From: a virus
IMG/VR virus record: IMGVR_UViG_3300005748_000015
Span: 1 to 64,000 of that record
Length of the DNA stretch: 64,000 nt
Reading direction: 5' to 3' (one strand)
Under the pieces are notes generated by a model. The model saw only the letters and a program-made list of their open reading frames with translations, had not been told where the DNA came from and ran no database searches. Shown here piece after piece: positions 1 to 64,000 of the stretch (positions are counted from its first letter, which is position 1; every line of letters starts with the position of its first letter). The position numbers and the translations under genes were made by a program.

Positions 1-573
1 GTAAAAAATATATATGTAAAAATTACACAGTGAGCTTGCAATAAAAAAATATTCTGTTATATGAGACAAGACAAACATTTTTTATTTAACAGCCTTATAT
101 AACAGAAAAAAAATATAATGCAATGGAGAGTGTAAAATTTACAGGGGTAAAAGAAAAAATCGTGTCAAGAAAAATCGACAGAAAAAATGCCATCGTGAAA
201 ATATTACACACTAAAACATGAAATTGTCTAAAATATTGACAGCTCAGATTGCCCTCAGAACGCTTTAAAAAAGTTTTAAAGGTCATTGTAAGCGTAAAAA
301 TAAAATGCTTCAGAACAAAGATTTGAAGCTCTCAGGACTATGAAGATAATTTATTTAGGGTATTTTGCTATGGAGAAATTTCACACCACGAAAAACATTT
401 CTTGACACGCTCTTTTTTGGAGAGTCAAGAAAAAAATGAAAAAAATGATCTTTTTTAACCAAGACAAGAAAAAACTATGTAAATATTACCGATTGTAAAA
501 TTTACTCTTTTTGTTGCGTTGAACGGATTTTTTTAGTAGAATTTATGGGTAACATTCACTTGAAGGATTTTTT
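1..573. other. Non-coding left region with operator-like palindromes
   Basis: No convincing gene is seen. A minus-strand reading frame at 95-286 has no ribosome site and is biased only by AT content. The stretch holds five TGTAA-N3-TTACA-like palindromes (15-27, 131-143, 196-208 with one mismatch, 478-490, 494-506) and a promoter for the first gene at 514-542. The left end is a window edge, so an upstream gene could begin or end beyond it. Confidence 0.6.
514..542 (+). promoter_or_regulatory. Sigma70-type promoter for the HExxH gene
   Basis: A TTGCGT -35 box (514-519) and TAGAAT -10 box (537-542) are separated by 17 bases. They lie 31 bases upstream of the start codon at 574. Two TGTAA-N3-TTACA palindromes lie immediately upstream at 478-490 and 494-506, where a regulator could act. 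Confidence 0.5.
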
Positions 574-954
574 ATGGCTATTGCAAAAAAATTGAAAAAC
601 AAAAAAATGAACGATGCAACTTTTGAACTTAGAAAGCAAGTAATGAAAATTTTATACGATATCAAAAAAGTTGTTGACCTACCACGCATCACAGTAAGAA
701 TAACGGAAAACAAAGGCAATACGCTAGGACTTGCTAGGATGGGCGAAAATGCAATATGGATACCCGAAAGGATGTTTACAGGTAACGATAAACTTTATTT
801 ATACGAGGTTATTTGTCATGAGCTAGTTCATGCGGTTTTGAATATTGGGCATGATGAAAGATGTCCCTTGATGCGTTCCCATATTGGTCAAAGGGCGTTG
901 ACAAGGGATCAATGCAATTTTATTTTAAAAACATATTGGAATAAAACAAGGTAA
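574..954 (+). CDS. SprT-like HExxH metallopeptidase
   Basis: A 126-residue protein with a zinc metallopeptidase signature: H82-E83-x-x-H86, followed by H93 a short distance away as a possible third ligand. The helix carrying the motif is preceded by a beta-rich stretch ending in an aromatic segment, as in small SprT/WLM-like metallopeptidases. A basic, lysine-rich first 30 residues could bind nucleic acid. Start chosen at 574 because an AAGGA ribosome site lies eight bases upstream, in a leader shared with the next two genes. It is the first of three unrelated HExxH proteins in this window. Family placement is by motif only; substrate unknown. Confidence 0.7.
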   Translation: MAIAKKLKNKKMNDATFELRKQVMKILYDIKKVVDLPRITVRITENKGNTLGLARMGENAIWIPERMFTGNDKLYLYEVICHELVHAVLNIGHDERCPLMRSHIGQRALTRDQCNFILKTYWNKTR

Positions 955-960
955 AAATTA

Positions 961-984
961 CAGGGTATATTTTAATATGCCCTG
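961..984 (+). terminator. Hairpin after the HExxH gene
   Basis: An eight-base stem (CAGGGTAT with ATGCCCTG, one G-U pair) around an AT loop follows the stop codon by seven bases. It lacks a T-run, so it may be a weak terminator or an mRNA-stabilising hairpin. It overlaps the palindrome at 950-962. Confidence 0.35.
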
Positions 985-1029
985 ACTTGCATTAGAATAC
1001 TAGAGAGACATTAACACAGGAGATTTTTT

Positions 1030-1227
1030 ATGAGAATTTATTTGTACACACCAATTTTTAAAGAGGGCGTAGAACTAGACGGGCAACTTGTTTACGGAAA
1101 AAACGAAAAGGAAGGTCTAATTGAAATGAGAAAATTTTTCGATGATGATGAACTAGAGGGCGTTGAGGTCTTAGGTTGGACTACTGAGGACGACCCTGAC
1201 TATCAAGACTATATCGAACTCAGTTAA
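1030..1227 (+). CDS. Small acidic protein, unknown function
   Basis: A 65-residue strongly acidic protein, with a C-terminal half rich in Asp and Glu. No known domain is recognised. The start has a strong AGGAG ribosome site nine bases upstream within the leader AGGAGATTTTTTATG, identical in the next gene. It is followed by a classic terminator, so it may be a stand-alone early transcript. Small acidic early phage proteins are often host-protein inhibitors or DNA mimics, but nothing here shows that directly. Confidence 0.75.
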   Translation: MRIYLYTPIFKEGVELDGQLVYGKNEKEGLIEMRKFFDDDELEGVEVLGWTTEDDPDYQDYIELS

Positions 1228-1240
1228 ACAAAAAAGATTT

Positions 1241-1265
1241 AGGGGCATGATGCCCCTTTTTCCTT
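1241..1265 (+). terminator. Rho-independent terminator
   Basis: A seven-base perfect stem (AGGGGCA with TGCCCCT) around TGA is followed by a T-rich tract. It ends the transcript of the acidic protein gene. Confidence 0.85.
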
Positions 1266-1327
1266 TTTCCTAACTTATATAACACAAAAAAAATACATTG
1301 GAATAGCTATGGTAAAATTTACACACT

Positions 1328-1357
1328 ATATATTTTTTACATACCATATTGCAATAC
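1328..1357 (+). repeat. 30-bp direct repeat, copy 1
   Basis: A perfect 30-base match to 1773-1802. It contains the -35 TTGCAA of the promoter for the gene at 1421. Confidence 0.85.
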
Positions 1358-1376
1358 TTGCAAAAATCATTATAAT
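1349..1376 (+). promoter_or_regulatory. Sigma70-type promoter for the 1421 gene
   Basis: TTGCAA (1349-1354) and a consensus TATAAT (1371-1376) are separated by 16 bases. They lie 45 bases upstream of the start codon, with a palindromic operator-like site at 1311-1323 just upstream. The -35 part lies in a 30-base repeat duplicated at 1773. Confidence 0.7.
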
Positions 1377-1420
1377 GATTGTATAAGCAATTAAGCTTAT
1401 GCACATTCAGGAGATTTTTT

Positions 1421-1714
1421 ATGACTAAAACACAATTCAGAAGCCTTTACTCAGAGTACCGCAAAGCACAATTTAACTTTGAATCATATATGAGTGAAAG
1501 AAATTTCCCATGTGGTCACGATGATATGTTATACGAGCGTTTCGAGGCATCTACTCAAGAGTGGCTTGAAAAGCACCCTGAACTAAAAAATATCATAGAT
1601 GGAATTTATGACTGGGATTTTTTACAAGAAAGGGCACAAAGTTTTAATGCTTTTGGTTCACGTCCCAAAAGTTTAAAAATTGAGCTGCGCAGGAAATATC
1701 CTAAAATAGCTTAA
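1421..1714 (+). CDS. Conserved-looking small protein, unknown function
   Basis: A 97-residue charged, aromatic-rich soluble protein with no recognised domain. The start at 1421 is preferred over an in-frame upstream TTG (1379) because the AGGAGATTTTTTATG leader, shared with the gene at 1030, precedes it exactly. It has its own consensus promoter and its own terminator, so it is a single-gene transcript, typical of an early phage gene. Confidence 0.75.
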   Translation: MTKTQFRSLYSEYRKAQFNFESYMSERNFPCGHDDMLYERFEASTQEWLEKHPELKNIIDGIYDWDFLQERAQSFNAFGSRPKSLKIELRRKYPKIA

Positions 1715-1722
1715 CTTGTCAA

Positions 1723-1757
1723 TGCCCTATGTAATTATTACATGGGGCTTTTTTTTG
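1723..1757 (+). terminator. Rho-independent terminator
   Basis: An eleven-base stem with one G-U pair (GCCCTATGTAA with TTACATGGGGC) around a TTA loop, followed by eight T residues. It ends the 1421 transcript. The stem also contains a TGTAA-N3-TTACA palindrome. Confidence 0.85.
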
Positions 1758-1772
1758 CATAAAATCAAAACC

Positions 1773-1802
1773 ATATATTTTTTACATACCATATTGCAAT
1801 AC
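1773..1802 (+). repeat. 30-bp direct repeat, copy 2
   Basis: A perfect copy of 1328-1357. Like the first copy, it supplies a TTGCAA -35 element, here followed by TATATA. There is no gene downstream on this strand. Confidence 0.85.
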
Positions 1803-1821
1803 ATTTTTTATCTGTTATATA
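1794..1821 (+). promoter_or_regulatory. Duplicated promoter-like element without a gene
   Basis: TTGCAA (1794-1799), 16 bases, then TATATA (1816-1821), in the same geometry as the promoter at 1349. It reads into ORF-free DNA and could drive a non-coding RNA or be a decayed duplicate. Confidence 0.4.
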
Positions 1822-2410
1822 CACACCATAAAATAAAAACTATTTATAAATCAATCACCATATATTTCATAAAATAAAAACTATATGTTTTTTGCACCAC
1901 TTACAGCACCCTTTTCTATATAGGGAACTGACAGCCTCTCACAGCCTCTCACAGCCGCCGCACCGATGCCCTACCCTACCCATTGCCCTACCGCTTGGAA
2001 CGTCTTAGACGCTAAATATGGACATGGTTTTCTACAGCCTTTACTGATGGGGCTTCACAGCGTTGCACCCTATAACCTAGTGAAATCACGACAAGGTTTT
2101 TTACAGGTGTGTAAGTTTTACACTGGGTATTGACAGGGGGGAGAGTCAAGCACAAAGAACGCACCGTGTAACTTTTACAGGGCTAGGGCTAGGGCATATA
2201 ACAGATAAGTTTTAAAAATCAAGTAAGGTTTATAAAATTTACATAGGGATAGGTCTTTTTCAAAGTTGGCACACCCCTTGCATACACATGCAAATCTGAT
2301 GCCAAAACCGGGGTTTAGGGACTCCTAAATTTTTTTTAGATAACTATACCCGAAATATCCTGAGCCTCATTTTTCGTTTTTGCAAAAACAACTTCCTAAT
2401 TTCAAAAACT

Positions 2411-2518
2411 TAGGTACCATATTTAGGTACCATACGGGTCCCTTTTTTATTTTAGGTACCATATTTCACCGGAGTCCCACCATAGGAGTCCCTACGACTA
2501 GGTACCATAGGAGTCCCG
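2411..2518. repeat. GGTACC / GGAGTCCC repeat cluster
   Basis: AGGTACC occurs at 2412-2418, 2425-2431, 2454-2460 and 2500-2506, usually extended as TAGGTACCATA. GGAGTCCC occurs at 2471-2478, 2485-2492 and 2510-2517, with an inverted relative (GGGACTCCT) near 2319. The two words are fused in the last unit. The cluster lies just past the stop of the minus gene at 2539. Confidence 0.7.
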
Positions 2519-2538
2519 TTCCAGTAGCTTCCAGCACA

Positions 2539-2769
2539 CTACTGCAAGTGCCTGGTATCAATCTCAACGGTAGGCAATCCGACACGCCTCTTTCGCCAGG
2601 CCCAGTAAACGTGAGACAAAACATGCCGCAGCATCCCACGCCTAAAAATGTGTTTAAGGTGAGACTTCACATGCTTTCCATGGTCTTCAAATATCAATAC
2701 CTTGGCTTCACGAGGATCGCAATTTTCAGCTCTTATCAATAATTCACTATCACTAATCATATTCTCCAT
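2539..2769 (-). CDS. Small basic protein, unknown function
   Basis: A 76-residue basic protein, rich in Arg and His in its middle. No known domain. Start supported by an AAGGGGG ribosome site four to five bases upstream. It is the last gene of the minus-strand cassette that begins at 4684. The opposite-strand frame at 2380-2742 has no comparable start signal. Confidence 0.55.
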   Translation of the reverse strand: MENMISDSELLIRAENCDPREAKVLIFEDHGKHVKSHLKHIFRRGMLRHVLSHVYWAWRKRRVGLPTVEIDTRHLQ

Positions 2770-2778
2770 TTGGCCCCC

Positions 2779-2865
2779 TTAATAAGTTTCATCCAGCTCT
2801 TCCTCCCAAGCTCTAAAAGACACACACCTATCACCAGTTAGTCTGAGCACCCTTTTCTTTTCCAT
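2779..2865 (-). CDS. Possible 28-residue protein
   Basis: A short reading frame starting inside the end of the 2831 gene and stopping next to the ribosome site of the 2539 gene. Its charged, coding-like composition and position between two coupled genes argue for it; the weak ribosome site argues against. Not recognised. Confidence 0.35.
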   Translation of the reverse strand: MEKKRVLRLTGDRCVSFRAWEEELDETY

Positions 2866-3238
2866 AGAGTCTGCAACCCCAATACGTCATGCGTTCCTTG
2901 TCAAAGTGCTTGCTATAATGTTTGTTGCTTTTCATAAGCGACACACACGCATCTTCAAAGCTTTTTCCCCAAGCTGTGCCTAAAAAAGTATCCCTAGTCC
3001 ATTTGCCTTCAGTTTCGTTTGCACAGTAGCCTTCTGACCATATCTCGTACTCAGTCAGTCCAGCCTGTGCCTGTGCTGACAATTTTTTCTTATATATTAA
3101 TTGTGTCTCCATAACAGTTTGTGCAACATAACGCAGCATTTCAGCTTGCTGCTTAGTAAGCTTGCCATTAGTCATGCCACGAACTATCTCTGAAGCTATA
3201 TGTTTAATTTCTTTTTTTAACTGCTTATCATTTGTCAT
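2831..3238 (-). CDS. Hypothetical protein, 135 aa
   Basis: A soluble protein with a helical, Lys/Gln-rich first half and a C-terminal half rich in Trp, Tyr and Cys. No family recognised. The start at 3238 (AAAGGTGAG six bases upstream) is preferred over a longer in-frame version. Its ATG overlaps the stop of the preceding membrane protein gene as ATGA, indicating translational coupling. Confidence 0.7.
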   Translation of the reverse strand: MTNDKQLKKEIKHIASEIVRGMTNGKLTKQQAEMLRYVAQTVMETQLIYKKKLSAQAQAGLTEYEIWSEGYCANETEGKWTRDTFLGTAWGKSFEDACVSLMKSNKHYSKHFDKERMTYWGCRLYGKEKGAQTNW

Positions 3239-3429
3239 AAACTCACCTTTGAACTCAACAGGCAAGCTATGGGGGTTACAGGAACGAGAACCTCTGCCAC
3301 ATAAAACTTGCCGCAATCAATTTGTGTACCATTTTCTGAAATGTTGCCCAAAGCCGTTAGAACTCCGAACACAAAACATATACTCAAATAAATAGTTAGA
3401 CCAAATAAAATTGATTTACATAATTCCAT
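3235..3429 (-). CDS. Small single-pass membrane protein
   Basis: A 64-residue protein with a hydrophobic N-terminal helix (about residues 5-28) and a polar tail with a cysteine. It looks like a signal anchor or a cleavable signal peptide. The start has a GAGGGTAA ribosome site. It is coupled to the downstream 2831 gene by a four-base overlap. Role unknown; lysis or envelope functions are possible. Confidence 0.6.
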   Translation of the reverse strand: MELCKSILFGLTIYLSICFVFGVLTALGNISENGTQIDCGKFYVAEVLVPVTPIACLLSSKVSL

Positions 3430-3450
3430 ATACTTACCCTCAAAATTTTC

Positions 3451-3469
3451 AAAAAAATCGCCCAGCGAT
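3451..3469 (-). terminator. Rho-independent terminator (minus strand)
   Basis: Read on the minus strand, ATCGC-TGG-GCGAT is followed by seven T residues. It separates the 3483 gene from the 3429 gene, so the cassette is at least partly split into two transcripts. Confidence 0.75.
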
Positions 3470-3482
3470 GTGAGAGACTTTT

Positions 3483-3761
3483 TTATATATTTAACTCTTC
3501 TCCATACTTCTTTTTATATAAATATTTATAAATTCTTTTGCTTTCAAAAGTAAATGAGATAAATCCAATATCTAAAAAAATTAGAGGAAAATCGCCATCA
3601 GGTGTATAGGGATTTGTTTTTAATATATCTATATCAAATTGCATTCTTTTATATATAGAAAATAAAACTCCAAACAGTTGAAAACTAAACAAAGGAATTA
3701 TTGAAAAATCTATTGTTTCTTTATTTATTTCTTCTCTAAGTATTTCATCGATATTTTTCAT
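3483..3761 (-). CDS. Hypothetical protein, 92 aa
   Basis: A protein with aromatic and hydrophobic stretches (around residues 18-35 and 60-72) and a Lys/Tyr-rich C-terminus, possibly membrane-associated. The GGAG ribosome site seven bases upstream supports the start. It starts immediately after the 3764 gene ends and is followed by a terminator. Not recognised. Confidence 0.6.
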   Translation of the reverse strand: MKNIDEILREEINKETIDFSIIPLFSFQLFGVLFSIYKRMQFDIDILKTNPYTPDGDFPLIFLDIGFISFTFESKRIYKYLYKKKYGEELNI

Positions 3762-3763
3762 TT

Positions 3764-4153
3764 TTAATTCTCCTTCAAAAATTTTTTTATTGCTTTGTGT
3801 ATATCCCGTGCATGTTGTCTGCTGCTATAGCTGTAATGCATTGAATTTACTTTGTTAAGTTCTTTTTCTATCACGTCTAAAATATCTGCGCTGTCAGAGT
3901 TTTCAGGCATGTATACAGTCATTCCATCTCCTTCAACAATAGTCAGGGAGACAGGAAGCTCTTTTTTATTGAAGTGTTCGTATATAAGTCTGTCATATTC
4001 GTTTTTAAAAGGAGTCCCGGTTCCACTTTTACCAGCTACTGTCATCAATTTCATCTCAGGAGACACGTCAGGAGTTCCTTTTTGTTCTACAGTAGAATGT
4101 TTTTTGCAAAGTTTTTCGTAATCATCTAATGGTAAATATATAATTGCACTCAT
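3764..4153 (-). CDS. Hypothetical protein, 129 aa
   Basis: An alpha/beta-looking soluble protein with a Ser/His/Arg-rich segment before a basic C-terminus. No domain recognised. The ATG at 4153 is chosen over an upstream TTG (4165) because GGAGGG lies exactly upstream of the ATG. It is part of the 4684-to-2539 minus cassette. Confidence 0.7.
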   Translation of the reverse strand: MSAIIYLPLDDYEKLCKKHSTVEQKGTPDVSPEMKLMTVAGKSGTGTPFKNEYDRLIYEHFNKKELPVSLTIVEGDGMTVYMPENSDSADILDVIEKELNKVNSMHYSYSSRQHARDIHKAIKKFLKEN

Positions 4154-4169
4154 TATGCCCTCCAAGACA

Positions 4170-4376
4170 TTATAAAACAGATTTTTCCATTTCTAGTTCA
4201 GCTTTTATGTGTATTTCGTTATAATCCTTGTTTGTGTAGTATGCAACGTCCAAAACCTTTAAAAAATACATTTTTGAAGCAATATCATCCTCATATATTA
4301 TCTTTTCACCATTTCTTGGCACAACTGCTGTCTGATAATCAAAAAAACCCTCATCATACTCTACATAAACTCTCAT
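4170..4376 (-). CDS. Hypothetical protein, 68 aa
   Basis: A short protein with alternating hydrophobic and acidic residues, suggesting a small beta-barrel or ferredoxin-like fold. Not recognised. The ATG at 4376 has an AAAAGGA ribosome site and overlaps, as ATGA, the stop of a reading frame that forms the 3' part of the frameshifted gene at 4373-4572. Confidence 0.65.
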   Translation of the reverse strand: MRVYVEYDEGFFDYQTAVVPRNGEKIIYEDDIASKMYFLKVLDVAYYTNKDYNEIHIKAELEMEKSVL

Positions 4377-4572
4377 TTGTCGTCCTTTTCGCATTTTTTA
4401 ATATTATTTACACGCTTTAGAGCGTCTTTCCACCATTTATCTAGCTTTTTTTAGCTTTAAACACCTCAGAAGCATAAGTTACACCATTTTCTTCTCTTAA
4501 ATCGTGCAAATTCTTGTCAGAATGCCTATTTAGCTCTTGAAATCGCTTATTTTTGTCTTTTTTTCTGCTCAT
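4373..4572 (-). CDS. Small basic protein in two frames joined at an A7 run
   Basis: Frame 1 starts at 4572 (ATG) and stops at 4441, giving 43 residues. A run of seven A lies just before its stop. A -1 shift on that run enters a second frame that continues for about 22 codons rich in Trp and Lys and stops at 4373, overlapping the next gene's ATG as ATGA. That overlap, the rule in this cassette, suggests the joined product of about 64 residues is the real protein. Causes could be programmed frameshifting, a one-base deletion (pseudogene) or a homopolymer sequencing error. No function recognised. Confidence 0.5.
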
Positions 4573-4684
4573 TTTCTTTTTCTAACCTATAAACTCTAAC
4601 TTTTAGCCTTAAAATTGCCTGTAAAAGCATTAATTGTGTAATACAAAGTATGGAAACTACTAAAATTACGTGATTTTCGACCAT
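4547..4684 (-). CDS. 45-residue membrane protein with charged tail
   Basis: One hydrophobic helix (about residues 6-27) is followed by a basic, coiled-coil-like tail rich in Arg, Lys, Glu and Gln. A good GGGAGT ribosome site lies upstream, and the gene overlaps the next one. The layout resembles small phage membrane proteins such as inner-membrane spanin or holin-associated peptides, but no family is recognised. It is the first gene of the minus cassette, divergent from the tape-measure gene. Confidence 0.55.
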   Translation of the reverse strand: MVENHVILVVSILCITQLMLLQAILRLKVRVYRLEKENEQKKRQK

Positions 4685-4771
4685 TTTTACTCCCAAAAAC
4701 AGCATTTATTGATAATATTCTACCACAAAATATACATAAAAAAAGAAAAAGTTCGCTTTTCCTTTTGCTCT

Positions 4772-4798
4772 GAATCTTTAAATTAAGTGATATTATAT
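4772..4798 (+). promoter_or_regulatory. Phage promoter (AATCTTTAAA + GATATTATAT)
   Basis: AATCTTTAAA (4773-4782), six bases, then GATATTATAT (4789-4798), 16 bases upstream of the tape-measure start. One of a family repeated in this window. Confidence 0.7.
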
Positions 4799-4814
4799 TG
4801 ATAGAGGAAAATAT

Positions 4815-7325
4815 ATGGCTGATAATAACAATAACATTCAAGTTGGAGTTAATTTAGACTCTACTCAGCTTGAAAAAGAATTTAAACAGTTACAGTCAAA
4901 ACTGAAAAACATGAGAGGAATCTCTCCAGGCTTAACTGATTCTCCTAGAGATATGCAAATGAAACAGGCTTTTCAAAGGTCTGAAAGTATGCATAGGGAA
5001 AAATTAGTTAAAATATACGAAAAACAAGACAAAATAATAAACGATTTGTTAAAAAAAGAAAAAGAATTAAGTAAAGAACTTGATGGTAAAATAAAAAGTC
5101 AAGAAAAATTAAACAAATTACAACAAGACTATATAGATAACACTAACAAACTAGCTCAAGTAAAACAAAGCCAGCAAACAATCAGTAAATCAATGTGTCC
5201 TATAGGAACTAGGTATGATCCCACAACAGGCCAGTGTGTACCAGACGATGGTGGCGGTGGCGGTGGCGGTGGCCCTGGAGGGCCACCACCTAAAGGCCCA
5301 GGTTATAAAGGTAAACTTATTAATCCTAAATTATTCGGTATTCCTGGTGCTGTAATTGGTGCTGCTGGTTCTATGATAGGTTATGGAACTAGTATAGCTG
5401 CCCAAGAAATGACCAAAGAGGGAAGGCTCGCAGGAGCTAGGGCTGGTATTGCTGGTGCTGTAGGTGAAGCTGCAACTTTACAACAACAAAGACGTGGTTA
5501 CGAAATGGATTTTTTTGCTCAAGAAAGAGCAGATGCAGCAAAAGCTTCTATGAAAAAAATGGAAGCTATGAGATTAGAAGATAAAGGTAGTATTTTAAAA
5601 CAAACGCTGGTAGGTGCTGGTGCTGGTGCTGCTACAGGTGCTGTTTACGGAGCTAAACTCGGAGGTGCTGCTGGCTCTGTCGTTCCAGCGGCAGGGACAG
5701 TAGCTGGTATGCTTTTAGGCGGTACAGGTGGTGGTGTTTTGGGCGGCATAGGTGGTGGTGTTTTAGGCTTTGCAAATGCCATGAGAGATGAAAGAAAAAG
5801 GTCTATGCTTTTTGACCCAGAAGCCTATAAACAATTTGTAGGTGCTGGTGGTGCTGAAGAGTATAAAAAGACATTGGAAAGTTATAAAACTCAAAACTTT
5901 TCAAAAATAAAAGCACAAGAATATTTTGAAAGAAATAAAGAAAATATGATAAAAATGCAACGTGCATTTGGCCTTAGTGACGAAGAACTTTTTGGTGGTG
6001 AAGAATCCTTATATAAAAGAGCAGCAAGAGCTGGTTTTACAGAAAATGAAATCAATAGATCAGCTATGGGAATTCAACAAGCTGGTGGTACAACTAAAGC
6101 TGGTAAAGAAGGTGCAGTTTTTGCTGCACAAATGGAAAGAGGTTTAGACCTTACAAATGCCGCCTCTTTAATTGGTAAAATTTCTAGTAGAACAGGAATG
6201 GGTGGAGCCGAATCTAAAGACGAAGTAATTAGAATGTATGCCGAGGCCACTAGGATTGGTCTTGATGAATCTGAAGTTAGAGGTCTATTAGAGACATCTA
6301 CTCAAATGGCATTGCAAAGTGGTATATCAGCAGATGAAATTCAGCAAGCTTTACAATCTGGTTTGGTTGTACAATCACAAAAAGGTATTCAAGCTGCACA
6401 ATCGGCTTTTCAAAGAATCAAAGGAAAAACAGGTCAAATGGGCGGTATTAGAGGTCAATTGGCTATGGCAGAATTTGGCTCTAAAGAAATGACCAATTTA
6501 TTACAAGAAGCTGGTGGAGAAGGTACTAAAGGATTTAGTTTTAAAGAAATAGGGTATATAACATCTCAAAGTGTCGATAAAATATCTGCTGATAATGATG
6601 CAATATCTGGTATGTTGTTGGAAAGAGGTATTGATCCTAACTCAGAACAAGGCAAAAAAATAATTGCCGAAATGAGAAAAAGATCAATGAGGTCTACAAT
6701 CAAAAACAAAGGAAGAGAAAAAGCTTTAGAAAATTATAGAAAAGCTCAAGCTGCTGTGAAAAATGCTTCGAGTCCAGAGGCAAAAGCTGAAGCTGAAAAG
6801 AAATTAAAAATTGCATATTCAAAAGCAGCTCAATTTGGCGCAATAGAAGAAGGAGAAGCTTTTGGTGGGCAAGGCACAATAGAACAAAAAGCTGAGACAT
6901 CTATGACAGCTGAAGGTTTAGCTACTGGTATGGTTGGTGGAAAAGCCGCAGATACAGAAGCTGTTAAGAAAAAAATGGAGAAAGATACTGGAAGAGCTTA
7001 TGATCAAAATTTAAATAGAGCTTCTAGAGATTTTCAAGCTGAACTTAAAAGACTTACAAAACAACTAGAAGAAGATGGTGGCGAATTAAGGGCATCATTT
7101 AAAAGAATTAGTAGTTCAAAAGAAATCGATGAATTATTAGCAGCAATGGACAAGTTAGCCGCAGCTGGAGATTTATCAGCTGACGCACAAAAAGCTTACA
7201 ACAAAGCAATCCAAAAAAGACAAAATGCTTTAGATGCTGAAGAATCTAAACGAATAATAGATGACATGAACCCTTTTAGAACAAATTATGTACAATATGG
7301 AGCGTCAAGCGATACAGAGGATTAA
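4815..7325 (+). CDS. Tape-measure-like tail protein
   Basis: An 836-residue protein. The N-terminal ~120 residues form a Lys/Gln-rich coiled coil. A short CxxxT...GQC segment follows, then a poly-Gly/Pro linker (near residues 148-165) and alternating Ala/Gly-rich hydrophobic stretches (about 175-200 and 265-320) that look membrane-active. The rest is long helical, charged sequence. This composition and its place directly upstream of hub and spike genes match tape-measure proteins of contractile tails, which set tail length and are ejected with the DNA. It is shorter than many family members. A different internal virion protein is possible. A phage-type promoter precedes it. Confidence 0.65.
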   Translation: MADNNNNIQVGVNLDSTQLEKEFKQLQSKLKNMRGISPGLTDSPRDMQMKQAFQRSESMHREKLVKIYEKQDKIINDLLKKEKELSKELDGKIKSQEKLNKLQQDYIDNTNKLAQVKQSQQTISKSMCPIGTRYDPTTGQCVPDDGGGGGGGGPGGPPPKGPGYKGKLINPKLFGIPGAVIGAAGSMIGYGTSIAAQEMTKEGRLAGARAGIAGAVGEAATLQQQRRGYEMDFFAQERADAAKASMKKMEAMRLEDKGSILKQTLVGAGAGAATGAVYGAKLGGAAGSVVPAAGTVAGMLLGGTGGGVLGGIGGGVLGFANAMRDERKRSMLFDPEAYKQFVGAGGAEEYKKTLESYKTQNFSKIKAQEYFERNKENMIKMQRAFGLSDEELFGGEESLYKRAARAGFTENEINRSAMGIQQAGGTTKAGKEGAVFAAQMERGLDLTNAASLIGKISSRTGMGGAESKDEVIRMYAEATRIGLDESEVRGLLETSTQMALQSGISADEIQQALQSGLVVQSQKGIQAAQSAFQRIKGKTGQMGGIRGQLAMAEFGSKEMTNLLQEAGGEGTKGFSFKEIGYITSQSVDKISADNDAISGMLLERGIDPNSEQGKKIIAEMRKRSMRSTIKNKGREKALENYRKAQAAVKNASSPEAKAEAEKKLKIAYSKAAQFGAIEEGEAFGGQGTIEQKAETSMTAEGLATGMVGGKAADTEAVKKKMEKDTGRAYDQNLNRASRDFQAELKRLTKQLEEDGGELRASFKRISSSKEIDELLAAMDKLAAAGDLSADAQKAYNKAIQKRQNALDAEESKRIIDDMNPFRTNYVQYGASSDTED

Positions 7326-7327
7326 CA

Positions 7328-9169
7328 ATGGCTTACACCTACAATATAGGAAAAAACACAGAAGATTCTCATCAGACATCTCCAGCCTATGTTTTAACTT
7401 TTACTAGATGGTCAAATAGAGATACTTTAAATTACAAAGACGTAGGAGGGCTAAATACTAGAAATCCATTAGTTGTAGTTAACGATGCAATTGCTATACA
7501 AGTAAGTTCTCAAAAAGATAATCCTCAACACAATTTTTCATGCACTTTAAAACAAGGAGATTTAAATTATTTAACAGCTGTACATCCAGGTGATTACGTT
7601 ATTGTAAACATGGTAAATAATGAACAAAAAGCTATGGAAATAAGATCAAGAGCATTAAAAGGAAAAGCTATTAACAAAATAGATGATGGATTTAAAGGTT
7701 TGTTTAAAATAGCAGATGTTAGAATGCAGCTTGCAACAACATCCGATGGTTTAAAACAATACGCTGTAAGTGTTACAGGTAGGGCTTTTGATGAATTTAA
7801 TAACAACCTATATTTTAATCCTGCATTTAATAATGCTGATAATAACAGTTTTATAGATAACAATTTTGAAAACTGGAGAGATTTGTTATTGTCAAAAGAA
7901 CAAAGCAATGTTCAAAATCTAATTAAAGAAGCTATTAAAAGAACTATTGGATTAGGAGCAAAAGTTTTAGACAAAGATCGCCCAAAACTTAAATTGAACC
8001 AGATACCTGTTTATAAAGTTCCTGGTATAATATCAAATTTATTAAACATGAAAACAGATAAAGACCCTTATATGTCAAAAATTAATCATTATTATTTGGG
8101 ATTATGGAGTTTTACAGGTAAAACAGCAGGAACTGGAGCATCTTTAGAAAAAGGTTTTACAAATTTTTTCGATGAAGATGCGGTTGAAAAAAATAAAAAA
8201 AAGAAAAAAGAAACAGGAGAAGATAAAAATACAAATTGGTATAAAACTAGTATTAAACTTTCTGGCACTAGACAGATAACATTAGAAGATTTTTCAAACA
8301 CAAATGTTTGGAGTATAATAAAAGATTACTCCAACCCACTTATAAATGAAGTTTATACTTGTTTTAGAGTATGTAAAGATGGATATGTTTACCCATCCTT
8401 TGTGGCCAGACAAAAACCTTTTAATACAAGACATTACAAGGAAAACCCATACGCAATAAGCCACACTCAGTTTTTGGACATGCCTAGATGGAAAATATCT
8501 CCAGATATAATTTACAATCTTAGTCTAGGAAGAAGTGATGCTGCAAGAATTAATTTTGTACAAATATTTACAAGAAATTTAGCGGTAAACGATAATTATA
8601 ATCAGGCTACACAAATATCAATGGGAAATTTTGTACAAGATAAAGAGGATATACAAAGAAATGGTAGAAAACCATACATAAAAAGTTGTAACTATGACTA
8701 CCCATTAGATGGAACAGAAGAACCAGAATATTTAGGTAAAAAATATGCTGAATTGGTAGCAGATTGGGTTATGAATGGCCATTTAAAGATGAACGGAAGT
8801 ATTGCGTGTGCTGGTATTGTTGAGCCAATATGTATTGGGGATAATTTAGAGTTTGATAGAGTTGTATATCAAATAGAATCAGTATCCCATAATATGACTA
8901 TAGATGGAAAAGGTGGAAAAAGATTTACTACGAGTGTTAGCTTGTCTATGGGTATTAGTGAAAAATCTACAAAAACAGTTCCAGTATATGCGGAAATGGA
9001 TCACACTGACTCATTTACAAAAAGAAAAGAAGACTATCAAAGAGAAAGGGTGTTACCAGGTTTTTCAGATACTCAAGATTTACCAAGCAGGGAGAAAGGT
9101 GAAGAGGTTAAAGAAACTAGACAGGCAACATTTACAAATCCAGACAATACAGATAAAGGTAAAAAATAG
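7328..9169 (+). CDS. Baseplate hub protein (gpD / gp27-like)
   Basis: A 613-residue beta-rich protein. The C-terminal part (about residues 480-560) has the gpD-type pattern: a low-complexity turn, a 'GDNLEF...YQIESV.H' segment and a terminal strand. This is known from hub proteins that sit between tail tube and spike. A Lys-rich loop (about residues 280-295) looks like a surface insertion. It begins two bases after the tape-measure gene and is followed by the spike gene, the standard tail order. Function is inferred from order and pattern, not strong sequence identity. Confidence 0.65.
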   Translation: MAYTYNIGKNTEDSHQTSPAYVLTFTRWSNRDTLNYKDVGGLNTRNPLVVVNDAIAIQVSSQKDNPQHNFSCTLKQGDLNYLTAVHPGDYVIVNMVNNEQKAMEIRSRALKGKAINKIDDGFKGLFKIADVRMQLATTSDGLKQYAVSVTGRAFDEFNNNLYFNPAFNNADNNSFIDNNFENWRDLLLSKEQSNVQNLIKEAIKRTIGLGAKVLDKDRPKLKLNQIPVYKVPGIISNLLNMKTDKDPYMSKINHYYLGLWSFTGKTAGTGASLEKGFTNFFDEDAVEKNKKKKKETGEDKNTNWYKTSIKLSGTRQITLEDFSNTNVWSIIKDYSNPLINEVYTCFRVCKDGYVYPSFVARQKPFNTRHYKENPYAISHTQFLDMPRWKISPDIIYNLSLGRSDAARINFVQIFTRNLAVNDNYNQATQISMGNFVQDKEDIQRNGRKPYIKSCNYDYPLDGTEEPEYLGKKYAELVADWVMNGHLKMNGSIACAGIVEPICIGDNLEFDRVVYQIESVSHNMTIDGKGGKRFTTSVSLSMGISEKSTKTVPVYAEMDHTDSFTKRKEDYQRERVLPGFSDTQDLPSREKGEEVKETRQATFTNPDNTDKGKK

Positions 9170-9177
9170 GAGAATTT

Positions 9178-10233
9178 ATGACATTTAAAACTGGTTATGT
9201 ACCACCAACAGGGCTTTTGTCTAAAGTAGAAAAAAAAGCTGTAAGTTCTTTTAATAAAAAATACAAAAATACACCGCTTAGAATGGGCTGTATTACAAGA
9301 GTTTATGAAATTGACGATGAAAATAATACATCAAAAGGAACAGCCGTTCAATATGACGTTATAACTGAAGAACAAAGGGAAGATAAGGGTAACAACTATC
9401 CGACTTATCCAAGATGTATCGCTTTAGATGGTATCGGTGGTATCGGTGATTTTTTTGAATATAAACTTAGAACTTCTGATAGTGAACAATTTGAAAAGAC
9501 ACATCAATTTAAAAAACAAAATGGAAGTTTAGTTTTGGTACTTTGTTTAGATGGTTTTTCTGAAAAGGGTATAATTATTGGTGGATTCAAGCATCCTGCT
9601 AGAGAAACTAAACTAACAAAAGATGCTGGATTACATCTCGAAGGCGAATATAATGGTCTTAACTGGCAAATAAACAAAGACGGTGAATTAACCATTACTT
9701 TTAAATCAAAAACAGACAATGATGGAAAACCACAAGATGAAACTGCTGGTGGTACAACTGTAAAAATGGATAAAGAAGGTTCTATCGACATCAATACAAA
9801 TCTTGAAGGCGATGAAGAAACCTATATGAGAATGGACAAGAAAAACAAAGACATAGGACTAAAAGCTGGGGCTAATGTAGGATTTACCGCTAAAAAAGAT
9901 GTAGCAATGAATGCTGAAGGTAAAATTACTGGAAAAGCCAAGGCCAATGTTGAACTTGTTGCTGAAGGTGCAGCTAAAATATCGGCAAAATCTAGTCTTG
10001 ATCTTGAAGGTGAAAGTGTTGTCAATATTAAAACTGACAATTTAGAAATAAATGCATCAAAAATATTTACTTTTGCATCTGAAACTTTTTTGGGTGGGAA
10101 AGTTTACGTTGGTGATGGAGGTGAACCAGCAGTTATTCGACAAACTCAGTTTAAAGGAAAGGGAAACCACGGTGCTCCTGTTATATCAACAGCACTTGGG
10201 CCTTTTAGTAGTTCGGTATTTATAGCGTCATAA
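9178..10233 (+). CDS. Baseplate spike protein (gpV / gp5-like)
   Basis: A 351-residue protein. The N-terminal half contains an OB-like, glycine-rich domain with 'GIGGIGDFFEYK' and 'GFKHPARE' type motifs. The second half (about residues 200-320) has short alternating strands of the VxLxAxxxxxIxAxxxLxLxG type, expected of a trimeric beta-helix spike. It follows the hub gene with an AGGAG ribosome site. It is the membrane-piercing tip of the contractile tail by family knowledge. No lysozyme domain is present. Confidence 0.75.
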   Translation: MTFKTGYVPPTGLLSKVEKKAVSSFNKKYKNTPLRMGCITRVYEIDDENNTSKGTAVQYDVITEEQREDKGNNYPTYPRCIALDGIGGIGDFFEYKLRTSDSEQFEKTHQFKKQNGSLVLVLCLDGFSEKGIIIGGFKHPARETKLTKDAGLHLEGEYNGLNWQINKDGELTITFKSKTDNDGKPQDETAGGTTVKMDKEGSIDINTNLEGDEETYMRMDKKNKDIGLKAGANVGFTAKKDVAMNAEGKITGKAKANVELVAEGAAKISAKSSLDLEGESVVNIKTDNLEINASKIFTFASETFLGGKVYVGDGGEPAVIRQTQFKGKGNHGAPVISTALGPFSSSVFIAS

Positions 10234-10460
10234 TGTACAACATTATACTAGATGCCCTTATTGATGACATGCAAAGCTTTGGGATAATATCCACTATTAT
10301 AATATCCGAGGATTATTACGAGCAAATGTCATCTAAAGAAATCAATCATTTAGATAGTTTTCTTACTGACGGAATGAAGTGGATGATAGTAAATGATAGA
10401 AAGGAGTATTGGTCTTTTATATATTCATATGAGCCATTTGAGTTTGAAGATGAACAATAG
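10233..10460 (+). CDS. Hypothetical protein, 75 aa
   Basis: An acidic, Ile/Asp-rich small protein. Its ATG overlaps the spike stop as TAATG, so it is translated with the baseplate genes. Nothing else is recognised. Candidate roles are spike chaperone or regulator, by position only. Confidence 0.6.
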   Translation: MYNIILDALIDDMQSFGIISTIIISEDYYEQMSSKEINHLDSFLTDGMKWMIVNDRKEYWSFIYSYEPFEFEDEQ

Positions 10461-10683
10461 ACAAATATTATTTGAAATAAAATGTAAAGCTTGCAAAAAA
10501 CTTTTTTTGTATCACCCTAGACAGGGGCAAGATTTTAGATGTTATAATTGCAGAAAAGGTGCAACTTTAGAAGAGGTTGAAAAAGAGTTAGCAGAAATGT
10601 CCAAAGAAGAATACGACTCTTTTATGCAAGATATAGAAGAATATAAAGAAGAATTAAAAAAGAAAAAAGAAAATAAAAAATAA
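10450..10683 (+). CDS. Small zinc-ribbon protein with coiled-coil tail
   Basis: A 77-residue protein. CxxC at about residues 11-14 and a second CxxC at about 30-33 form a zinc ribbon; the rest is a Glu/Lys-rich helix. The start at 10450 is preferred because longer versions run deep into the upstream gene. The ribosome site is weak and coupling to the upstream gene is likely. Function unknown. Confidence 0.6.
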   Translation: MNNRQILFEIKCKACKKLFLYHPRQGQDFRCYNCRKGATLEEVEKELAEMSKEEYDSFMQDIEEYKEELKKKKENKK

Positions 10684-10686
10684 TGT

Positions 10687-10698
10687 GTGATATTATAT
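10687..10698 (+). promoter_or_regulatory. Phage promoter (GATATTATAT)
   Basis: GTGATATTATAT immediately after the zinc-ribbon gene. It directs a leader of roughly 75 bases that contains a full terminator before the next start codon. Confidence 0.6.
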
Positions 10699-10745
10699 AT
10701 ATGAGGTTAGTTTTTTAAGGGCATTACCTCCGCATTTATGTCCAG

Positions 10746-10766
10746 GCCCTCTTCGGAGGGCTTTTT
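10746..10766 (+). terminator. UUCG-loop terminator in a leader
   Basis: GCCCTC-TTCG-GAGGGC followed by five T residues is a textbook intrinsic terminator. It lies between the promoter at 10687 and the start codon at 10780, so it can attenuate the downstream genes. Upstream segments GAGGT (10703-10707) and AGGGC (10718-10722) could pair alternatively with ACCTC (10726-10730) and the GCCCT arm. Confidence 0.8.
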
Positions 10767-10779
10767 ATTAGGATTTTTT

Positions 10780-11055
10780 ATGTATGACAAGTTTGTAAAG
10801 ATAAAACAAGAAAAACCGTGGCTATTTTGGTTGCTTATAGTGCCTTTTGTTTTTGTTGTTATTGTAGATTTCTACAATAAATACCTTATAAATAGTGGAA
10901 AACAGGCAATAAAAAATGCAGAAAAAAAAGACGTAAAATTAAAAACAAAACAAGACAAAACAGAGGCTTTGTCAGAATATCATGAGCAAAAAGCAGATGA
11001 TATTGAAGATCAAATAAAAAATATTGAAACCGAAAAGGATTGGCATTTAAAATGA
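10780..11055 (+). CDS. Membrane-anchored coiled-coil protein
   Basis: A 91-residue protein with one transmembrane helix (about residues 14-31) and a long, highly charged coiled-coil tail. This is the shape of an inner-membrane spanin or a small envelope protein. A lipoprotein partner could be the 53-residue product at 12936, but they are not adjacent. The start at 10780 has an AGGA ribosome site; a longer frame from 10738 would include the terminator hairpin and is rejected. It is coupled to the next gene by ATGA. Confidence 0.6.
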   Translation: MYDKFVKIKQEKPWLFWLLIVPFVFVVIVDFYNKYLINSGKQAIKNAEKKDVKLKTKQDKTEALSEYHEQKADDIEDQIKNIETEKDWHLK

Positions 11056-11561
11056 TGAGCACAGGAATTTTTTTATATTATTCATATTTATTTTTATCTA
11101 TTTTTATTTTAATATATGCTTTTGTAAAAGACAGACAGCAATTTTCAATACATTGGGACGGAATTTCTAAATTTGTAGCTTTTATGTCTTTTGTCACGAT
11201 GGTTAGATTGTGCATTATGACTTCTGGCCCTATTCGTCAAAATTTTCCGTTTGAAATGTTTGATTTTGTATTTGTTGTATTTGAAGATATGTTTTTTGTA
11301 ATGATACCATATTATATTGCCAAAAAGCTAAACAATTCATTTTTAAAGTTTATTGTATGGATTTGTTTTTCTTCTTTATTTGCATATGGACATGTTTATC
11401 AGGGATATTTTGCAGCTTTAATTACAGCCTTTTATCCTTACTTTATATCTAGAAAATATGCTATGAAAACAAGTTTTGTTACTGTAATGATGTGTCATTT
11501 TATGTATGACTGTATAACTTTTGTTACCGTTAAATTTGCTAAAATACTACACTATTTGTAG
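11052..11561 (+). CDS. CPBP-like intramembrane metalloprotease homologue
   Basis: A 169-residue polytopic membrane protein with about five hydrophobic segments. Three conserved-looking sites fit the CPBP/Abi (CAAX-protease) pattern: E78-D79 in a membrane helix, F110-x3-H114 and H149-x3-D153. The family's first motif is usually EExxxR; here it is ED and the Arg is missing, so activity is uncertain. Known CPBP proteins include prenyl-protein peptidases and bacteriocin immunity proteins. It overlaps the upstream gene as ATGA. An alternative is an unrelated membrane protein with chance His positions. Confidence 0.45.
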   Translation: MMSTGIFLYYSYLFLSIFILIYAFVKDRQQFSIHWDGISKFVAFMSFVTMVRLCIMTSGPIRQNFPFEMFDFVFVVFEDMFFVMIPYYIAKKLNNSFLKFIVWICFSSLFAYGHVYQGYFAALITAFYPYFISRKYAMKTSFVTVMMCHFMYDCITFVTVKFAKILHYL

Positions 11562-11589
11562 TTCTTTTAATTTACACCAGCACAGACAT

Positions 11590-11601
11590 GTGATACTATA
11601 T
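11590..11601 (+). promoter_or_regulatory. Phage promoter variant (GTGATACTATAT)
   Basis: One base different from the common GTGATATTATAT. It lies 27 bases upstream of the 11628 start and begins the small-gene operon 11628-13766. Confidence 0.55.
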
Positions 11602-11627
11602 TGGTGTACCAACGCTAAGAGGTTTTG

Positions 11628-11858
11628 ATGTGTAAAAAACAAGACAAATGGGAAAGATGGAATAAGCTAATGATTGAAGAAAAATACATAGTGATTATTA
11701 AAGAGTTTGATGATATGATTAGAAAAAAAGAAATGATAACTGTTGGAGATTTGGTAATTAGAGATCAAGCTTTAGAAGAAATGGGAGTAATTTCTTTGAG
11801 TCCAAATGCAATTTATAATAGGAAAAATAACAATGGAAAAACTAAAAAAAGAAAATGA
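11628..11858 (+). CDS. Hypothetical protein, 76 aa
   Basis: A basic, helical small protein with no recognised domain. The ATG at 11628 has an AAGAGG ribosome site; a TTG three bases earlier is ignored. First gene after a phage promoter; its 3' end overlaps the next gene. Confidence 0.65.
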   Translation: MCKKQDKWERWNKLMIEEKYIVIIKEFDDMIRKKEMITVGDLVIRDQALEEMGVISLSPNAIYNRKNNNGKTKKRK

Positions 11859-12024
11859 AAAACTTAAATTAGAACTAGCCACCATAATTATGGGTTATGA
11901 AACAGAGTTGGCCAAGGAAAGAAGAGAAGAAATATCTAGTTTTTCACAAGGATGTATGAAAAGATACTTTCAGTTAATGGAAGAGTTAAATGGAGAAGAA
12001 AATGCTTCAAATAAACAAAATTAA
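11833..12024 (+). CDS. Small coiled-coil protein
   Basis: A 63-residue protein with a heptad-like Leu/Lys/Glu first half. The start at 11833 is preceded by AGGAAAAA; the longer frame from 11806 lacks a ribosome site. It overlaps both neighbours. Unknown function. Confidence 0.6.
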   Translation: MEKLKKENEKLKLELATIIMGYETELAKERREEISSFSQGCMKRYFQLMEELNGEENASNKQN

Positions 12025-12193
12025 ATTTGATAAAGAAACGCAAACCGAAGAAATTGTTTCTTTAAATATACCAAGTGATGAAGTTGCTTGTCTTTATAAG
12101 GACGGTAGGGGTGTTTTTTTAATAACAAAACAAGGATTTATGCACAAAGTAGCGTATGAAATGGAATATTTAATAAGGTTATTAGGTATATAA
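12002..12193 (+). CDS. Hypothetical protein, 63 aa
   Basis: A small protein with an acidic first half and a hydrophobic end; no domain recognised. The start at 12002 is preferred because TGGAGAAG lies just upstream, inside the end of the previous gene. Confidence 0.6.
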   Translation: MLQINKIKFDKETQTEEIVSLNIPSDEVACLYKDGRGVFLITKQGFMHKVAYEMEYLIRLLGI

Positions 12194-12194
12194 T

Positions 12195-12605
12195 ATGAAT
12201 TGTAAGTTCAAATATGGAGATAGAGTTTGGGCAGGAAATCATGCAGGAAAAATAATTTCTATAAGAAAATATAACTATAACTATATTTGCAAAGTTAAAT
12301 TTGAAAATAGATTTTTAGTTCCGCAAGAAATGGAGTACAAAGAAAGCGAGTTGGAATTAATAAAGGAATCAAAAACTGAAACTAGCAATAATAAACCAAA
12401 GTGTACGTGTGGAATAGAAAAAACTTATGGAAAAATACCGACAGAAAATCACAAGTATTATTGTGATCTTTTGAATCCTGAAAAAGAAGACAAAAAAGAA
12501 GACAAAAAAGAAGACAAAAAAGATAGTGAATTATTAGAACAATTTGAGTTAATGTTAGAAGGATATTATGACGATGATGACGATGATTTTGGATTTTTTG
12601 ATTAA
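12195..12605 (+). CDS. Cys/His-motif protein with acidic tail
   Basis: A 136-residue protein. The N-terminal ~55 residues look like a small SH3-like beta domain. Residues about 69-91 hold a CxCG...YGKxP...HxxYCDL motif with four potential zinc ligands (three Cys, one His). Three tandem Lys-Glu-Asp-Lys repeats (12-base DNA repeats near 12484-12520) and a run of six Asp follow. The Cys/His motif recurs in the minus gene at 30136, so the two are domain paralogues. Function unknown; metal binding is inferred. Confidence 0.65.
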   Translation: MNCKFKYGDRVWAGNHAGKIISIRKYNYNYICKVKFENRFLVPQEMEYKESELELIKESKTETSNNKPKCTCGIEKTYGKIPTENHKYYCDLLNPEKEDKKEDKKEDKKDSELLEQFELMLEGYYDDDDDDFGFFD

Positions 12606-12608
12606 TTT

Positions 12609-12917
12609 ATGACTTTTAATGAATACGAAACAGATTGGCTAGTTTTTAGAAAAAAAATTGAAGAAAAAGCTAAAGGCCGCTGTGTAATTAATAATAAGAA
12701 TTGGAGAAAGCTAAGAGACTATCATTTTGAAGAATGTGTAAAGACAGTGCCTAATCCATACGGTTTTGTTTTTAAAATGGTAAAATTGCACAAAATATAC
12801 AGGTTTGTACCCTGTGCTTATAAGGTTTATTATAAGTATAGAAAGAAAAAACAAGTAGAACTAGAAGCGGCTTTTAGGACTAAATCTAGAGCCGATGCTT
12901 TTAAAAAATATAGGTAA
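12609..12917 (+). CDS. Basic hypothetical protein, 102 aa
   Basis: A Lys/Arg/Tyr-rich soluble protein, possibly nucleic-acid binding. No family recognised. It begins three bases after the previous gene, with a weak ribosome site, as expected inside a tight operon. Confidence 0.6.
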   Translation: MTFNEYETDWLVFRKKIEEKAKGRCVINNKNWRKLRDYHFEECVKTVPNPYGFVFKMVKLHKIYRFVPCAYKVYYKYRKKKQVELEAAFRTKSRADAFKKYR

Positions 12918-12935
12918 AACTAATAGGAGCTTTAA

Positions 12936-13097
12936 ATGGTTAAATTATTTTTTATTACAAGTCTAATGATTTTAACTAGTTGCGCAACAACTTGTGACGG
13001 ATTAAAAATTGCAAAAGAAAGAAGAGCATGTTACAATGATATGAGAAAAAACCAAGAAAGAGTAATAATGGATAGGGATTTGTTTTTAGGTAGATAA
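12936..13097 (+). CDS. 53-residue lipoprotein
   Basis: A signal peptide (about residues 1-15) ends in the lipobox LTSC, with a mature charged peptide containing two further cysteines. AGGAG lies upstream. Lipoproteins this short occur as outer-membrane spanins in phages; a coiled-coil membrane partner exists at 10780 but is not adjacent. Host-surface modification or superinfection exclusion are other options. The lipobox implies a host with lipoprotein processing. Confidence 0.7.
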   Translation: MVKLFFITSLMILTSCATTCDGLKIAKERRACYNDMRKNQERVIMDRDLFLGR

Positions 13098-13115
13098 GTA
13101 GTAAGATAAAAGGTT

Positions 13116-13766
13116 ATGGAAAAAATGCAAAAACATACAGAGTTTGAGACTAAATATCGTTTAGAAGGCGATAAGGTGTTTGAGTTTAAGCAATTGGTGG
13201 AATCTATTGGTGAGCCATATGATTTTGTTTATGTACAAGGGCCGGATTGGTATTACACAAAACCTGACGGTTCTTTTCTAAGATATAGAAGAGCTGAAAA
13301 TGACAAAAGCAATAGAGCAGAACTTACAATGAAAAACAAGCCAGAAGGTGCTGGTCATAATATCATTAGAAAAGAAGTAAATCTTAGAGTAGATAAAAAT
13401 AAATTTTGTACGGTTGAAGAGTTTGCCAAAATGCTAGGGTATGACTTTAACTTTAAAATATGGAAAATGTGCCATATATACAACTTTAAAGATGCAACAT
13501 TGGTTTTTTATACCGTTAGAGATGATAAGGGCTTAATGACTCACTTTGTTGAGATTGAACTTGATGAGGATAGCATACACAAAATTACCAAAGATGAGGC
13601 CTGGGATGTTATTAGAAAATATGAAAGAGTATTAGCTCCTATCGGTATAACCCATAGGCATAGGCTGAATAAAAGTTTGTATGAGATGTATGTTAAAGAT
13701 ATTTACAATAATAAGCCAGAACCTAATGATTTCGATGGTTTAAATGTAGAAGTCATCAATAGGTAA
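13116..13766 (+). CDS. CYTH-domain (triphosphate tunnel) protein
   Basis: A 216-residue protein with the ExExK signature at residues 9-13 (E9, E11, K13), the hallmark of CYTH/triphosphate tunnel metalloenzymes. Alternating basic and acidic strands follow: an LRYRR strand, an LTMKNK strand, an RKE strand, a VEIEL strand and a late HRHR segment. Known members hydrolyse tripolyphosphate or thiamine triphosphate, or act as class IV adenylate cyclases. Length fits the family. Substrate cannot be told from sequence. It closes the small-gene operon and lies next to a virion gene. Confidence 0.75.
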   Translation: MEKMQKHTEFETKYRLEGDKVFEFKQLVESIGEPYDFVYVQGPDWYYTKPDGSFLRYRRAENDKSNRAELTMKNKPEGAGHNIIRKEVNLRVDKNKFCTVEEFAKMLGYDFNFKIWKMCHIYNFKDATLVFYTVRDDKGLMTHFVEIELDEDSIHKITKDEAWDVIRKYERVLAPIGITHRHRLNKSLYEMYVKDIYNNKPEPNDFDGLNVEVINR

Positions 13767-13806
13767 AAACATAACAGGGTGTAATCTTTAAATAAAAAGG
13801 TAAAAT

Positions 13807-15267
13807 ATGGCTTTAAGCAAAGAAGACAGGATTACAATGTCAAAAAAAATCGTGACAATTCCCGATGACAATGCTGTTGTTGAAGTTATTAAAAAACAAG
13901 TTTTAGCCCAGCAAAAAGTAGCCATAGAGAATGACAATGTAAATGCAGCATTGCAAGAGCCTTATAATCAAAAAATAAACTCTTATCAACCTGAATACAA
14001 TTTAATTGATGGCAAAAAAAGAACAATATTAACAGAAAATTTAATAAATGCTGCTGCAAAAGGTGAAAATAGAAACGGCTTTTTTCTTGCAGACCCTGAG
14101 TTTCCTATACCATCAGTTCCAGACGGAGTTTGGAAGTTTTTTGCTCCCATGAGTTTTTGTTACGCCATTGGTAAGAAAAATAACGAACAATATGATGCAG
14201 AACCGCTTGGAGAAATACAAACTTTAAATAGAATTAAGCCTATATTAAAACAAATAGAAGGCTTTATAGATGCCACCAGAGCAAGCGGTAAAAAGTGTTC
14301 TCAAGAAGGTGTTTGTCAAGGTGGCAGCGGCTCAACTCAACAAGAATGTTTGAGTAATGGCGGTACGTGGACTTTGCAAGATGTAATCGTAGATAGTCCT
14401 GAAATACAATCTAAACTAAATGATCTTAAAAGTGAGATACAAACATGGACCAACTCTTTAAATGGTCAAAAATCAAATATACAAATTTCAGACTTAGATG
14501 TTGCAGCTAGACAGGCTGAAAATCAGGCTGCTTACGATTATATTGGTCCATTATTAGACATATTAAAAGCATGGCAACAAATACAAGATTTTGATACAGA
14601 AACTAATCTACCAGAATCATGTGAAGCTTTTGAAAATGCTGGATATCGTGAGTATTGTTCCGAGCCTCAGTATGAAGATCAATTTTCCTGTGTATTTAAT
14701 GGAGGATTTTGGTATACATCTTTTAAAGATTCTAAGTTATCTCCAACACAAATATCAATTTTAAAAAAAGCTGTTGAAGAAAGGGAACCTTTTTTAAATC
14801 AAAGAAAAAGACAATTAGACGGATATTTTGGAGAAGTTATTCAAAACAAAGAAACTGGTGAGATTACAAAAACTACTGGATGGTACGGTCAAAGATTTTT
14901 AATTATTGATTCGAGACTTAATTTAATATCTGGATCAGCTAATGGAAAGTTTGGAGCTGAAGATAGTTTAAAATCTCAAGATCAAATTAAATCTAGTAAC
15001 AATACAGCGGCAGCAGCTTATGATTTATCTATGAAAGCCACAAAAGCTGTAGCACCAGGTCTTGATACTCAATACTTAAATGTTCTAGATGCTTCAGCTT
15101 TCAAAGTTGGTGATGAGGTTTATGTGGTAGCTAATGATCAGGAAGAATTATCAGGAACTATATTAGAAAAAGATGGCAATAGAGTCAAATTGAGTTTTAC
15201 AGTTCCAAAAAAATATAACCTTGCAAATTTAACAAGATTATACAAGCTAGTTAGCGATCCTATCTAA
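13807..15267 (+). CDS. Virion-like protein with Cys-GG-W motifs
   Basis: A 486-residue, mostly helical, Gln/Asn-rich protein ending in a small beta domain (about residues 415-486). Two motifs of the form C...C-x3/4-GG-x-W occur near residues 163-190 and 275-300, probably disulfide or loop repeats. Position before the baseplate block and lack of enzyme motifs suggest a structural or baseplate role. Its stop overlaps the convergent minus gene by four bases. No family name is justified. Confidence 0.6.
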   Translation: MALSKEDRITMSKKIVTIPDDNAVVEVIKKQVLAQQKVAIENDNVNAALQEPYNQKINSYQPEYNLIDGKKRTILTENLINAAAKGENRNGFFLADPEFPIPSVPDGVWKFFAPMSFCYAIGKKNNEQYDAEPLGEIQTLNRIKPILKQIEGFIDATRASGKKCSQEGVCQGGSGSTQQECLSNGGTWTLQDVIVDSPEIQSKLNDLKSEIQTWTNSLNGQKSNIQISDLDVAARQAENQAAYDYIGPLLDILKAWQQIQDFDTETNLPESCEAFENAGYREYCSEPQYEDQFSCVFNGGFWYTSFKDSKLSPTQISILKKAVEEREPFLNQRKRQLDGYFGEVIQNKETGEITKTTGWYGQRFLIIDSRLNLISGSANGKFGAEDSLKSQDQIKSSNNTAAAAYDLSMKATKAVAPGLDTQYLNVLDASAFKVGDEVYVVANDQEELSGTILEKDGNRVKLSFTVPKKYNLANLTRLYKLVSDPI

Positions 15268-15809
15268 TTCTTCCATTCTTTTAATTCTTGAATATAATAT
15301 TCGTAATGTTTTTTTCTACAATAATAACTTGTAACATAAGAGTGCATTAGACTAGCAGGGCAACCATCTTTTAAATAGCCTGGTTTCTCTATTAAACCTA
15401 AATAATATCCTATTTCTTCAAAAAAATCTACTATGTTATTTATTTCTTTTTTTCTGTCAGTATGCATTCTATATCTTATGCAATGCTCAAGTTCATGATA
15501 GGCTAAAAATTCTTTAGCTATAGGGTCAAAGGCATAATCTCTATACCACCAATCAGGGTCGATTTCTATTTCAAAATCTCCATTTATTAACCACCAGCAC
15601 TTACCAACCGTTCCTGATTCTAAGTCTTTAAAATTCATAGATAGCCTGTCAAATTTGTATTGGTATTTATCTTCGCCTATGATGTTCCTGTATGACTCTA
15701 TATAAGGTTTAAATACTGGGTCTATCCCTTTTTGTTGTTGTCTTACCCTTGGAAGAGCTGAACATGAATTTAAAAACAAAACAATTCCTAATAAATAAAA
15801 TTTAATCAT
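15264..15809 (-). CDS. HExxH metallopeptidase lipoprotein
   Basis: A 181-residue protein with a signal peptide and lipobox ending at C16 (LNSC), then a soluble domain with H105-E106-x-x-H109, a zinc metallopeptidase motif. Several later cysteines could form disulfides in the periplasm. The ATG at 15809 is used rather than an upstream TTG. Last gene of the small minus operon starting at 16275. It probably acts at the host outer membrane, on peptidoglycan or envelope protein. The family is not identified. Confidence 0.7.
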   Translation of the reverse strand: MIKFYLLGIVLFLNSCSALPRVRQQQKGIDPVFKPYIESYRNIIGEDKYQYKFDRLSMNFKDLESGTVGKCWWLINGDFEIEIDPDWWYRDYAFDPIAKEFLAYHELEHCIRYRMHTDRKKEINNIVDFFEEIGYYLGLIEKPGYLKDGCPASLMHSYVTSYYCRKKHYEYYIQELKEWKN

Positions 15810-15966
15810 GCTTAACAACCCTTTTTATTAATCCGCATTTTTGACATATATATGCTTTTCTTTGAAATTTAAAATTGTGATTGTTCATTACACAAGTATT
15901 GTCTCTAAACCATCTAAGCATTAAATACCAAGCCATACTTAATACAATAAACCCTACAAAATTCAT
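15802..15966 (-). CDS. 54-residue membrane protein with CxxC
   Basis: A hydrophobic N-terminal helix (about residues 3-19) with a polar part carrying C-x2-CG near the end, plus another Cys and His. It could bind metal. It overlaps the metallopeptidase gene and the preceding gene (ATGA), so the three are co-translated. Not recognised. Confidence 0.6.
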   Translation of the reverse strand: MNFVGFIVLSMAWYLMLRWFRDNTCVMNNHNFKFQRKAYICQKCGLIKRVVKHD

Positions 15967-16112
15967 TTTTTACCACCCTCTATTAATTTAAAAGATTTTT
16001 TTAGCTGTTGTTTTTGTATAATCTTTCTTATTTTTAAAAAAACTCTAATGGCACAGGTTATAACCAAACCTACCCAGCTTGTTAGAAAAAATATTAAAAC
16101 AAAATCACTCAT
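15963..16112 (-). CDS. 49-residue membrane protein with basic tail
   Basis: One transmembrane helix (about residues 4-24) and a Lys/Arg/Gln-rich tail. ATGA-type overlaps with both neighbours make it a convincing small gene. Holin-like or accessory to the lipoprotein peptidase is possible, by position only. Confidence 0.6.
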   Translation of the reverse strand: MSDFVLIFFLTSWVGLVITCAIRVFLKIRKIIQKQQLKKSFKLIEGGKK

Positions 16113-16275
16113 TATCTTTTACCATTTTCTTTGTTTCTTCCTTGATCTTTTTTCTATTATAATCTTTTTTTGATTTCATAGTAATAGAAGGTGGTGCCAC
16201 TGGGATGCGTGGTTTTATCTCTTGTTTTTTCTTTTTCCTTTCTAACTTGTTGATTTTACGTTTAGCTTTTCCCAT
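16105..16275 (-). CDS. 56-residue basic protein
   Basis: A very Lys/Arg-rich, Pro-containing peptide with an AAGAGG ribosome site. First gene of the minus operon 16275-15264, downstream of a divergent phage promoter. Possibly nucleic-acid binding; unrecognised. Confidence 0.6.
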   Translation of the reverse strand: MGKAKRKINKLERKKKKQEIKPRIPVAPPSITMKSKKDYNRKKIKEETKKMVKDNE

Positions 16276-16288
16276 ATAAACCTCTTAT

Positions 16289-16300
16289 ATATAATATCAC
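16289..16300 (-). promoter_or_regulatory. Phage promoter for the 16275 operon
   Basis: GTGATATTATAT on the minus strand, 13 bases before the start codon. Divergent from the promoter at 16310. Confidence 0.65.
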
Positions 16301-16309
16301 ATCGGACAG

Positions 16310-16333
16310 AATCTTTAAAGTATGATATTATAT
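16310..16333 (+). promoter_or_regulatory. Phage promoter for the 16370 baseplate gene
   Basis: AATCTTTAAA (16310-16319) and GATATTATAT (16324-16333). A sigma70-like TATAAT (16341-16346) and a TGTAA-N3-TTACA palindrome (16346-16358) follow before the start codon. Confidence 0.7.
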
Positions 16334-16345
16334 AAAATGATATAA

Positions 16346-16358
16346 TGTAAAGATTACA
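16346..16358. promoter_or_regulatory. Isolated TGTAA-N3-TTACA palindrome
   Basis: TGTAAAGATTACA lies between promoter and start codon of the 16370 gene, where a bound protein would block transcription. The only full copy noticed outside the left-end array. Confidence 0.5.
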
Positions 16359-16369
16359 ATAGGATAAGA

Positions 16370-18964
16370 ATGGCTATAGACAATTTTTTCAAAGACATAG
16401 GTGGCAAGTTAGTTGCCAATAAATTTGAAGGTAACGATAATAAGGATCGATCTGGTGGTGATCCGCTTAAAAAGTTTACTGACGAAAATAAGCCTGAAAA
16501 AGAAGCCTTTTTTGCACCTAAAAATATAGAGCCAGAAAGGGCTGCTAGAATATACCCATATAGATTGCTGGTTATAGATGTTAGAGATAGCAAAATAATC
16601 AAAGGTAGTAGTCCTGATAGTTTTTATTTCAATTACAACGAAGAAACTGGTGGTACAAATTTTGTTCAACAAAATTATCTTCAATGGGAGTTTGTATTGC
16701 CAATTACACCTCAGCAGTTAAGTATAACAGATCAGTTTGCAATCAATACAACAGCTACAATGCGTGGTATAGTAGAAGAGCACAATGGTGTAAAATTCAA
16801 AATGATCCAAGCTTCTGGTACAACGGGTATTTTCCCAATTAGAAACTCTTTTGAAGACCCAGACAGTGGTACGGGTCAAAGTTTATTTGGAGGTACTGCC
16901 GAAGCTTTGGGTGGTCTTATAGATGCCGCCAATGCCTTAAGCGGTACAAAGCCTAAACCTACTGTTGGTGTAAACTCTGAAGACCCTAAAAAGAGTAAAA
17001 ATACTGGTTACTATCAGGCTATGTTGTTACAACAATTTCTTGAACAATATGCTATTGCAAAAAAGAAACCTATAAACAAACATTGGAGATTAGTTTTTGA
17101 CTGTCCAAAAATGAATGAATCTTTTATTGTAACACCAATGCAGTACACTGTAACAAAAAGTCAAAGAAGTCCTGGTGAGCATTTGTTTAATATGCAATTT
17201 AAAGCGTGGAAAAGGGTAGATTTAAAAGCCAAAACAACTCCAAGATCAAAAGATATTCAAGTACTTACCCCTAATTTTTTTCAAACATTAAACAATTCAC
17301 TTGATAATGCTAGAAGTTTAATGAGTGCATCTTTAAATGTTATCAAAGCTGTAAGAGCTGACTTTAGAAAACCATTTGATACATTGAGAAAGGTCACATT
17401 GCTTGCTAAAGATTTTGCAGGAATAGGCGTTGCTATTTCTGACTTACCAAATCAAATTGCCAAAGATATTACATCAGCAACACAGAAAAGAACAAGAGAT
17501 TTAGCTTTATCTGTTGGTAGCAACGCTATTAGTGGGGGAGAGGTTAGAAGCCGTGTTGCACAAGATAAAATCAACAAAACATCAGCGTTAATTACAGAAG
17601 AAGGAAACAAAACTGAAGGACAAGATGGAGATGCTATAGAAAGCGGTGAAGGTGGAAAAGAAGCTAGAGATGCTAGAAGAACATCTCCTTTAAATAACGT
17701 CTTTAATGAGCCGGAGGCTAACTTTGATTTTTTTAATTCAATTTCAATAGATGAACTAGACCTTACACCCCAACAAACAGCTGCAATTCAGGATGAAATT
17801 GAGCTTAATTCTTTAATTTCAGTAGAAGAAATAAAAGAATTTGTCAAAGAAACTCAGGGCCTAATATTAGACCTTACTAATAACTTTGGTGCTGGAGATG
17901 ATTTTTTCTCGGAAGTTTTTGGTAGGCCAACACCTAGAAAACGTGCCACACCAATGACAATTGAAGAGTTTGAATTAATAAAAACTCTTGAAGATGCAGT
18001 TTTAAATATGAATATGCTTGTGGCAACTAGAGAGTTTGATGATGTTAGGACGCAAAGTTCTTTAGAATATGTTGGTGGTTTAGCTGAAGAATCTGGCATT
18101 GAATTTGACTCTTCTGCAACTGCAAAGTATTTAGCACCAGTACCCTTTGGTCTTACTATAGAGGAAATATCAGCAAGATACCTTGGTGATCCTGATAGGT
18201 ATAACGAAATCATTACTTTAAACAATTTAAGATCACCATATATAGATGAAGATGGATTTTTCTATGAATTATTATCCAATGGAGATGGTAGACAGTTCAA
18301 TATTGGAGATAATCAAAATTTATTTATAGGGCAAAAAATACAAATATCAAGTAATACAATACCAATGTTTACAAGGAAAATTACAGCAATAGAAAGAATT
18401 ACGGACGATAACTATTTGATTGCAGTAGATGGCTTGAGTAATTTGAACAACTTAACAACAAATGACAACGCTAAAATTAAAGCTTTCTTACCGGGAACTG
18501 TAAATAGTCAAAATCAAATATATATACCATCTGATCAAGCTGTCGATGAAGAGCCTAGAACATTTGATATTCCATTTTTGCAAGGCGATGATTTAACAGG
18601 CCTTTCAAAAGTAGATTGGTTGTTGGATGATAATGGAGATGTTGTTTTAAATTCATTTGGTGAAGCTGCTTTAGCAAATGGTTTAAATAATCTAGTACAA
18701 GCTTTAAAAATGAAAGTGGCAACTCAAAAAGGAAGCCTACTTGCAGATGAAAACTTTGGCCTTGGACTAGTTCCTGGGGTAAATGTTACAGAAATCAATA
18801 TTGAAACAGTATTGGGCGATTTAAGAGATATGGTATTGCAAGATTCTAGATTTGAGGCTGTAGATAAAATTGAAGTCAATCTTTTAGGGTCGGACTTATC
18901 TATTACAATTCAAGCTAGATTAGCTAATGGAAGAGGTATCTTTCCTATTGACTTTACAGTGTAA
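16370..18964 (+). CDS. Baseplate fusion protein: XkdP-like, LysM-like and gp25-like
   Basis: An 864-residue protein. Residues ~60-310 resemble the N-terminal region of XkdP/DNA-circularisation tail proteins. A middle helical, acidic part leads to a LysM-like segment (about residues 588-665). The last ~110 residues have the gp25/IraD-like pattern of a baseplate wedge (a 'KGSLLADENFGLGL' core followed by helix and beta hairpin). In most contractile phages these are separate genes. It precedes the baseplate J gene, as gp25/W does elsewhere. Domain names are by pattern. Confidence 0.6.
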   Translation: MAIDNFFKDIGGKLVANKFEGNDNKDRSGGDPLKKFTDENKPEKEAFFAPKNIEPERAARIYPYRLLVIDVRDSKIIKGSSPDSFYFNYNEETGGTNFVQQNYLQWEFVLPITPQQLSITDQFAINTTATMRGIVEEHNGVKFKMIQASGTTGIFPIRNSFEDPDSGTGQSLFGGTAEALGGLIDAANALSGTKPKPTVGVNSEDPKKSKNTGYYQAMLLQQFLEQYAIAKKKPINKHWRLVFDCPKMNESFIVTPMQYTVTKSQRSPGEHLFNMQFKAWKRVDLKAKTTPRSKDIQVLTPNFFQTLNNSLDNARSLMSASLNVIKAVRADFRKPFDTLRKVTLLAKDFAGIGVAISDLPNQIAKDITSATQKRTRDLALSVGSNAISGGEVRSRVAQDKINKTSALITEEGNKTEGQDGDAIESGEGGKEARDARRTSPLNNVFNEPEANFDFFNSISIDELDLTPQQTAAIQDEIELNSLISVEEIKEFVKETQGLILDLTNNFGAGDDFFSEVFGRPTPRKRATPMTIEEFELIKTLEDAVLNMNMLVATREFDDVRTQSSLEYVGGLAEESGIEFDSSATAKYLAPVPFGLTIEEISARYLGDPDRYNEIITLNNLRSPYIDEDGFFYELLSNGDGRQFNIGDNQNLFIGQKIQISSNTIPMFTRKITAIERITDDNYLIAVDGLSNLNNLTTNDNAKIKAFLPGTVNSQNQIYIPSDQAVDEEPRTFDIPFLQGDDLTGLSKVDWLLDDNGDVVLNSFGEAALANGLNNLVQALKMKVATQKGSLLADENFGLGLVPGVNVTEINIETVLGDLRDMVLQDSRFEAVDKIEVNLLGSDLSITIQARLANGRGIFPIDFTV

Positions 18965-18985
18965 TTACAACAACTTACATAAGTT

Positions 18986-19026
18986 GTAAGGATAAATGAG
19001 TTTTTAGTTTATCCTTACAGTTATTT
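18986..19026 (+). terminator. Rho-independent terminator
   Basis: An eleven-base perfect stem (GTAAGGATAAA with TTTATCCTTAC) follows the stop codon, with a short T-rich tail. A smaller inverted repeat (CAACTTA/TAAGTTG, 18971-18986) precedes it. It separates two baseplate transcripts. Confidence 0.75.
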
Positions 19027-19040
19027 TTGCCTTCACTCTG

Positions 19041-19066
19041 AATCTTTAAATTGTATGATATTATAT
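19041..19066 (+). promoter_or_regulatory. Phage promoter for the giant baseplate gene
   Basis: AATCTTTAAA (19041-19050), six bases, GATATTATAT (19057-19066). Starts the long baseplate operon 19094-29576. Confidence 0.75.
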
Positions 19067-19093
19067 ATTTAAAGAGGATTTAAGAGGAAATAT

Positions 19094-22000
19094 ATGGCTG
19101 GTCTACCTACACCGAAATCAAGAGAACAAATACTTTCAGAAATGCTCACAGAATATGTAGGGCTTACAGGTATCAACGATCTTAATACTGGTTCTGTTAT
19201 TACCCAGTTTTTTGATGTTGTTGCTAGATCGGTTGCACGTACATCAGGCGATATATTTCAAATACTTAGAGATTTTTCTGTAGAAAGAGCTACAGGAGAA
19301 GCACTAAACAGAATAGGTAGGGAAGAGCGTGTTTATAGAAATACAGCTCAAGTTTCTAGTGGTACAGTAAAAGTTACCGATACAAGTTTTGAAAAAATAT
19401 CAACAAAAATATACTCTGGTGCTCCTTCCCCAAACATTGGAACGTCTGTTATCAAAGTTTCAGATGCTTCTAACTGGCCAACTTCAGGCAAGCTATACAT
19501 TGGTAGGGGAACTCCAAATATTGAGGGTCCAATTAATTTTAGTGCTACTGCTCAAGTAGGTGCTTTTTGGGAAATAACTCTTGACTCTCCAACAACTAAA
19601 TTTCATAACATTTCTGAGTCAGTAATTCTTGGACAGGGTGGGACTAGAAATATACCAATCAACACAGTAGTTTCATCTCCTGGTGCTGGCGCAACTCCTG
19701 CTATAAATTATAACGTATCTTCTAATGCACTTTTACTTGATGGTGAAAATGTAAATAATAATGTAAAAGTTACAGCTCAAGAGCCTGGGTCTTTAGCAAA
19801 CGCTCCTGCTGGTGCTATTACTGAATTTTCATCTACACCATTTCCGGGTGCGGCTGTAATAAATGTTACACCTTTTACAACTGGTTCTGATGAAGAATCT
19901 GACAATGATTATAGAGATAGAATTAAGAAAGAAAGACTATCAAGAGGTCTTGGTACAGCTCTTGCGGTAAAAAATGCCGTACTTGGGGCACAAGCTTCTG
20001 ATGAAAATGCCAGAGTAACTTCAAATGAAATTGATACTACCAATCCTGAGCAAACAATTTTAATTATTGATAACGGCCAAGGATACGAAGAAAAAACCGA
20101 AGGTGTAGGGCTTGAATTTGTAGTTGACTCTGCTATTGGTGGTGAACAAAATTTTCAATTACAAACTGGTGGAAGGCAAACGTCTATTGCCAAAGCTTTT
20201 CTTGAATCATCAATAAGTGCTCCTTATGACATTAGAAGTTTAGATAAATTATCTGTTTTAGTTGGCGGTATTATTTCTGAGCATATATTTCCTGAAGGAT
20301 CATTTAGAGCTGAAGGTGCTGCTACAGCTTTTGAGGTTGTATCAAGTATAAATGACAATCCTGACTTAACATTTGAAGCTACAACTTCTGAAAGTGGAAC
20401 TAAAGTTATTATCAGAGCAAAAGCTGAAGACAATGAATTTTTAAAAATAACAGCCCCATCAATTGGTGTCGATGCTGCTCCAAAACTAGGATTTCCTTCA
20501 AATGAAATCGCTACTGTTTTGCTTTACAAAAATAGAGAGCTTTTAAATAAAAACGGAAGATCAGCATTTGTTGTCACTAAAAATCAATTTACTTGGTCTA
20601 CAAGTATTACAAACAATGATACTCTCATAATTTCTGTTGATGGAACAGAGTCTGTAACTTATACATTTAAAAATGAAGATTTTATTGCCGAAGGAAACTA
20701 CGCAACTGTTAGTCCTCAAAATTCTCTTGAATCGTGGGCAAATGTAATCAACAATAAGATTACAGGTGTAACTGCTGAAGTTAATGGTGAGCAATTAAAA
20801 TTAACGTCTAACTTAGGACCAAAAAATAGAGCTGCTATCGTAATCGATCCGGCATCTGACCTTGTTGATAAGGGTATGTTTTCAAGTGATTTGGGGCTTA
20901 CATCTCAAGGTAATGAGGCTGACTTTGAATTATCAAGAAATACAGCACAAATTAAACTTAATCAACCTTTAACAAAAGGTGATTCTTTAAATCTAGGTTC
21001 AGAATTTACTAGAGCTGAAATTCAAAGTAAACCAATTCTTGGTGGACAAACTACACTTTCAGATACAGGGTATGTATGGTTTGTGGTTGATGATCCTAGT
21101 GTAGAAGCTGTTGAAGTTGGGGTTACATCTGATACATTTATTAGTGTACTAAAACCAGGTGGTGGTATAGTAAGATATGAAAGTACATCTCCAAATGCTT
21201 TTGATAATGTACAAGTTGGGGATTACGTAATTGTCTGGTCGCCCGATCTTTCTGCTACAAATAGATTAGAAGCTCGTGTAAATGCAAAAACTTCTACAAC
21301 ATTAGATTTAAGAGTAACTGTTGATGAAGAAACTGCTGCTGTTGCTGAAGGGCCTATCTTTTTTACAGAAGGTTTTACTGTAGTTAGAACTGAATATACA
21401 CCGCAAAAAATCAAGGTAGATGCTGGCGTTTACAATATCAATGATATTGCAGTTATTATTGATGATCAATTGGAAAATGCAACAGCTACTGTTGAAAGTG
21501 ACGAAATATTTGTTTTTAGAACTAAAACAGAATCTAATAATGGCTCTTTTTTTATTGCCGATTTTAATGACGCAGCAAAAGCGTTGAATCTTGTAAAAAA
21601 TGCTTTTTCACAAAGTATAAATTCTCAAATTGCATTTTATGAAACAAATTTTTCTGATAGACAATTTCCTGCTTTTGTTCACGGAAAAATAACAACCGAT
21701 GCTTATGCAGACCCAATTGATAGTTATATTTTAACTATAGATGCTGATGAAGACCTTACTGCTCTTGGTCTTGATCCAGCTGGATGGATTTGTTTAGGGC
21801 AGCCTTATGGGATTGCTAATGATGTGCAATCAAAAGAGTGTGTTGAAATTGAAAAATATGTAGGAACAACTATTAGTATTGAAAATAGCTATCTTTACAA
21901 AAGAGGTAGAGTTGACGATAGATTCCACGTTGTAAATCCATATGACTTTGGACATGATGATACATTAGTTGCCGTTTTGGATGACGACCCAACTGGTAAA

Positions 22001-25000
22001 ACATTTAATATGCCGTTATACAGAACGGCTGTTACAAATACTACACTAACAGTCAATCCTAATAACTTTAGAGCTTACGATCAAGAAGGTGGAGATGTTG
22101 AGTTTGTAGAATTTTTTGGTACTGATTTTAAATTTGATAATTATAAAGTTTTAATGCAAGCAAAAAATGTTATTGACCCTTCTTCTGCTGTCAATGATGA
22201 TGCTATTTTATATAGAGCATCAGAGTGGGGTAGGTCAGGTGAAAAAGTTGGTGTTGGATATTTTTATCCTACAACTCCAAATCAAACCGTTCAACATATT
22301 ACGAGTGTAGGTGAATTAGTAAATATTAAAGTATTCTTAAACTCTGGGCCTTCAAGAACTACAACTATAACAGGAACGACAGAGTGGAATGTTAGTATAT
22401 CTCCATTAAATCCAAGTGTAGATTTGGTTACATATGCGTGGACGGGCGTAGGAAGTGATCCGGGGTTAGGAAGTGTTAATAGTGGGGATTATGTTTCTAT
22501 TATTACTACTGGAGAATTTTCTACAGCCAATCAAGGTGCTTACAGAGTAGACAGTGCTACAGCAACAACTTTTACAGTTAAAAGAGCTACCGATGCAGCT
22601 GAAACACAGTCAAATGTTGCTACTTTAGAAACAAATACAATTTCTTTCTTTGAATCAACTGATACAACTGCCCAAGAAATTGTAGATTATGTAAATGCCA
22701 ATGTTACAGATTATATTACAGCAGAAATTGTTCAAGATGGAACAACTGCACTTGATGGTAGCGGATTAATAACAAGCTCAACAGGTGAAGATGTTGATTT
22801 TGCATATGAATATGTTAGATTTAAAGACGGTAAAAATTATATTTTATCTAGTGATATAAACGCTTCAATTGTTAACCCTCAGTTTATATTTAAAACACCT
22901 TTGGAACTTCCAAACTTTGATACAAATACGGTTAACGCTTATGCTTTTAACAAAAGTGAAGAAATAAAAATAATACCTCAGACTTCTATTCAAGTTACTG
23001 AGTTTTTAAATGTACTAGCTGTAACAGGATTTACAACTTTAGGTCAAATTAAATCTGTTGAAAGAAATACAAGTGTGCAATTATCAACAGACACTCTTGG
23101 CAATGATGGAGCAGTACAAATAGCTGGCGGTAATGCTGGTTCAGCGAATGCAGCTATTGAAGGTAGTGCAAGTGGTTTAGGCAATCAAGATAATGAAAAA
23201 ACTTTAACTAGTATTTTATCTGCAACTGCTGGAGGTTTTCATTCAGATCAGTGGGTAAAAGTTTTTGCTTCTGAAAGACAGAAAAAAACAACTGCAATAA
23301 ATGCTCTTAATTCCGTTAAAATTTCTGGCAACAGTCCGACATTAGGTAATTCAAAAATAGAAGTATTTAATAAAAATGTTGGCCAAAGACTTTTTGGAAG
23401 AAACAGATACTACACAAGAACTCGTGGTAGAACTTTTAAAGTTGAAAAACAAGGTCAATTTACTTGTTTTTCTTGGGACGGTAATGGTACAGAGCCATAC
23501 TTTTCAAAAACTGTAAATTTAAATGATGTTGATCCAAAAAATGTATCGGTATCTGCAAACGGCCAAACGGGAGTTACTGACTACAATGTTTTAGAAGGTA
23601 GCATCTCTTTTGAAGAAGTTGCAATTGGAGATATTGTTGATATAACAGGTTTTTCTCAAGATGGAAACAATGGTACATTTAAAGTATTAGGAACTTCTGA
23701 AGATGGAAAAACTTTAAGAGTTAGAAATCCAAATGCCGTTATTAGTAGTGGTAATGTTAATGAAATTCAATCATTGACATTTGATGCTGTTCCATCTACA
23801 GGTGATTTTACTTTAAATTTTGATGGAGAGATTACAGGTTCAATTCCTTATAATGCTGTAGCTGGTGATATAGAAACAGAACTAGAACTTCTTTCAAATA
23901 TAACTGATGTAAATGTTTCAGGTGATTTTTCAGTTGGGTTTACAATTGAATTTGCAGGAGTTAATTCCAATACTGATGTTAGTAGTTTAGTTGTAGAAAC
24001 TAATACTTTAGATGTTGCCATTAATGAATTTGAACGATATGATTTTTCTGGAATTTCAGGCTCAGAACTAGACGATATATCTCAAGTAGAAGAATTAGAT
24101 TTTACTGCTGTTACAAGTGCTAACTTAGACCAAACAAATCAAATTGAAGAGTATGATTTTACATTCCAAAGTTTAAGTGGTTCCACAATGAATGCTACTC
24201 AACAAGTAGAAGAGTGGAGCTTTGATGGTTTAGTTGGTTCTAGCTTTGATATATTACCGACAAAAAAATTACAATTATCAGGTAGTTATGCTTATCTATG
24301 GTTTAATGTAACAGATGGTTTAAATGCACAGTCAGACCCAGGAGGTACAGGGCTTGCAATTCAAGTTGATGTTTTATCTTCTGATAATGACGACACTCTT
24401 GCTACCAAAGCAGATGATGCCATTGATTTAGCAATTAATGGTGTTAAACAAATTGAACAATGGGATTTTGACACTTTAACAGGTGCTAGTTTTGACACTC
24501 TAACTGGTAAAAGTTTGCAATTAGGTGGAAGTTTAGCTTACGTTTGGTTTAATGTAACTGATGGTGTAAACGTACAAGCAGACCCAGGTGGAACTGGGGC
24601 AGGAATTCAAGTCGATATTTTAACCGCTGATAATGATCTACAGTTAGCATCAAAAGCAGAAGCTGCAATCACTCTAGCAGCAATCGCAGGGATTGATACT
24701 GTATTATCTAGCATTGATATATTAGAAGTAACTTATGATGCTGCAAACATTACAGATGGTAGTGATGTCGATACAGGTGCTATTTACACCAAAGTACAGG
24801 ATGGTGTTGATATAACTTTAGCTTCTGGTATTTCATCTTCTTCAGCTCCTGCCGATGTCTTAACTATAGTATATGATAGTGGGGATATTACAGATGGTGA
24901 TGATGCTGATGGTGGTGGAGTAGTTTTAACTATTACCCAACAAGGGCTTGAGGCACGATCATTTCAACTTGCTGGAGACTATGCGTATGTGTGGTACAAT

Positions 25001-27541
25001 GTAACTGATGGGTCAAATGTACAAGCAGACCCAGGTGGAAATGGTACTGGAATTCAAGTCGATGTTCTTGTGGCTGATGACGATAATGTGTTAGCAAACA
25101 GAACTTCCCTTGCAATTACTGCTGCATTGCCGATAGCTGGTATTTTATCAGTTTCAGATGCACTTGGTATTTTAACTGTAAACTATTCAGGTGGAGACAT
25201 TACCAACGGTAGTGATGTATCAGCTGGAGTTGCATATAGTGTTACTCAAGATGGCGTTAATTCAAAATCAATTCAGCTAGGTGGTAACTACGGTTATGTG
25301 TGGTTTAATGTAACTGATGGGGTCGCTACTCAATCTGATTCTGGTAATCTTGGAACAGGAATTCAAGTTGATATTTTAGCTGCTGACGATGCAATTTCAA
25401 TTGCCGGAAAAGCAGCAACAGCTATCGACACAGCTGCGGCTGGAATATTAGGATTAAAAAGTGCATCCAATGTTGATGAGATTTTAACTCTTAATTATGA
25501 AGTTGGTGCAATTAGCAATAGTTCCGATATAAATAGTGGAATTGTTCCAACAGAAATTACCGATGGATATGCTTCAAAATCAATTCAATTAGCAGAAAGT
25601 TCAGCTTATGTTTGGTTTGATGTAACTGACGGTGCAAATATACAATCAAATCCGGGTGGAACTGGGACGGCTATTAAAGTTGATGTATTACTTGCTGATG
25701 TAGCTGCTGATATTGCAAACAAAGCTGCTCTTGCAATTACTGCTGCATTACCTATTAGTCCAATTTTTAGTGCAACAGATAATGGTAATAGTTTAGAAGT
25801 TGCTTATGATTTTACTCCAACAATTTTTGGCTCAGATGTTTCTACTGGAGCTGTTGTTACTTATATTGAAAATGATAGTAATGAAATTACAGTTACCGAA
25901 GAAGTAAAAGGTTCTGTATCAGGAGATTTTTCAGTAAGTACAGAAATTCAAGAAGGAGATTCTGTAATTATTGGAAGTGATTTTAGTACTCTTAACCAAG
26001 GTATCTATAGATTAATAAGAAAATTTAAAGATTCTTTTTATATTGACAATCAAAACTCTATTGAAGAAGAAATTACAATGGCAGACCAATTAATTGATAT
26101 TGGGGCTGATATATCAACAAATTTTAATGTAGAAAAAATTGACGGTCTTACAAAACTATATTGGGCAGGAGCTGGAGTTGAACCTTCCTTTGAAGATTTA
26201 AGACCTGGTGATATTATTACATTAGGTGCTGCTTTTGATGTAAATAATCAAGGTGATTTTTATGTTGCAGATTCTGGAGAAAAATTACAACAAATTACAC
26301 GTTACACTCAATCAAGAGGTATCGACATCACTTCTGGGCAGTACGGATTTTTAAATAGTACTGATGATGCTACCGAATATGCCTTTTGGTATAATGTAGA
26401 TGGTGCTGGTGGTGCTCCAACACTTCCAGGGAAGACTTTGATTGAGATTCCAGTTTTAGACACAGATGATGCAAACGAGGTAGCGGTTAAAAAAGCAGCT
26501 GTATTAAATAATACACCTTATGATGCAGATTTTTCTGCTGAAGTTGATGGTGACGATGTTATTGTTACAAATGAATTAGCCGGGCCATGTACTGCTGGTT
26601 CAAACGGAAATATTGATGGACAATTTTTTGTTGAAGTACTACAGGTAGGCAGAAGAAACTTTGTAGACTATCTAAATGTTGCTGGCGTAAGTGAATCAGG
26701 GTTGGTAGCTGCTGCTGATATAGAAATTCACAGAGAAGCTATTCAATTTAAAGACTATGATGGGATTGTTGAAGGTGATGTATTTGTAATTTCAGATGCT
26801 TTCTTAGGTGAAAACAATGTTGGAAGATATACTGTAAATGAGATATTAAGTGACAAAGAAATTGTTGTCACTGGTGGCATGGAAAGTGTTGATAAAACAT
26901 TGTTAGATTTTAACTTTAACAAATTATATGTTGAAGAGTCAACACCTTATGTTGGCTATAAACAAATTGAACTTATTGCTACAAACCCATCAAATTTAAA
27001 TGCTAAAAATGTTGTTTTTACAACATTTAATCAATTTGATAAGATTGGTGAAATCGCTGGCGTATCAATGAGTGCTATGGGTAAATTAGAACTACCAACG
27101 GAAATTGTAAGAGGTGTTGATAGCTACAAATTCCATACAGGATTAATTGCTGAAGCAAATAGAATTGTTTATGGAGAGCCTAGAGATAATACCACATATC
27201 CTGGGGTTGCAGCTGCTGGTGCAGAAATTTTTATTAAAGCTCCACTTGTTAGAAGGGTTGAAGTTTCCATTGATGTACGTGTTAAAACTGGCGTTCCATT
27301 TAGCACAATTGTTACAGAAGTTAGAAACTCTATTGCAGCACTAATTGGTTCAAACCCTGTTGGCCAACCAATACCAATTTCAAATATTGTTAGTAATGTA
27401 GATGCGATTGTTGGGGTGCAAGCTGTTGCAATTAGTTCGCCACAATATGATGCGCAAAATGATGTAATTAGAATTAATGCTGGAGAAAAGGCACTTGTGT
27501 TAGACGCTATTGCTGACATTTTAGTGTCGAAGATTGACTGA
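19094..27541 (+). CDS. Giant baseplate J-like protein with tandem repeats
   Basis: A 2815-residue protein, the largest gene here. The N-terminal ~300 residues and C-terminal ~130 residues match the baseplate J/gp47 layout: helical start with 'GSVITQFFDVVAR', an 'SDNDYRDRI' signature, and a terminal 'EVSIDVRVKTG' strand plus 'GVQAVAIS'. Typical family members have 300-500 residues. Here about 2300 residues of beta-rich sequence are inserted. They include short IEExDF/VEEWxFDG repeats (about residues 1643-1722), then five tandem ~100-residue modules with a YVWFNVTDG core (about 1726-2268). The inserts probably decorate the baseplate surface. Preceded by a strong phage promoter. Confidence 0.75.
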   Translation: MAGLPTPKSREQILSEMLTEYVGLTGINDLNTGSVITQFFDVVARSVARTSGDIFQILRDFSVERATGEALNRIGREERVYRNTAQVSSGTVKVTDTSFEKISTKIYSGAPSPNIGTSVIKVSDASNWPTSGKLYIGRGTPNIEGPINFSATAQVGAFWEITLDSPTTKFHNISESVILGQGGTRNIPINTVVSSPGAGATPAINYNVSSNALLLDGENVNNNVKVTAQEPGSLANAPAGAITEFSSTPFPGAAVINVTPFTTGSDEESDNDYRDRIKKERLSRGLGTALAVKNAVLGAQASDENARVTSNEIDTTNPEQTILIIDNGQGYEEKTEGVGLEFVVDSAIGGEQNFQLQTGGRQTSIAKAFLESSISAPYDIRSLDKLSVLVGGIISEHIFPEGSFRAEGAATAFEVVSSINDNPDLTFEATTSESGTKVIIRAKAEDNEFLKITAPSIGVDAAPKLGFPSNEIATVLLYKNRELLNKNGRSAFVVTKNQFTWSTSITNNDTLIISVDGTESVTYTFKNEDFIAEGNYATVSPQNSLESWANVINNKITGVTAEVNGEQLKLTSNLGPKNRAAIVIDPASDLVDKGMFSSDLGLTSQGNEADFELSRNTAQIKLNQPLTKGDSLNLGSEFTRAEIQSKPILGGQTTLSDTGYVWFVVDDPSVEAVEVGVTSDTFISVLKPGGGIVRYESTSPNAFDNVQVGDYVIVWSPDLSATNRLEARVNAKTSTTLDLRVTVDEETAAVAEGPIFFTEGFTVVRTEYTPQKIKVDAGVYNINDIAVIIDDQLENATATVESDEIFVFRTKTESNNGSFFIADFNDAAKALNLVKNAFSQSINSQIAFYETNFSDRQFPAFVHGKITTDAYADPIDSYILTIDADEDLTALGLDPAGWICLGQPYGIANDVQSKECVEIEKYVGTTISIENSYLYKRGRVDDRFHVVNPYDFGHDDTLVAVLDDDPTGKTFNMPLYRTAVTNTTLTVNPNNFRAYDQEGGDVEFVEFFGTDFKFDNYKVLMQAKNVIDPSSAVNDDAILYRASEWGRSGEKVGVGYFYPTTPNQTVQHITSVGELVNIKVFLNSGPSRTTTITGTTEWNVSISPLNPSVDLVTYAWTGVGSDPGLGSVNSGDYVSIITTGEFSTANQGAYRVDSATATTFTVKRATDAAETQSNVATLETNTISFFESTDTTAQEIVDYVNANVTDYITAEIVQDGTTALDGSGLITSSTGEDVDFAYEYVRFKDGKNYILSSDINASIVNPQFIFKTPLELPNFDTNTVNAYAFNKSEEIKIIPQTSIQVTEFLNVLAVTGFTTLGQIKSVERNTSVQLSTDTLGNDGAVQIAGGNAGSANAAIEGSASGLGNQDNEKTLTSILSATAGGFHSDQWVKVFASERQKKTTAINALNSVKISGNSPTLGNSKIEVFNKNVGQRLFGRNRYYTRTRGRTFKVEKQGQFTCFSWDGNGTEPYFSKTVNLNDVDPKNVSVSANGQTGVTDYNVLEGSISFEEVAIGDIVDITGFSQDGNNGTFKVLGTSEDGKTLRVRNPNAVISSGNVNEIQSLTFDAVPSTGDFTLNFDGEITGSIPYNAVAGDIETELELLSNITDVNVSGDFSVGFTIEFAGVNSNTDVSSLVVETNTLDVAINEFERYDFSGISGSELDDISQVEELDFTAVTSANLDQTNQIEEYDFTFQSLSGSTMNATQQVEEWSFDGLVGSSFDILPTKKLQLSGSYAYLWFNVTDGLNAQSDPGGTGLAIQVDVLSSDNDDTLATKADDAIDLAINGVKQIEQWDFDTLTGASFDTLTGKSLQLGGSLAYVWFNVTDGVNVQADPGGTGAGIQVDILTADNDLQLASKAEAAITLAAIAGIDTVLSSIDILEVTYDAANITDGSDVDTGAIYTKVQDGVDITLASGISSSSAPADVLTIVYDSGDITDGDDADGGGVVLTITQQGLEARSFQLAGDYAYVWYNVTDGSNVQADPGGNGTGIQVDVLVADDDNVLANRTSLAITAALPIAGILSVSDALGILTVNYSGGDITNGSDVSAGVAYSVTQDGVNSKSIQLGGNYGYVWFNVTDGVATQSDSGNLGTGIQVDILAADDAISIAGKAATAIDTAAAGILGLKSASNVDEILTLNYEVGAISNSSDINSGIVPTEITDGYASKSIQLAESSAYVWFDVTDGANIQSNPGGTGTAIKVDVLLADVAADIANKAALAITAALPISPIFSATDNGNSLEVAYDFTPTIFGSDVSTGAVVTYIENDSNEITVTEEVKGSVSGDFSVSTEIQEGDSVIIGSDFSTLNQGIYRLIRKFKDSFYIDNQNSIEEEITMADQLIDIGADISTNFNVEKIDGLTKLYWAGAGVEPSFEDLRPGDIITLGAAFDVNNQGDFYVADSGEKLQQITRYTQSRGIDITSGQYGFLNSTDDATEYAFWYNVDGAGGAPTLPGKTLIEIPVLDTDDANEVAVKKAAVLNNTPYDADFSAEVDGDDVIVTNELAGPCTAGSNGNIDGQFFVEVLQVGRRNFVDYLNVAGVSESGLVAAADIEIHREAIQFKDYDGIVEGDVFVISDAFLGENNVGRYTVNEILSDKEIVVTGGMESVDKTLLDFNFNKLYVEESTPYVGYKQIELIATNPSNLNAKNVVFTTFNQFDKIGEIAGVSMSAMGKLELPTEIVRGVDSYKFHTGLIAEANRIVYGEPRDNTTYPGVAAAGAEIFIKAPLVRRVEVSIDVRVKTGVPFSTIVTEVRNSIAALIGSNPVGQPIPISNIVSNVDAIVGVQAVAISSPQYDAQNDVIRINAGEKALVLDAIADILVSKID
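24268..25900 (+). repeat. Five tandem modules inside the baseplate J-like gene
   Basis: Units start near 24268, 24510, 24955, 25264 and 25573, each encoding a YVWFNVTDG core, a PGGTGxxIQVDV segment and an Ala-rich helix. Unit 2 is longer and carries an extra half module. A weaker sixth relative lies near 26330-26520. Short stretches are nearly identical in DNA, so some units duplicated recently. Confidence 0.75.
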
Positions 27542-29154
27542 TGGCTAATAAAGAAGACGAATACAAAAAACTTAGATCGTACTTAAACAAAGTTGTCCGT
27601 GGTAAAAATACGGATGCTATTTTGCGTTCCGTTTCAAGCGGTCCAACTCACTTAATAAACAATGTTGAAGCTGTTAATGATTCTTTATATATTGTATCTG
27701 CAAAAGATCAATATCTTGATTCAAGACTCGGTGATAAAGGTGTTGTTCGTCCTGCTGAGGTAGGTCTTTCTGATGAAGTTTTTAGAGATATTGGTATTGA
27801 AATAACCAATAGAAAACAAGTTAGAGATTTGGTACACCAATTATTAAGAATTCTTTATGGTGAAATTTTTACTAGAGCAACTTCAGCTTCTCAAGAAGTA
27901 GAGCATTTTACTTTAGAAGAAGGTGACAATTTAATTATCTCTTTTGATGGGCAAGATTCTGTTGAAATATCTTTTACAGAAAGTCAGTTTTCAAACATAA
28001 GTAGTGCAACAGCTCAAGAAGTAGCTGATGCAATCACTAAATCCTTGAGAAAACTTGGAGCAAATGGGGCTGCTTTTACACAATTAGATGGTGAAGATTT
28101 AAGGGTTGTACTTATATCTTCTACCGATGGGCCTTCATCCAGTGTTAGAGTATTGGGTGGTAAAGCTCAAAACGCTCTTAAATTTGATGAAATCAGACCT
28201 ACATCGGGCGATGCCTCTACACAGTGGACTCTTACACAACAAGCTGGTGGGATAATTAGGGCTACATGGACAGGTGGTGCAGACCCATCTCTAGGGGTTG
28301 TTAAAATTAGTGACTATACAACTGTTTACGGATCATCGTTTGATCTGGCTAACCAAGGAACTTTTACTATTGTTGAAGCTCAAGGTGGTACTATAGGAAA
28401 TGCCTATATAGAATATGTAAATCCGAATGGTATATCTGAAATTGTAACTCAAGGTACTGAAGATGCAATTCTTTTTTACAATCCAAAAATTAGAACATTA
28501 ATATCGAAAGAAAGATTTGCTGGTGCTTTTCAAACATCCCCAAGAACTTTAGAAGTATTTATGCCAGCAACAACAAAAATTGTTAGGCGTAATAGAGCTG
28601 GAGCTGCTCATATATATGAGTCAGGATCAAGCAATGAAGGACAAGAAGGGCCTTACACATACGATACTGAAAAAGGATATGTAATAGGCGAGCAATCAGC
28701 ATTAACTACAGAAGAATTAGATGTAAGTAGTGACTCAATACTTTTTGTTGATGATTCGTCTGATTTTCCTGATGCTCAAGGAAGTATAATTATTGGACTT
28801 GGAACTTCTCATGAAGAAGGACCTGTGCCGTATATTTCACGACCTTCGGTTCAAGCGTTGAGAATTAATCCTTCTTATAAATTTAAGAATAAACACCCAA
28901 TTGGAACTGATGTTGCGTTGATAGCACAAAACTCTCCAGCAAATCCCGACAAAGATGGAACTGATTATCCATTTTATCTAACTGATTCTGTAGCTGGTAG
29001 AATTTATGCTGAAGACCTTATTAATCAAATTACAGCTACAGGTATTGTTGTAATAATTTACATTCTTTATCCAAGTGATATTGGACTTGGTAAAGCTGGC
29101 GATCAAGAAAACTCAGAAAAATATTACATCTGGGGAACTGAAGAGGATTTATAA
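27541..29154 (+). CDS. Baseplate-associated structural protein
   Basis: A 537-residue protein with a helical N-terminus (about residues 1-110) and a beta-rich remainder of repeated small sandwich-like segments similar in style to those in the preceding giant protein. The start overlaps that gene as TGATG. It may be a baseplate wedge or fibre-attachment protein, comparable in place to gp48/gp53 or gpI neighbours, but no family is assigned. Confidence 0.55.
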   Translation: MANKEDEYKKLRSYLNKVVRGKNTDAILRSVSSGPTHLINNVEAVNDSLYIVSAKDQYLDSRLGDKGVVRPAEVGLSDEVFRDIGIEITNRKQVRDLVHQLLRILYGEIFTRATSASQEVEHFTLEEGDNLIISFDGQDSVEISFTESQFSNISSATAQEVADAITKSLRKLGANGAAFTQLDGEDLRVVLISSTDGPSSSVRVLGGKAQNALKFDEIRPTSGDASTQWTLTQQAGGIIRATWTGGADPSLGVVKISDYTTVYGSSFDLANQGTFTIVEAQGGTIGNAYIEYVNPNGISEIVTQGTEDAILFYNPKIRTLISKERFAGAFQTSPRTLEVFMPATTKIVRRNRAGAAHIYESGSSNEGQEGPYTYDTEKGYVIGEQSALTTEELDVSSDSILFVDDSSDFPDAQGSIIIGLGTSHEEGPVPYISRPSVQALRINPSYKFKNKHPIGTDVALIAQNSPANPDKDGTDYPFYLTDSVAGRIYAEDLINQITATGIVVIIYILYPSDIGLGKAGDQENSEKYYIWGTEEDL

Positions 29155-29576
29155 TGGCAAGTCAAAGAACCATTGCTGGAGCACATATAAAACTTTACAT
29201 AAACGGTTCTGTTTATAATGAAGTAAGACAGGTTAGCTATACAATTGACTATGGCGAAGAACCTATATATGGTATTGACTCGGTATTTCCACAAGAAATT
29301 AAAATTACAAGAATATCAATTCAAGGAACTGTTTCAGGATTAAGGTTAGCCAATTCAAATGGTTTACAAGGTCAAAATATTAGACCTGGAATTAGAGACT
29401 CAATATTTGCACCATATATCTCTATTAGACTTTTTGACAGAAGAACAGGTGAAGATATTATATTTATACCACATGCCAGAATAACCAACGAAAAAGTAGA
29501 TGTTTCAGCAAAAGGTATAATGACTACTAGTTTTAGTTTTACAGGCCTTCAACCACAACAACCACTAGATAGATAG
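29154..29576 (+). CDS. Tail-tube-like protein
   Basis: A 140-residue beta-rich protein: 'GAHIKLYINGSVYNEV', a 'YGIDSVFPQEI' turn and a terminal 'SFSFTGL' strand resemble tube-type proteins of contractile tails, which stack as hexamers. Overlapping start with the upstream gene as TAATG places it in the baseplate operon. It may be a baseplate tube initiator rather than the main tube protein, which would be expected near the sheath. Confidence 0.5.
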   Translation: MASQRTIAGAHIKLYINGSVYNEVRQVSYTIDYGEEPIYGIDSVFPQEIKITRISIQGTVSGLRLANSNGLQGQNIRPGIRDSIFAPYISIRLFDRRTGEDIIFIPHARITNEKVDVSAKGIMTTSFSFTGLQPQQPLDR

Positions 29577-30146
29577 CCAATAATTGCTAATTTTTAATAA
29601 TAGAGGTCCAAATGTCATGCCTTTATATCTCATGAAATTATTAGCTAATCTATTTTCATTTTTAAATGCTTCTATTTCCCAAGGTTGATTATCATAATAC
29701 GTATGTGTATGATCAATTCCTTTCCAGTATTTTTTTCCTGTTTTTTGATCCACTTCCAATTCTCCATTTGCCATTTGTTTTACATGAATCATTTCATGGG
29801 CTAGTGTTGAGATTAGTTCGTATTTATTATGATTCATCATAATAATTATTTCATAAGTATTTTCTTCTTTTTTATTTTTACCAGCAAATCCATAGTAAAA
29901 AGTATACATTTTGGGAAATTTAAAAGTAATATTTACAATAGGATCATTTTTTATATCCAATTCTAATGAATAAAAAGAAGCTGCTTCTAATAATAATTTC
30001 TCTATTTTATCATTGTCCCTGGTATTTTTGTAATATGGTATGCTTATAAAAACTTGACAAGATATTGTTATTATAAGGATTGCCGCTGTAATACTAAGAC
30101 CTGTAGTAATGATTGCCAAAACACCAAGCAATTGTTCATGCGTCAT
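29565..30146 (-). CDS. Membrane-anchored HExxH metallopeptidase
   Basis: A 193-residue protein with a long N-terminal hydrophobic segment (about residues 7-37) and a soluble domain with H117-E118-x-x-H121. A Glu in the 'QPWEIEAF' segment (about residue 165) could be the third ligand, as in gluzincin-type active sites. The ATG at 30146 has a GGCGG-type site and lies in the end of the upstream gene. It is convergent with, and overlaps by twelve bases, the baseplate operon. Third HExxH protein of the window, with no similarity to the other two outside the motif. Confidence 0.7.
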   Translation of the reverse strand: MTHEQLLGVLAIITTGLSITAAILIITISCQVFISIPYYKNTRDNDKIEKLLLEAASFYSLELDIKNDPIVNITFKFPKMYTFYYGFAGKNKKEENTYEIIIMMNHNKYELISTLAHEMIHVKQMANGELEVDQKTGKKYWKGIDHTHTYYDNQPWEIEAFKNENRLANNFMRYKGMTFGPLLLKISNYWLSI

Positions 30147-30480
30147 TTTTTGCCGCCTTAAATAGATCACAATAGCTTCTGTGAGCATCTACTGGTACTT
30201 TACCATAAACAGCATAAGTACCACAATTACATTTAGGTTTTGTTTTAACATTCAACCCTTCTATGTTTATTTTACCTTCAGGATTTAAAAGATGAGACTT
30301 CATACTGGCTTCGTAAGCTTCCATATCTTTTTTCCACTTTTTATAGCCCTCTACGTATTCATCCTCAACATCCCCAATTGGGTCTTTTGTAGGCAGAGAA
30401 TCCCTAGCTGGCCATCCACCATTGTCGTAAGTACTTGAATATACAGGCTCATTCTTTCTTGATTTGTATTTTTCTGACAT
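30136..30480 (-). CDS. Cys/His-motif protein, paralogue of the 12195 product
   Basis: A 114-residue, highly charged protein with a C-terminal CxCG...YGKxP...HxxYCDL motif (about residues 82-104) that matches residue by residue the motif in the gene at 12195. The N-terminal part is unrelated. GGAGG lies upstream of the ATG at 30480. First gene of a two-gene minus operon with the membrane metallopeptidase. Function unknown; probably metal-binding. Confidence 0.65.
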   Translation of the reverse strand: MSEKYKSRKNEPVYSSTYDNGGWPARDSLPTKDPIGDVEDEYVEGYKKWKKDMEAYEASMKSHLLNPEGKINIEGLNVKTKPKCNCGTYAVYGKVPVDAHRSYCDLFKAAKNDA

Positions 30481-30510
30481 TTTTACCTCCAAAAAAGTTG
30501 TCATCTAACT

Positions 30511-30522
30511 ACATAATATCAC
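30511..30522 (-). promoter_or_regulatory. Phage promoter for the 30480 operon
   Basis: GTGATATTATGT on the minus strand, about 30 bases before the start codon. Divergent from the promoter at 30558. Confidence 0.6.
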
Positions 30523-30557
30523 AGTGATATAAAAAAACAATAAAAAGGCCGCAGACT

Positions 30558-30584
30558 AAATCTTTAAAGTATGTGATATTATAT
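30558..30584 (+). promoter_or_regulatory. Phage promoter for the fibre region
   Basis: AATCTTTAAA (30559-30568), six bases, GATATTATAT (30575-30584). Lies upstream of a homing endonuclease and the long fibre operon; the endonuclease probably inserted between promoter and fibre gene. Confidence 0.7.
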
Positions 30585-30633
30585 TATTGTAGATAGATTA
30601 GATTATAACAATATATACTTTTAATAGGTTAGA

Positions 30634-31755
30634 ATGTACTTGTATAAAATAGAAAACAAAATTAATAAAAAACAATATGTCGGAATAACAAATGACATAA
30701 AAAGACGTTGGCGTGAACACAAAAGGGAATTAAAGGGTAATAGGCACGGTAATATTAAATTACAAAATGCTTGGAATAAATATGGAGAAGAAAATTTTGT
30801 TTTTAAAAAAATACAAGATTTCAATACTTTACAAGAAATGAACAAAGCCGAAGTTGAGTATATAAAAAAATACAATTTACTTAGCAATAAAAATGGGTAT
30901 AATTTACAAGAAGGTGGTAATTCTTTTAGACATACAAAAGAAGCTAAAGAGAAAATATCTAGGTCAAATGAAGTCTCTGTTGTTTCTAAATGTTTAAAAA
31001 CAGGTGAATTGAAGATTTACGACAGAATAAAAGATGTCGAAAAAGATGGTTTAAATCCTAAAGCTATTAGTAACGCTTGTGTAGGAAGAGCTTTGACCTA
31101 TAAAAACAGAGTGTGGGTTTATAAGTCAAATTACGATACTATATTTGAAAAATATAATAAATATAAAAACAAAAATGTTAAAGCTAGACCTAAAGAATAT
31201 AAAAAGGCATATGGAATGTGTATAAAAACTAAAGAAATCAGGGAATACGAAGCTGTGGATCATGTTGAAAAAGATGGTTTTACAAACCAAGCTGTTAGAA
31301 AATGTTGTAAAAACAGTTTGGTAAATAAAAGCCACAAAAACTGGGTGTGGTCTTTTGAAAAAGAAAACTTAGAAGAAAAATATAACATAGCAAAAAATGG
31401 CAATAAAAACAGAAAAGATATATATAAATTTTCATTGTTGGGTGAGTTTATTGAAAAAGTTGATAGAAATTTATTAAACAAAACAGATTTGAAATCTATA
31501 TTATCAGTTTGTTCTGGTAAAAAAGAAACACTAAAAGGGTTTAGATATTCTTATAAAAAAACACTAAAAAACAGTAAGTATACAAAAAATATATTTTTAA
31601 AGTATTCTAAAGAAGGTGTTTTTTTAAATAAATATGCTAATATAAATGAAGTTATGAAAGATAATACACACATAAAATACACTAGTAATATATACAATTG
31701 CTGCCATGGAAAAAGAAAAACCTGTGGTGGTTTTGTTTGGGAAATAAGGGAGTAA
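30634..31755 (+). CDS. GIY-YIG homing endonuclease with IENR1-type repeats
   Basis: A 373-residue protein. Residues 1-90 form a GIY-YIG nuclease: an LYKI...YVGIT strand pair, Arg-rich helix (RRWREH) and an AEVEYIKKY helix with the likely metal-binding Glu. Residues ~110-373 hold four degenerate DNA-binding modules of the NUMOD1/IENR1 type, each ending in a G/N-x-(V/R)-W-x-(Y/F) strand. Free-standing, between the fibre-region promoter and the first fibre gene. It would cut a cognate site in related phages to spread itself. No intron is seen. Confidence 0.85.
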   Translation: MYLYKIENKINKKQYVGITNDIKRRWREHKRELKGNRHGNIKLQNAWNKYGEENFVFKKIQDFNTLQEMNKAEVEYIKKYNLLSNKNGYNLQEGGNSFRHTKEAKEKISRSNEVSVVSKCLKTGELKIYDRIKDVEKDGLNPKAISNACVGRALTYKNRVWVYKSNYDTIFEKYNKYKNKNVKARPKEYKKAYGMCIKTKEIREYEAVDHVEKDGFTNQAVRKCCKNSLVNKSHKNWVWSFEKENLEEKYNIAKNGNKNRKDIYKFSLLGEFIEKVDRNLLNKTDLKSILSVCSGKKETLKGFRYSYKKTLKNSKYTKNIFLKYSKEGVFLNKYANINEVMKDNTHIKYTSNIYNCCHGKRKTCGGFVWEIRE

Positions 31756-31757
31756 CT

Positions 31758-34700
31758 ATGGCCGTTCGTCGTCGTGCCAACCTTCTTGGTCAGCAACGTG
31801 TTGATGTTCCACATTTAAAATCGATAGAATCGGCTATTTCTCATGATTTCGACCAGTTAATCAGCGGTTTAGTTATTGGCGAAGATAAAAGCTACGTTGT
31901 AAGAGGGCTTAAAATCAACATGCCAGGGTCTATTGGCTCTTCTGCAAGTGGTTTGCAGTTATTAGTAGAAGATTCAGCATTTCTTCATGGAGCTTCTAAT
32001 GAATCTGGTACGTTCTATACAATCCCTACAGGCACTCCTGCTGAAATTTTAAGTTCAACTACAAATGAAAGAGTTCAAGGCTCATTTACTCCAAATACTG
32101 ATAACTACGTAGGTATTGAGTTTGTCAGAGGTGTAGACGATACAACCGCTGACCAAGTATATTTCTGGAATCCAACAACAAATATTGAGATTACAAAAAC
32201 TGTACCTCTTGCTATCATTCAAGATTATAAAATTGTAATTTCGACATCTTCGTTTGGTTCAAATGTGCTTCCTGTTGCGGTTGTCCAAACAGACTCTTCA
32301 AACAATGTAATTGCAATTACAGACAGAAGACCATTGTTATATAGATTAGGAACTGCTGGAAATACTGAGCCAAATCCATTTTACACATATGATTGGAGTG
32401 AAACTAGAACGGAAACTTTCTATACTTCAACATCTTCTACTTCTGATCCTTTTTATGGCGGTGATAAAGTCATAAAAAATATGAAAGAATTTTTTGACGC
32501 TTTAATGTCAGAATTAAAACTTCTTAAGGGTACACCATATTGGTATTCAGAAAGTGAAGCTGGTTCAATTTATAGAAATAGACAAGATTTAGGCAGTACA
32601 GCATTTACTGGTAAGGGTAGTATTTCACACGGAATTGCTTTCTTTAACGGCCAAGTAACTGGCATGACTACTGATGTTAGTTTAAAAGCTATTAGTACGT
32701 CAGTAACATTAGTTGCTGACAGTATTAAAGATATTGACACATTAATTAGCGAATGGAATGTTGCAAACGAAGATCAACCTGTATATTTAATTTCTGGTGA
32801 CGGTTCTCAAGTCCCAGAAGCCGATATTGTATTGACATCTGCTCCTGGTAGAATTAACTGGAGTTCTGATGTTTATTTAAATTTTATTGGTGGTAGATTA
32901 AGATATAAAATTAATGCCAACGAAGATACTGGGCATGTTACACTAACTGACAATCAAGTTGCTTATGTAAAACTTGTTAGAGGTGAAAACATTATTCCAA
33001 ACCTTGTGTTTACAAACGGTGGAGCAATTGTTGAATCTGTTGGTGCAGTTAATTGGACTGAAGATTTAGAAGCTGGTGACTTTATTAAAGACGCTTCTAA
33101 AGGCGATGAGTATTATTATGAAATTCAATCTGTCGATTCATTGTCCCAAGTAACTTTAACAGAACCTTATCAAGAATTATCATCAGGACCAAATGGTTAT
33201 GATGCTCAATATGCTTTTGGTGTTTACGAAACATCTCCTGCTCCCTCAACTGACAGACACATTTATGTTGCAGACAGAGGTTCTGTGCCATTTGTTGAAG
33301 ATGTGTTCTGGCTATTCTTTAGAGCTGACGATGGTGGTTCTCCACAAGTTTATGTTAGAATGCTTGGTGGTAAAGAGCTAGAGCAAGGTGAAGAAAGAGA
33401 AGTTTCTGATAACACTTCTCAATCAATTCTTAACTATATCGGTGCAGCTAATGAATCTGACAATGCACCAAACTATACAGATGCTACTGGAAGTCCAATT
33501 ACAAATATTCACTTAATTAATAGTGAAAATTTAACGCTAGGTATGAAACGTCTTGAGCATAGAGATGATGTAATTCCTAGAGTTAGAGTTATTGATATTG
33601 TTTCAACAGCACTTCCAACAGGCCCTTCTGCAACAGTAGATGGACAAGTTCTTATAAATGGTGATTATGTTTTCTTTACAAATTCTGCAATTGAAGGCCT
33701 ATATAAAGTATCTGGTGTAGGTAGTGCTGTTGCGTTTGAAAAAATCCACGCATTTAAAGGTGAGCAAAACCCTTCTGATGGTGATTTAATTAGAGTTGAA
33801 AATGGTACAATTTATTTTAGAACTGTATGGAAAAGAGTTGCTAACGAATGGAAGCCATTAGAAGTTAAAGAAGCTACAAAAGAGCCTACAGGTTTTCCAA
33901 ACAGAGTTGATTCTGAAATGGAATTTGATAATCTGACTAGAACTTTTAAAATCAGACCGAAAGCACCTCAAACATACTTTGATATTTTTATAAAAGGTAA
34001 ACCTTATAGATTTGAAACAGAACAAAGCATTCAATCTCCTGATGATGAAGGAATTTTCTTCTTTTATTTTGATGACGGTGTTTTAACTTTTGATAATACT
34101 TTTGATCTAACATTGATTACAGAAAATGCTTGGTGTGCTACGGTTTATTGGGACAAAGTAAATCAAGTAAACATCTTATTAGGTGATGAGCGTCACGGAA
34201 TAAAAATGGACGCTGCTACTCACGAATACTTACACAATCTAAATGGTACAGTACTTACTCGTGGTGGTGATATTGGCTTTACACCATATGAAGAGCCAGC
34301 AGCCGCACAGTTTGATGGTCAAGTAGCTGGCATGACTACTGATGTAATTATTGATGCTGACAATACAGGTTTAGCTGGAAATGTTACATTAGTTGCTGAC
34401 AGTATTAAAGATATCGATCAATTAATTCTAGATTGGAATACGGCTAATCCAACAAATACTTTAACATTAACTGCTGGTGATGGCTCTCAAGTTCCAACAG
34501 CTGATATTGTATTAGCTGGTGGCATAGATGGTTCTGGTGATACTGACGATGATGCTCAAATATCTCTTAACGATATGACATTAAGAGATGAAGATATTGT
34601 CATGAATATTGAGCACAATGCTGCTCCATCAGAAATATTCCAACAAATATTAGACCCAATTGCTGAAATACCTATTTATTATAGAAACGATACAAATGGT

Positions 34701-37046
34701 GATTGGCGTAAAGATACAGCAACACAATTCCCTGTAAAACAAGGTGCTGCTAGGATACAATACAACAATCCTGCTGGACCGTGGACACAAGAAGATGTTC
34801 AAGAAGGATATTATGTTTCAATGTGGATTTATGCCACAAACAATCAAGACGAGCCAGTTATTGCTATTCTTGGTCAAGCAGAGCACAGCTCACTTTCTAC
34901 AGCACAAGAATTGGATACTCCACAGTCTTTAAATTTTGGAGCACTTCCAAGTGTAGAATTTAAACTATTATATAGATGTATTTTTCAATCATCATCTGCA
35001 TTTACTAACGCTCCAAAAGCTGCATTAGTTGATGTTAGAGACTTAAGAGCTGTTGAAGACACTCAATTTGCCCAAGTTGCTCCTAACGATCACGGATCGC
35101 TTTCTGGTCTTGAAGACCCAGATCACCCAGCTAGTGCAATCAATATGGATGGCGTTGAAAAAGATGGTGGACTATCTGAGTTTGATGATAGCGTTGGTGA
35201 AGCTCTTACAACTTTAAACAGACTTCTTGGCCAGCTTAGAATCAAACCACATCCAGTAAATGGAAATAGAGTTATTATTACTGGTGCAAATAGAATTTTA
35301 AATAGTGGCACAACATTAATTCAAGAAATTAAAAATCTTGTTCTTGATTTTGAAGGTGCTGAAATTGACTTTGTAACAGGTGAAATTTTTAAAGCTGATG
35401 GATTCACTTCGCTTGGTATTGATTTTACTCCTGAAGTAATTCCTGCAAGTGAATATTTAAACTACTCAGTAACTTTAATTCCTTCTGAAGTAAATGTTGA
35501 CAATACAATTGCTGCTCAACTTATTGTACTTCCAGGTGCTGGTTCAAATGCTGTAAAAGCAGATGCTCCAAAAGCTCCATTTGCTCAAGGTACAAAACTT
35601 GGACAAGTTACAGTACAAGAAAGTGGTGGTGGAATCGTAGCTCTTACTGAGGCATCAATTTCTCAACTTGGAACTGGCGGTGGCGGTTCTGGTGGAACTG
35701 GTGATGCCAACGAATTATTAGAAAGATTAAAAAATAGACTTAACACATACGGTCTATATGAATACATGACTCCAGTTATCTTTTCTTCTGTTGAAGAAGA
35801 TTTAACTGATGACGTTAATACAACAGCTGAGTATAGTGTTGTTAACTCAAATTATGATTTCCCATTAACAGGAAACATTTTCCAATCTATTCAAATGCTT
35901 GATGATGAATTTTTATCTGAAGAAATTGGATTAGATAAAGTTGAATTAATTCATTATTGGAATTTAGAATCTATTGATACTGGTGCCACTTATGAAGTAT
36001 CACGAGATGGTGGTAATAACTGGCAAACCGTTTCTATGACAAGAATTGGTCAATCAGACACTTACCAAGGTTCTCATACGTTTACTGATGAATCATCAAA
36101 TAGTTTCACACAAACTGTAGGTGCGGCTATAACTAGTGTTACAGATTTTACAGATTTAAATGAATTGTCAAGACAATTTACTTTAGCCGAAACTACAACT
36201 GTTAAAAATATAGTTGCCGAAATCACAAAGACAGCAGCGGCTACTGGTTATATCTATGCTGTAGTTGTTAAAGATAATGGTGGTGGACTCCCATCAACAG
36301 ACCCTCTTGATAAAGTAGCTCAAAGTAGCTTTATTAGCATTGATGGTTTGTCTGTTGGTTCTCAGAATGTTGATTTTGGAATGAATTTTACGCTTCCAGC
36401 TGGTGATTATCACGTAATCTTCAAAACGGACAGTGTATATAAAACTGATTATAATTTAAATGCTGGTGCTAATAAAATTTCTATTAGTGACGATGGAACT
36501 GGAATTGTTTACACCTTACAAGGTTTACAATTAGATTTAAGAGTTAGAATTACATCAAGTGCTGACGAAGTTGTGTCTGAAGGTTTCGGTATCTTCTATA
36601 AAAATGATACAAAAATTACACCAGTTGATGGTTCAATTTTAAGACATGTTTCACAATTTGTTGGTGATGTTGATAACCTAAATGAATTTACATTGTCATT
36701 TATCCCTGATGTAAGACTTATGACGGTTTATGAAATAGGAACTGGACAAGCTTATAGATATGGTGCATGGATTATTAATGCAGATGGTAATGTAGAATTT
36801 CCACCAAATACATTTAACAAACCTGAAACTGTAACATTAGAATTCTTACAGATTCAAGGTGGAAGTTTCGATAATAGTGATAGAAATCAATTGGTGTTAG
36901 CAGCACAACATTTAGGTTCATTAGACCCTCAATTGGATTTTAGTGTTGCTGGGCGTGGTTTTCACTTAAGAAGTGATGATGGTACATTGTATGAGGTAGT
37001 AATTAAAAATGGTGGTGTCGGATTTGACATCTACGAGGTAAACTAA
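31758..37046 (+). CDS. Large tail-fibre / baseplate-attachment protein
   Basis: A 1762-residue beta-rich protein. The first ~250 residues look like the attachment domain of proximal tail fibres. Two copies of a ~65-residue module (near residues 295-365 and 850-920) with a VTLVADSIKDID core and an LTxGDGSQVP turn are closely related. The C-terminal ~500 residues are repeats of small sandwich-type domains. Start at 31758 because GGGAG precedes it; a longer in-frame reading would overlap the nuclease gene. First of the fibre genes. Receptor specificity not deducible. Confidence 0.65.
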   Translation: MAVRRRANLLGQQRVDVPHLKSIESAISHDFDQLISGLVIGEDKSYVVRGLKINMPGSIGSSASGLQLLVEDSAFLHGASNESGTFYTIPTGTPAEILSSTTNERVQGSFTPNTDNYVGIEFVRGVDDTTADQVYFWNPTTNIEITKTVPLAIIQDYKIVISTSSFGSNVLPVAVVQTDSSNNVIAITDRRPLLYRLGTAGNTEPNPFYTYDWSETRTETFYTSTSSTSDPFYGGDKVIKNMKEFFDALMSELKLLKGTPYWYSESEAGSIYRNRQDLGSTAFTGKGSISHGIAFFNGQVTGMTTDVSLKAISTSVTLVADSIKDIDTLISEWNVANEDQPVYLISGDGSQVPEADIVLTSAPGRINWSSDVYLNFIGGRLRYKINANEDTGHVTLTDNQVAYVKLVRGENIIPNLVFTNGGAIVESVGAVNWTEDLEAGDFIKDASKGDEYYYEIQSVDSLSQVTLTEPYQELSSGPNGYDAQYAFGVYETSPAPSTDRHIYVADRGSVPFVEDVFWLFFRADDGGSPQVYVRMLGGKELEQGEEREVSDNTSQSILNYIGAANESDNAPNYTDATGSPITNIHLINSENLTLGMKRLEHRDDVIPRVRVIDIVSTALPTGPSATVDGQVLINGDYVFFTNSAIEGLYKVSGVGSAVAFEKIHAFKGEQNPSDGDLIRVENGTIYFRTVWKRVANEWKPLEVKEATKEPTGFPNRVDSEMEFDNLTRTFKIRPKAPQTYFDIFIKGKPYRFETEQSIQSPDDEGIFFFYFDDGVLTFDNTFDLTLITENAWCATVYWDKVNQVNILLGDERHGIKMDAATHEYLHNLNGTVLTRGGDIGFTPYEEPAAAQFDGQVAGMTTDVIIDADNTGLAGNVTLVADSIKDIDQLILDWNTANPTNTLTLTAGDGSQVPTADIVLAGGIDGSGDTDDDAQISLNDMTLRDEDIVMNIEHNAAPSEIFQQILDPIAEIPIYYRNDTNGDWRKDTATQFPVKQGAARIQYNNPAGPWTQEDVQEGYYVSMWIYATNNQDEPVIAILGQAEHSSLSTAQELDTPQSLNFGALPSVEFKLLYRCIFQSSSAFTNAPKAALVDVRDLRAVEDTQFAQVAPNDHGSLSGLEDPDHPASAINMDGVEKDGGLSEFDDSVGEALTTLNRLLGQLRIKPHPVNGNRVIITGANRILNSGTTLIQEIKNLVLDFEGAEIDFVTGEIFKADGFTSLGIDFTPEVIPASEYLNYSVTLIPSEVNVDNTIAAQLIVLPGAGSNAVKADAPKAPFAQGTKLGQVTVQESGGGIVALTEASISQLGTGGGGSGGTGDANELLERLKNRLNTYGLYEYMTPVIFSSVEEDLTDDVNTTAEYSVVNSNYDFPLTGNIFQSIQMLDDEFLSEEIGLDKVELIHYWNLESIDTGATYEVSRDGGNNWQTVSMTRIGQSDTYQGSHTFTDESSNSFTQTVGAAITSVTDFTDLNELSRQFTLAETTTVKNIVAEITKTAAATGYIYAVVVKDNGGGLPSTDPLDKVAQSSFISIDGLSVGSQNVDFGMNFTLPAGDYHVIFKTDSVYKTDYNLNAGANKISISDDGTGIVYTLQGLQLDLRVRITSSADEVVSEGFGIFYKNDTKITPVDGSILRHVSQFVGDVDNLNEFTLSFIPDVRLMTVYEIGTGQAYRYGAWIINADGNVEFPPNTFNKPETVTLEFLQIQGGSFDNSDRNQLVLAAQHLGSLDPQLDFSVAGRGFHLRSDDGTLYEVVIKNGGVGFDIYEVN
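32640..32850 (+). repeat. Module copy 1 in the large fibre gene
   Basis: Encodes the GMTTDV...VTLVADSIKDID...GDGSQVP module. Shares long identical DNA stretches with 34309-34520. Confidence 0.8.
34309..34520 (+). repeat. Module copy 2 in the large fibre gene
   Basis: Second copy of the module at 32640-32850. It differs by a short insertion and silent changes, with a perfect run around TTAGTTGCTGACAGTATT. Confidence 0.8.
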
Positions 37047-37047
37047 T

Positions 37048-37896
37048 ATGGCAAGAACTTTAGTAAACAGTATTGATACAGATCAAATTGCAAATGACAT
37101 CAAGACTAGTGTTAACGATGCTTCTAAGGGTTATTTGTCTGGTTTGATTACAGAAAGAACTGGAAACCGTGAGATCAGAATAAACATTGGTTCTTGCATA
37201 GATTCTACTGCCAGTGAAATCATGGAGATACAAACTCTTATAAGAAAACAAACCGATATAGCTTTTTCGGAAGGAGAACTTGGTGGTTGCAATGACGGGT
37301 CTTCTGTTGCTGCGAATACATTTAAACATATTTTTGTTATTAAAAACCCAACATCAGGTGTAACTGACATTTTAATTTCAACTAGTGCAACAGCACCGAT
37401 TATGCCAGCTGGTTATACTTTTTTTAGAAGAATTGGTGGTATTTGGCTGGATGGTAGTGCTAACATAAGAGACTACAAACAAGTAGGGGATTCTTTTCAT
37501 TATACACCATGTTGGGTTCAAGAACTAAGTATAACAACAGCAGAGGCAGATCGTCCATTAAATGCATTGCCTACAGAAATAAGTTGTATGGCAATGATTG
37601 TTCCAATTGTTAGACAAGCAACAAGTGCAGTAACAAATGTTGTTAATTTAGGTGCTCCATTTCAAGATTTAGCCGAACCTAGCTATGTTGGAAATGCTGC
37701 TGGAGGAAGGATTTTAACAGAAGGATATAGTGCTCATTCTCATCAGGCTGGTGACTTTAGTGTTGCTATGCACTCATCTGTATCTCTAGCTGTTATACCT
37801 TGTGTAAATAGCCACATAAGAATACAATATTCAGCTCAAAATGGGACAGTTAGACTTGATATTATAGGTTATATAGATAGCAGAGGAAAAGAATAA
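37048..37896 (+). CDS. Tail-fibre protein
   Basis: A 282-residue protein. Its N-terminal ~140 residues share a domain style with the next gene (an IFVIKN...LISTSATAP...GYTFFRRIGGIW strand series), seen in many phage fibres. Two bases separate it from the large fibre gene. The C-terminus is a beta sandwich likely to form the tip. Receptor unknown. Confidence 0.6.
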   Translation: MARTLVNSIDTDQIANDIKTSVNDASKGYLSGLITERTGNREIRINIGSCIDSTASEIMEIQTLIRKQTDIAFSEGELGGCNDGSSVAANTFKHIFVIKNPTSGVTDILISTSATAPIMPAGYTFFRRIGGIWLDGSANIRDYKQVGDSFHYTPCWVQELSITTAEADRPLNALPTEISCMAMIVPIVRQATSAVTNVVNLGAPFQDLAEPSYVGNAAGGRILTEGYSAHSHQAGDFSVAMHSSVSLAVIPCVNSHIRIQYSAQNGTVRLDIIGYIDSRGKE

Positions 37897-38690
37897 TGGC
37901 ACAATTTTTTGGCACAGAAGATATTAAAGATTTGACAAAAACTAGCCAGACAACTCTGGAGTGGGCCGCTGGGTCTGTTTTAAGAATTGGAGGGCAAGCT
38001 TATAGTGTTTCTTCTGCCTTAACACTAGATTTGGCAACTGATATTGATACTGGCTCAGTAGCAAACGATACTATATATTATGTATACGCTGTTGTTGTAG
38101 CTGGGGTGGTTAGTCTTAAATACTCATTATCAAGCTCTGCTCCAACAGGGTTTGAAGCGTATAGAAAGATTGGTGCTTTTAGTACAGATGATAGTGCTGA
38201 AGTAACAGGGTCTTCTGTAAAAGACCAAGGTAGAGTGGGAGATATTATTCAATCAATGCTAACCGAAGAACAATTTATTGCTGAAAATGGTGCTGGTTGG
38301 GTATTGGCTGACGGTAGAAGTGCTGCTGGTAGTAAATATGCCACATTAATTGGGGCAAGTGTTCCAGATTTAAGAGGACAATTTTTACGTGGTAAAGATC
38401 ACGGCAGACATGCAATAGATGGTAACGGAAATCCCGATGGTGATTTAGCATTAGGGCAAGAACAGTCTGATAGATTAGGTAGTCACTCACACAGGGTTTG
38501 GGGTAAAACTTCTACAGGAGCAAGTTACAATGACCCTTTAAATTTTCCAGCATCGGGTATTACAGGTGAACAGACAGTAGGTAATGAAGGTTGGTTTAAC
38601 CAATATATTGAAAATACTGGCTCTGCTGAAACAAACCCAAGAAATATAACAGTAAACATATTTATTAAAATAGATGATATAGCGATATAA
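37896..38690 (+). CDS. Tail-collar-domain fibre protein
   Basis: A 264-residue protein. Residues 1-115 form the fibre domain shared with the previous gene. Residues ~115-264 form a phage tail-collar domain: 'GWVLADGR', 'PDLRGQFLRGKD', a His pair (SHSH) and a terminal 'PRNITVNIFIKI' strand. TAATG overlap with the upstream gene. Collar-domain tips trimerise and can bind host glycans or iron, by family knowledge. Two paralogues lie at 43206 and 43780. Confidence 0.8.
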   Translation: MAQFFGTEDIKDLTKTSQTTLEWAAGSVLRIGGQAYSVSSALTLDLATDIDTGSVANDTIYYVYAVVVAGVVSLKYSLSSSAPTGFEAYRKIGAFSTDDSAEVTGSSVKDQGRVGDIIQSMLTEEQFIAENGAGWVLADGRSAAGSKYATLIGASVPDLRGQFLRGKDHGRHAIDGNGNPDGDLALGQEQSDRLGSHSHRVWGKTSTGASYNDPLNFPASGITGEQTVGNEGWFNQYIENTGSAETNPRNITVNIFIKIDDIAI

Positions 38691-38699
38691 GGATGAATA

Positions 38700-39860
38700 A
38701 TGGTACAAGGTAAAAATTCAAAGTCCTACAAGAAAAAGAATACGAGTGATCAAAATCAACCTCACACGGGTTTTAAAAATCTTGTATTTGGACATCAGTT
38801 TGCAAGTGCTGGGGAAACGATTATCCCTTTTAATTCCCTTGTCCAACCTACTGATTGGCCACAAGCTGGACTTGTAAACCCAAACGCTCAAACTCTTCTT
38901 GCAGCACAATTACAATTACTTAAAGATAATATCACAGTTACATCGTCAGCTCGTGGTTTAATTCAAAAATCTGAATATATTGTAAGAGCTAATGCAATTG
39001 AATTTTTAAATATTGAATCTCTTGCAAATGAAGCGTTTGAGGTTGAAGTTGCTGATTTAATGATCACTGGAAACTTAATTGTTGATTTACAAACAATTAG
39101 AATTCAAGGTGAATTACAAGATACCGAAACTGATTTTAACATGGGATATGCTTTTGATGTATTAAACGAAGAAATTATCGTATTCAGAAATGGTGTCCAA
39201 CTGTTTAGGTCTGACAATAACGACTCGTCAGGAACTACTGGTAACTATTATTACTTGAACGAAGATGAAAACGGTAAATCTAGTATTATTAGATTTTTTG
39301 AAGCTGCGACTTGGGATGAGCCTATTTTAATTGCTACGACTGGTGGCGTTGTTGACAATGCTAATGTTAGTACATTTCAACAGATTGAGCATTTAGCTGG
39401 ACAGTTAGATGCAATTGTTCCAACTGTTGCAGCATTAGCTGGTGTGCCAGAGACTAACTTTAGAAGTGGGCCGAATAATGTTGATTTAACTCAATTTGGT
39501 AATAAAGTATTGCAGAATGAAAATGACATAAATACAATAAACAATCCCTTCAAACAAGAAAGCTCAAATGGATATGTTGAATTACCAGGCGGTATATTGT
39601 TACAATGGGGAAATATTGTTTTGCCAGGTACAACTTGGAAATCTGGAGCAGATATATCTTTCAATATACCCTTTAGTACACTATATAATGTAACGGCTAC
39701 TGCTGTTAGAAACGATCTTACCACTTATACAACAGCGTTTCAAATAGATAATGGTAATAGTTCAAATAGCTCTTTTAGAGTTTGGAGTTCTATAGGCTTG
39801 GATGCAGAGGATGCTTCAACATCTTTAAATTTAAATTGGTTTGCTATAGGTAAGAAATAA
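38700..39860 (+). CDS. Tail-fibre protein
   Basis: A 386-residue protein with a basic, Ser/Asn-rich first 20 residues, then beta-rich repeats, a short trimeric coiled-coil-like helix (about residues 225-285) and a C-terminal sandwich with 'YVELPGGILLQWG', a common C-terminal fibre-tip signature. Located in the fibre operon upstream of the second homing endonuclease. Confidence 0.65.
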   Translation: MVQGKNSKSYKKKNTSDQNQPHTGFKNLVFGHQFASAGETIIPFNSLVQPTDWPQAGLVNPNAQTLLAAQLQLLKDNITVTSSARGLIQKSEYIVRANAIEFLNIESLANEAFEVEVADLMITGNLIVDLQTIRIQGELQDTETDFNMGYAFDVLNEEIIVFRNGVQLFRSDNNDSSGTTGNYYYLNEDENGKSSIIRFFEAATWDEPILIATTGGVVDNANVSTFQQIEHLAGQLDAIVPTVAALAGVPETNFRSGPNNVDLTQFGNKVLQNENDINTINNPFKQESSNGYVELPGGILLQWGNIVLPGTTWKSGADISFNIPFSTLYNVTATAVRNDLTTYTTAFQIDNGNSSNSSFRVWSSIGLDAEDASTSLNLNWFAIGKK

Positions 39861-39886
39861 AAGTATATTAATAAAAAGGCTTAAAA

Positions 39887-40654
39887 ATGAAAAATTATAA
39901 ACATGGGAAATATATTGTATACGCTTTGATTGATCCTAGAAATAATGAAATAAGATATGTAGGAATGAGCACTAACGGACTTGTTAGACCTAAAAAACAT
40001 TTGATGCCAAGTTCATACAATAATAAAAATAAAAAACATTATCATGTTTATAATTGGATACGCAAACTTATTTCTTTAAATTTGAAGCCAGAAATAAAAG
40101 TACTAGAATCTTGCTCGAAAGAAAATTTATACAAAAGAGAGCAATATTACATTTTAAACTATAAAGAAATTGGATGTAATCTTACAAATAAAGTAGACGG
40201 TGGGCCTGGTATGTTGGGTTTAAAACATTCCGAAGAAACTAAAAAAAAACTATCTATAAAAGGTAAAAACAAAAAAGTTCCAGAAAAAACTTTAAAAATG
40301 TTTAGGAATCAAAAAGGGAAAAACCACCCTATGTACGGTAAAAAACATTCTGAAGAAAGTTTAAAAAAAATGAGAGAATCTCACTTAGGATATAAAATGC
40401 CTGAAGAACAAAAGAAAAAAATATCCAACTCTTTAAAAGGTAGAAAGTATGGCCCAGTTTCTGAAGGTCACAGAGAAAAACTGATAAAAGCCAAGAAAAA
40501 CAAAATGAAACCAATAATATGTTTAGAAACAGGTGAAAAGTTTGAATCTATAAATGACGCTTGTAGAAAGTTAAATTTAAATAAAAACTCTATTAGAAAA
40601 GTCATTAATGGAAAATGGAAAAAAACAAAAGGGTTAACTTTTAGCTTAATATAA
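39887..40654 (+). CDS. GIY-YIG homing endonuclease with NUMOD3 repeats
   Basis: A 255-residue protein. Residues ~8-100 form the GIY-YIG nuclease (YIVYAL...IRYVGMS, then an Arg/Lys-rich helix, then REQYYI with the catalytic Glu). Residues ~115-205 hold NUMOD3-type basic repeats (motifs such as GLKHSEETKKK and GKKHSEESLKK). The last ~45 residues are one IENR1-type module. It differs from the enzyme at 30634 and is inserted between fibre genes without disrupting either. Confidence 0.85.
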   Translation: MKNYKHGKYIVYALIDPRNNEIRYVGMSTNGLVRPKKHLMPSSYNNKNKKHYHVYNWIRKLISLNLKPEIKVLESCSKENLYKREQYYILNYKEIGCNLTNKVDGGPGMLGLKHSEETKKKLSIKGKNKKVPEKTLKMFRNQKGKNHPMYGKKHSEESLKKMRESHLGYKMPEEQKKKISNSLKGRKYGPVSEGHREKLIKAKKNKMKPIICLETGEKFESINDACRKLNLNKNSIRKVINGKWKKTKGLTFSLI

Positions 40655-40666
40655 AGGAAATAAAAT

Positions 40667-40987
40667 ATGCCAAAAACATTATTACTTAACCAAAATGTAC
40701 AACTTTCATCTCCCAATCCTGACATAGATTGGAGTAGAGGTGATACTTTCTATTTAGACACAACTGTAGATGAAACTTTTACATTTTCAAATGTAACAGA
40801 TGGTAGAACTATAATAATAATAGTTAGAAACAATGACGTATCTACTCATACTATGAACTTTCCTGCTGGGATTTTTAAACAGGAACAATTTGACGGTGTT
40901 ATATCTGCGTTAACAGAAACGGTATTTACATTAATACGTAGTAATGGCAAAATATATATTACTGAAGTAAAGGAAATGGATAACTAA
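40667..40987 (+). CDS. Small virion / fibre-associated protein
   Basis: A 106-residue beta-rich protein with alternating polar and hydrophobic residues, resembling small fibre-cap or collar proteins. AAGGAAA ribosome site. It lies between a homing endonuclease and the glycine-rich fibre gene. No family recognised. Confidence 0.55.
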   Translation: MPKTLLLNQNVQLSSPNPDIDWSRGDTFYLDTTVDETFTFSNVTDGRTIIIIVRNNDVSTHTMNFPAGIFKQEQFDGVISALTETVFTLIRSNGKIYITEVKEMDN

Positions 40988-40988
40988 T

Positions 40989-42038
40989 ATGCCTAGACAA
41001 AAGCCTCTTAGTTTTATTAAAGGAATCGCTATTCCACCTTATGCAACAGGTGCTGATGGTGATTTGATTGTAGACAATGGACAAACGGTTACATTAACAG
41101 GTGGGCAAATATATCAATATGAAAATATTGACATAAGAGCTGGCGGTACGGTAAATATTGATAACTCATCGCTTAATATGACACAAATATTGGCTAGAAA
41201 AAGCTTTAATATTAGTGGAACACTAAATTGTAGAGGTGTTGAAAATAATGGATATTCTAGAACAGGAAGTTTCATATCTGGAATAGCTTATTCTTATTCT
41301 ATTAGCCAACGCCAAGGTGGTAGAGGTGGTGGAGGAAACTCCGAAGCTGACTCTGGTAAAGCTTTAGGTGGTGCTGCTGCAAATGGTTATGGTGGAGGCG
41401 GTGGGGGCGGTGCCTCACGTAGTTCATCACGAGCTAGAGGTGGTACAAATAACGGTGCTGGTGGAACTGGTCTTTACGATGGTAGCGCATTTTTAATTGG
41501 GACATTCAATAACCCTGGAGGATCAGGAAACTTCACGCAAGGAAATGGTCACAGTGGCAATGCTGGTGATCCAATTAATGGGTCAGCTAGAGGTGGAGAA
41601 GGAGGCGGTTCCGGTGGTGGCGGTGGTGGTGGTCAAGGTGGTGATCGAGGACGTGGAGGCGGTGGTGGAGGAAACAAAGGCCTCCATGGTAAAATGCTTT
41701 ATTTAATGTGCTCTTTTGATATAACAGGTACAGGTATAGTAAACGTATCAGGTTCTAATGGCTTTGCAGGAGGAGCTGGTGGTAATATAGTCGCTGGCGA
41801 AGGTGGAGCCGGAGGCGGTGGCGGTGGTGGAGCCGGAGGCTCAGGCGGTCATTTATATGTACAAGCCCTTTCTTTTGAACCATCACGAAGTTTTGGAGGC
41901 GGTTCCGGTGGTGCTGCTGGGCCTAGAGGTGCAGATAGTAGTGCATCTGGTGGTGAAATTGGATTATCTTCGCAAGGTGGGCAATCTGGTAATTCTGGTA
42001 GTTATTTTTTAGAAACTAATGTTTTTAGGTCAAGTTAA
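40989..42038 (+). CDS. Glycine-rich tail-fibre protein
   Basis: A 349-residue protein. The N-terminal ~110 residues are a parallel-beta-type region of alternating residues. Residues ~115-330 are extremely glycine-rich with Ser, Ala and Arg, including many GG(A/S/G)GG runs, typical of polyglycine-II adhesin tips seen in T4-type Gp38 and other distal fibres. Directly upstream of a small protein and a 2OG-Fe(II) oxygenase. Role in receptor binding is inferred. Confidence 0.7.
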   Translation: MPRQKPLSFIKGIAIPPYATGADGDLIVDNGQTVTLTGGQIYQYENIDIRAGGTVNIDNSSLNMTQILARKSFNISGTLNCRGVENNGYSRTGSFISGIAYSYSISQRQGGRGGGGNSEADSGKALGGAAANGYGGGGGGGASRSSSRARGGTNNGAGGTGLYDGSAFLIGTFNNPGGSGNFTQGNGHSGNAGDPINGSARGGEGGGSGGGGGGGQGGDRGRGGGGGGNKGLHGKMLYLMCSFDITGTGIVNVSGSNGFAGGAGGNIVAGEGGAGGGGGGGAGGSGGHLYVQALSFEPSRSFGGGSGGAAGPRGADSSASGGEIGLSSQGGQSGNSGSYFLETNVFRSS

Positions 42039-42544
42039 TGAAAGTATTTACGGTTACAGAGAAAAAAATTAGGTATTGGGATAAAGTTAGGGATATGCCT
42101 AGTTTTAAGCTAAATATAGAAGCTACATACAATATAACTGTTGATTGTTATGTTGTAAATCACAATAATTTTGATTTTTTATCTTTAAATTATACAAACT
42201 TTGAAGTGTCAGAAAATAAAGATGAGATTATCTTTATGCAGAGCGTTTATAAAGATAAAATTAGACAAGATTGGTTTGGTTGGCCTACAATGGAATATGA
42301 TGAATTGCAAGCTAACTATACAAGTGAGCAAATTGAACAAATAAAAATTGCCAAAAGTAATTATACAAATAATCAATGTAAAACTTGGGAAAAGTATTTG
42401 CATTGCAATATAGACCCAGCTGATTATAATGACGAAATACCTGAAGATTTTCCCCGGATACCAAGGGTATATATTGATTTTGTGATTGATGAATTAGATT
42501 GGGAAGAAGTAGCAAGAGTGGATGTAACAAAATATGAAGCTTAA
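42038..42544 (+). CDS. Hypothetical protein in fibre operon, 168 aa
   Basis: A soluble, Asn/Asp/Tyr-rich protein ending in 'DELDWEEVARVDVTKYEA'. The ATG overlaps the glycine-rich gene as TAATG and its end overlaps the oxygenase gene by eleven bases, so the three genes are translated together. Not recognised; may be a fibre chaperone or assembly partner. Confidence 0.6.
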   Translation: MKVFTVTEKKIRYWDKVRDMPSFKLNIEATYNITVDCYVVNHNNFDFLSLNYTNFEVSENKDEIIFMQSVYKDKIRQDWFGWPTMEYDELQANYTSEQIEQIKIAKSNYTNNQCKTWEKYLHCNIDPADYNDEIPEDFPRIPRVYIDFVIDELDWEEVARVDVTKYEA

Positions 42545-43196
42545 AATAGTTGAAAAACCTGTCAAACATTTAGTTGTAGAAGATTTTCTTTCAAAAGAAG
42601 AAATGGCTTTATGTTTAGAAGAATTAAAAAATTTACAAGATTATTTTCATGATGGCTATTGGTTTGATGAGATTAATGGTAGTCATGTTAATCATAATAT
42701 AAAAAAATGTTTAAATATAGACCCTTATTACTATTACATGGAAAAAAAGAATGAATCTTATATATTAAGAGAAATAATTGGAAAAAAGCTTTGGAGCAAA
42801 GAACTTAGAGATTTTTATGACAGCGCAGGTTCTGATTCAATTTTTTCTTATATGAATGAAACAGATTTTGATCAAGCTGTTATTGCTGGGTTTAGAGATG
42901 GAGATTTTTATAATTGGCATAGAGATTTAGGCGTAACAACTGCCAATATAATGTTATCAAATATTGAAGGATTTAAAGGTGGAGATTTTGTATTGAGTAA
43001 TAGGTGCGGTTTAGGTGAAAATGAAAGGATTATAGGTGATAATTTTGAAACAATTACTTATGAATATAAACCTGGAATGGCAATTATATTTCCAGCAAGA
43101 TTTCAACATAAAGTCACCAAAACAGAAACTATAAATGATGATATAGAAAATATAAGATTTACGTTACAAAGTAGATGTTATGTAACCAATTTTTAA
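42534..43196 (+). CDS. 2-oxoglutarate/Fe(II)-dependent oxygenase
   Basis: A 220-residue protein with the metal triad of the prolyl-4-hydroxylase-like fold: H129-x-D131 and H192, with a distal Arg (R208 or R214) that would bind 2-oxoglutarate. The core runs from about residue 115 to 215, as in P4H-type enzymes, with GGDF and PGMAIIFP segments flanking the ligands. It hydroxylates or demethylates an unknown substrate using O2, Fe(II) and 2-oxoglutarate. Its position within the fibre operon, overlapping a small gene next to the Gly-rich fibre gene, suggests a virion protein as substrate. Confidence 0.8.
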   Translation: MKLKIVEKPVKHLVVEDFLSKEEMALCLEELKNLQDYFHDGYWFDEINGSHVNHNIKKCLNIDPYYYYMEKKNESYILREIIGKKLWSKELRDFYDSAGSDSIFSYMNETDFDQAVIAGFRDGDFYNWHRDLGVTTANIMLSNIEGFKGGDFVLSNRCGLGENERIIGDNFETITYEYKPGMAIIFPARFQHKVTKTETINDDIENIRFTLQSRCYVTNF

Positions 43197-43205
43197 GGAA
43201 TAATA

Positions 43206-43769
43206 ATGGGAAGTTTATCACGAGGAACTAAAGCAGATCAATTTACCTATGTACCAGCTGGTACAGTTTTACCGTTTGCTGGTGCAACAGCTCCTGCTGG
43301 CTGGGCAATATGCAACGGTGATCCTGTCAGTAGAACTGATTATGCAGAATTGTTTACTGCAATTGGTGAGTTGTGGGGAGTTGGTGACGGTTCTACCACA
43401 TTTAATCTTCCAGATATGAGAGGGCAGTTTTTAAGAGGCAAAGATTACGGCAGAAATGCGATAGATGGCAAGGGAAATCCCGATGGAGATTTAGATGTAG
43501 GTGTTTATACAGAAGATGCCATGCAAAGGATTACAGGTCAGACTTATCCTGAAGCCACAATACCTTATAGTATCGGTTCTGGTGGTATTTTCCAAGGGGT
43601 TTTCAACCAAGGTGGGACTGTAGGTAATAGGGTTTCAACTCAAGCTGGAACAGGTGGTAGAACTTTACTTTTTGACTCTGCATCTTCAACATCTCCAAAC
43701 CCAGCTAAAACAAACGATAATGAAACTCGCCCTAAAAACGTAACAGTAAATTATATAATTAAATTATAG
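43206..43769 (+). CDS. Tail-collar-domain fibre protein
   Basis: A 187-residue protein, almost all tail-collar domain: 'PAGTVLPFAG...GWAICNGDP', 'LPDMRGQFLRGKDYG', terminal 'RPKNVTVNYIIKL'. It shares the DGDL segment with the collar gene at 37896. Probably a short tip protein. Good ribosome site. Confidence 0.8.
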   Translation: MGSLSRGTKADQFTYVPAGTVLPFAGATAPAGWAICNGDPVSRTDYAELFTAIGELWGVGDGSTTFNLPDMRGQFLRGKDYGRNAIDGKGNPDGDLDVGVYTEDAMQRITGQTYPEATIPYSIGSGGIFQGVFNQGGTVGNRVSTQAGTGGRTLLFDSASSTSPNPAKTNDNETRPKNVTVNYIIKL

Positions 43770-43779
43770 GAGAATAATA

Positions 43780-44286
43780 ATGGCAACAAATCCTTTGACT
43801 CCAAGAGTTAACAATATTGAAACAGGTGGTACTTGGAAGATTGGCGATGTAAAACAATCGTTTCTTACAGAGGCAGAATTCCAGGCTGAACATGACGACA
43901 CATGGGTTTTATGTGATGGTAGAGATGTTATAGGTAGTGATTATGCTATTTTAAAAGAAGGTGATGCGGTTACTTCTCACAATATTCCTGATGCTAGAGG
44001 GCAGTTTTTAAGAGGTTTAGATACAACGGAAGGTGTTGACCCTGATTTTGCCACAAGAACATTAGGTAGTAGTCAGGCTGATGAGTTTAAAAGTCACGCA
44101 CATACTACGTCTGATATTTTTAGATACGACAAAGGTGGAGGCTCTTCTGGAGCAGATAGATACTTGGATGTAGACCTTCAAGGTCGTGGTACACCTACTA
44201 TAAATCCCTCTGGTGGAGATGAAACAAGACCTAAAAATGTAGCATGTAATATGTTTATAAAAATAAACAGAGAGCCTAGTGCTTAG
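43780..44286 (+). CDS. Tail-collar-domain fibre protein
   Basis: A 168-residue collar-domain protein: 'TWVLCDGRDV', 'PDARGQFLRGLD', a His pair (SHAH), and terminal 'RPKNVACNMFIKI'. It lacks the DGDL segment of the two paralogues. Last gene of the fibre operon, ending three bases before a convergent minus gene; no terminator hairpin is visible. Confidence 0.8.
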   Translation: MATNPLTPRVNNIETGGTWKIGDVKQSFLTEAEFQAEHDDTWVLCDGRDVIGSDYAILKEGDAVTSHNIPDARGQFLRGLDTTEGVDPDFATRTLGSSQADEFKSHAHTTSDIFRYDKGGGSSGADRYLDVDLQGRGTPTINPSGGDETRPKNVACNMFIKINREPSA

Positions 44287-44288
44287 TT

Positions 44289-44963
44289 CTATCTAAATGG
44301 ATGTCCTTCTTCAAAGTAATTATTTATCCATTTTTTCTCTGGCACTACTTTAGATAAAAAATGATTCATATCTTTTAGTTGTAGCCACAGTAGCATTCTG
44401 CTGCTTTTATTGCCTTTATATATTACCATAAGTGCATTTAAATAAAAGGCAACAGTTTCTAATTTACTTACTTTTTTATTGTTAATTTTTTTGACATAAA
44501 AAATATCCCATAAAGGTAGTAAAAAAGTCAAGCAATAAACTTCTTTTATTCTATTTTGCCAGAAATAATTTCTGTGTTCTTTTCTTATTTGAAATAACTT
44601 TATTAAAGCTTTTAATACATTTATTACGGATAATTTTTCAGGTTGATAATCGTCAAAATTACAAAAGTTCCAGTGTGATTTTTCTAAATCTTCAATCCCC
44701 AAATACCCCAAAGAAATCATCCCTATAACTTCGTCTTTTGACATAGGCGGCTCTTCTTTGTCTGGCAATCTGTTTATTTTTAATGGACTATAACTTTTGA
44801 CACATTTTTCAAAAGCTAATTTTCGTTTAGAATCGGTTATATGATCGGATTTTTCTGTTAAGTATTTTGAATAAGCTGTATAAATATTTCGATTATTACT
44901 TCGAGGTTTTCCGTTGATGCATTTTCTATCATGCCAATAAGTATCTTTATCTTGGTAGCTCAT
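44289..44963 (-). CDS. Conserved phage-type hypothetical protein, 224 aa
   Basis: A Trp/Asn/Lys-rich soluble protein with an N-terminal 'YWHDRKCINGKPRSNN' segment and a 'PPMSKDEVIGMISLGY' segment, followed by a helical C-terminus. The pattern resembles an unnamed family common in environmental phages; no function is assigned. Strong AGGAG ribosome site. It begins one base into the YqeY-like gene's stop region (TAATG). Last gene of the minus accessory block. Confidence 0.6.
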   Translation of the reverse strand: MSYQDKDTYWHDRKCINGKPRSNNRNIYTAYSKYLTEKSDHITDSKRKLAFEKCVKSYSPLKINRLPDKEEPPMSKDEVIGMISLGYLGIEDLEKSHWNFCNFDDYQPEKLSVINVLKALIKLFQIRKEHRNYFWQNRIKEVYCLTFLLPLWDIFYVKKINNKKVSKLETVAFYLNALMVIYKGNKSSRMLLWLQLKDMNHFLSKVVPEKKWINNYFEEGHPFR

Positions 44964-45376
44964 TAGCTATTCTCCTGAATTACCTCTTTAACAACTTTAG
45001 CTAGGATAGCTCCGTCTACATTGTCTAGTTTTTTCTTGATAGAACCTATCGTTTTACCTACCTCACTAGAAGGATTTTGTTTTAAATATTCTTTTACGTA
45101 TTTTCTAGTCTCTTCTTCAGACAGCTGCTTTGGTAAAAGCTCCTTAATTAAATTATATTCTTTTTCCAAGTCTTCGTACTTGTCTGTATTTTCATACATT
45201 TTTAATGTTTTACTTAGTTTTTTTGCATATTTTTTTATTAGTTCTGTTTCGTCAATTTTATTTTTAGATTTTTCATTGTTTAAAAATTCAGATTTTAATA
45301 AAACAAAAACATTTGCTGTAAATTTATCTTTATTTTTTTTAGCTTCAATTATTTTTTTATTTATCAAATCTATCAT
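44963..45376 (-). CDS. YqeY/GatB-C-terminal-like protein
   Basis: A 137-residue helical protein: an N-terminal 'INKKIIEAKKNKDKFTANVFVLLKSE' helix, a central acidic part with 'LPKQLSEEE', and a C-terminal helix bundle with 'GKTIGSIKKKLDNVDGAILAKVVKE'. This order and length match YqeY proteins, whose fold is found at the end of GatB, a subunit of the tRNA-dependent amidotransferase. In phages it may bind tRNA or tRNA synthetases. Overlapping ATGA with the upstream gene. Confidence 0.75.
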   Translation of the reverse strand: MIDLINKKIIEAKKNKDKFTANVFVLLKSEFLNNEKSKNKIDETELIKKYAKKLSKTLKMYENTDKYEDLEKEYNLIKELLPKQLSEEETRKYVKEYLKQNPSSEVGKTIGSIKKKLDNVDGAILAKVVKEVIQENS

Positions 45377-45624
45377 ACTCGATCCTTTAAGTATTTTTCA
45401 AAATTAACTTTTGACTCAGTGCTAATTTGTTGTGATGTAATTTTTTTCCAATTTACCAGACAACAATATTTTAAATTATTTGTGTTTTGAATTTGCTTCT
45501 TAACCAGCGATGGTACAAATACATCTTCATCAAAAGCCATCTCAATAGAGCATATAGATTCTCCGTCATTATAACAGACAAAATACCATGACAAATCATC
45601 TATCGATGTGTATCTGTCTATCAT
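45373..45624 (-). CDS. Hypothetical protein, 83 aa
   Basis: A small protein with a Cys/Trp-containing middle and a basic end. It overlaps both neighbours (TAATG and ATGA), supporting it as real. No domain is recognised. Confidence 0.6.
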   Translation of the reverse strand: MIDRYTSIDDLSWYFVCYNDGESICSIEMAFDEDVFVPSLVKKQIQNTNNLKYCCLVNWKKITSQQISTESKVNFEKYLKDRV

Positions 45625-45830
45625 TACTCTTTATCCTTTATACACTCGGAAAGTCTATCTGGACTCCACCTTTTTCCGATCTCAACCCCATACATTGAAT
45701 ATTTTGTTTTTTCAACACACTCAATCAGCTGTTTTTGACATTTTTTTTGATACTTATCAACCTGTTTGATAACTTTAAATCCGTTACCGACCTGACAGGC
45801 CAGGATAATTACTTGTAATATTTCAATCAT
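45624..45830 (-). CDS. Small exported Cys-rich protein
   Basis: A 68-residue protein with a short hydrophobic N-terminus (about residues 1-15) and a helical mature part with four Cys (a KYQxxC...EC pair and a late C). It shares the YQxxC-x6-C pattern with the next gene upstream (45827). The ATG at 45830 is used because AAGAGG precedes it. Probably periplasmic; function unknown. Confidence 0.6.
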   Translation of the reverse strand: MIEILQVIILACQVGNGFKVIKQVDKYQKKCQKQLIECVEKTKYSMYGVEIGKRWSPDRLSECIKDKE

Positions 45831-46024
45831 TTTAACCTCTTTCTCATACATTTTTCTATACGATCATTTGCTATTTCTTTTTTAATACAATCCATGTACC
45901 AGACTCTACATTCTAATTGATATTTTTCTACATTCTTAAGTTCTGTCCATTTACTTTTGTTGTCTTCCAACGCACTAATCTGACATAAAGAAACAATCAA
46001 TGTGAGCGTTTGTAAACTAAGCAT
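45827..46024 (-). CDS. Small exported Cys-rich protein
   Basis: A 65-residue protein with a hydrophobic signal-like start (about residues 1-18) and a mature helix with KYQxEC-x6-C and a terminal C-x2-RKR pattern. A paralogue, by pattern, of the product of 45624. Start at 46024 with AAGGTGG upstream. Confidence 0.6.
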   Translation of the reverse strand: MLSLQTLTLIVSLCQISALEDNKSKWTELKNVEKYQLECRVWYMDCIKKEIANDRIEKCMRKRLK

Positions 46025-46520
46025 AAGTCCACCTTGGCTCTCTAGCGTCCATATCCCAGCGATCATTAATGTAGGCCTGGTAAGCAGCATGTACATCTTT
46101 GACGTGTTTGTAATTAAGTCCTAAACTATCGTGTGCTGCACAGTTAGGAAATTCTGTTCTAGCTCCAGCAGGGATGTTTTTGGCAAAAGCCATTGCAAGT
46201 TTAATATTGTTTCGAGCGTTAGCATGACCCTTGCCACCACGCCTATAATGTTCGTTTAAAAACTCTAGCGTACTTCTACACATATGTAAGAAATTTGACC
46301 TGTTTTTTCTTACCCATATAGTACACGGATGATTAAAATGCCCCTTAGTACCAAAAGGGTTGCCGTTTAGACGTTTAGGAAGTTGATCTGGTGTTGCACC
46401 GTGAAATCCCATAGCTACAGCAATCATTTGCTGAAACTCGCTTATAAACTTATTTAAACGCACATTATCCATAAATTTAGCGTTTTCTCTAGGTGTTGGC
46501 ATAGGTACTGGATAGTTCAT
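46017..46520 (-). CDS. Pyrimidine-dimer-glycosylase-like protein (MSMEG_6728 type)
   Basis: A 167-residue protein. The pattern 'ENAKFMDNVRLNKFISE...' near the N-terminus, a 'FNHPCTIWV' segment near residue 64 and helical C-terminus match proteins related to the T4 DenV/MSMEG_6728 group (LDxxRLxKQ...HPxxxxW). If so, it may remove damaged bases or protect DNA. No catalytic residue can be assigned with confidence. ATGA overlap with the upstream gene. Confidence 0.5.
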   Translation of the reverse strand: MNYPVPMPTPRENAKFMDNVRLNKFISEFQQMIAVAMGFHGATPDQLPKRLNGNPFGTKGHFNHPCTIWVRKNRSNFLHMCRSTLEFLNEHYRRGGKGHANARNNIKLAMAFAKNIPAGARTEFPNCAAHDSLGLNYKHVKDVHAAYQAYINDRWDMDAREPRWTYA

Positions 46521-46696
46521 TGCAAAGGCTCCTTTGGTTCTCCCCTGATCATATTCTTGACATTTACGTAGACATTCTTACTGTCAGAATCAATGCCTAC
46601 TAACAGCATATCATATAAATCAGATATTTCAAAGAAAACAATCTCTTTATTTTGCTCAAACTCTTCTAAATATTCAATAAATTCTTTTACAGTCAT
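46517..46696 (-). CDS. Hypothetical protein, 59 aa
   Basis: A small acidic alpha/beta protein. The ATG at 46696 comes right after the stop of the preceding gene, with a weak GGAA site; a longer frame would overlap the zinc-ribbon gene. Unrecognised. Confidence 0.5.
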   Translation of the reverse strand: MTVKEFIEYLEEFEQNKEIVFFEISDLYDMLLVGIDSDSKNVYVNVKNMIRGEPKEPLQ

Positions 46697-46697
46697 A

Positions 46698-46850
46698 CTA
46701 TTCCACGGGTATAAAGGGTTTTTCACACATATAACAGGGAACAATTTCCCCTAAATCCGATTCCTCAATGTCTTGTACTTGACCACAATGAGGGCATTCT
46801 GTTTGTAACGATCTCCAAGCTTCTGCGTCTGGTATTTCGTTTTCGTTCAT
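46698..46850 (-). CDS. Small zinc-ribbon protein
   Basis: A 50-residue protein with CPHC (CxxC) and CYMC (CxxC), separated by a Glu/Asp-rich loop, a minimal zinc ribbon. The start at 46850 overlaps the upstream gene as TAATG. Such short ribbons are common in phage early genes. Confidence 0.7.
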   Translation of the reverse strand: MNENEIPDAEAWRSLQTECPHCGQVQDIEESDLGEIVPCYMCEKPFIPVE

Positions 46851-47140
46851 TATTTCACTCCAAATCCTGTGCATTTGCACTTACATTTTCTAAGCCAATC
46901 TCTAAGATCATAGAGTTGGTTATCACAAACTGTTTTTAAATGTGTCTCATCAGCTTTTTCAGATAAACACAAAGACCATCCTTTCATAGCTTTGTTATCT
47001 TTCAATTTTAAACTTAAAAGATCGTCGTAAGTTTTATAATACTTTTTTTTACATTCATTATATTTATCTTGATACTTACTAACCATTCCATATAATGACA
47101 GTATAATAATTAAATACAAAACATGTGTTGTGCGACTCAT
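46850..47140 (-). CDS. Secreted or anchored Cys-rich protein, 96 aa
   Basis: A hydrophobic N-terminal helix (about residues 6-19), then 'KYQDKYNEC' and several further Cys, ending in CKCKC. Related in style to the small exported proteins at 45624 and 45827. ATGA overlap with the upstream gene. Confidence 0.6.
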   Translation of the reverse strand: MSRTTHVLYLIIILSLYGMVSKYQDKYNECKKKYYKTYDDLLSLKLKDNKAMKGWSLCLSEKADETHLKTVCDNQLYDLRDWLRKCKCKCTGFGVK

Positions 47141-47334
47141 TTACCCAACTCCCACGCTACAGAATTAATCCAATCAATATACCATCGTTCTGTTTCAAGT
47201 CTATCGCCAAGTTTTTCAGTTAATTTTCTGGTATTAACCGTATGCTCCCAGCAAGCTTTAAACATATCAACTTGTTCTGGAGTATATCTATCCTCAGAGC
47301 CGTCCATCCACTCTTCAAATGTTTTTCTTTCCAT
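47137..47334 (-). CDS. Hypothetical protein, 65 aa
   Basis: An acidic helical, Trp-rich protein; no recognised domain. AAGGAGC ribosome site. First gene after a ~95-base AT-rich gap that may hold a promoter (a TGATATAATTTT element on the minus strand near 47408-47420). Confidence 0.65.
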   Translation of the reverse strand: MERKTFEEWMDGSEDRYTPEQVDMFKACWEHTVNTRKLTEKLGDRLETERWYIDWINSVAWELGK

Positions 47335-47429
47335 AAAAGCTCCTTAATGATTTATATACACTTACTGAAGTTTGTACTGTTAATATTGTAAAAAAATAAA
47401 AAAACAAAATTATATCATTTAATATTTTT

Positions 47430-47645
47430 TTAATTAAATTTATTTTTGACATAAAAAATCTCACAATTATCTCTTTTGTCACTCTCCCTTTCCCATATAT
47501 AACCGTCTGTATCTGCTTTTAAAAGAAATGTGCCTTTTACGGGCGCACCCTTATCTTGTAAAATAGCAAGTGTTAATTGTTCTTTTTTAAAAAATTGATA
47601 TTTATGATTTTTCCAATCTTCCGGTCTAATTATAAATCTATTCAT
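47430..47645 (-). CDS. Hypothetical protein, 71 aa
   Basis: A basic/aromatic small protein with a 'GTFLLKADTDGYIWE' strand. The start at 47645 (GGAGAG upstream) is used; a longer frame from 47741 would lie across the upstream gene. Not recognised. Confidence 0.55.
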   Translation of the reverse strand: MNRFIIRPEDWKNHKYQFFKKEQLTLAILQDKGAPVKGTFLLKADTDGYIWERESDKRDNCEIFYVKNKFN

Positions 47646-47943
47646 TTTCAAACTCTCCAAGTGAAGGGTTCCAATTCCCAAACATACCATCTTTTGCATA
47701 CATTTCTTCAGGTGGACCAGATAGATCAATGCCAAGTTCAAGGGCTAAATCTATACATTTATTAACTGTTTCAGGAGCATACGTAAATCTACCATCAGCA
47801 TATCTTCTAGCCATCCACAAAGTCTCTCTTATAATATGTTCTAGATCATTAATTGCATTTTGAGCATCCATACAAACACCATAATCACACTTGTCTAACT
47901 CCATCATTCTTTCTAGTCCATCTTTAATCAAATTTATTTTCAT
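47638..47943 (-). CDS. Hypothetical protein, 101 aa
   Basis: A helical acidic protein with cysteines near residues 19, 24 and 63; possibly a small bundle. It overlaps both neighbours. Not recognised. Confidence 0.6.
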   Translation of the reverse strand: MKINLIKDGLERMMELDKCDYGVCMDAQNAINDLEHIIRETLWMARRYADGRFTYAPETVNKCIDLALELGIDLSGPPEEMYAKDGMFGNWNPSLGEFENE

Positions 47944-48151
47944 GAATCTTTGCCTTCTTTTTTAATTTTATTTTCAACTGTTTAGATGTTTTATAAAATC
48001 CGTTTTTAGCTTGCCAACATCCTATAAATATATTTTTTTCAACATCAGAAACATCTCCTAAACTTTCCATATATTCCTTCTCTTTCTTTCTTGCATATTT
48101 TGTAAAAATGCCAAATTTTCTGTATATCCAAGCGTGTAATTTTAGTAACAT
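47924..48151 (-). CDS. Basic hypothetical protein, 75 aa
   Basis: A Lys/Tyr-rich helical protein. The ATG at 48151 is preferred because AGAGG is nine bases upstream; the ATG at 48160 has no room for a site. Unrecognised. Confidence 0.55.
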   Translation of the reverse strand: MLLKLHAWIYRKFGIFTKYARKKEKEYMESLGDVSDVEKNIFIGCWQAKNGFYKTSKQLKIKLKKKAKIHENKFD

Positions 48152-48152
48152 T

Positions 48153-48395
48153 CTACTCATCCTCTGGCTTCCATCGACAAAAATGTTTTATGTATCTTAA
48201 TCTAACTTCTTCGTCCGATAAATAAGCAGCCCCATATCCAACCTTACTTTCTTCTATATTTCTATCAAAAGGAGGTAGCATCCCCACTTCTTCACAAGAA
48301 GTTAACATTCTATCAGCAATTTGCTCTAAGGTAAGTACAAATTCTGAATCACCAGCTTCTACCATTAGTTTTACCATTTCACTTCTTTTCTTCAT
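48153..48395 (-). CDS. Hypothetical protein, 80 aa
   Basis: A helical small protein with Cys near residues 34 and 74. An AGAGGA ribosome site supports the start. Overlaps the upstream gene. Not recognised. Confidence 0.6.
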   Translation of the reverse strand: MKKRSEMVKLMVEAGDSEFVLTLEQIADRMLTSCEEVGMLPPFDRNIEESKVGYGAAYLSDEEVRLRYIKHFCRWKPEDE

Positions 48396-48675
48396 TAAAT
48401 TCCTCTACACTAATCTGCTCAACACTTTCATCCATTCCTTTCAGTTGATTAAAGATACTCAAAGCTACCATGTTCATACCTTCCATTTCTTTATGGCATT
48501 TGTAAATAGAACCTGAGTAGTTGTGCATTAGATAGTAGTCTCCATCTTCTTCGATTCTTTCAAGCCCTGAAGAAAGTCTCCAAGAGTCGCCATCAAGATA
48601 ACCTCCTGACCAGCTTCCTAAAACCTTAGCCCCACCTGGAACTTTTACAATCACCCATCTGTCTGGTTTGTGCAT
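48379..48675 (-). CDS. Hypothetical protein, 98 aa
   Basis: A beta-rich first half with 'WVIVKVPGGAKVLGSWSGGY' and an acidic helical end. Overlaps the SNase gene's stop (TAATG). Not recognised. Confidence 0.6.
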   Translation of the reverse strand: MHKPDRWVIVKVPGGAKVLGSWSGGYLDGDSWRLSSGLERIEEDGDYYLMHNYSGSIYKCHKEMEGMNMVALSIFNQLKGMDESVEQISVEEFNEEKK

Positions 48676-49034
48676 TAATACTCCTTATACTCTGCATGAC
48701 CTTCCATTACAAGAAGATCGTTTATATTCATTATGCTTGCTATCCCATCATGTATAATTATTTCTCCAACCCAGCGGCCATACTTTCCTTTTTCTTTTGT
48801 CTCAATCAATATATTATAGCCTTCTTCTATATGCTCATTTATGGTTTTTCTCAGAAAATCTCTCGCCTCATATCCACGCTTTTTTTCTTCAGCATCTCTT
48901 GTTCTAATTTCTGGCGTATTAATTCTGGCTAATCTTACCTTAATATCCATGCGAATATTAAAGCCTAAATCAACAACTCCATTTAGAGTGTCACCGTCAT
49001 AAATATTTGTAATGTCTAATTTGTAAGTGTACAT
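48675..49034 (-). CDS. Staphylococcal-nuclease-like (SNase) protein
   Basis: A 119-residue SNase-fold protein: D13-G-D15 in a YDGDT turn, R34 and E42 in VRLARINTPE, and R87 in KYGRW correspond to the catalytic residues of the family. The usual metal-binding Asp before TPE is Asn (N39), which may lower activity. No signal peptide, so it acts inside the cell. Possible role: degrading host DNA or RNA for nucleotide supply. Confidence 0.8.
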   Translation of the reverse strand: MYTYKLDITNIYDGDTLNGVVDLGFNIRMDIKVRLARINTPEIRTRDAEEKKRGYEARDFLRKTINEHIEEGYNILIETKEKGKYGRWVGEIIIHDGIASIMNINDLLVMEGHAEYKEY

Positions 49035-49036
49035 AT

Positions 49037-49243
49037 TTACCTTATGGGTTCAAACTTTAAATGTCCTGTAATCCATATTAGCAAGAACAAAAAAGAAAAC
49101 ATATTTATATGTCCAGTAATGTATTTTGGAACACCTTCTTCAATTGTTAAATATTTTTCTAATGCTCTACTTAAAGATAGGCACCCTATTAATATCACAT
49201 AAAATATTACAAGTCTTCTAGTTATTTCTTTTAAAATTCTCAT
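49037..49243 (-). CDS. Two-helix membrane protein, 68 aa
   Basis: Two hydrophobic segments (about residues 10-27 and 46-60) suggest a small inner-membrane protein; holin is one possible role. Begins with an ATGA overlap from the preceding gene. Not recognised. Confidence 0.6.
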   Translation of the reverse strand: MRILKEITRRLVIFYVILIGCLSLSRALEKYLTIEEGVPKYITGHINMFSFLFLLIWITGHLKFEPIR

Positions 49244-49533
49244 TCAAGATCATCCATATCTACTTGATTTTCTTCAAGAATTTTTCCAATACTGAATCTA
49301 ATATTCATTGCAAACTGATGTAATACAGCAGATTCTTCTTTGCTAATTACGTGATAGCCTTCAGGAAGGCATATTTTACTACCAGGTTTAATGTCGGAAT
49401 CATATTTTATAATATTTCTAAGTAAATTGTCAATATCATGAAATGCAATATAAGCATTAGTAGCATTTGTACATCTACGATGTGCTTTTTTATCGCTTGG
49501 ATCGTCTAAATCAAACTCAATTGTTGCTTTCAT
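49240..49533 (-). CDS. Conserved-style phage protein, 97 aa
   Basis: Begins with 'KATIEFDLDDPSDKKAHRRC', a type of N-terminus common in small phage proteins of unknown role, followed by a helical half. AAGGAG ribosome site. Function unknown. Confidence 0.65.
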   Translation of the reverse strand: MKATIEFDLDDPSDKKAHRRCTNATNAYIAFHDIDNLLRNIIKYDSDIKPGSKICLPEGYHVISKEESAVLHQFAMNIRFSIGKILEENQVDMDDLE

Positions 49534-49741
49534 TTTTACACTTACTCCTTATTATTGTACAGCAATGCGGTTGCTCACATGGTTTTGGACAAAAATCACA
49601 TTTTATAGGTATTTTTTTTCTAAGATTTTTTAGCTCTTCCTTTAAAACAGCAGATTTAAACTGTCCGTTTACAACATATCCATACATATGTTTTTCTATA
49701 TAATCAAAAGCGTACTCTATACCTTTATTAAAATCATTCAT
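49517..49741 (-). CDS. Cys-cluster protein, 74 aa
   Basis: A helical N-terminus and a C-terminal cluster with CxxC-P-x-PC...CC (about residues 49-62), probably a zinc finger. Overlaps the next gene. Unknown function. Confidence 0.6.
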   Translation of the reverse strand: MNDFNKGIEYAFDYIEKHMYGYVVNGQFKSAVLKEELKNLRKKIPIKCDFCPKPCEQPHCCTIIRSKCKNESNN

Positions 49742-49932
49742 TATTTTGCCTTGTAAATGTCTTTACAAACTTTTACAGATTTTTCTGCCTCAACACCGTG
49801 CTTACCGATCAACTCTATAGTACATTTTTTTAATTTTTCTTGATATAATAAGGTTTTATTTTTATTACTTCTAGATGCTGGCGATGGCAATGCACAACTT
49901 GTTAATGTAATTAAGATTAATAAAATTTTCAT
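49741..49932 (-). CDS. Small lipoprotein, 63 aa
   Basis: A signal peptide ending in lipobox LTSC (residues 10-13) and a basic mature part with two Cys and a 'YQEK' segment, similar in style to the small exported proteins at 45624, 45827 and 46850. AGGA ribosome site. Likely periplasmic or outer-membrane located. Confidence 0.7.
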   Translation of the reverse strand: MKILLILITLTSCALPSPASRSNKNKTLLYQEKLKKCTIELIGKHGVEAEKSVKVCKDIYKAK

Positions 49933-49943
49933 TTATCCTCCAA

Positions 49944-50921
49944 TCAAATTCTATCCTCTTTAATTATATAACGAATAGCTTTTTTTGTCAAATCATTAGT
50001 CTGTGCTAAATTAAAACGTAAGTACTTGTTTTTATTTTGTTTATCTATTTCTACACTTTTAACATTTAGTTTGTCTAACAATCTGCACACATAAGGCGTA
50101 GCCCATGCAGAATAAAACATGCCATTATTAGGAACGGCCTGTCCATCAAATAAATAACAAATTCTATCAAACATTTCTCTATTATTATTTACCCTATATT
50201 TTGCTGATCTTAAAAAGTTATCCAAATCTGTATTGTCAAACACGTCTATTATTAAGTCTTGACTAAGAAAGGGCATTGTACAATTTTCGTACACACTTTC
50301 AGCTAAAAAATTATCGTAATCTTGTTTGTTATTTGTAGCTATCCACCCAATTCTTGCGCCCGTAAGTCCAAAAACTTTACTGTATGATCCGCAATTTACT
50401 CTGTGGTCTGGCTTAACTGGTATATCGTTAACATACACAGTATTATGGTATACGCTATCCCAGATAATATTGTTGCCAACATCAGAATAAAGAAGTAAAT
50501 CACCAGCAGGATTAGATGGGCTATCCACAATACCGACCGTATTAGGATGTTTAAGCTGCTGTTTGTGTTGCCTGTAAAGTCCTGTTTTATGTTCATAATT
50601 GTTTTTCTCTATTATACCGGGATAATAAGGGAAGTAATATTTGTGCGTATAACACACATCTCTTCCTTCCTTAGCAAAAACTCTCAGGGCAATATTGATT
50701 GCACTCGTTGTTCCGTGAGTTATTATAATATAATTATATTTTACTCCAGTGCATTGCTCAACAAATTGTCTGGTATAATCTATCAGTTTTGGATTGCCTG
50801 GGTCTGGAGAGTACATTATAGAATCTATATCTATAGGTTTTGCAACCCTTCTTTTATAATAATGTTTTAAAGCTTCTCTAACGCAATACGGTTCACCCCA
50901 ACTGAAATCATACTCTATCAC
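49944..50921 (-). CDS. PLP-dependent fold-type I aminotransferase
   Basis: A 325-residue protein with the aminotransferase class I/II layout: GTTSA (70-74, cofactor phosphate site), NPAG (137-140), D155 and Y158 (ring and O3' contacts), S181-K182 with R190 (the Schiff-base lysine in SKVFGLTGARIGW) and a late LRFNLA with a possible substrate Arg. Slightly short for the family (about 350-400), missing part of the N-terminal arm. It transfers an amino group between an amino acid and a keto acid; the substrate is not deducible. GTG start with AGGAGAA; overlaps the upstream gene. Confidence 0.85.
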   Translation of the reverse strand: MIEYDFSWGEPYCVREALKHYYKRRVAKPIDIDSIMYSPDPGNPKLIDYTRQFVEQCTGVKYNYIIITHGTTSAINIALRVFAKEGRDVCYTHKYYFPYYPGIIEKNNYEHKTGLYRQHKQQLKHPNTVGIVDSPSNPAGDLLLYSDVGNNIIWDSVYHNTVYVNDIPVKPDHRVNCGSYSKVFGLTGARIGWIATNNKQDYDNFLAESVYENCTMPFLSQDLIIDVFDNTDLDNFLRSAKYRVNNNREMFDRICYLFDGQAVPNNGMFYSAWATPYVCRLLDKLNVKSVEIDKQNKNKYLRFNLAQTNDLTKKAIRYIIKEDRI

Positions 50922-51393
50922 TATCTTCTCCTAATATGTCTTTTAAAGACTCTTCAAGTTGTTTAATTGTAAAATCCTTTTTAATACTAAGTAATTTTTC
51001 ATAAATTTTATCCATATCATTTTCATCGATATTATACTCTTGACATATACTTTGCAAAGTCTTTTCTTCGTATGCTTTTAATTTTTTTTCAAATTCTATG
51101 CGTTTTAATTCTGCATCAACAAATATTTTTTTTACGTACCCTTCATGTTTTGGACTCCAATAACAATCACGACATACAACAGTTTTATTTCCCATAACAT
51201 CCATATCAAACCAGTTATGAGTATCTTTACATTTATTTTTTTCTAATTCTTTCATTTCTTTTTTTATTTTTTTGACAGAGCCAATCCCCCTTAAAACCCC
51301 ATTGACAACAGTTACAACCAGAAATGAAACCCCAAAAGCAATTAGTAAATCTTCCAACGTCATGCTTGTTAAAAAATTAATAAAATTTTCCAT
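50908..51393 (-). CDS. Membrane-anchored zinc-binding coiled-coil protein
   Basis: A 161-residue protein: transmembrane helix (about residues 13-35), Lys-rich linker, a C...H...CxxC cluster (about residues 55-80) suggestive of zinc, then a charged helix. The ATG has a GGGAG site. Overlaps the aminotransferase gene by 14 bases, so may be functionally linked. Not recognised. Confidence 0.6.
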   Translation of the reverse strand: MENFINFLTSMTLEDLLIAFGVSFLVVTVVNGVLRGIGSVKKIKKEMKELEKNKCKDTHNWFDMDVMGNKTVVCRDCYWSPKHEGYVKKIFVDAELKRIEFEKKLKAYEEKTLQSICQEYNIDENDMDKIYEKLLSIKKDFTIKQLEESLKDILGEDSDRV

Positions 51394-51395
51394 TT

Positions 51396-52115
51396 TTAAC
51401 TCCCTTTTGGTTTTTCTATTTTGTCAATTAGATTTAATTTCAACGCCATTTCAGCATCAATAAACGTATCAAAATTAAGCATACACTCTAGTTTTTCTCT
51501 ATTAATTTCTATTAATTTTCTTTTTGATCCTGAGTGTAATTTTAAAGCTTGCTTATATTTACCTATTAAATTTAAATATTCTTCTTGAGTTATTTTTACA
51601 TTTTCAAGCTTTTCAAGAAAAACATCTTCCATAAGCTCGTTAATTTTTTCGCTTTCTAACGCTGATTTTAAAACTGTTTTTGAGTGAGCATTTGCCCCAT
51701 CGTATCCGTAATGAATCATAATTCTAGAGTTTTCACTCATAACTCTAGAATCAGCTGCTTGTAAAACCCAAGACCCCATACTCATAGCATGACCATAAAC
51801 TTTTATGGTAATGTGGTTTTTACAGTTTCTAATAGCATCATATATTGCAAGGCCGTGATAAACTTCACCGCCCGGATTATTCATTATGATAGTTATAGGC
51901 TTGTTTCCTTTTCTAGATTCTGCATCTTGATTATCTAAAATGTGAAGGGTTTTAATGACTTGTTCAGCCATGCTAAAATCAACCCCTGATTCTCCTTCAT
52001 AAGTATCGTAATAAGTACTACCCATATAGATAGTTCTAGTAGGAAGATATATGTCATTGTCCATAAACTGATCGACATCATCTTTTTTAAATTTGTGATA
52101 AGTTTCATCACTCAT
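51396..52115 (-). CDS. ClpP-like serine protease
   Basis: A 239-residue protein with the ClpP layout: an 'IIMNNPGG' loop near 76-83, nucleophile S112 in GHAMSMGS, H135 in RIMIHYG and a late Asp (probably D220). The C-terminal extension with 'KQALKLHSGS' may alter assembly. In phages, ClpP-like enzymes serve as prohead proteases near the capsid genes, or act with a AAA unfoldase. Here it sits in the replication block, so the partner is not evident. Confidence 0.75.
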   Translation of the reverse strand: MSDETYHKFKKDDVDQFMDNDIYLPTRTIYMGSTYYDTYEGESGVDFSMAEQVIKTLHILDNQDAESRKGNKPITIIMNNPGGEVYHGLAIYDAIRNCKNHITIKVYGHAMSMGSWVLQAADSRVMSENSRIMIHYGYDGANAHSKTVLKSALESEKINELMEDVFLEKLENVKITQEEYLNLIGKYKQALKLHSGSKRKLIEINREKLECMLNFDTFIDAEMALKLNLIDKIEKPKGS

Positions 52116-52123
52116 TTTTTACC

Positions 52124-52945
52124 TCACACAGATATTTTGTCAGCATAATTCCATCCTGATTTAACAGCTGTTAACCATTCTCTTTCTTTAAAATCTGATT
52201 GTTCTTCAAAATAACCCTCTAATACGTGTATTGTATTATCCAATCCAAATCCATTTAATGCAAGCTCACATCCAATTGACATCCACATTTGATTCCTAGA
52301 GCCTTCCATATTATGCACACCCTCTTCTAGAATATCTTTAGCCCATCTTTTGATACCAGATATTTTAGGTATTCCCGTGTGGTTTCTATGCTTTTTAACA
52401 AGTGGTTTTGGAGCTTTAGCAGGATGTTTGTTTAGCCAATCATGTAGTTCATCTAAACTTATTCTTTTGCCCATATGAACAATCTTTTGTTCTTTTCCAG
52501 TTTCAGGCCTGATAACCCCCGGAAACCTTACAGACCTACTTGGATTTTTTGTTTTTTGATCGGCTTGAGTCATTATGTTTAAAATCCATTGATATGTAAA
52601 TCTATAAATTTGTTCGCCAGGAACTTCACGATCTAATACCAAGGCAAAGTGTAAAGACTTTGAACCAGAATGACAACAGTATGAGAATGGAAAATTCATA
52701 CTTTTTACATAATCCCATTGTTGAGCAATTGATATGTCATCACATTCAATCATAAAAGTTCTATATGTTGTTACGTTTTGATCACACCTTTGACCTGTAA
52801 TTGGATTCATTGCAACCAATACAGTTTTTTCTTCGTCAATATTTTCTTGAGGTTCACTAGGATAGGCATATGGATTTGAAGAGAAACAAATTTGTTCCCC
52901 CGGATCAAAAAATAAATTTAAAAACTGCTTAGTTACTTCCTTCAC
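52124..52945 (-). CDS. AEP-type (PrimPol-like) primase
   Basis: A 273-residue protein with motifs of archaeo-eukaryotic primases: an acidic strand with E67 and D69/D70 (motif I), S-x-SLHF at about 96-100 (motif II, His for nucleotide binding) and a 'SRSVRFPG' strand at 136-143 followed by 'RPETGK' (motif III region). No zinc or helicase domain is fused. It would make primers for the phage polymerase. GTG start, overlapping the preceding gene. Next to the DnaB-type helicase, as in replication modules with separate primase and helicase. Confidence 0.6.
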   Translation of the reverse strand: MKEVTKQFLNLFFDPGEQICFSSNPYAYPSEPQENIDEEKTVLVAMNPITGQRCDQNVTTYRTFMIECDDISIAQQWDYVKSMNFPFSYCCHSGSKSLHFALVLDREVPGEQIYRFTYQWILNIMTQADQKTKNPSRSVRFPGVIRPETGKEQKIVHMGKRISLDELHDWLNKHPAKAPKPLVKKHRNHTGIPKISGIKRWAKDILEEGVHNMEGSRNQMWMSIGCELALNGFGLDNTIHVLEGYFEEQSDFKEREWLTAVKSGWNYADKISV

Positions 52946-53147
52946 CTAATAACCTTTGTAATTCTAATAATTCAAATTTTAAATCTGCAAGATTGTATTG
53001 TAAAAATACACTTAAAACTCTAAGCCTGTCTGTGTTTTCAACTTTATCCATAGCTTCAGATAGAGTTTGTTGGTAATCTCTTAACTCAGGAACTCTGTGT
53101 AATAATTCAAACAATTCTTTCCTAGCACTTTCTACTGTATAATTCAT
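52929..53147 (-). CDS. Small helical protein between primase and helicase
   Basis: A 72-residue helical, Leu/Glu/Arg-rich protein. It overlaps both neighbours (TAATG from the helicase gene). Likely a replication accessory, such as a loader or linker, by position only. Confidence 0.55.
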   Translation of the reverse strand: MNYTVESARKELFELLHRVPELRDYQQTLSEAMDKVENTDRLRVLSVFLQYNLADLKFELLELQRLLGEGSN

Positions 53148-54310
53148 TAGTCTTTCCCAATTTTATCCAAGCCATATTTTTTAATATCATCTTGAGTTTT
53201 TCTTTTTGCCCTTTCTGCTGTAACTTTAGCATCCCACTCAGCACTAGGGTCTATGTACCTTTGCATTTTTTTATCAAAAGCTAAGTATTGTAATGGTTGA
53301 AAATTTTCGTGACTAAAACGTATTTTATGACCGTAAAGCCATGAGCAACTATTGTCAAAATCTCTTGTTAACTCAATAATATCAGTAGCATACATAAGAA
53401 TACTTTGGCCACCTATCCATCTATACTGCGGCTGAGAAGAAGCATAATCAATCTGGCCTTTGTTTTCTATTTTTTTATCAGATTTAACACCCTTACATTG
53501 TGCAAATAATATAATTGGAAAAGGTGATGAGTCTTTAAAAATATTTAATTCCGTAGCAAGCTCATTATTAACAGTCCAAGCATCTTGTTTTACTTCTTGA
53601 TTTCTATTTATATTGGTATAGTAATCAATAATAACAGCATCAAATTTACCTTTTGCACTATTCAAAGTAGACATTACACCTTTTACAGTTGTTACCCTGT
53701 ATGCGTCCTTTGAATTTTTAGGAGATATTACAATTAACTTTTTATTATTAGAAAGGTGCATTATGTCATTTGTAACTTTTTGGATTTCTTCTTTTGTGCA
53801 TTTGTTTGTTTTGTAATCACCAAAAGAAACTGTTTGTCTTAGACAAGAAATTCTAGCTCTAATATCTGTTTCTTTTTCTTCGTTAGATAAAATTAAAATT
53901 CTTTTATCTTCATTTATTAATGTTTCGGCTATTTTTGCTGTAAGAGTGGATTTACCATTATTTGTTTGAGAGCATACTACCATCAAACTACCGGGAGCGC
54001 AAATAAAGTTTTTAGACATTTTTTCATCAATAAAAGTGAGAGCATTTTTACGATCTTCTAAATCTTTGTAAGATTCATTGATATCAAAACCTCTATCTAA
54101 TAAATTTTCTTCTTCGATTGTTTCTTGTAATTCTGTAGCCTCATCTATTTTAGTTTTTCTTATTTTTAATTCTTTATGACGAATTTCAGAATACATTCTT
54201 TTGTTTTCTTCGTCAATTCTTTGAAGTTCTAAGCTTTCTTCGTACTCACTTTTCAAAGCTTCTTTGAATTTTTCTTTTGAAACAAAATGTTCTTTGTTAG
54301 AATCGCTCAT
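53147..54310 (-). CDS. DnaB-family replicative helicase (SF4)
   Basis: A 387-residue protein with a RecA-type ATPase core: Walker A SQTNNGKST (about 114-122) and a VIIDYYTN Walker B (about 210-220), followed by 'LFAQCKG' and an Arg/Lys-rich C-terminus. The long, charged N-terminal helix (about 1-100) would be the linker/N-terminal domain. Its ATG lies only five bases after a phage promoter element and no ribosome site is visible, so it may also be translated from a leaderless message. Confidence 0.7.
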   Translation of the reverse strand: MSDSNKEHFVSKEKFKEALKSEYEESLELQRIDEENKRMYSEIRHKELKIRKTKIDEATELQETIEEENLLDRGFDINESYKDLEDRKNALTFIDEKMSKNFICAPGSLMVVCSQTNNGKSTLTAKIAETLINEDKRILILSNEEKETDIRARISCLRQTVSFGDYKTNKCTKEEIQKVTNDIMHLSNNKKLIVISPKNSKDAYRVTTVKGVMSTLNSAKGKFDAVIIDYYTNINRNQEVKQDAWTVNNELATELNIFKDSSPFPIILFAQCKGVKSDKKIENKGQIDYASSQPQYRWIGGQSILMYATDIIELTRDFDNSCSWLYGHKIRFSHENFQPLQYLAFDKKMQRYIDPSAEWDAKVTAERAKRKTQDDIKKYGLDKIGKD

Positions 54311-54314
54311 AATT

Positions 54315-54326
54315 ATATAATATCAC
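54315..54326 (-). promoter_or_regulatory. Phage promoter abutting the helicase start
   Basis: GTGATATTATAT on the minus strand ends five bases before the ATG at 54310. No Shine-Dalgarno sequence lies between, suggesting leaderless transcription. Confidence 0.6.
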
Positions 54327-54327
54327 A

Positions 54328-55137
54328 TTATTTTTTTAAAACATTAATAATATTTTCGTTTTCCATTATTATTAAATTTGTTTCGGGGTTTCCATAATAC
54401 ACATTATCTCTAGGATCAAGTCCTAAGTCTTTGATATCCTGAGCTGTCAAATGATTTCCAGTAAGATAAACAGCTCTAACCATTTGGTTATCTTTGTATA
54501 AAAATCTTGTCTTGTTATTTTTTATGTCGTTTTCTTTTAGTATTTCCTTATATCTTTTTTTACTAATCCTTTTATATCCGTATACTTCTGGATATCTAGC
54601 AAGGTCAACATCTGAAGGATTGTTTTTTGCATTGCCTATAAAAAACAATTGTTTATTTATTGTACCTCTTATATTTTTATTTTTACCTTTTGAGAATCTG
54701 GCAACTTCTTGCATTCTTTGATTTAAAAATCTACTTAGATTATAACATTCCTGTCTGAACACATCCATTTTATCAGGCTCACTATCTTGGCCGTATTGTT
54801 TTTTGTGTTTTAGTATAAACTTTTCCATCAAATCAGGATTTTCAGCAAGACCACTCATGGAAATAAAAGACACGGTATGTACTCTTGCAATGTTTCTAAG
54901 GTCTTCCATTTCAAAGCCTACTTCATTAAATAGCTGATAATTTCTGATAAAAAACTTATCTGAAATATTACACAGCATCTCTTCAAATTGAGCAAGTCTT
55001 TCTGGCGTTGGATTTGTAGAATTTCTGAAATAACGATGTCTCATGTATACAAGCTCAAAATAATCTTGAGAATCTATTTTCATATTGTCTACGACATCTG
55101 AATCGGGTAAATCCCGAAGGTATTTTTTTTCTGACAT
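54328..55137 (-). CDS. Possible sigma-like or DNA-binding protein, 269 aa
   Basis: A helical, basic protein. A segment near residues 60-95 (FFIRNYQLFNEVGFEMEDLRNIA) resembles the start of sigma region 2 with its EDL signature, and the C-terminal third has two possible helix-turn-helix-like stretches. No confident region 4 is visible. GGAGG ribosome site. A non-standard sigma would explain the window's unusual promoter class. A replication or recombination accessory is an equal alternative. Confidence 0.35.
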   Translation of the reverse strand: MSEKKYLRDLPDSDVVDNMKIDSQDYFELVYMRHRYFRNSTNPTPERLAQFEEMLCNISDKFFIRNYQLFNEVGFEMEDLRNIARVHTVSFISMSGLAENPDLMEKFILKHKKQYGQDSEPDKMDVFRQECYNLSRFLNQRMQEVARFSKGKNKNIRGTINKQLFFIGNAKNNPSDVDLARYPEVYGYKRISKKRYKEILKENDIKNNKTRFLYKDNQMVRAVYLTGNHLTAQDIKDLGLDPRDNVYYGNPETNLIIMENENIINVLKK

Positions 55138-55236
55138 ATTTCCTCCGCAAAATAAAAGAGTCTAAACCCACATCCTCTTTTGGCCTCTCCACTCAACAGC
55201 TTAGAGACTTTCCTAGCCCACCGGATCAGAAGGCAT
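55138..55236 (-). other. Structured leader between recombinase and 55137 gene
   Basis: A 99-base spacer, unusually long and G+C-rich for this operon. Complementary arms (AGTCT...TAA at about 55198-55188 and TTTAGACT near 55166) are followed by CTTTTATTTT, a possible terminator or attenuator, then the ribosome site of the downstream gene. No ORF. Confidence 0.35.
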
Positions 55237-56277
55237 CTATGCATCTAGCATTTTTACTTGATCTAAAATTCTTTGTCCCATTTCAAGGTCGTCAGCAATA
55301 GCTTGTGCCATAGCTTTTTTACCTTTATAATTTTCACCTTCATAAACGTAAGTTACGTTATTAGGTCTTTCAATTATACCAGTATTTACGCCAAGCTCAA
55401 AGATTTCCTCGTGCTGATTAATAAAACCTTTTTTATAATCTAGTGTAACTTTAGCCGTTCTACCAGCTTGTCCCACAGAATTTTGTTCCATTTTAACGTA
55501 AATTTTATGTCCTGTTACAGCCTTTTTACCTCTGGCATCTTTGATTTCTCCTTCAAATGATTGTCCAGAAATATCTTTTTTATCGTCTGCTGACCCTGCT
55601 TTTTTTACTGATAAGAAATATTCGTGATTATGCTCACACGCTTTTGGCACAGCTGCTTTGACATCAGGCCCGTACATTTCACCAATATTCATACGTACTT
55701 GAGCTACCGTAATATATGTAATCCCATGTTTTTTAAAAAACGGAATTATTCTATCAAGACCTCTAGTAATTGTCAAAGCTTTATCGCCAATCAAGTGATC
55801 TCCTACTGATCGACCTTCAGCTTTAATACCACCGATTGCCGTAAGAGAATCTATAATAACCATTTTTAATGGCATACCATCTTGTACCATTGGTTGCACT
55901 TCGTCAGCTAGATAATCAAAAACATCTCTAGGGTCAGACGTGTCATATGTAACAATTCTGTTAGGGTCAACATTTCCAAAAAAACCTTTTTGATATTTAC
56001 CCTTCATTTCTGTAGAAAAATATAACACAATACCTTCACCATCATCCTCATGCAGTTGCCCTGCAATAGCTTGTGATAACAGTGACTTACCAGCTTTAGG
56101 CTCAGAAAAAAGTAAAACACCAGAACCTTTTGGAATACCATGGGACTTATTTGCAAAAATCCAATTCACATACGGACTAGGTGTGTATGTACAATTTTCT
56201 GGAGCAAAAGCATCATAGTTATTATCTACAGCTGCATCGCTTTTCCTTAATTGTTTTAACCATTTGTTCTCTGCCAT
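55237..56277 (-). CDS. UvsX/RecA-like recombinase
   Basis: A 346-residue protein with Walker A SEPKAGKS (about 58-65), Walker B MVIIDS (about 139-144), and a RecA-type QVRMNIGEMYGPD segment. Length and C-terminal region fit UvsX/RecA. It would promote strand exchange in phage recombination-dependent replication. It is clustered with the SSB and the UvsY-like gene. Confidence 0.8.
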   Translation of the reverse strand: MAENKWLKQLRKSDAAVDNNYDAFAPENCTYTPSPYVNWIFANKSHGIPKGSGVLLFSEPKAGKSLLSQAIAGQLHEDDGEGIVLYFSTEMKGKYQKGFFGNVDPNRIVTYDTSDPRDVFDYLADEVQPMVQDGMPLKMVIIDSLTAIGGIKAEGRSVGDHLIGDKALTITRGLDRIIPFFKKHGITYITVAQVRMNIGEMYGPDVKAAVPKACEHNHEYFLSVKKAGSADDKKDISGQSFEGEIKDARGKKAVTGHKIYVKMEQNSVGQAGRTAKVTLDYKKGFINQHEEIFELGVNTGIIERPNNVTYVYEGENYKGKKAMAQAIADDLEMGQRILDQVKMLDA

Positions 56278-56278
56278 T

Positions 56279-56503
56279 TTAGAATCCTTTTTTAAGCTGT
56301 TTCTTTACTTTTCTATAAAAATACTTACTTTTGTTTACAACAACCTGTCTCACAACTTCTTTGGGAGGCAAAAGCTGTCCAAAACCATCTCTGAAATAAA
56401 CAACTTTTTTTACAGTTTTTAAAGCACCGTACTCAGCTTGTCTAAGATTTTCTTTTGTCATTCCAAGTTGTTTTCTGATTTTTCTTGCTTTTTTTGCGTT
56501 CAT
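56279..56503 (-). CDS. Small basic protein, 74 aa
   Basis: A Lys/Arg-rich protein with a helical N-terminus and 'YFRDGFGQLLPPKE' segment, reminiscent of small unnamed basic proteins in T4-related phages. Overlaps its neighbour. Probably nucleic-acid binding. Confidence 0.6.
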   Translation of the reverse strand: MNAKKARKIRKQLGMTKENLRQAEYGALKTVKKVVYFRDGFGQLLPPKEVVRQVVVNKSKYFYRKVKKQLKKGF

Positions 56504-56748
56504 TTTGATTCCTCATTATATTCTTTTAGAATTTTGTTTAAAGCAGACTCTTTAATTTGGGATTTTAACCCTTTTATTTCTACTTTATACTCAACCTCTA
56601 CCTCTTGTGTTTGGTATAGTTTGATTTTTTTAGTATCTTTAGTTTTTAATTCCAACATATAATCAATAGCTTTTTCTGACGTATCAAATGTTTTGTAACT
56701 ATAATGAGTATTATTACCGTACAAATATTTTACTAAAAATTCAGTCAT
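56500..56748 (-). CDS. Hypothetical protein, 82 aa
   Basis: A Lys/Glu/Tyr-rich alpha/beta protein. Start at 56748 with GAGGTAA. Located between recombination genes; unrecognised. Confidence 0.55.
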   Translation of the reverse strand: MTEFLVKYLYGNNTHYSYKTFDTSEKAIDYMLELKTKDTKKIKLYQTQEVEVEYKVEIKGLKSQIKESALNKILKEYNEESK

Positions 56749-56752
56749 AATA

Positions 56753-57247
56753 TTACCTCGTAGTGATTCCATTTGTTCTAAAGTAATCCATTTGCTTCTT
56801 TAGAAACCTGGAAGTGTTTTCCATTATCTTCATATGTGATTCAAAATGCTCTAACATTGCTTCAAGTTTTTCAACATGCTCTTGTGCTTTTTTGTAGTCT
56901 TCATTTCTTGCAATAACAGCATTTCTGAATTGAGCATTACCTGTTATACCTTTAGGCATAGTTTCCATAAGCTTTGGTATTTCTTCAAAAATAATGTCTG
57001 ATTTAATTTCTTCTACATTTTGTCTAGCTTTCTTTAGAGCATCACCAACCTGGATTGCATTTCTTTTTGATTCTCTCCAAGCTTCTTGAAAAGTAAATTC
57101 AAGATCAAGGTAGTTAGATGCTACAAGTGTTTTGGCTTCTGGAAAACGCTTCATAGCTACTTCCCAACCTGACATTTGTAGTCTAAGCTCTGGACAATGT
57201 CTAAAAGCAGGGACAACCATAGTTGTCCCATTATTTTGTTCACTCAT
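56753..57247 (-). CDS. UvsY-like recombination mediator (tentative)
   Basis: A 164-residue helical protein. The C-terminal ~60 residues (ARNEDYKKAQEHVEKLE...) have the hydrophobic spacing of UvsY, which loads UvsX onto SSB-coated DNA. Its place between SSB and UvsX/RecA genes is the main support. The ribosome site is weak, and the start overlaps the SSB stop as TAATG. Alternative: unrelated coiled-coil replication protein. Confidence 0.5.
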   Translation of the reverse strand: MSEQNNGTTMVVPAFRHCPELRLQMSGWEVAMKRFPEAKTLVASNYLDLEFTFQEAWRESKRNAIQVGDALKKARQNVEEIKSDIIFEEIPKLMETMPKGITGNAQFRNAVIARNEDYKKAQEHVEKLEAMLEHFESHMKIMENTSRFLKKQMDYFRTNGITTR

Positions 57248-58266
57248 TAGATGTTACCGCTTTCTACCGCTTTGAAAAAGTCTTCATCACTCATCTGAGA
57301 TAAATCACCACCATTAGCGGCTGGCTGCTCTTGAGTTGCTTGTGCAACAACTTGTTGAGTTGTAGTCTCACTAGTGTTTGTACTGATAGTCGTATCAGCA
57401 GTATTAGTACTAACAATTTGCTCAGTTGCTTGTGTAGTAGCTTCTGTAGACTGAGAAACAAGTCCTAACTCTTGTTGAGTTTCTGTGCTTGAAGCTTGGC
57501 TAGTTTTTTTAGAGTTTCCAAGAATCTCATCAACAGCAGATGGGCCTTCGTGTACAATTCTGTACTCTTCTTCAGCAGTTACAGAAGGGTAAACTTTATT
57601 AAGCTCAAATGCATCAGTCTCAAGCTTAGACAGAATAGAATCTGTTAAGCTGTGAGGGAAAGGTGCGTCTACAACAATTCTACCTGTAGGGCCATCAATT
57701 TCTTGTTTTTGCTTATATTCTGTAACAGTGTAAAGAGTATCCCTACCCTTTCCTGACCTATTAAATACAAGATATCTTCCGTTTTCAACACCAATAGGGT
57801 CTACACCTTCACTTCTAAGCCTATCAATTTCAGCCTTAAGAGCTTGGTATCCTCTGTGACCAATTTTAAATAGACCTACATTACCTTGCAAATCAACTGC
57901 GTTCATGTAGTGTTTAGCGTCTTGATTGTATTGTCTAAGAAGTTCTCTGCATCTTTGCTCAGTAGCAGTATCTCCAGAATCTTTTGCTTGATCAGCCTGA
58001 TTTTTTAGACCTTCTCTTCTTTTGTGAGCTTCAGACTCAACCTCTACCATACCTTGGTAATTAACAACTCTAGGTGATAGAAATGGTTTTAATCTGTTAT
58101 CAGAAGTCTTGTATCCAAACTCAACTTTGTGATAAACAGACCACTTTCCTGCGTCAGCAAGCTCACCCATTGGTGGTAGAATTCTTAAAATGAACGTATT
58201 CTGATCTTTTCTAAATGCAAAATAGTTCTTACTGCTTTGTTCGTACTTTGGTTTTCCTAGTTTCAT
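57247..58266 (-). CDS. gp32-like single-stranded DNA-binding protein
   Basis: A 339-residue protein. An N-terminal OB-like domain with 'FILRILPPMG' and 'RYLVFNRSGKGRDTLY' segments resembles gp32. A Ser/Thr/Gln-rich linker (about residues 250-320) leads to an acidic tail with 'MSDEDFFK', which in gp32 recruits replication and recombination partners. A C-x-C zinc motif of T4 gp32 is not seen. Strong AGGAG site. Confidence 0.75.
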   Translation of the reverse strand: MKLGKPKYEQSSKNYFAFRKDQNTFILRILPPMGELADAGKWSVYHKVEFGYKTSDNRLKPFLSPRVVNYQGMVEVESEAHKRREGLKNQADQAKDSGDTATEQRCRELLRQYNQDAKHYMNAVDLQGNVGLFKIGHRGYQALKAEIDRLRSEGVDPIGVENGRYLVFNRSGKGRDTLYTVTEYKQKQEIDGPTGRIVVDAPFPHSLTDSILSKLETDAFELNKVYPSVTAEEEYRIVHEGPSAVDEILGNSKKTSQASSTETQQELGLVSQSTEATTQATEQIVSTNTADTTISTNTSETTTQQVVAQATQEQPAANGGDLSQMSDEDFFKAVESGNI

Positions 58267-58277
58267 GCCATTCTCCT

Positions 58278-59036
58278 TTAAGCGTTTGCGGCTATTTTCT
58301 TCAAGGCTTCGCCAACTCCTTCTGAGTCAACATCTGTTAAATTTGCAATTGTATTAAAATCCTCTAAATCAGAATCGCCAGCTATAACCCTGACAATTCT
58401 AGGATTGATCTTTATAATATCACGTGATAATGTTTGAATCAAGGAAAAATCCTCTGAATAAATCAAAATAGGTACAATTTTTGATCTATAATTTTTATTT
58501 ACAGCTTCTTGAGCTGTTCTTTCTAGTGCATCAAGAGCTACTACCTCTCCACCAACAATATCATTGAGAGCATCTCTAACTACTAAAACCATCTCATCTT
58601 CATTTTTTACAACCCTTTGGTATTTAGAATTGAACATTAAGGAGTTATAAGACAAGACATCTAACGCTTTCATTTTCTTTTCAAGCACATTATCTACGAC
58701 ATCAAATATAGAAGCGTTAACAGTTTTACCCTTGTAAAGCTGTGGATGGATATCATTTACAATTTCTTTTGCAAGAGTTTCACCAGAGATTGAAAAGCAC
58801 CCAAAGTCTTGTTTGGCAATATTTCCAAATGATTCAGACTCACTACCAGTTACCAGTATAAAAACAGCTCTGTTTAAAATTTCGTTTTTATAATCAATGT
58901 AAAGGCCTTCAAGTTTGTTCTTGGCAGAATCTACTTGTCCTTTTTTATAAGGATAAGCTCTAGGACTTACTTGGCTAAGATCAGTTTCTGCAATTTGTTT
59001 TTGTTTGTTAATTTCATCTAAAATTTGTTCTAACAT
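58278..59036 (-). CDS. Replication-block protein, unknown, 252 aa
   Basis: A mostly alpha/beta protein with 'ILVTGSES' and 'VLVVRDALND' strands, resembling a Rossmann-type or small GTPase-like fold but lacking a P-loop. GGAG site supports the start. It lies between SSB and polymerase genes. Confidence 0.6.
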   Translation of the reverse strand: MLEQILDEINKQKQIAETDLSQVSPRAYPYKKGQVDSAKNKLEGLYIDYKNEILNRAVFILVTGSESESFGNIAKQDFGCFSISGETLAKEIVNDIHPQLYKGKTVNASIFDVVDNVLEKKMKALDVLSYNSLMFNSKYQRVVKNEDEMVLVVRDALNDIVGGEVVALDALERTAQEAVNKNYRSKIVPILIYSEDFSLIQTLSRDIIKINPRIVRVIAGDSDLEDFNTIANLTDVDSEGVGEALKKIAANA

Positions 59037-59045
59037 TAAATACTC

Positions 59046-59183
59046 CTATATAAATTTTTGTACAACTATAATACCATACACAGCTAAAATAAAAAAGCAA
59101 ACAATAGTACTGGTCAACAAAAGGGCCAGTAAAATATGGCTTAATTCTCTAAATATAAACTTTATAAAATCATATAATATCAA
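59046..59183 (-). CDS. Possible 45-residue membrane protein (TTG start)
   Basis: One long hydrophobic helix (about residues 17-42) follows a short basic-aromatic N-terminus. The only usable start is a TTG at 59183, overlapping the upstream gene's end; the ribosome site is weak. Hydrophobicity suggests a real small membrane protein, but this is not certain. Confidence 0.4.
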   Translation of the reverse strand: MILYDFIKFIFRELSHILLALLLTSTIVCFFILAVYGIIVVQKFI

Positions 59184-59403
59184 AATATTTTCTAACATCT
59201 TCTTCATTTTTGTATAAATTTATTTCTTCTTCCATGTTTACAATTCCATTATAGCTGTTTGGAAATTGTTTTTCGGAAACAAACCTACCCGATTTATAAT
59301 TTATTTCTAAAACATAATTTTGCTCATCATATGTAATATATGTTATCAAAAAACAATCTTTAGATATTTGTTTAGATTCTAACTTTGTTTTTAAATCTAA
59401 CAA
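59170..59403 (-). CDS. Hypothetical protein, 77 aa (TTG start)
   Basis: A charged, beta-rich small protein. The TTG start is supported by an AGGAGGT site immediately upstream. Preceded by a phage promoter at 59422. Unrecognised. Confidence 0.65.
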   Translation of the reverse strand: MLDLKTKLESKQISKDCFLITYITYDEQNYVLEINYKSGRFVSEKQFPNSYNGIVNMEEEINLYKNEEDVRKYFDII

Positions 59404-59421
59404 TGTTACCTCCTATTAAAA

Positions 59422-59433
59422 ATATAATATCAC
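59422..59433 (-). promoter_or_regulatory. Phage promoter for the 59403 gene
   Basis: GTGATATTATAT on the minus strand, 19 bases before the TTG start. It lies between polymerase and small gene. Confidence 0.6.
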
Positions 59434-59441
59434 ACATTTTT

Positions 59442-62400
59442 TTAAACAATATCTTCTACTATTAAATCTTCAATATTTGTGTGATAATTTTCTTTGTTCA
59501 TTCTTCTACGCATAAACAAAAATACTACAGAATTTTTACTCAAGTTATCTGGATATTTCAAAACACCCGTTTCATAATCAGGCCATACTACCAACTCATC
59601 TAAATATCCATCAACATCAACAATTAATTTAAGAGCTTTTTTCTCACCATTTTTATAAGAAAACTCTTTAGATTCAACAACATACGCTGCCACACAGAAT
59701 TCTATGATTTTATCGCTGTCAGGTTGATATTCAATATTTTTAATATTTTGATAGGCCTTGCCATTAATCAGTCTTGTTTCTTTGCCATAACTACTAATAG
59801 CAAAGCTTGAAACGCTAGTGTTTATAATTTTTACAGTTTTACAATTTTTTTTGATGATATCCGTCAGCTGTATTGGCATTGTTGGGAATATCGATTTTTT
59901 TAATATAAAATCTTTGACTCGATTCATAAAAATATATTTCTCATCAATCTTGCCTTCTTTAATGACATGTTTACAGCGTGAAGTTTTAGGATGCTCTTTT
60001 GCAGCCTGAATAAATTTATCAATGGGTTGATCCCAATAAACTTCATTTTCAGACTTTTTCATAATTTTATCTTTATATTTATAAACTTCTACAGCGTTTT
60101 CAAACTCTTGCATTTTTTCCATCAAGTTAGAGTCAGGTTTAAAAAGACTATCTAAAACACCTACATGTATTAGTTTAAGTGTTAAAGAATGGCCTACAGC
60201 TTTTTTATCTACAAAATCTTGTATATCCTTATAAGGTCTACCATTTGTAATCTTATTAGCTACTTTCTCTCCAAGCCCTTTTAATACCGATAGTTTACTT
60301 CTAATAGTGCCAGAATTATAATCAATCACCATCTCTTCTTTTGACAAGTTGATATCTGGTGGCGATAAAATACCCCTAACATGTGGCCATAATACTTCTG
60401 TGATTTCTTTCTCTTCTGCATTTGACAGTACAGCTGCCCACCATTCTAATGGATAGTGATGTTTTAAATATGCACAAGCATATGCAATCATGGCATAGGC
60501 AACAGCGTGTGATTTGTTAAAACCATATCTACCAAATGTCTCAATCATTCCCCAAACTTCTGTCGCTGTTTTTTCATCAACAATACCATTGTTAACAGAA
60601 GCTTCAATAAATTGAGGTTTAAGCTCTTGAATCATTCTTAGTTTTTTCTTACCAACGGCAATACGAACATCTTCGGCTTTCTCGTCGTCCCACCCTGTCA
60701 TTTCCTTGGTAAGCTTTGTAACCTGTTCTTGATAGACAAAAACACCCTGAGTCTCAGGTAAAAGTCTATTAAGGATTTCAATCTCACCCTTACTTCGACC
60801 GTGTACACGTTCGATATATTCTTCGGCCATATTACGACCTGTCTTTTCATCAACAAAGTCTAATGGCCCTGGTCTTACAAGCGATGTAACAACCGCACAT
60901 TCTTCGATTGTTTTGGGCTTCATTTCCATTACGAATGGTGTAACCGATGTAGTATTTAATTGAAATACGGTTTCAGTCTTGCCTTCGCCAAGCATTTGAA
61001 ATACTTCAGGCTCTTCGGGTAAATCCCATATATAACAATATCCACCTTTATGATTAAAATATCCTGATTCTAATTTTTTATCCGAATCTTGTCGGTGGTT
61101 AATATATTTTAATGCCAATTCAATATCATTAAGACACTTAACAACTAGAAAATCGTACTTGTTTAGACCAGCCGCCTCAACTTCTGATGGCTCATATTGA
61201 GTTACGTTTTCATTGTCACCAACTTTCATTAAAGGAATAGTCTCAGTCAAAGCTTTTTCTGACAACACAAATCCACAATTATGAACTAGAATTCCATTTA
61301 TATATCCAACATTTTCTAAGGGTTCGTTAAAATCCCATACAGGAGATTTTCCATAATCTTCTATGTACAGACATTTTATCTTATTTGGTTTATATATTGT
61401 CCATTTAGCATCTTCTATTATTTGTCTTAGTCTTTTAGACTTATAATCTTGATAAAAACCTACTAAATTTTCAAAAGCAATTTTGTTTGTAACATGCGGT
61501 ATTGAAAGTGTTGCTGTGGATTTACTTGTATAAACTCCATTGTAGTGTTCGGTTTCTTTGGGTTTAGAATAAGAACAACTCGTATTAATATCGTGAGAAT
61601 TTAACCAAATTGCAATGTCTGAAATTAATAACTTAGAAGTTAATTTAATTGCAACAGTAGGTCTTGTTGATAAACAATATCCATTAGCACTAAATAAACC
61701 GCACATAAAATCTCTTTGACACTTCAGGTTCCACTCCCAAAAAACACGAGGCAGTCTTTTACTATGTGTTTTTTGGTTAATTTTAAACTCTACTGGAAGG
61801 TTGTAGGTTTTATATTTATCTTTTCTTTTTTTATCAGATGTTATTTTATAACCTTTTTTATTTAACCAACTAAATATTCTTTTCTTTGCTGCATCATCTT
61901 TTTTTGGAGTAAAATAAAACTCAAACCTATCTTTATCCGATTTTATATATGCCCCATCATTTAAAAACCACCCCAAAGCAAAAGCCATATCACTTTCTAC
62001 TTCCCCATCTTCAGAAGTGTTAATAAATGGTTTATAAGATACAGTTTCGCCTTTTAAATCCTTAGCTTCAATTTCTTTATCTCCAACCATAAACCTATGA
62101 TCTGGTGTACATTGAATTGACACTCCATTATTCATAGATACAACTACAGTATCTTTTACTCCAGAATACCATGTTTTAATAGGTTTATTATCAGCAAATT
62201 CTGGGGCTAAATCTATAAAATCAACTTTACCATTGCTGTCCACTAAAGTACCAGATGCAAAACACGCATGTCGCCCATTTTGTCTTGATATACCCAGAGT
62301 GCGCTTGACAATTTCCCATTCGTCAGGTCTTTCTTTTGTGTATTTTAATAACTTGTAATCTTTTTCTAACAACCCTGGAATATGATTTCCATCACTATCT

Positions 62401-64000
62401 TCATATCCAAACACAAAATCTTGATCTGATATACCTTGCGGAGTAGCCTCAATTGATTTGGCAAGTTTTTCTATTTCATCCTCGACCGATCCATATTTAA
62501 ACCTATTAACATCTCTAATAGCTGACTTAAGTTTCATAAGAGTACGGGTAGATAACTGTGCCCATCTGTCTTTGTAATTGTTTTCAAAGAACCCATCAGA
62601 CCCTATAAGCAAATCTCTGTCAGGCAAATCAACGTCAACATCGGGTAAAGTACCCTTAAGAATACGTCCTAATGTTAGGAATCTTGAAAAATATAGACCG
62701 TATTTAATAGGGTCTACCTGTGTTATACCCATACAATACATGAGAAAAGAACCGCCAGCAGAACCCCTTGCAGGACCTACAACACGTCCTTGATCAGTAT
62801 AATAATTTAAAACTTTACTAATTGGAAAAAAATATGGCAGCAAATCAAGCTTGCCATTATTATGAATGACTTCTATTTCATGTCTCAGTCTTTTTACATG
62901 CTCAGGATTTTTTTCGTCAAATCTGCCGATACTTTTAATTAAATCCATTGTAGCTTTTAAATTATTGTCGTGCTCTTTTACAAGTTGATAGTCGTATTCA
63001 AGTTTAAAATCATCAAAATTACTAGCCCACTTGTAGCTATTTTCTGTTAGTGTTTGTATAAAATCTACATGGTAATGCTTACTAAAGTACACATTTACAT
63101 CGTTATTTGATCTCATATATAGTTTAGTATACATTCTACAGTCATCACCAAGCTTTAAATCTTGAACTAATTTATCGTCTTTGTTTGCAAAATATGAATA
63201 GTCATTTATAAGCAATAAAAACCCGTACTTTTTAGACAGCATGATCATAAAATCATTGTACTTTTTAAATATGTCGGTATCAATATCTTTAAAATCTTTA
63301 TGATTACAGGCAGATACAATATCTTTGTTTACATTATACCCTATTCCATTTACATATATTCTTTTGATAGATTTGTGCTTGCCATGTTTTTCAGCCACTT
63401 CTTCTAGTGATACCCTAAATGTTTTAGCGTAGCTAGTTTCTGCCATAAGCGAAGAATCAAGCGTTGCCGTTTCACCATTGACAAATGTAAATATACTAGA
63501 AGTTACCCATTTTTTATTTAACTCCATTGGCAAGATAGAACCGTATAAATTTTTGCCAAACATTTCATGGAGTTTTTTACAAATTTTTGCACCGACAACA
63601 GGCTCGTTAACAAGTAAGTTTTTAGTTACGATATCCTGTGGCCCACCTAAAGATACCGTAAATTCTTTTGTTGAAAAATCTTTTAGATCATTCCAGTTAA
63701 AAGTAGGATATTCTTGATCCAATATTTGGATTGTGTCTCTATTTTTTTCTGATATTTTTTTGACAAGAAATTGGTAAGCATTTTGTGTTTTGGCATGAAC
63801 AGTAATTGTATAGTATTTGATTTGTTCAGCTTTTGTACCTTTAATAATGTCACATTCTTTATCGACAAAATAAAGCTCACAGCCAGCAATAAATTTAAGA
63901 CCTTCCTGTTTAGCCTTACTATAGCCTTTCATGATATTGGTTAAATAACCGTTGTCGGTACAAACACAATATCCTGTATCTAGCTCTTTTGCTTTTTTAA
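59442..64000 (-). CDS. dnaE: DNA polymerase III alpha (DnaE-type), intein-interrupted, 5' partial
   Basis: The frame stays open to the right edge, so the true start lies outside; a Met at 63932 is internal. In order: end of a PHP domain (TDNG where active PHP domains usually have TDHG), palm with PDVDVD (62628-62645) and KYDFL (61147-61162) as the three catalytic Asp, fingers, and C-terminal HhH/OB regions. A 329-residue intein splits the conserved HA-CG finger motif. C-family polymerases are rare in phages, which mostly carry A or B families. It ends before a promoter for the next genes. Confidence 0.85.
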   Translation of the reverse strand, partial: KKAKELDTGYCVCTDNGYLTNIMKGYSKAKQEGLKFIAGCELYFVDKECDIIKGTKAEQIKYYTITVHAKTQNAYQFLVKKISEKNRDTIQILDQEYPTFNWNDLKDFSTKEFTVSLGGPQDIVTKNLLVNEPVVGAKICKKLHEMFGKNLYGSILPMELNKKWVTSSIFTFVNGETATLDSSLMAETSYAKTFRVSLEEVAEKHGKHKSIKRIYVNGIGYNVNKDIVSACNHKDFKDIDTDIFKKYNDFMIMLSKKYGFLLLINDYSYFANKDDKLVQDLKLGDDCRMYTKLYMRSNNDVNVYFSKHYHVDFIQTLTENSYKWASNFDDFKLEYDYQLVKEHDNNLKATMDLIKSIGRFDEKNPEHVKRLRHEIEVIHNNGKLDLLPYFFPISKVLNYYTDQGRVVGPARGSAGGSFLMYCMGITQVDPIKYGLYFSRFLTLGRILKGTLPDVDVDLPDRDLLIGSDGFFENNYKDRWAQLSTRTLMKLKSAIRDVNRFKYGSVEDEIEKLAKSIEATPQGISDQDFVFGYEDSDGNHIPGLLEKDYKLLKYTKERPDEWEIVKRTLGISRQNGRHACFASGTLVDSNGKVDFIDLAPEFADNKPIKTWYSGVKDTVVVSMNNGVSIQCTPDHRFMVGDKEIEAKDLKGETVSYKPFINTSEDGEVESDMAFALGWFLNDGAYIKSDKDRFEFYFTPKKDDAAKKRIFSWLNKKGYKITSDKKRKDKYKTYNLPVEFKINQKTHSKRLPRVFWEWNLKCQRDFMCGLFSANGYCLSTRPTVAIKLTSKLLISDIAIWLNSHDINTSCSYSKPKETEHYNGVYTSKSTATLSIPHVTNKIAFENLVGFYQDYKSKRLRQIIEDAKWTIYKPNKIKCLYIEDYGKSPVWDFNEPLENVGYINGILVHNCGFVLSEKALTETIPLMKVGDNENVTQYEPSEVEAAGLNKYDFLVVKCLNDIELALKYINHRQDSDKKLESGYFNHKGGYCYIWDLPEEPEVFQMLGEGKTETVFQLNTTSVTPFVMEMKPKTIEECAVVTSLVRPGPLDFVDEKTGRNMAEEYIERVHGRSKGEIEILNRLLPETQGVFVYQEQVTKLTKEMTGWDDEKAEDVRIAVGKKKLRMIQELKPQFIEASVNNGIVDEKTATEVWGMIETFGRYGFNKSHAVAYAMIAYACAYLKHHYPLEWWAAVLSNAEEKEITEVLWPHVRGILSPPDINLSKEEMVIDYNSGTIRSKLSVLKGLGEKVANKITNGRPYKDIQDFVDKKAVGHSLTLKLIHVGVLDSLFKPDSNLMEKMQEFENAVEVYKYKDKIMKKSENEVYWDQPIDKFIQAAKEHPKTSRCKHVIKEGKIDEKYIFMNRVKDFILKKSIFPTMPIQLTDIIKKNCKTVKIINTSVSSFAISSYGKETRLINGKAYQNIKNIEYQPDSDKIIEFCVAAYVVESKEFSYKNGEKKALKLIVDVDGYLDELVVWPDYETGVLKYPDNLSKNSVVFLFMRRRMNKENYHTNIEDLIVEDIV
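61278..62264 (-). other. Intein with LAGLIDADG endonuclease in the DnaE gene
   Basis: A 329-codon in-frame insertion beginning with Cys (62264-62262) and ending with His-Asn (61283-61278), followed by a Cys as first extein residue. Splicing blocks are visible: CFASGTL (block A), TPDH (block B, TxxH), and a terminal GILVHN. Two LAGLIDADG-type helices (ALGWFLNDGAY and CGLFSANGYC) show an embedded homing endonuclease. After splicing, the HACG finger motif is restored. Confidence 0.9.

What the first reader, a model, noticed from the sequence alone, without database searches (positions are those of the whole stretch)
15..2243. Array of TGTAA-N3-TTACA palindromes in the left end
About eleven 13-base palindromes with the same half-sites occur in 2.2 kb of DNA, mostly in non-coding DNA next to early promoters, and one more at 16346 beside a baseplate promoter. 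This looks like operators of a repressor, or iterons of an origin. No candidate regulator gene is seen in the window.
Basis: seen in the sequence. Interest (0 to 1): 0.7.

Follow-up and report, generated by a model that had tools for sequence, protein, structure and literature searches.

The report
Palindrome array at phage early promoters
Near the left end of this uncultured phage's sequenced genome, the same 13-letter mirror-image DNA word sits at a fixed distance in front of a set of promoter-like sequences, so it is probably where an unknown control protein docks to switch on the first genes of infection.

Summary
The array is real. TGTAA-N3-TTACA with at most one mismatch occurs 11 times in 15-2243, against 0.25 expected and 20 in the other 126 kb of the 128-kb phage record. 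The exact motif is absent from the collinear relative G003.

It is not a set of origin iterons. Six of the eleven sites, plus two weaker copies, lie 7-8 bp upstream of a -35-like hexamer with a -10-like hexamer 16-17 bp further on. The palindrome centre is 36-37 bp from the first base of the -10 in all eight modules, on both strands, which puts it near -48/-49. Three modules directly precede the three left-end genes. Another site (1730) is also the stem of a terminator. The lone sites at 7765, 16346 and 19762 look like chance.

Best reading: sites for a sequence-specific dimeric regulator, more likely an activator than a repressor, acting on host-sigma-70-type early promoters. No such regulator was found in the record; it may be host-encoded or lie in the early region missing from the contig. 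The only transcription factor family found is a divergent sigma factor (81731-82762), conserved in relatives without the array. No known operator family tested fits.

The parts
15..27 (+). palindrome of module M1, exact (TGTAAAAATTACA); -35 TTGCAA 36-41, extended -10 TGTTATATG (hexamer 58-63)
131..143 (-). palindrome of module M2, exact; read leftward: -35 TTGCAT 123-118, -10 TATATA 101-96; faces M1
196..208 (.). palindrome, 1 mismatch, no promoter-like pair at 7-8 bp
478..490 (.). palindrome, 1 mismatch, second site upstream of M3
494..506 (+). palindrome of module M3, 1 mismatch; -35 TTGCGT 514-519, -10 TAGAAT 537-542; precedes ORF 574-954
574..954 (+). left-end gene, SprT-like metalloprotease (126 aa)
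950..962 (+). palindrome of module M4, 1 mismatch; -35-like TTTTAA 970-975, -10 TAGAAT 993-998; precedes ORF 1030-1227
1030..1227 (+). small acidic ORF, 65 aa, unknown function
1241..1257 (.). terminator-like hairpin found on both strands, behind ORF 1030-1227 and just beyond the predicted start of M5
1311..1323 (-). palindrome of module M5, 1 mismatch; read leftward: -35-like TTCCAA 1303-1298, -10 TATATA 1281-1276; back to back with M6
1329..1341 (+). degenerate site of module M6 (TATATTTTTTACA; promoter-proximal half kept); -35 TTGCAA 1349-1354, -10 TATAAT 1371-1376; precedes ORF 1421-1714
1421..1714 (+). left-end ORF, 97 aa, unknown function
1730..1742 (.). exact palindrome that is also the upper stem of a terminator hairpin (1724-1748 followed by T8)
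1774..1786 (+). degenerate site of module M7; -35 TTGCAA 1794-1799, -10 TATATA 1816-1821
2110..2122 (+). palindrome, exact; TTGACA 7 bp downstream but no -10
2167..2179 (.). palindrome, exact, no promoter-like pair at 7-8 bp
2231..2243 (-). palindrome of module M8, 1 mismatch; read leftward: -35 TTGATT 2222-2217, -10 TATATG 2200-2195
2266..2305 (.). two face-to-face sigma-54-like elements, TTGGCACACCCCTTGCA (+, 2266-2282) and TTGGCATCAGATTTGCA (-, 2289-2305); relation to the palindromes unknown

Best explanation
The palindromes are binding sites of a dimeric, sequence-specific transcription regulator, most likely an activator, of the phage's early genes. One dimer sits at about -48/-49, with its promoter-proximal half-site 7-8 bp upstream of a weak -35, and helps host sigma-70-type RNA polymerase at eight promoter modules. 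Three of them drive the genes at 574, 1030 and 1421. The others fire toward non-coding DNA or toward one another. Shown: the sites, their enrichment and the fixed geometry. Inferred: that the modules are promoters, that a protein binds, and that it activates. The protein is unknown, either of the host or encoded in the early region missing from this contig.
For: Enrichment. At a gap of 7 bp 6 of 36 oriented sites have a -35/-10 pair, with 0.32 expected per gap; no other gap from 0 to 60 except 8 (3 sites) has more than 2. The composite module scores 18 or more 10 times in the first 2.3 kb and 4 times in the other 126 kb, and 20 or more 6 times and 0 times. The centre to the first -10 base is 36 or 37 bp in all eight modules although the spacer varies from 16 to 17 (positions). 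M6 and M7 lose the distal half-site but keep the proximal TTACA, as expected of an activator touching polymerase. The -35 hexamers are weak (TTGCAA, TTGCAT, TTGCGT, TTTTAA, TTCCAA, TTGATT). A separate phage contig carries the same geometry before a gene: TGTAAATTTTACA-N7-TTGCAA-N16-TATACT (L033).
Against: No transcription data. Five sites (196, 478, 1730, 2110, 2167) have no full promoter at 7-8 bp. Several modules point away from genes, so their promoter role is doubtful, and part of the shared spacing may come from duplication (M1, M2, M5, M7 and M8 resemble one another). The promoter-like pair was defined after seeing the sequence. Relative G003 has a comparable early region with promoter-like pairs but without the palindrome. 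No regulator gene was found.
Confidence: 0.5

Rival explanations
1. The sites are operators of a repressor, of the phage or of a related resident phage, that shuts early promoters by sitting beside the -35.
For: Perfect or near-perfect dyads at nearly all early promoters of the region; several promoters have extra sites (478+494, 1311+1329); the extended -10 TGTTATAT in five modules could work without help.
Against: Operators usually overlap the -35/-10 or the start and vary in position; here the site is always centred 36-37 bp from the -10 and never covers the core. No repressor, integrase or lysogeny gene was found.
Confidence: 0.28
2. Iterons or initiator sites of a replication origin.
For: Long non-coding DNA, many repeats, near a second iteron-like repeat array at about 2410-2520 (GGTACCATA, GGAGTCCC) that has a counterpart in G003.
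Against: Irregular spacing, modules on both strands, fixed link to -35/-10 hexamers, one site inside a terminator, exact motif absent from G003.
Confidence: 0.07
3. Enhancer sites for a sigma-54 activator that serves the sigma-54-like element at 2266-2282; 2110, 2167 and 2231 lie upstream of it at distances typical of such enhancers.
For: Near-perfect sigma-54-like elements in the same region, 12 in G003; the palindrome contains GT-N7-AC, which I recall as the NorR consensus (memory, not tested).
Against: Most sites are tied to sigma-70-like hexamers at a fixed distance, which enhancer proteins do not need; G003 has many sigma-54-like elements and no exact palindromes.
Confidence: 0.05
4. Single-stranded hairpin promoters of an injected N4-type virion RNA polymerase (5-bp stem, 3-base loop).
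For: Same stem and loop size at the genome's left end.
Against: No N4-type RNA polymerase found: the 2815-aa protein matches baseplate wedge proteins and the family scans gave no such polymerase. The loop is not conserved and the hairpin is weak (-1.1 kcal/mol).
Confidence: 0.02

Closest known systems
Phage promoters activated from a fixed upstream dyad (P2 Ogr, lambda CI at PRM; from memory)
   Same: one dyad at a fixed distance upstream of a weak -35, used at several phage promoters
   Different: sequence and spacing differ (P2 Ogr TGT-N12-ACA near -55); here early genes, both strands, unknown protein
Host-takeover module of SPO1-like phages (from memory)
   Same: cluster of small early genes each with its own host-type promoter; the capsid protein is distantly related to SPO1-like phages
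   Different: no palindrome array of this kind is known to me there; here the contig is cut inside the region
Early region of the collinear relative G003
   Same: small + strand genes, promoter-like pairs on both strands, some face to face
   Different: -35/-10 TTGWSN-N17-RTATACT (17 of 17 in the early region), sigma-54-like elements instead of palindromes
TyrR, HexR and NtcA boxes (consensus from memory)
   Same: half-sites similar to TGTAA/TTACA
   Different: their spacings (8, 5 and 6 in this notation) do not occur in the left end

Membership tests
TyrR box (TGTAAA-N6-TTTACA) | half-sites separated as TGTAA-N8-TTACA | tested here: not met
   no match with spacer 8 in the record
NtcA box (GTA-N8-TAC) | TGTAA-N6-TTACA spacing, centred near -41.5 | tested here: not met
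   0 of 4 matches in the left end; centre near -48/-49
P2 Ogr-type activator site | TGT-N12-ACA near -55 | tested here: not met
   the site is TGT-N7-ACA
P2 Ogr-type activator site | zinc-finger activator gene in the phage | tested here: inconclusive
   not among the Pfam families listed, but the A3 list showed 25 of 31 families and the early region is incomplete
N4 virion-RNA-polymerase promoter | giant virion RNA polymerase gene | tested here: not met
   the record may be incomplete
Origin iterons | regularly spaced direct repeats near an initiator gene | tested here: not met
   irregular spacings, modules on both strands
Activator-dependent sigma-70 promoters | dyad at a constant distance from -35/-10 | tested here: met
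   36-37 bp from centre to -10 in eight modules
Activator-dependent sigma-70 promoters | transcription depends on the dyad | not testable with these tools
   needs reporter fusions or RNA mapping

The most novel reading that the evidence does not exclude
An early-region regulon in which one regulator acts from the same -48/-49 dyad on gene promoters and on extra promoters that face each other or fire into the back of terminators, so that the array also serves non-coding transcription; in the relative G003 the same architecture has been rebuilt with other promoter sequences plus a dozen sigma-54-like elements.
Probability: 0.15. Interest if true: 0.65.

Novelty: new variant of a known kind. Interest (0 to 1): 0.42.

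Why it matters
If host-encoded, the regulator would make early expression of a phage depend on a host transcription factor and so on host state; if phage-encoded, it would be a new early activator or repressor. The fixed geometry yields direct, cheap tests. The turnover of cis elements between two collinear phages (palindromes in one, sigma-54-like elements in the other) is a good case for studying how phages rewire early promoters.

Tried and rejected
Searched phages and plasmids for similar DNA: none. Searched IMG/VR for relatives of the SprT-like protein and of ORF 2831-3238: none. Pattern scans of IMG/VR for the module gave 12 and 26 stretches, nearly all apparently chance or unrelated; only L033 looks like a true counterpart, and a 22-base exact piece of M6/M7 gave none. 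The early regions of G008, G009 and G010 have no such array. Rfam: nothing above gathering. The protein at 46017-46520, of a PHROG named 'DNA binding protein', was considered as regulator and dropped: it is about 90% identical in G003, which lacks the palindromes, and is probably the member behind the Pyr_excise-like match (assignment not proven). Host identification failed: two MAG contigs of unlike phyla; the best named relative is Myxococcus phage Mx1, capsid 53% identical. Literature searches found no description of this motif or of sigma-54 elements in a phage early region (the library is partial).

Full report
Observation. The motif TGTAA-N3-TTACA was counted in the whole 128,193-bp virus record in which the window lies. 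With at most one mismatch there are 11 copies in 15-2243 and 20 in the remaining 126 kb; exact copies are 5 and 3. Markov sequences with the dinucleotide content of the region give 0.25 and 0.007. The exact copies at 7765, 16346 and 19762 are isolated; two are in genes, and none shows a good version of the geometry described below.

Anatomy. Reading each site on both strands, a -35-like hexamer recurs 7 or 8 bp downstream and a -10-like hexamer 16 or 17 bp after it. Eight modules were defined: M1 15+, M2 143-, M3 494+, M4 950+, M5 1323-, M6 1329+, M7 1774+, M8 2243-. The gap scan shows 6 pairs at gap 7 and 3 at gap 8 (950 counted in both) against 0.32 expected per gap, and at most 2 at any other gap from 0 to 60; the nominal binomial value, 7e-7 for gap 7, is post hoc because the pair definition was set after seeing the sequence. 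The composite score picks 10 modules in 2.3 kb against 4 in the other 126 kb (the ten include two weaker ones, 1742- and 2110+, that lack a good -10). The palindrome centre lies 36 or 37 bp from the first base of the -10 in all eight. M3, M4 and M6 stand directly before the genes at 574 (SprT-like), 1030 and 1421. M1, M2, M5, M7 and M8 share an extended -10, (C/G)TGTTATAT(A/G), in alignment A6. M1 and M2 face each other over about 30 bp; M5 fires into the back of a two-way terminator. The 1730 palindrome is the stem of the terminator behind ORF 1421-1714.

Relatives. The record is collinear with G003 (129,267 bp). The G003 counterpart of the left end is a stretch of about 13 kb of small + strand genes (4.4-17.4 kb); this record ends inside it, so more of the array is probably missing. 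G003 has no exact palindrome but its own promoter-like class, TTGWSN-N17-RTATACT, 17 of 17 in the early region, on both strands and partly face to face, and 12 TTGGCAY-N5-TTGCA elements, which match the sigma-54 -24/-12 consensus as I know it. So the architecture is shared and the cis elements differ. The best named relative is Myxococcus phage Mx1.

Regulator. Pfam and PHROGs scans of nearly all ORFs gave no repressor, activator or RNA polymerase family (one list showed only 25 of 31 families, and includes one weak winged-helix match, HTH_69 at 0.0012, not followed up). A protein at 81731-82762 is the ortholog of Mx1's putative sigma factor (30% identity); a profile of three orthologs matches SigA chains at 1e-5. 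It is conserved in relatives that lack the palindromes, so it is not a good candidate for the palindrome-binding protein.

Mechanism. A fixed position just upstream of a weak -35, and retention of the promoter-proximal half-site where the dyad is degenerate, fit an activator that touches polymerase (0.5). A repressor beside the -35 remains open (0.28). Origin iterons, sigma-54 enhancers and N4-type hairpin promoters are less likely for the reasons given. All functional steps are inference from sequence.

Novelty. Fixed-site regulation of phage promoters is a known kind; this motif, its use on both strands of an early region and its replacement in a relative have no match among the families I compared or the papers I could search. 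Hence new variant of a known kind, moderate interest.

Noticed in passing
L025 (G003) 8065-17239: Twelve TTGGCAY-N5-TTGCA elements (sigma-54-like), none elsewhere in G003; many lie 12-33 bp downstream of a RTATACT -10 on the same strand. Four more cluster in G008 97.8-102.7 kb, partly inside genes.
   Followed up: partly
2266-2305: Face-to-face pair of sigma-54-like elements; the minus-strand one is conserved with G003 17223-17239 together with the flank CCAAAACCGGGGTTTAGG.
   Followed up: partly
2310-2520: Iteron-like repeats GGTACCATA / GGGTCCC / GGAGTCCC with a counterpart in G003 17240-17425; possible origin or packaging site.
   Followed up: no
L005:17731-18762 (record 81731-82762, -): Divergent sigma-70-family protein, ortholog of Mx1 WNM70309.1, conserved in G001, G003, G004, G005, G007, G008, G009; the match to SigA ends before the chain does, perhaps without region 4.2.
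   Followed up: partly
L025 8259-17116: Promoter-like pairs TTGWSN-N17-RTATACT on both strands, some face to face 50-65 bp apart or pointing at the back of a terminator; purpose unknown.
   Followed up: partly
L033:6689-6734: Single promoter-like module in an otherwise unrelated 10-kb phage contig with the window's palindrome-N7-TTGCAA geometry and the GTCGTGTATACT -10 region of G003.
   Followed up: partly
L006:7488-13232: Terminase large subunit matches are spread over two ORFs that also hold a LAGLIDADG homing endonuclease match and a GroEL-like part; gene structure unclear.
   Followed up: no
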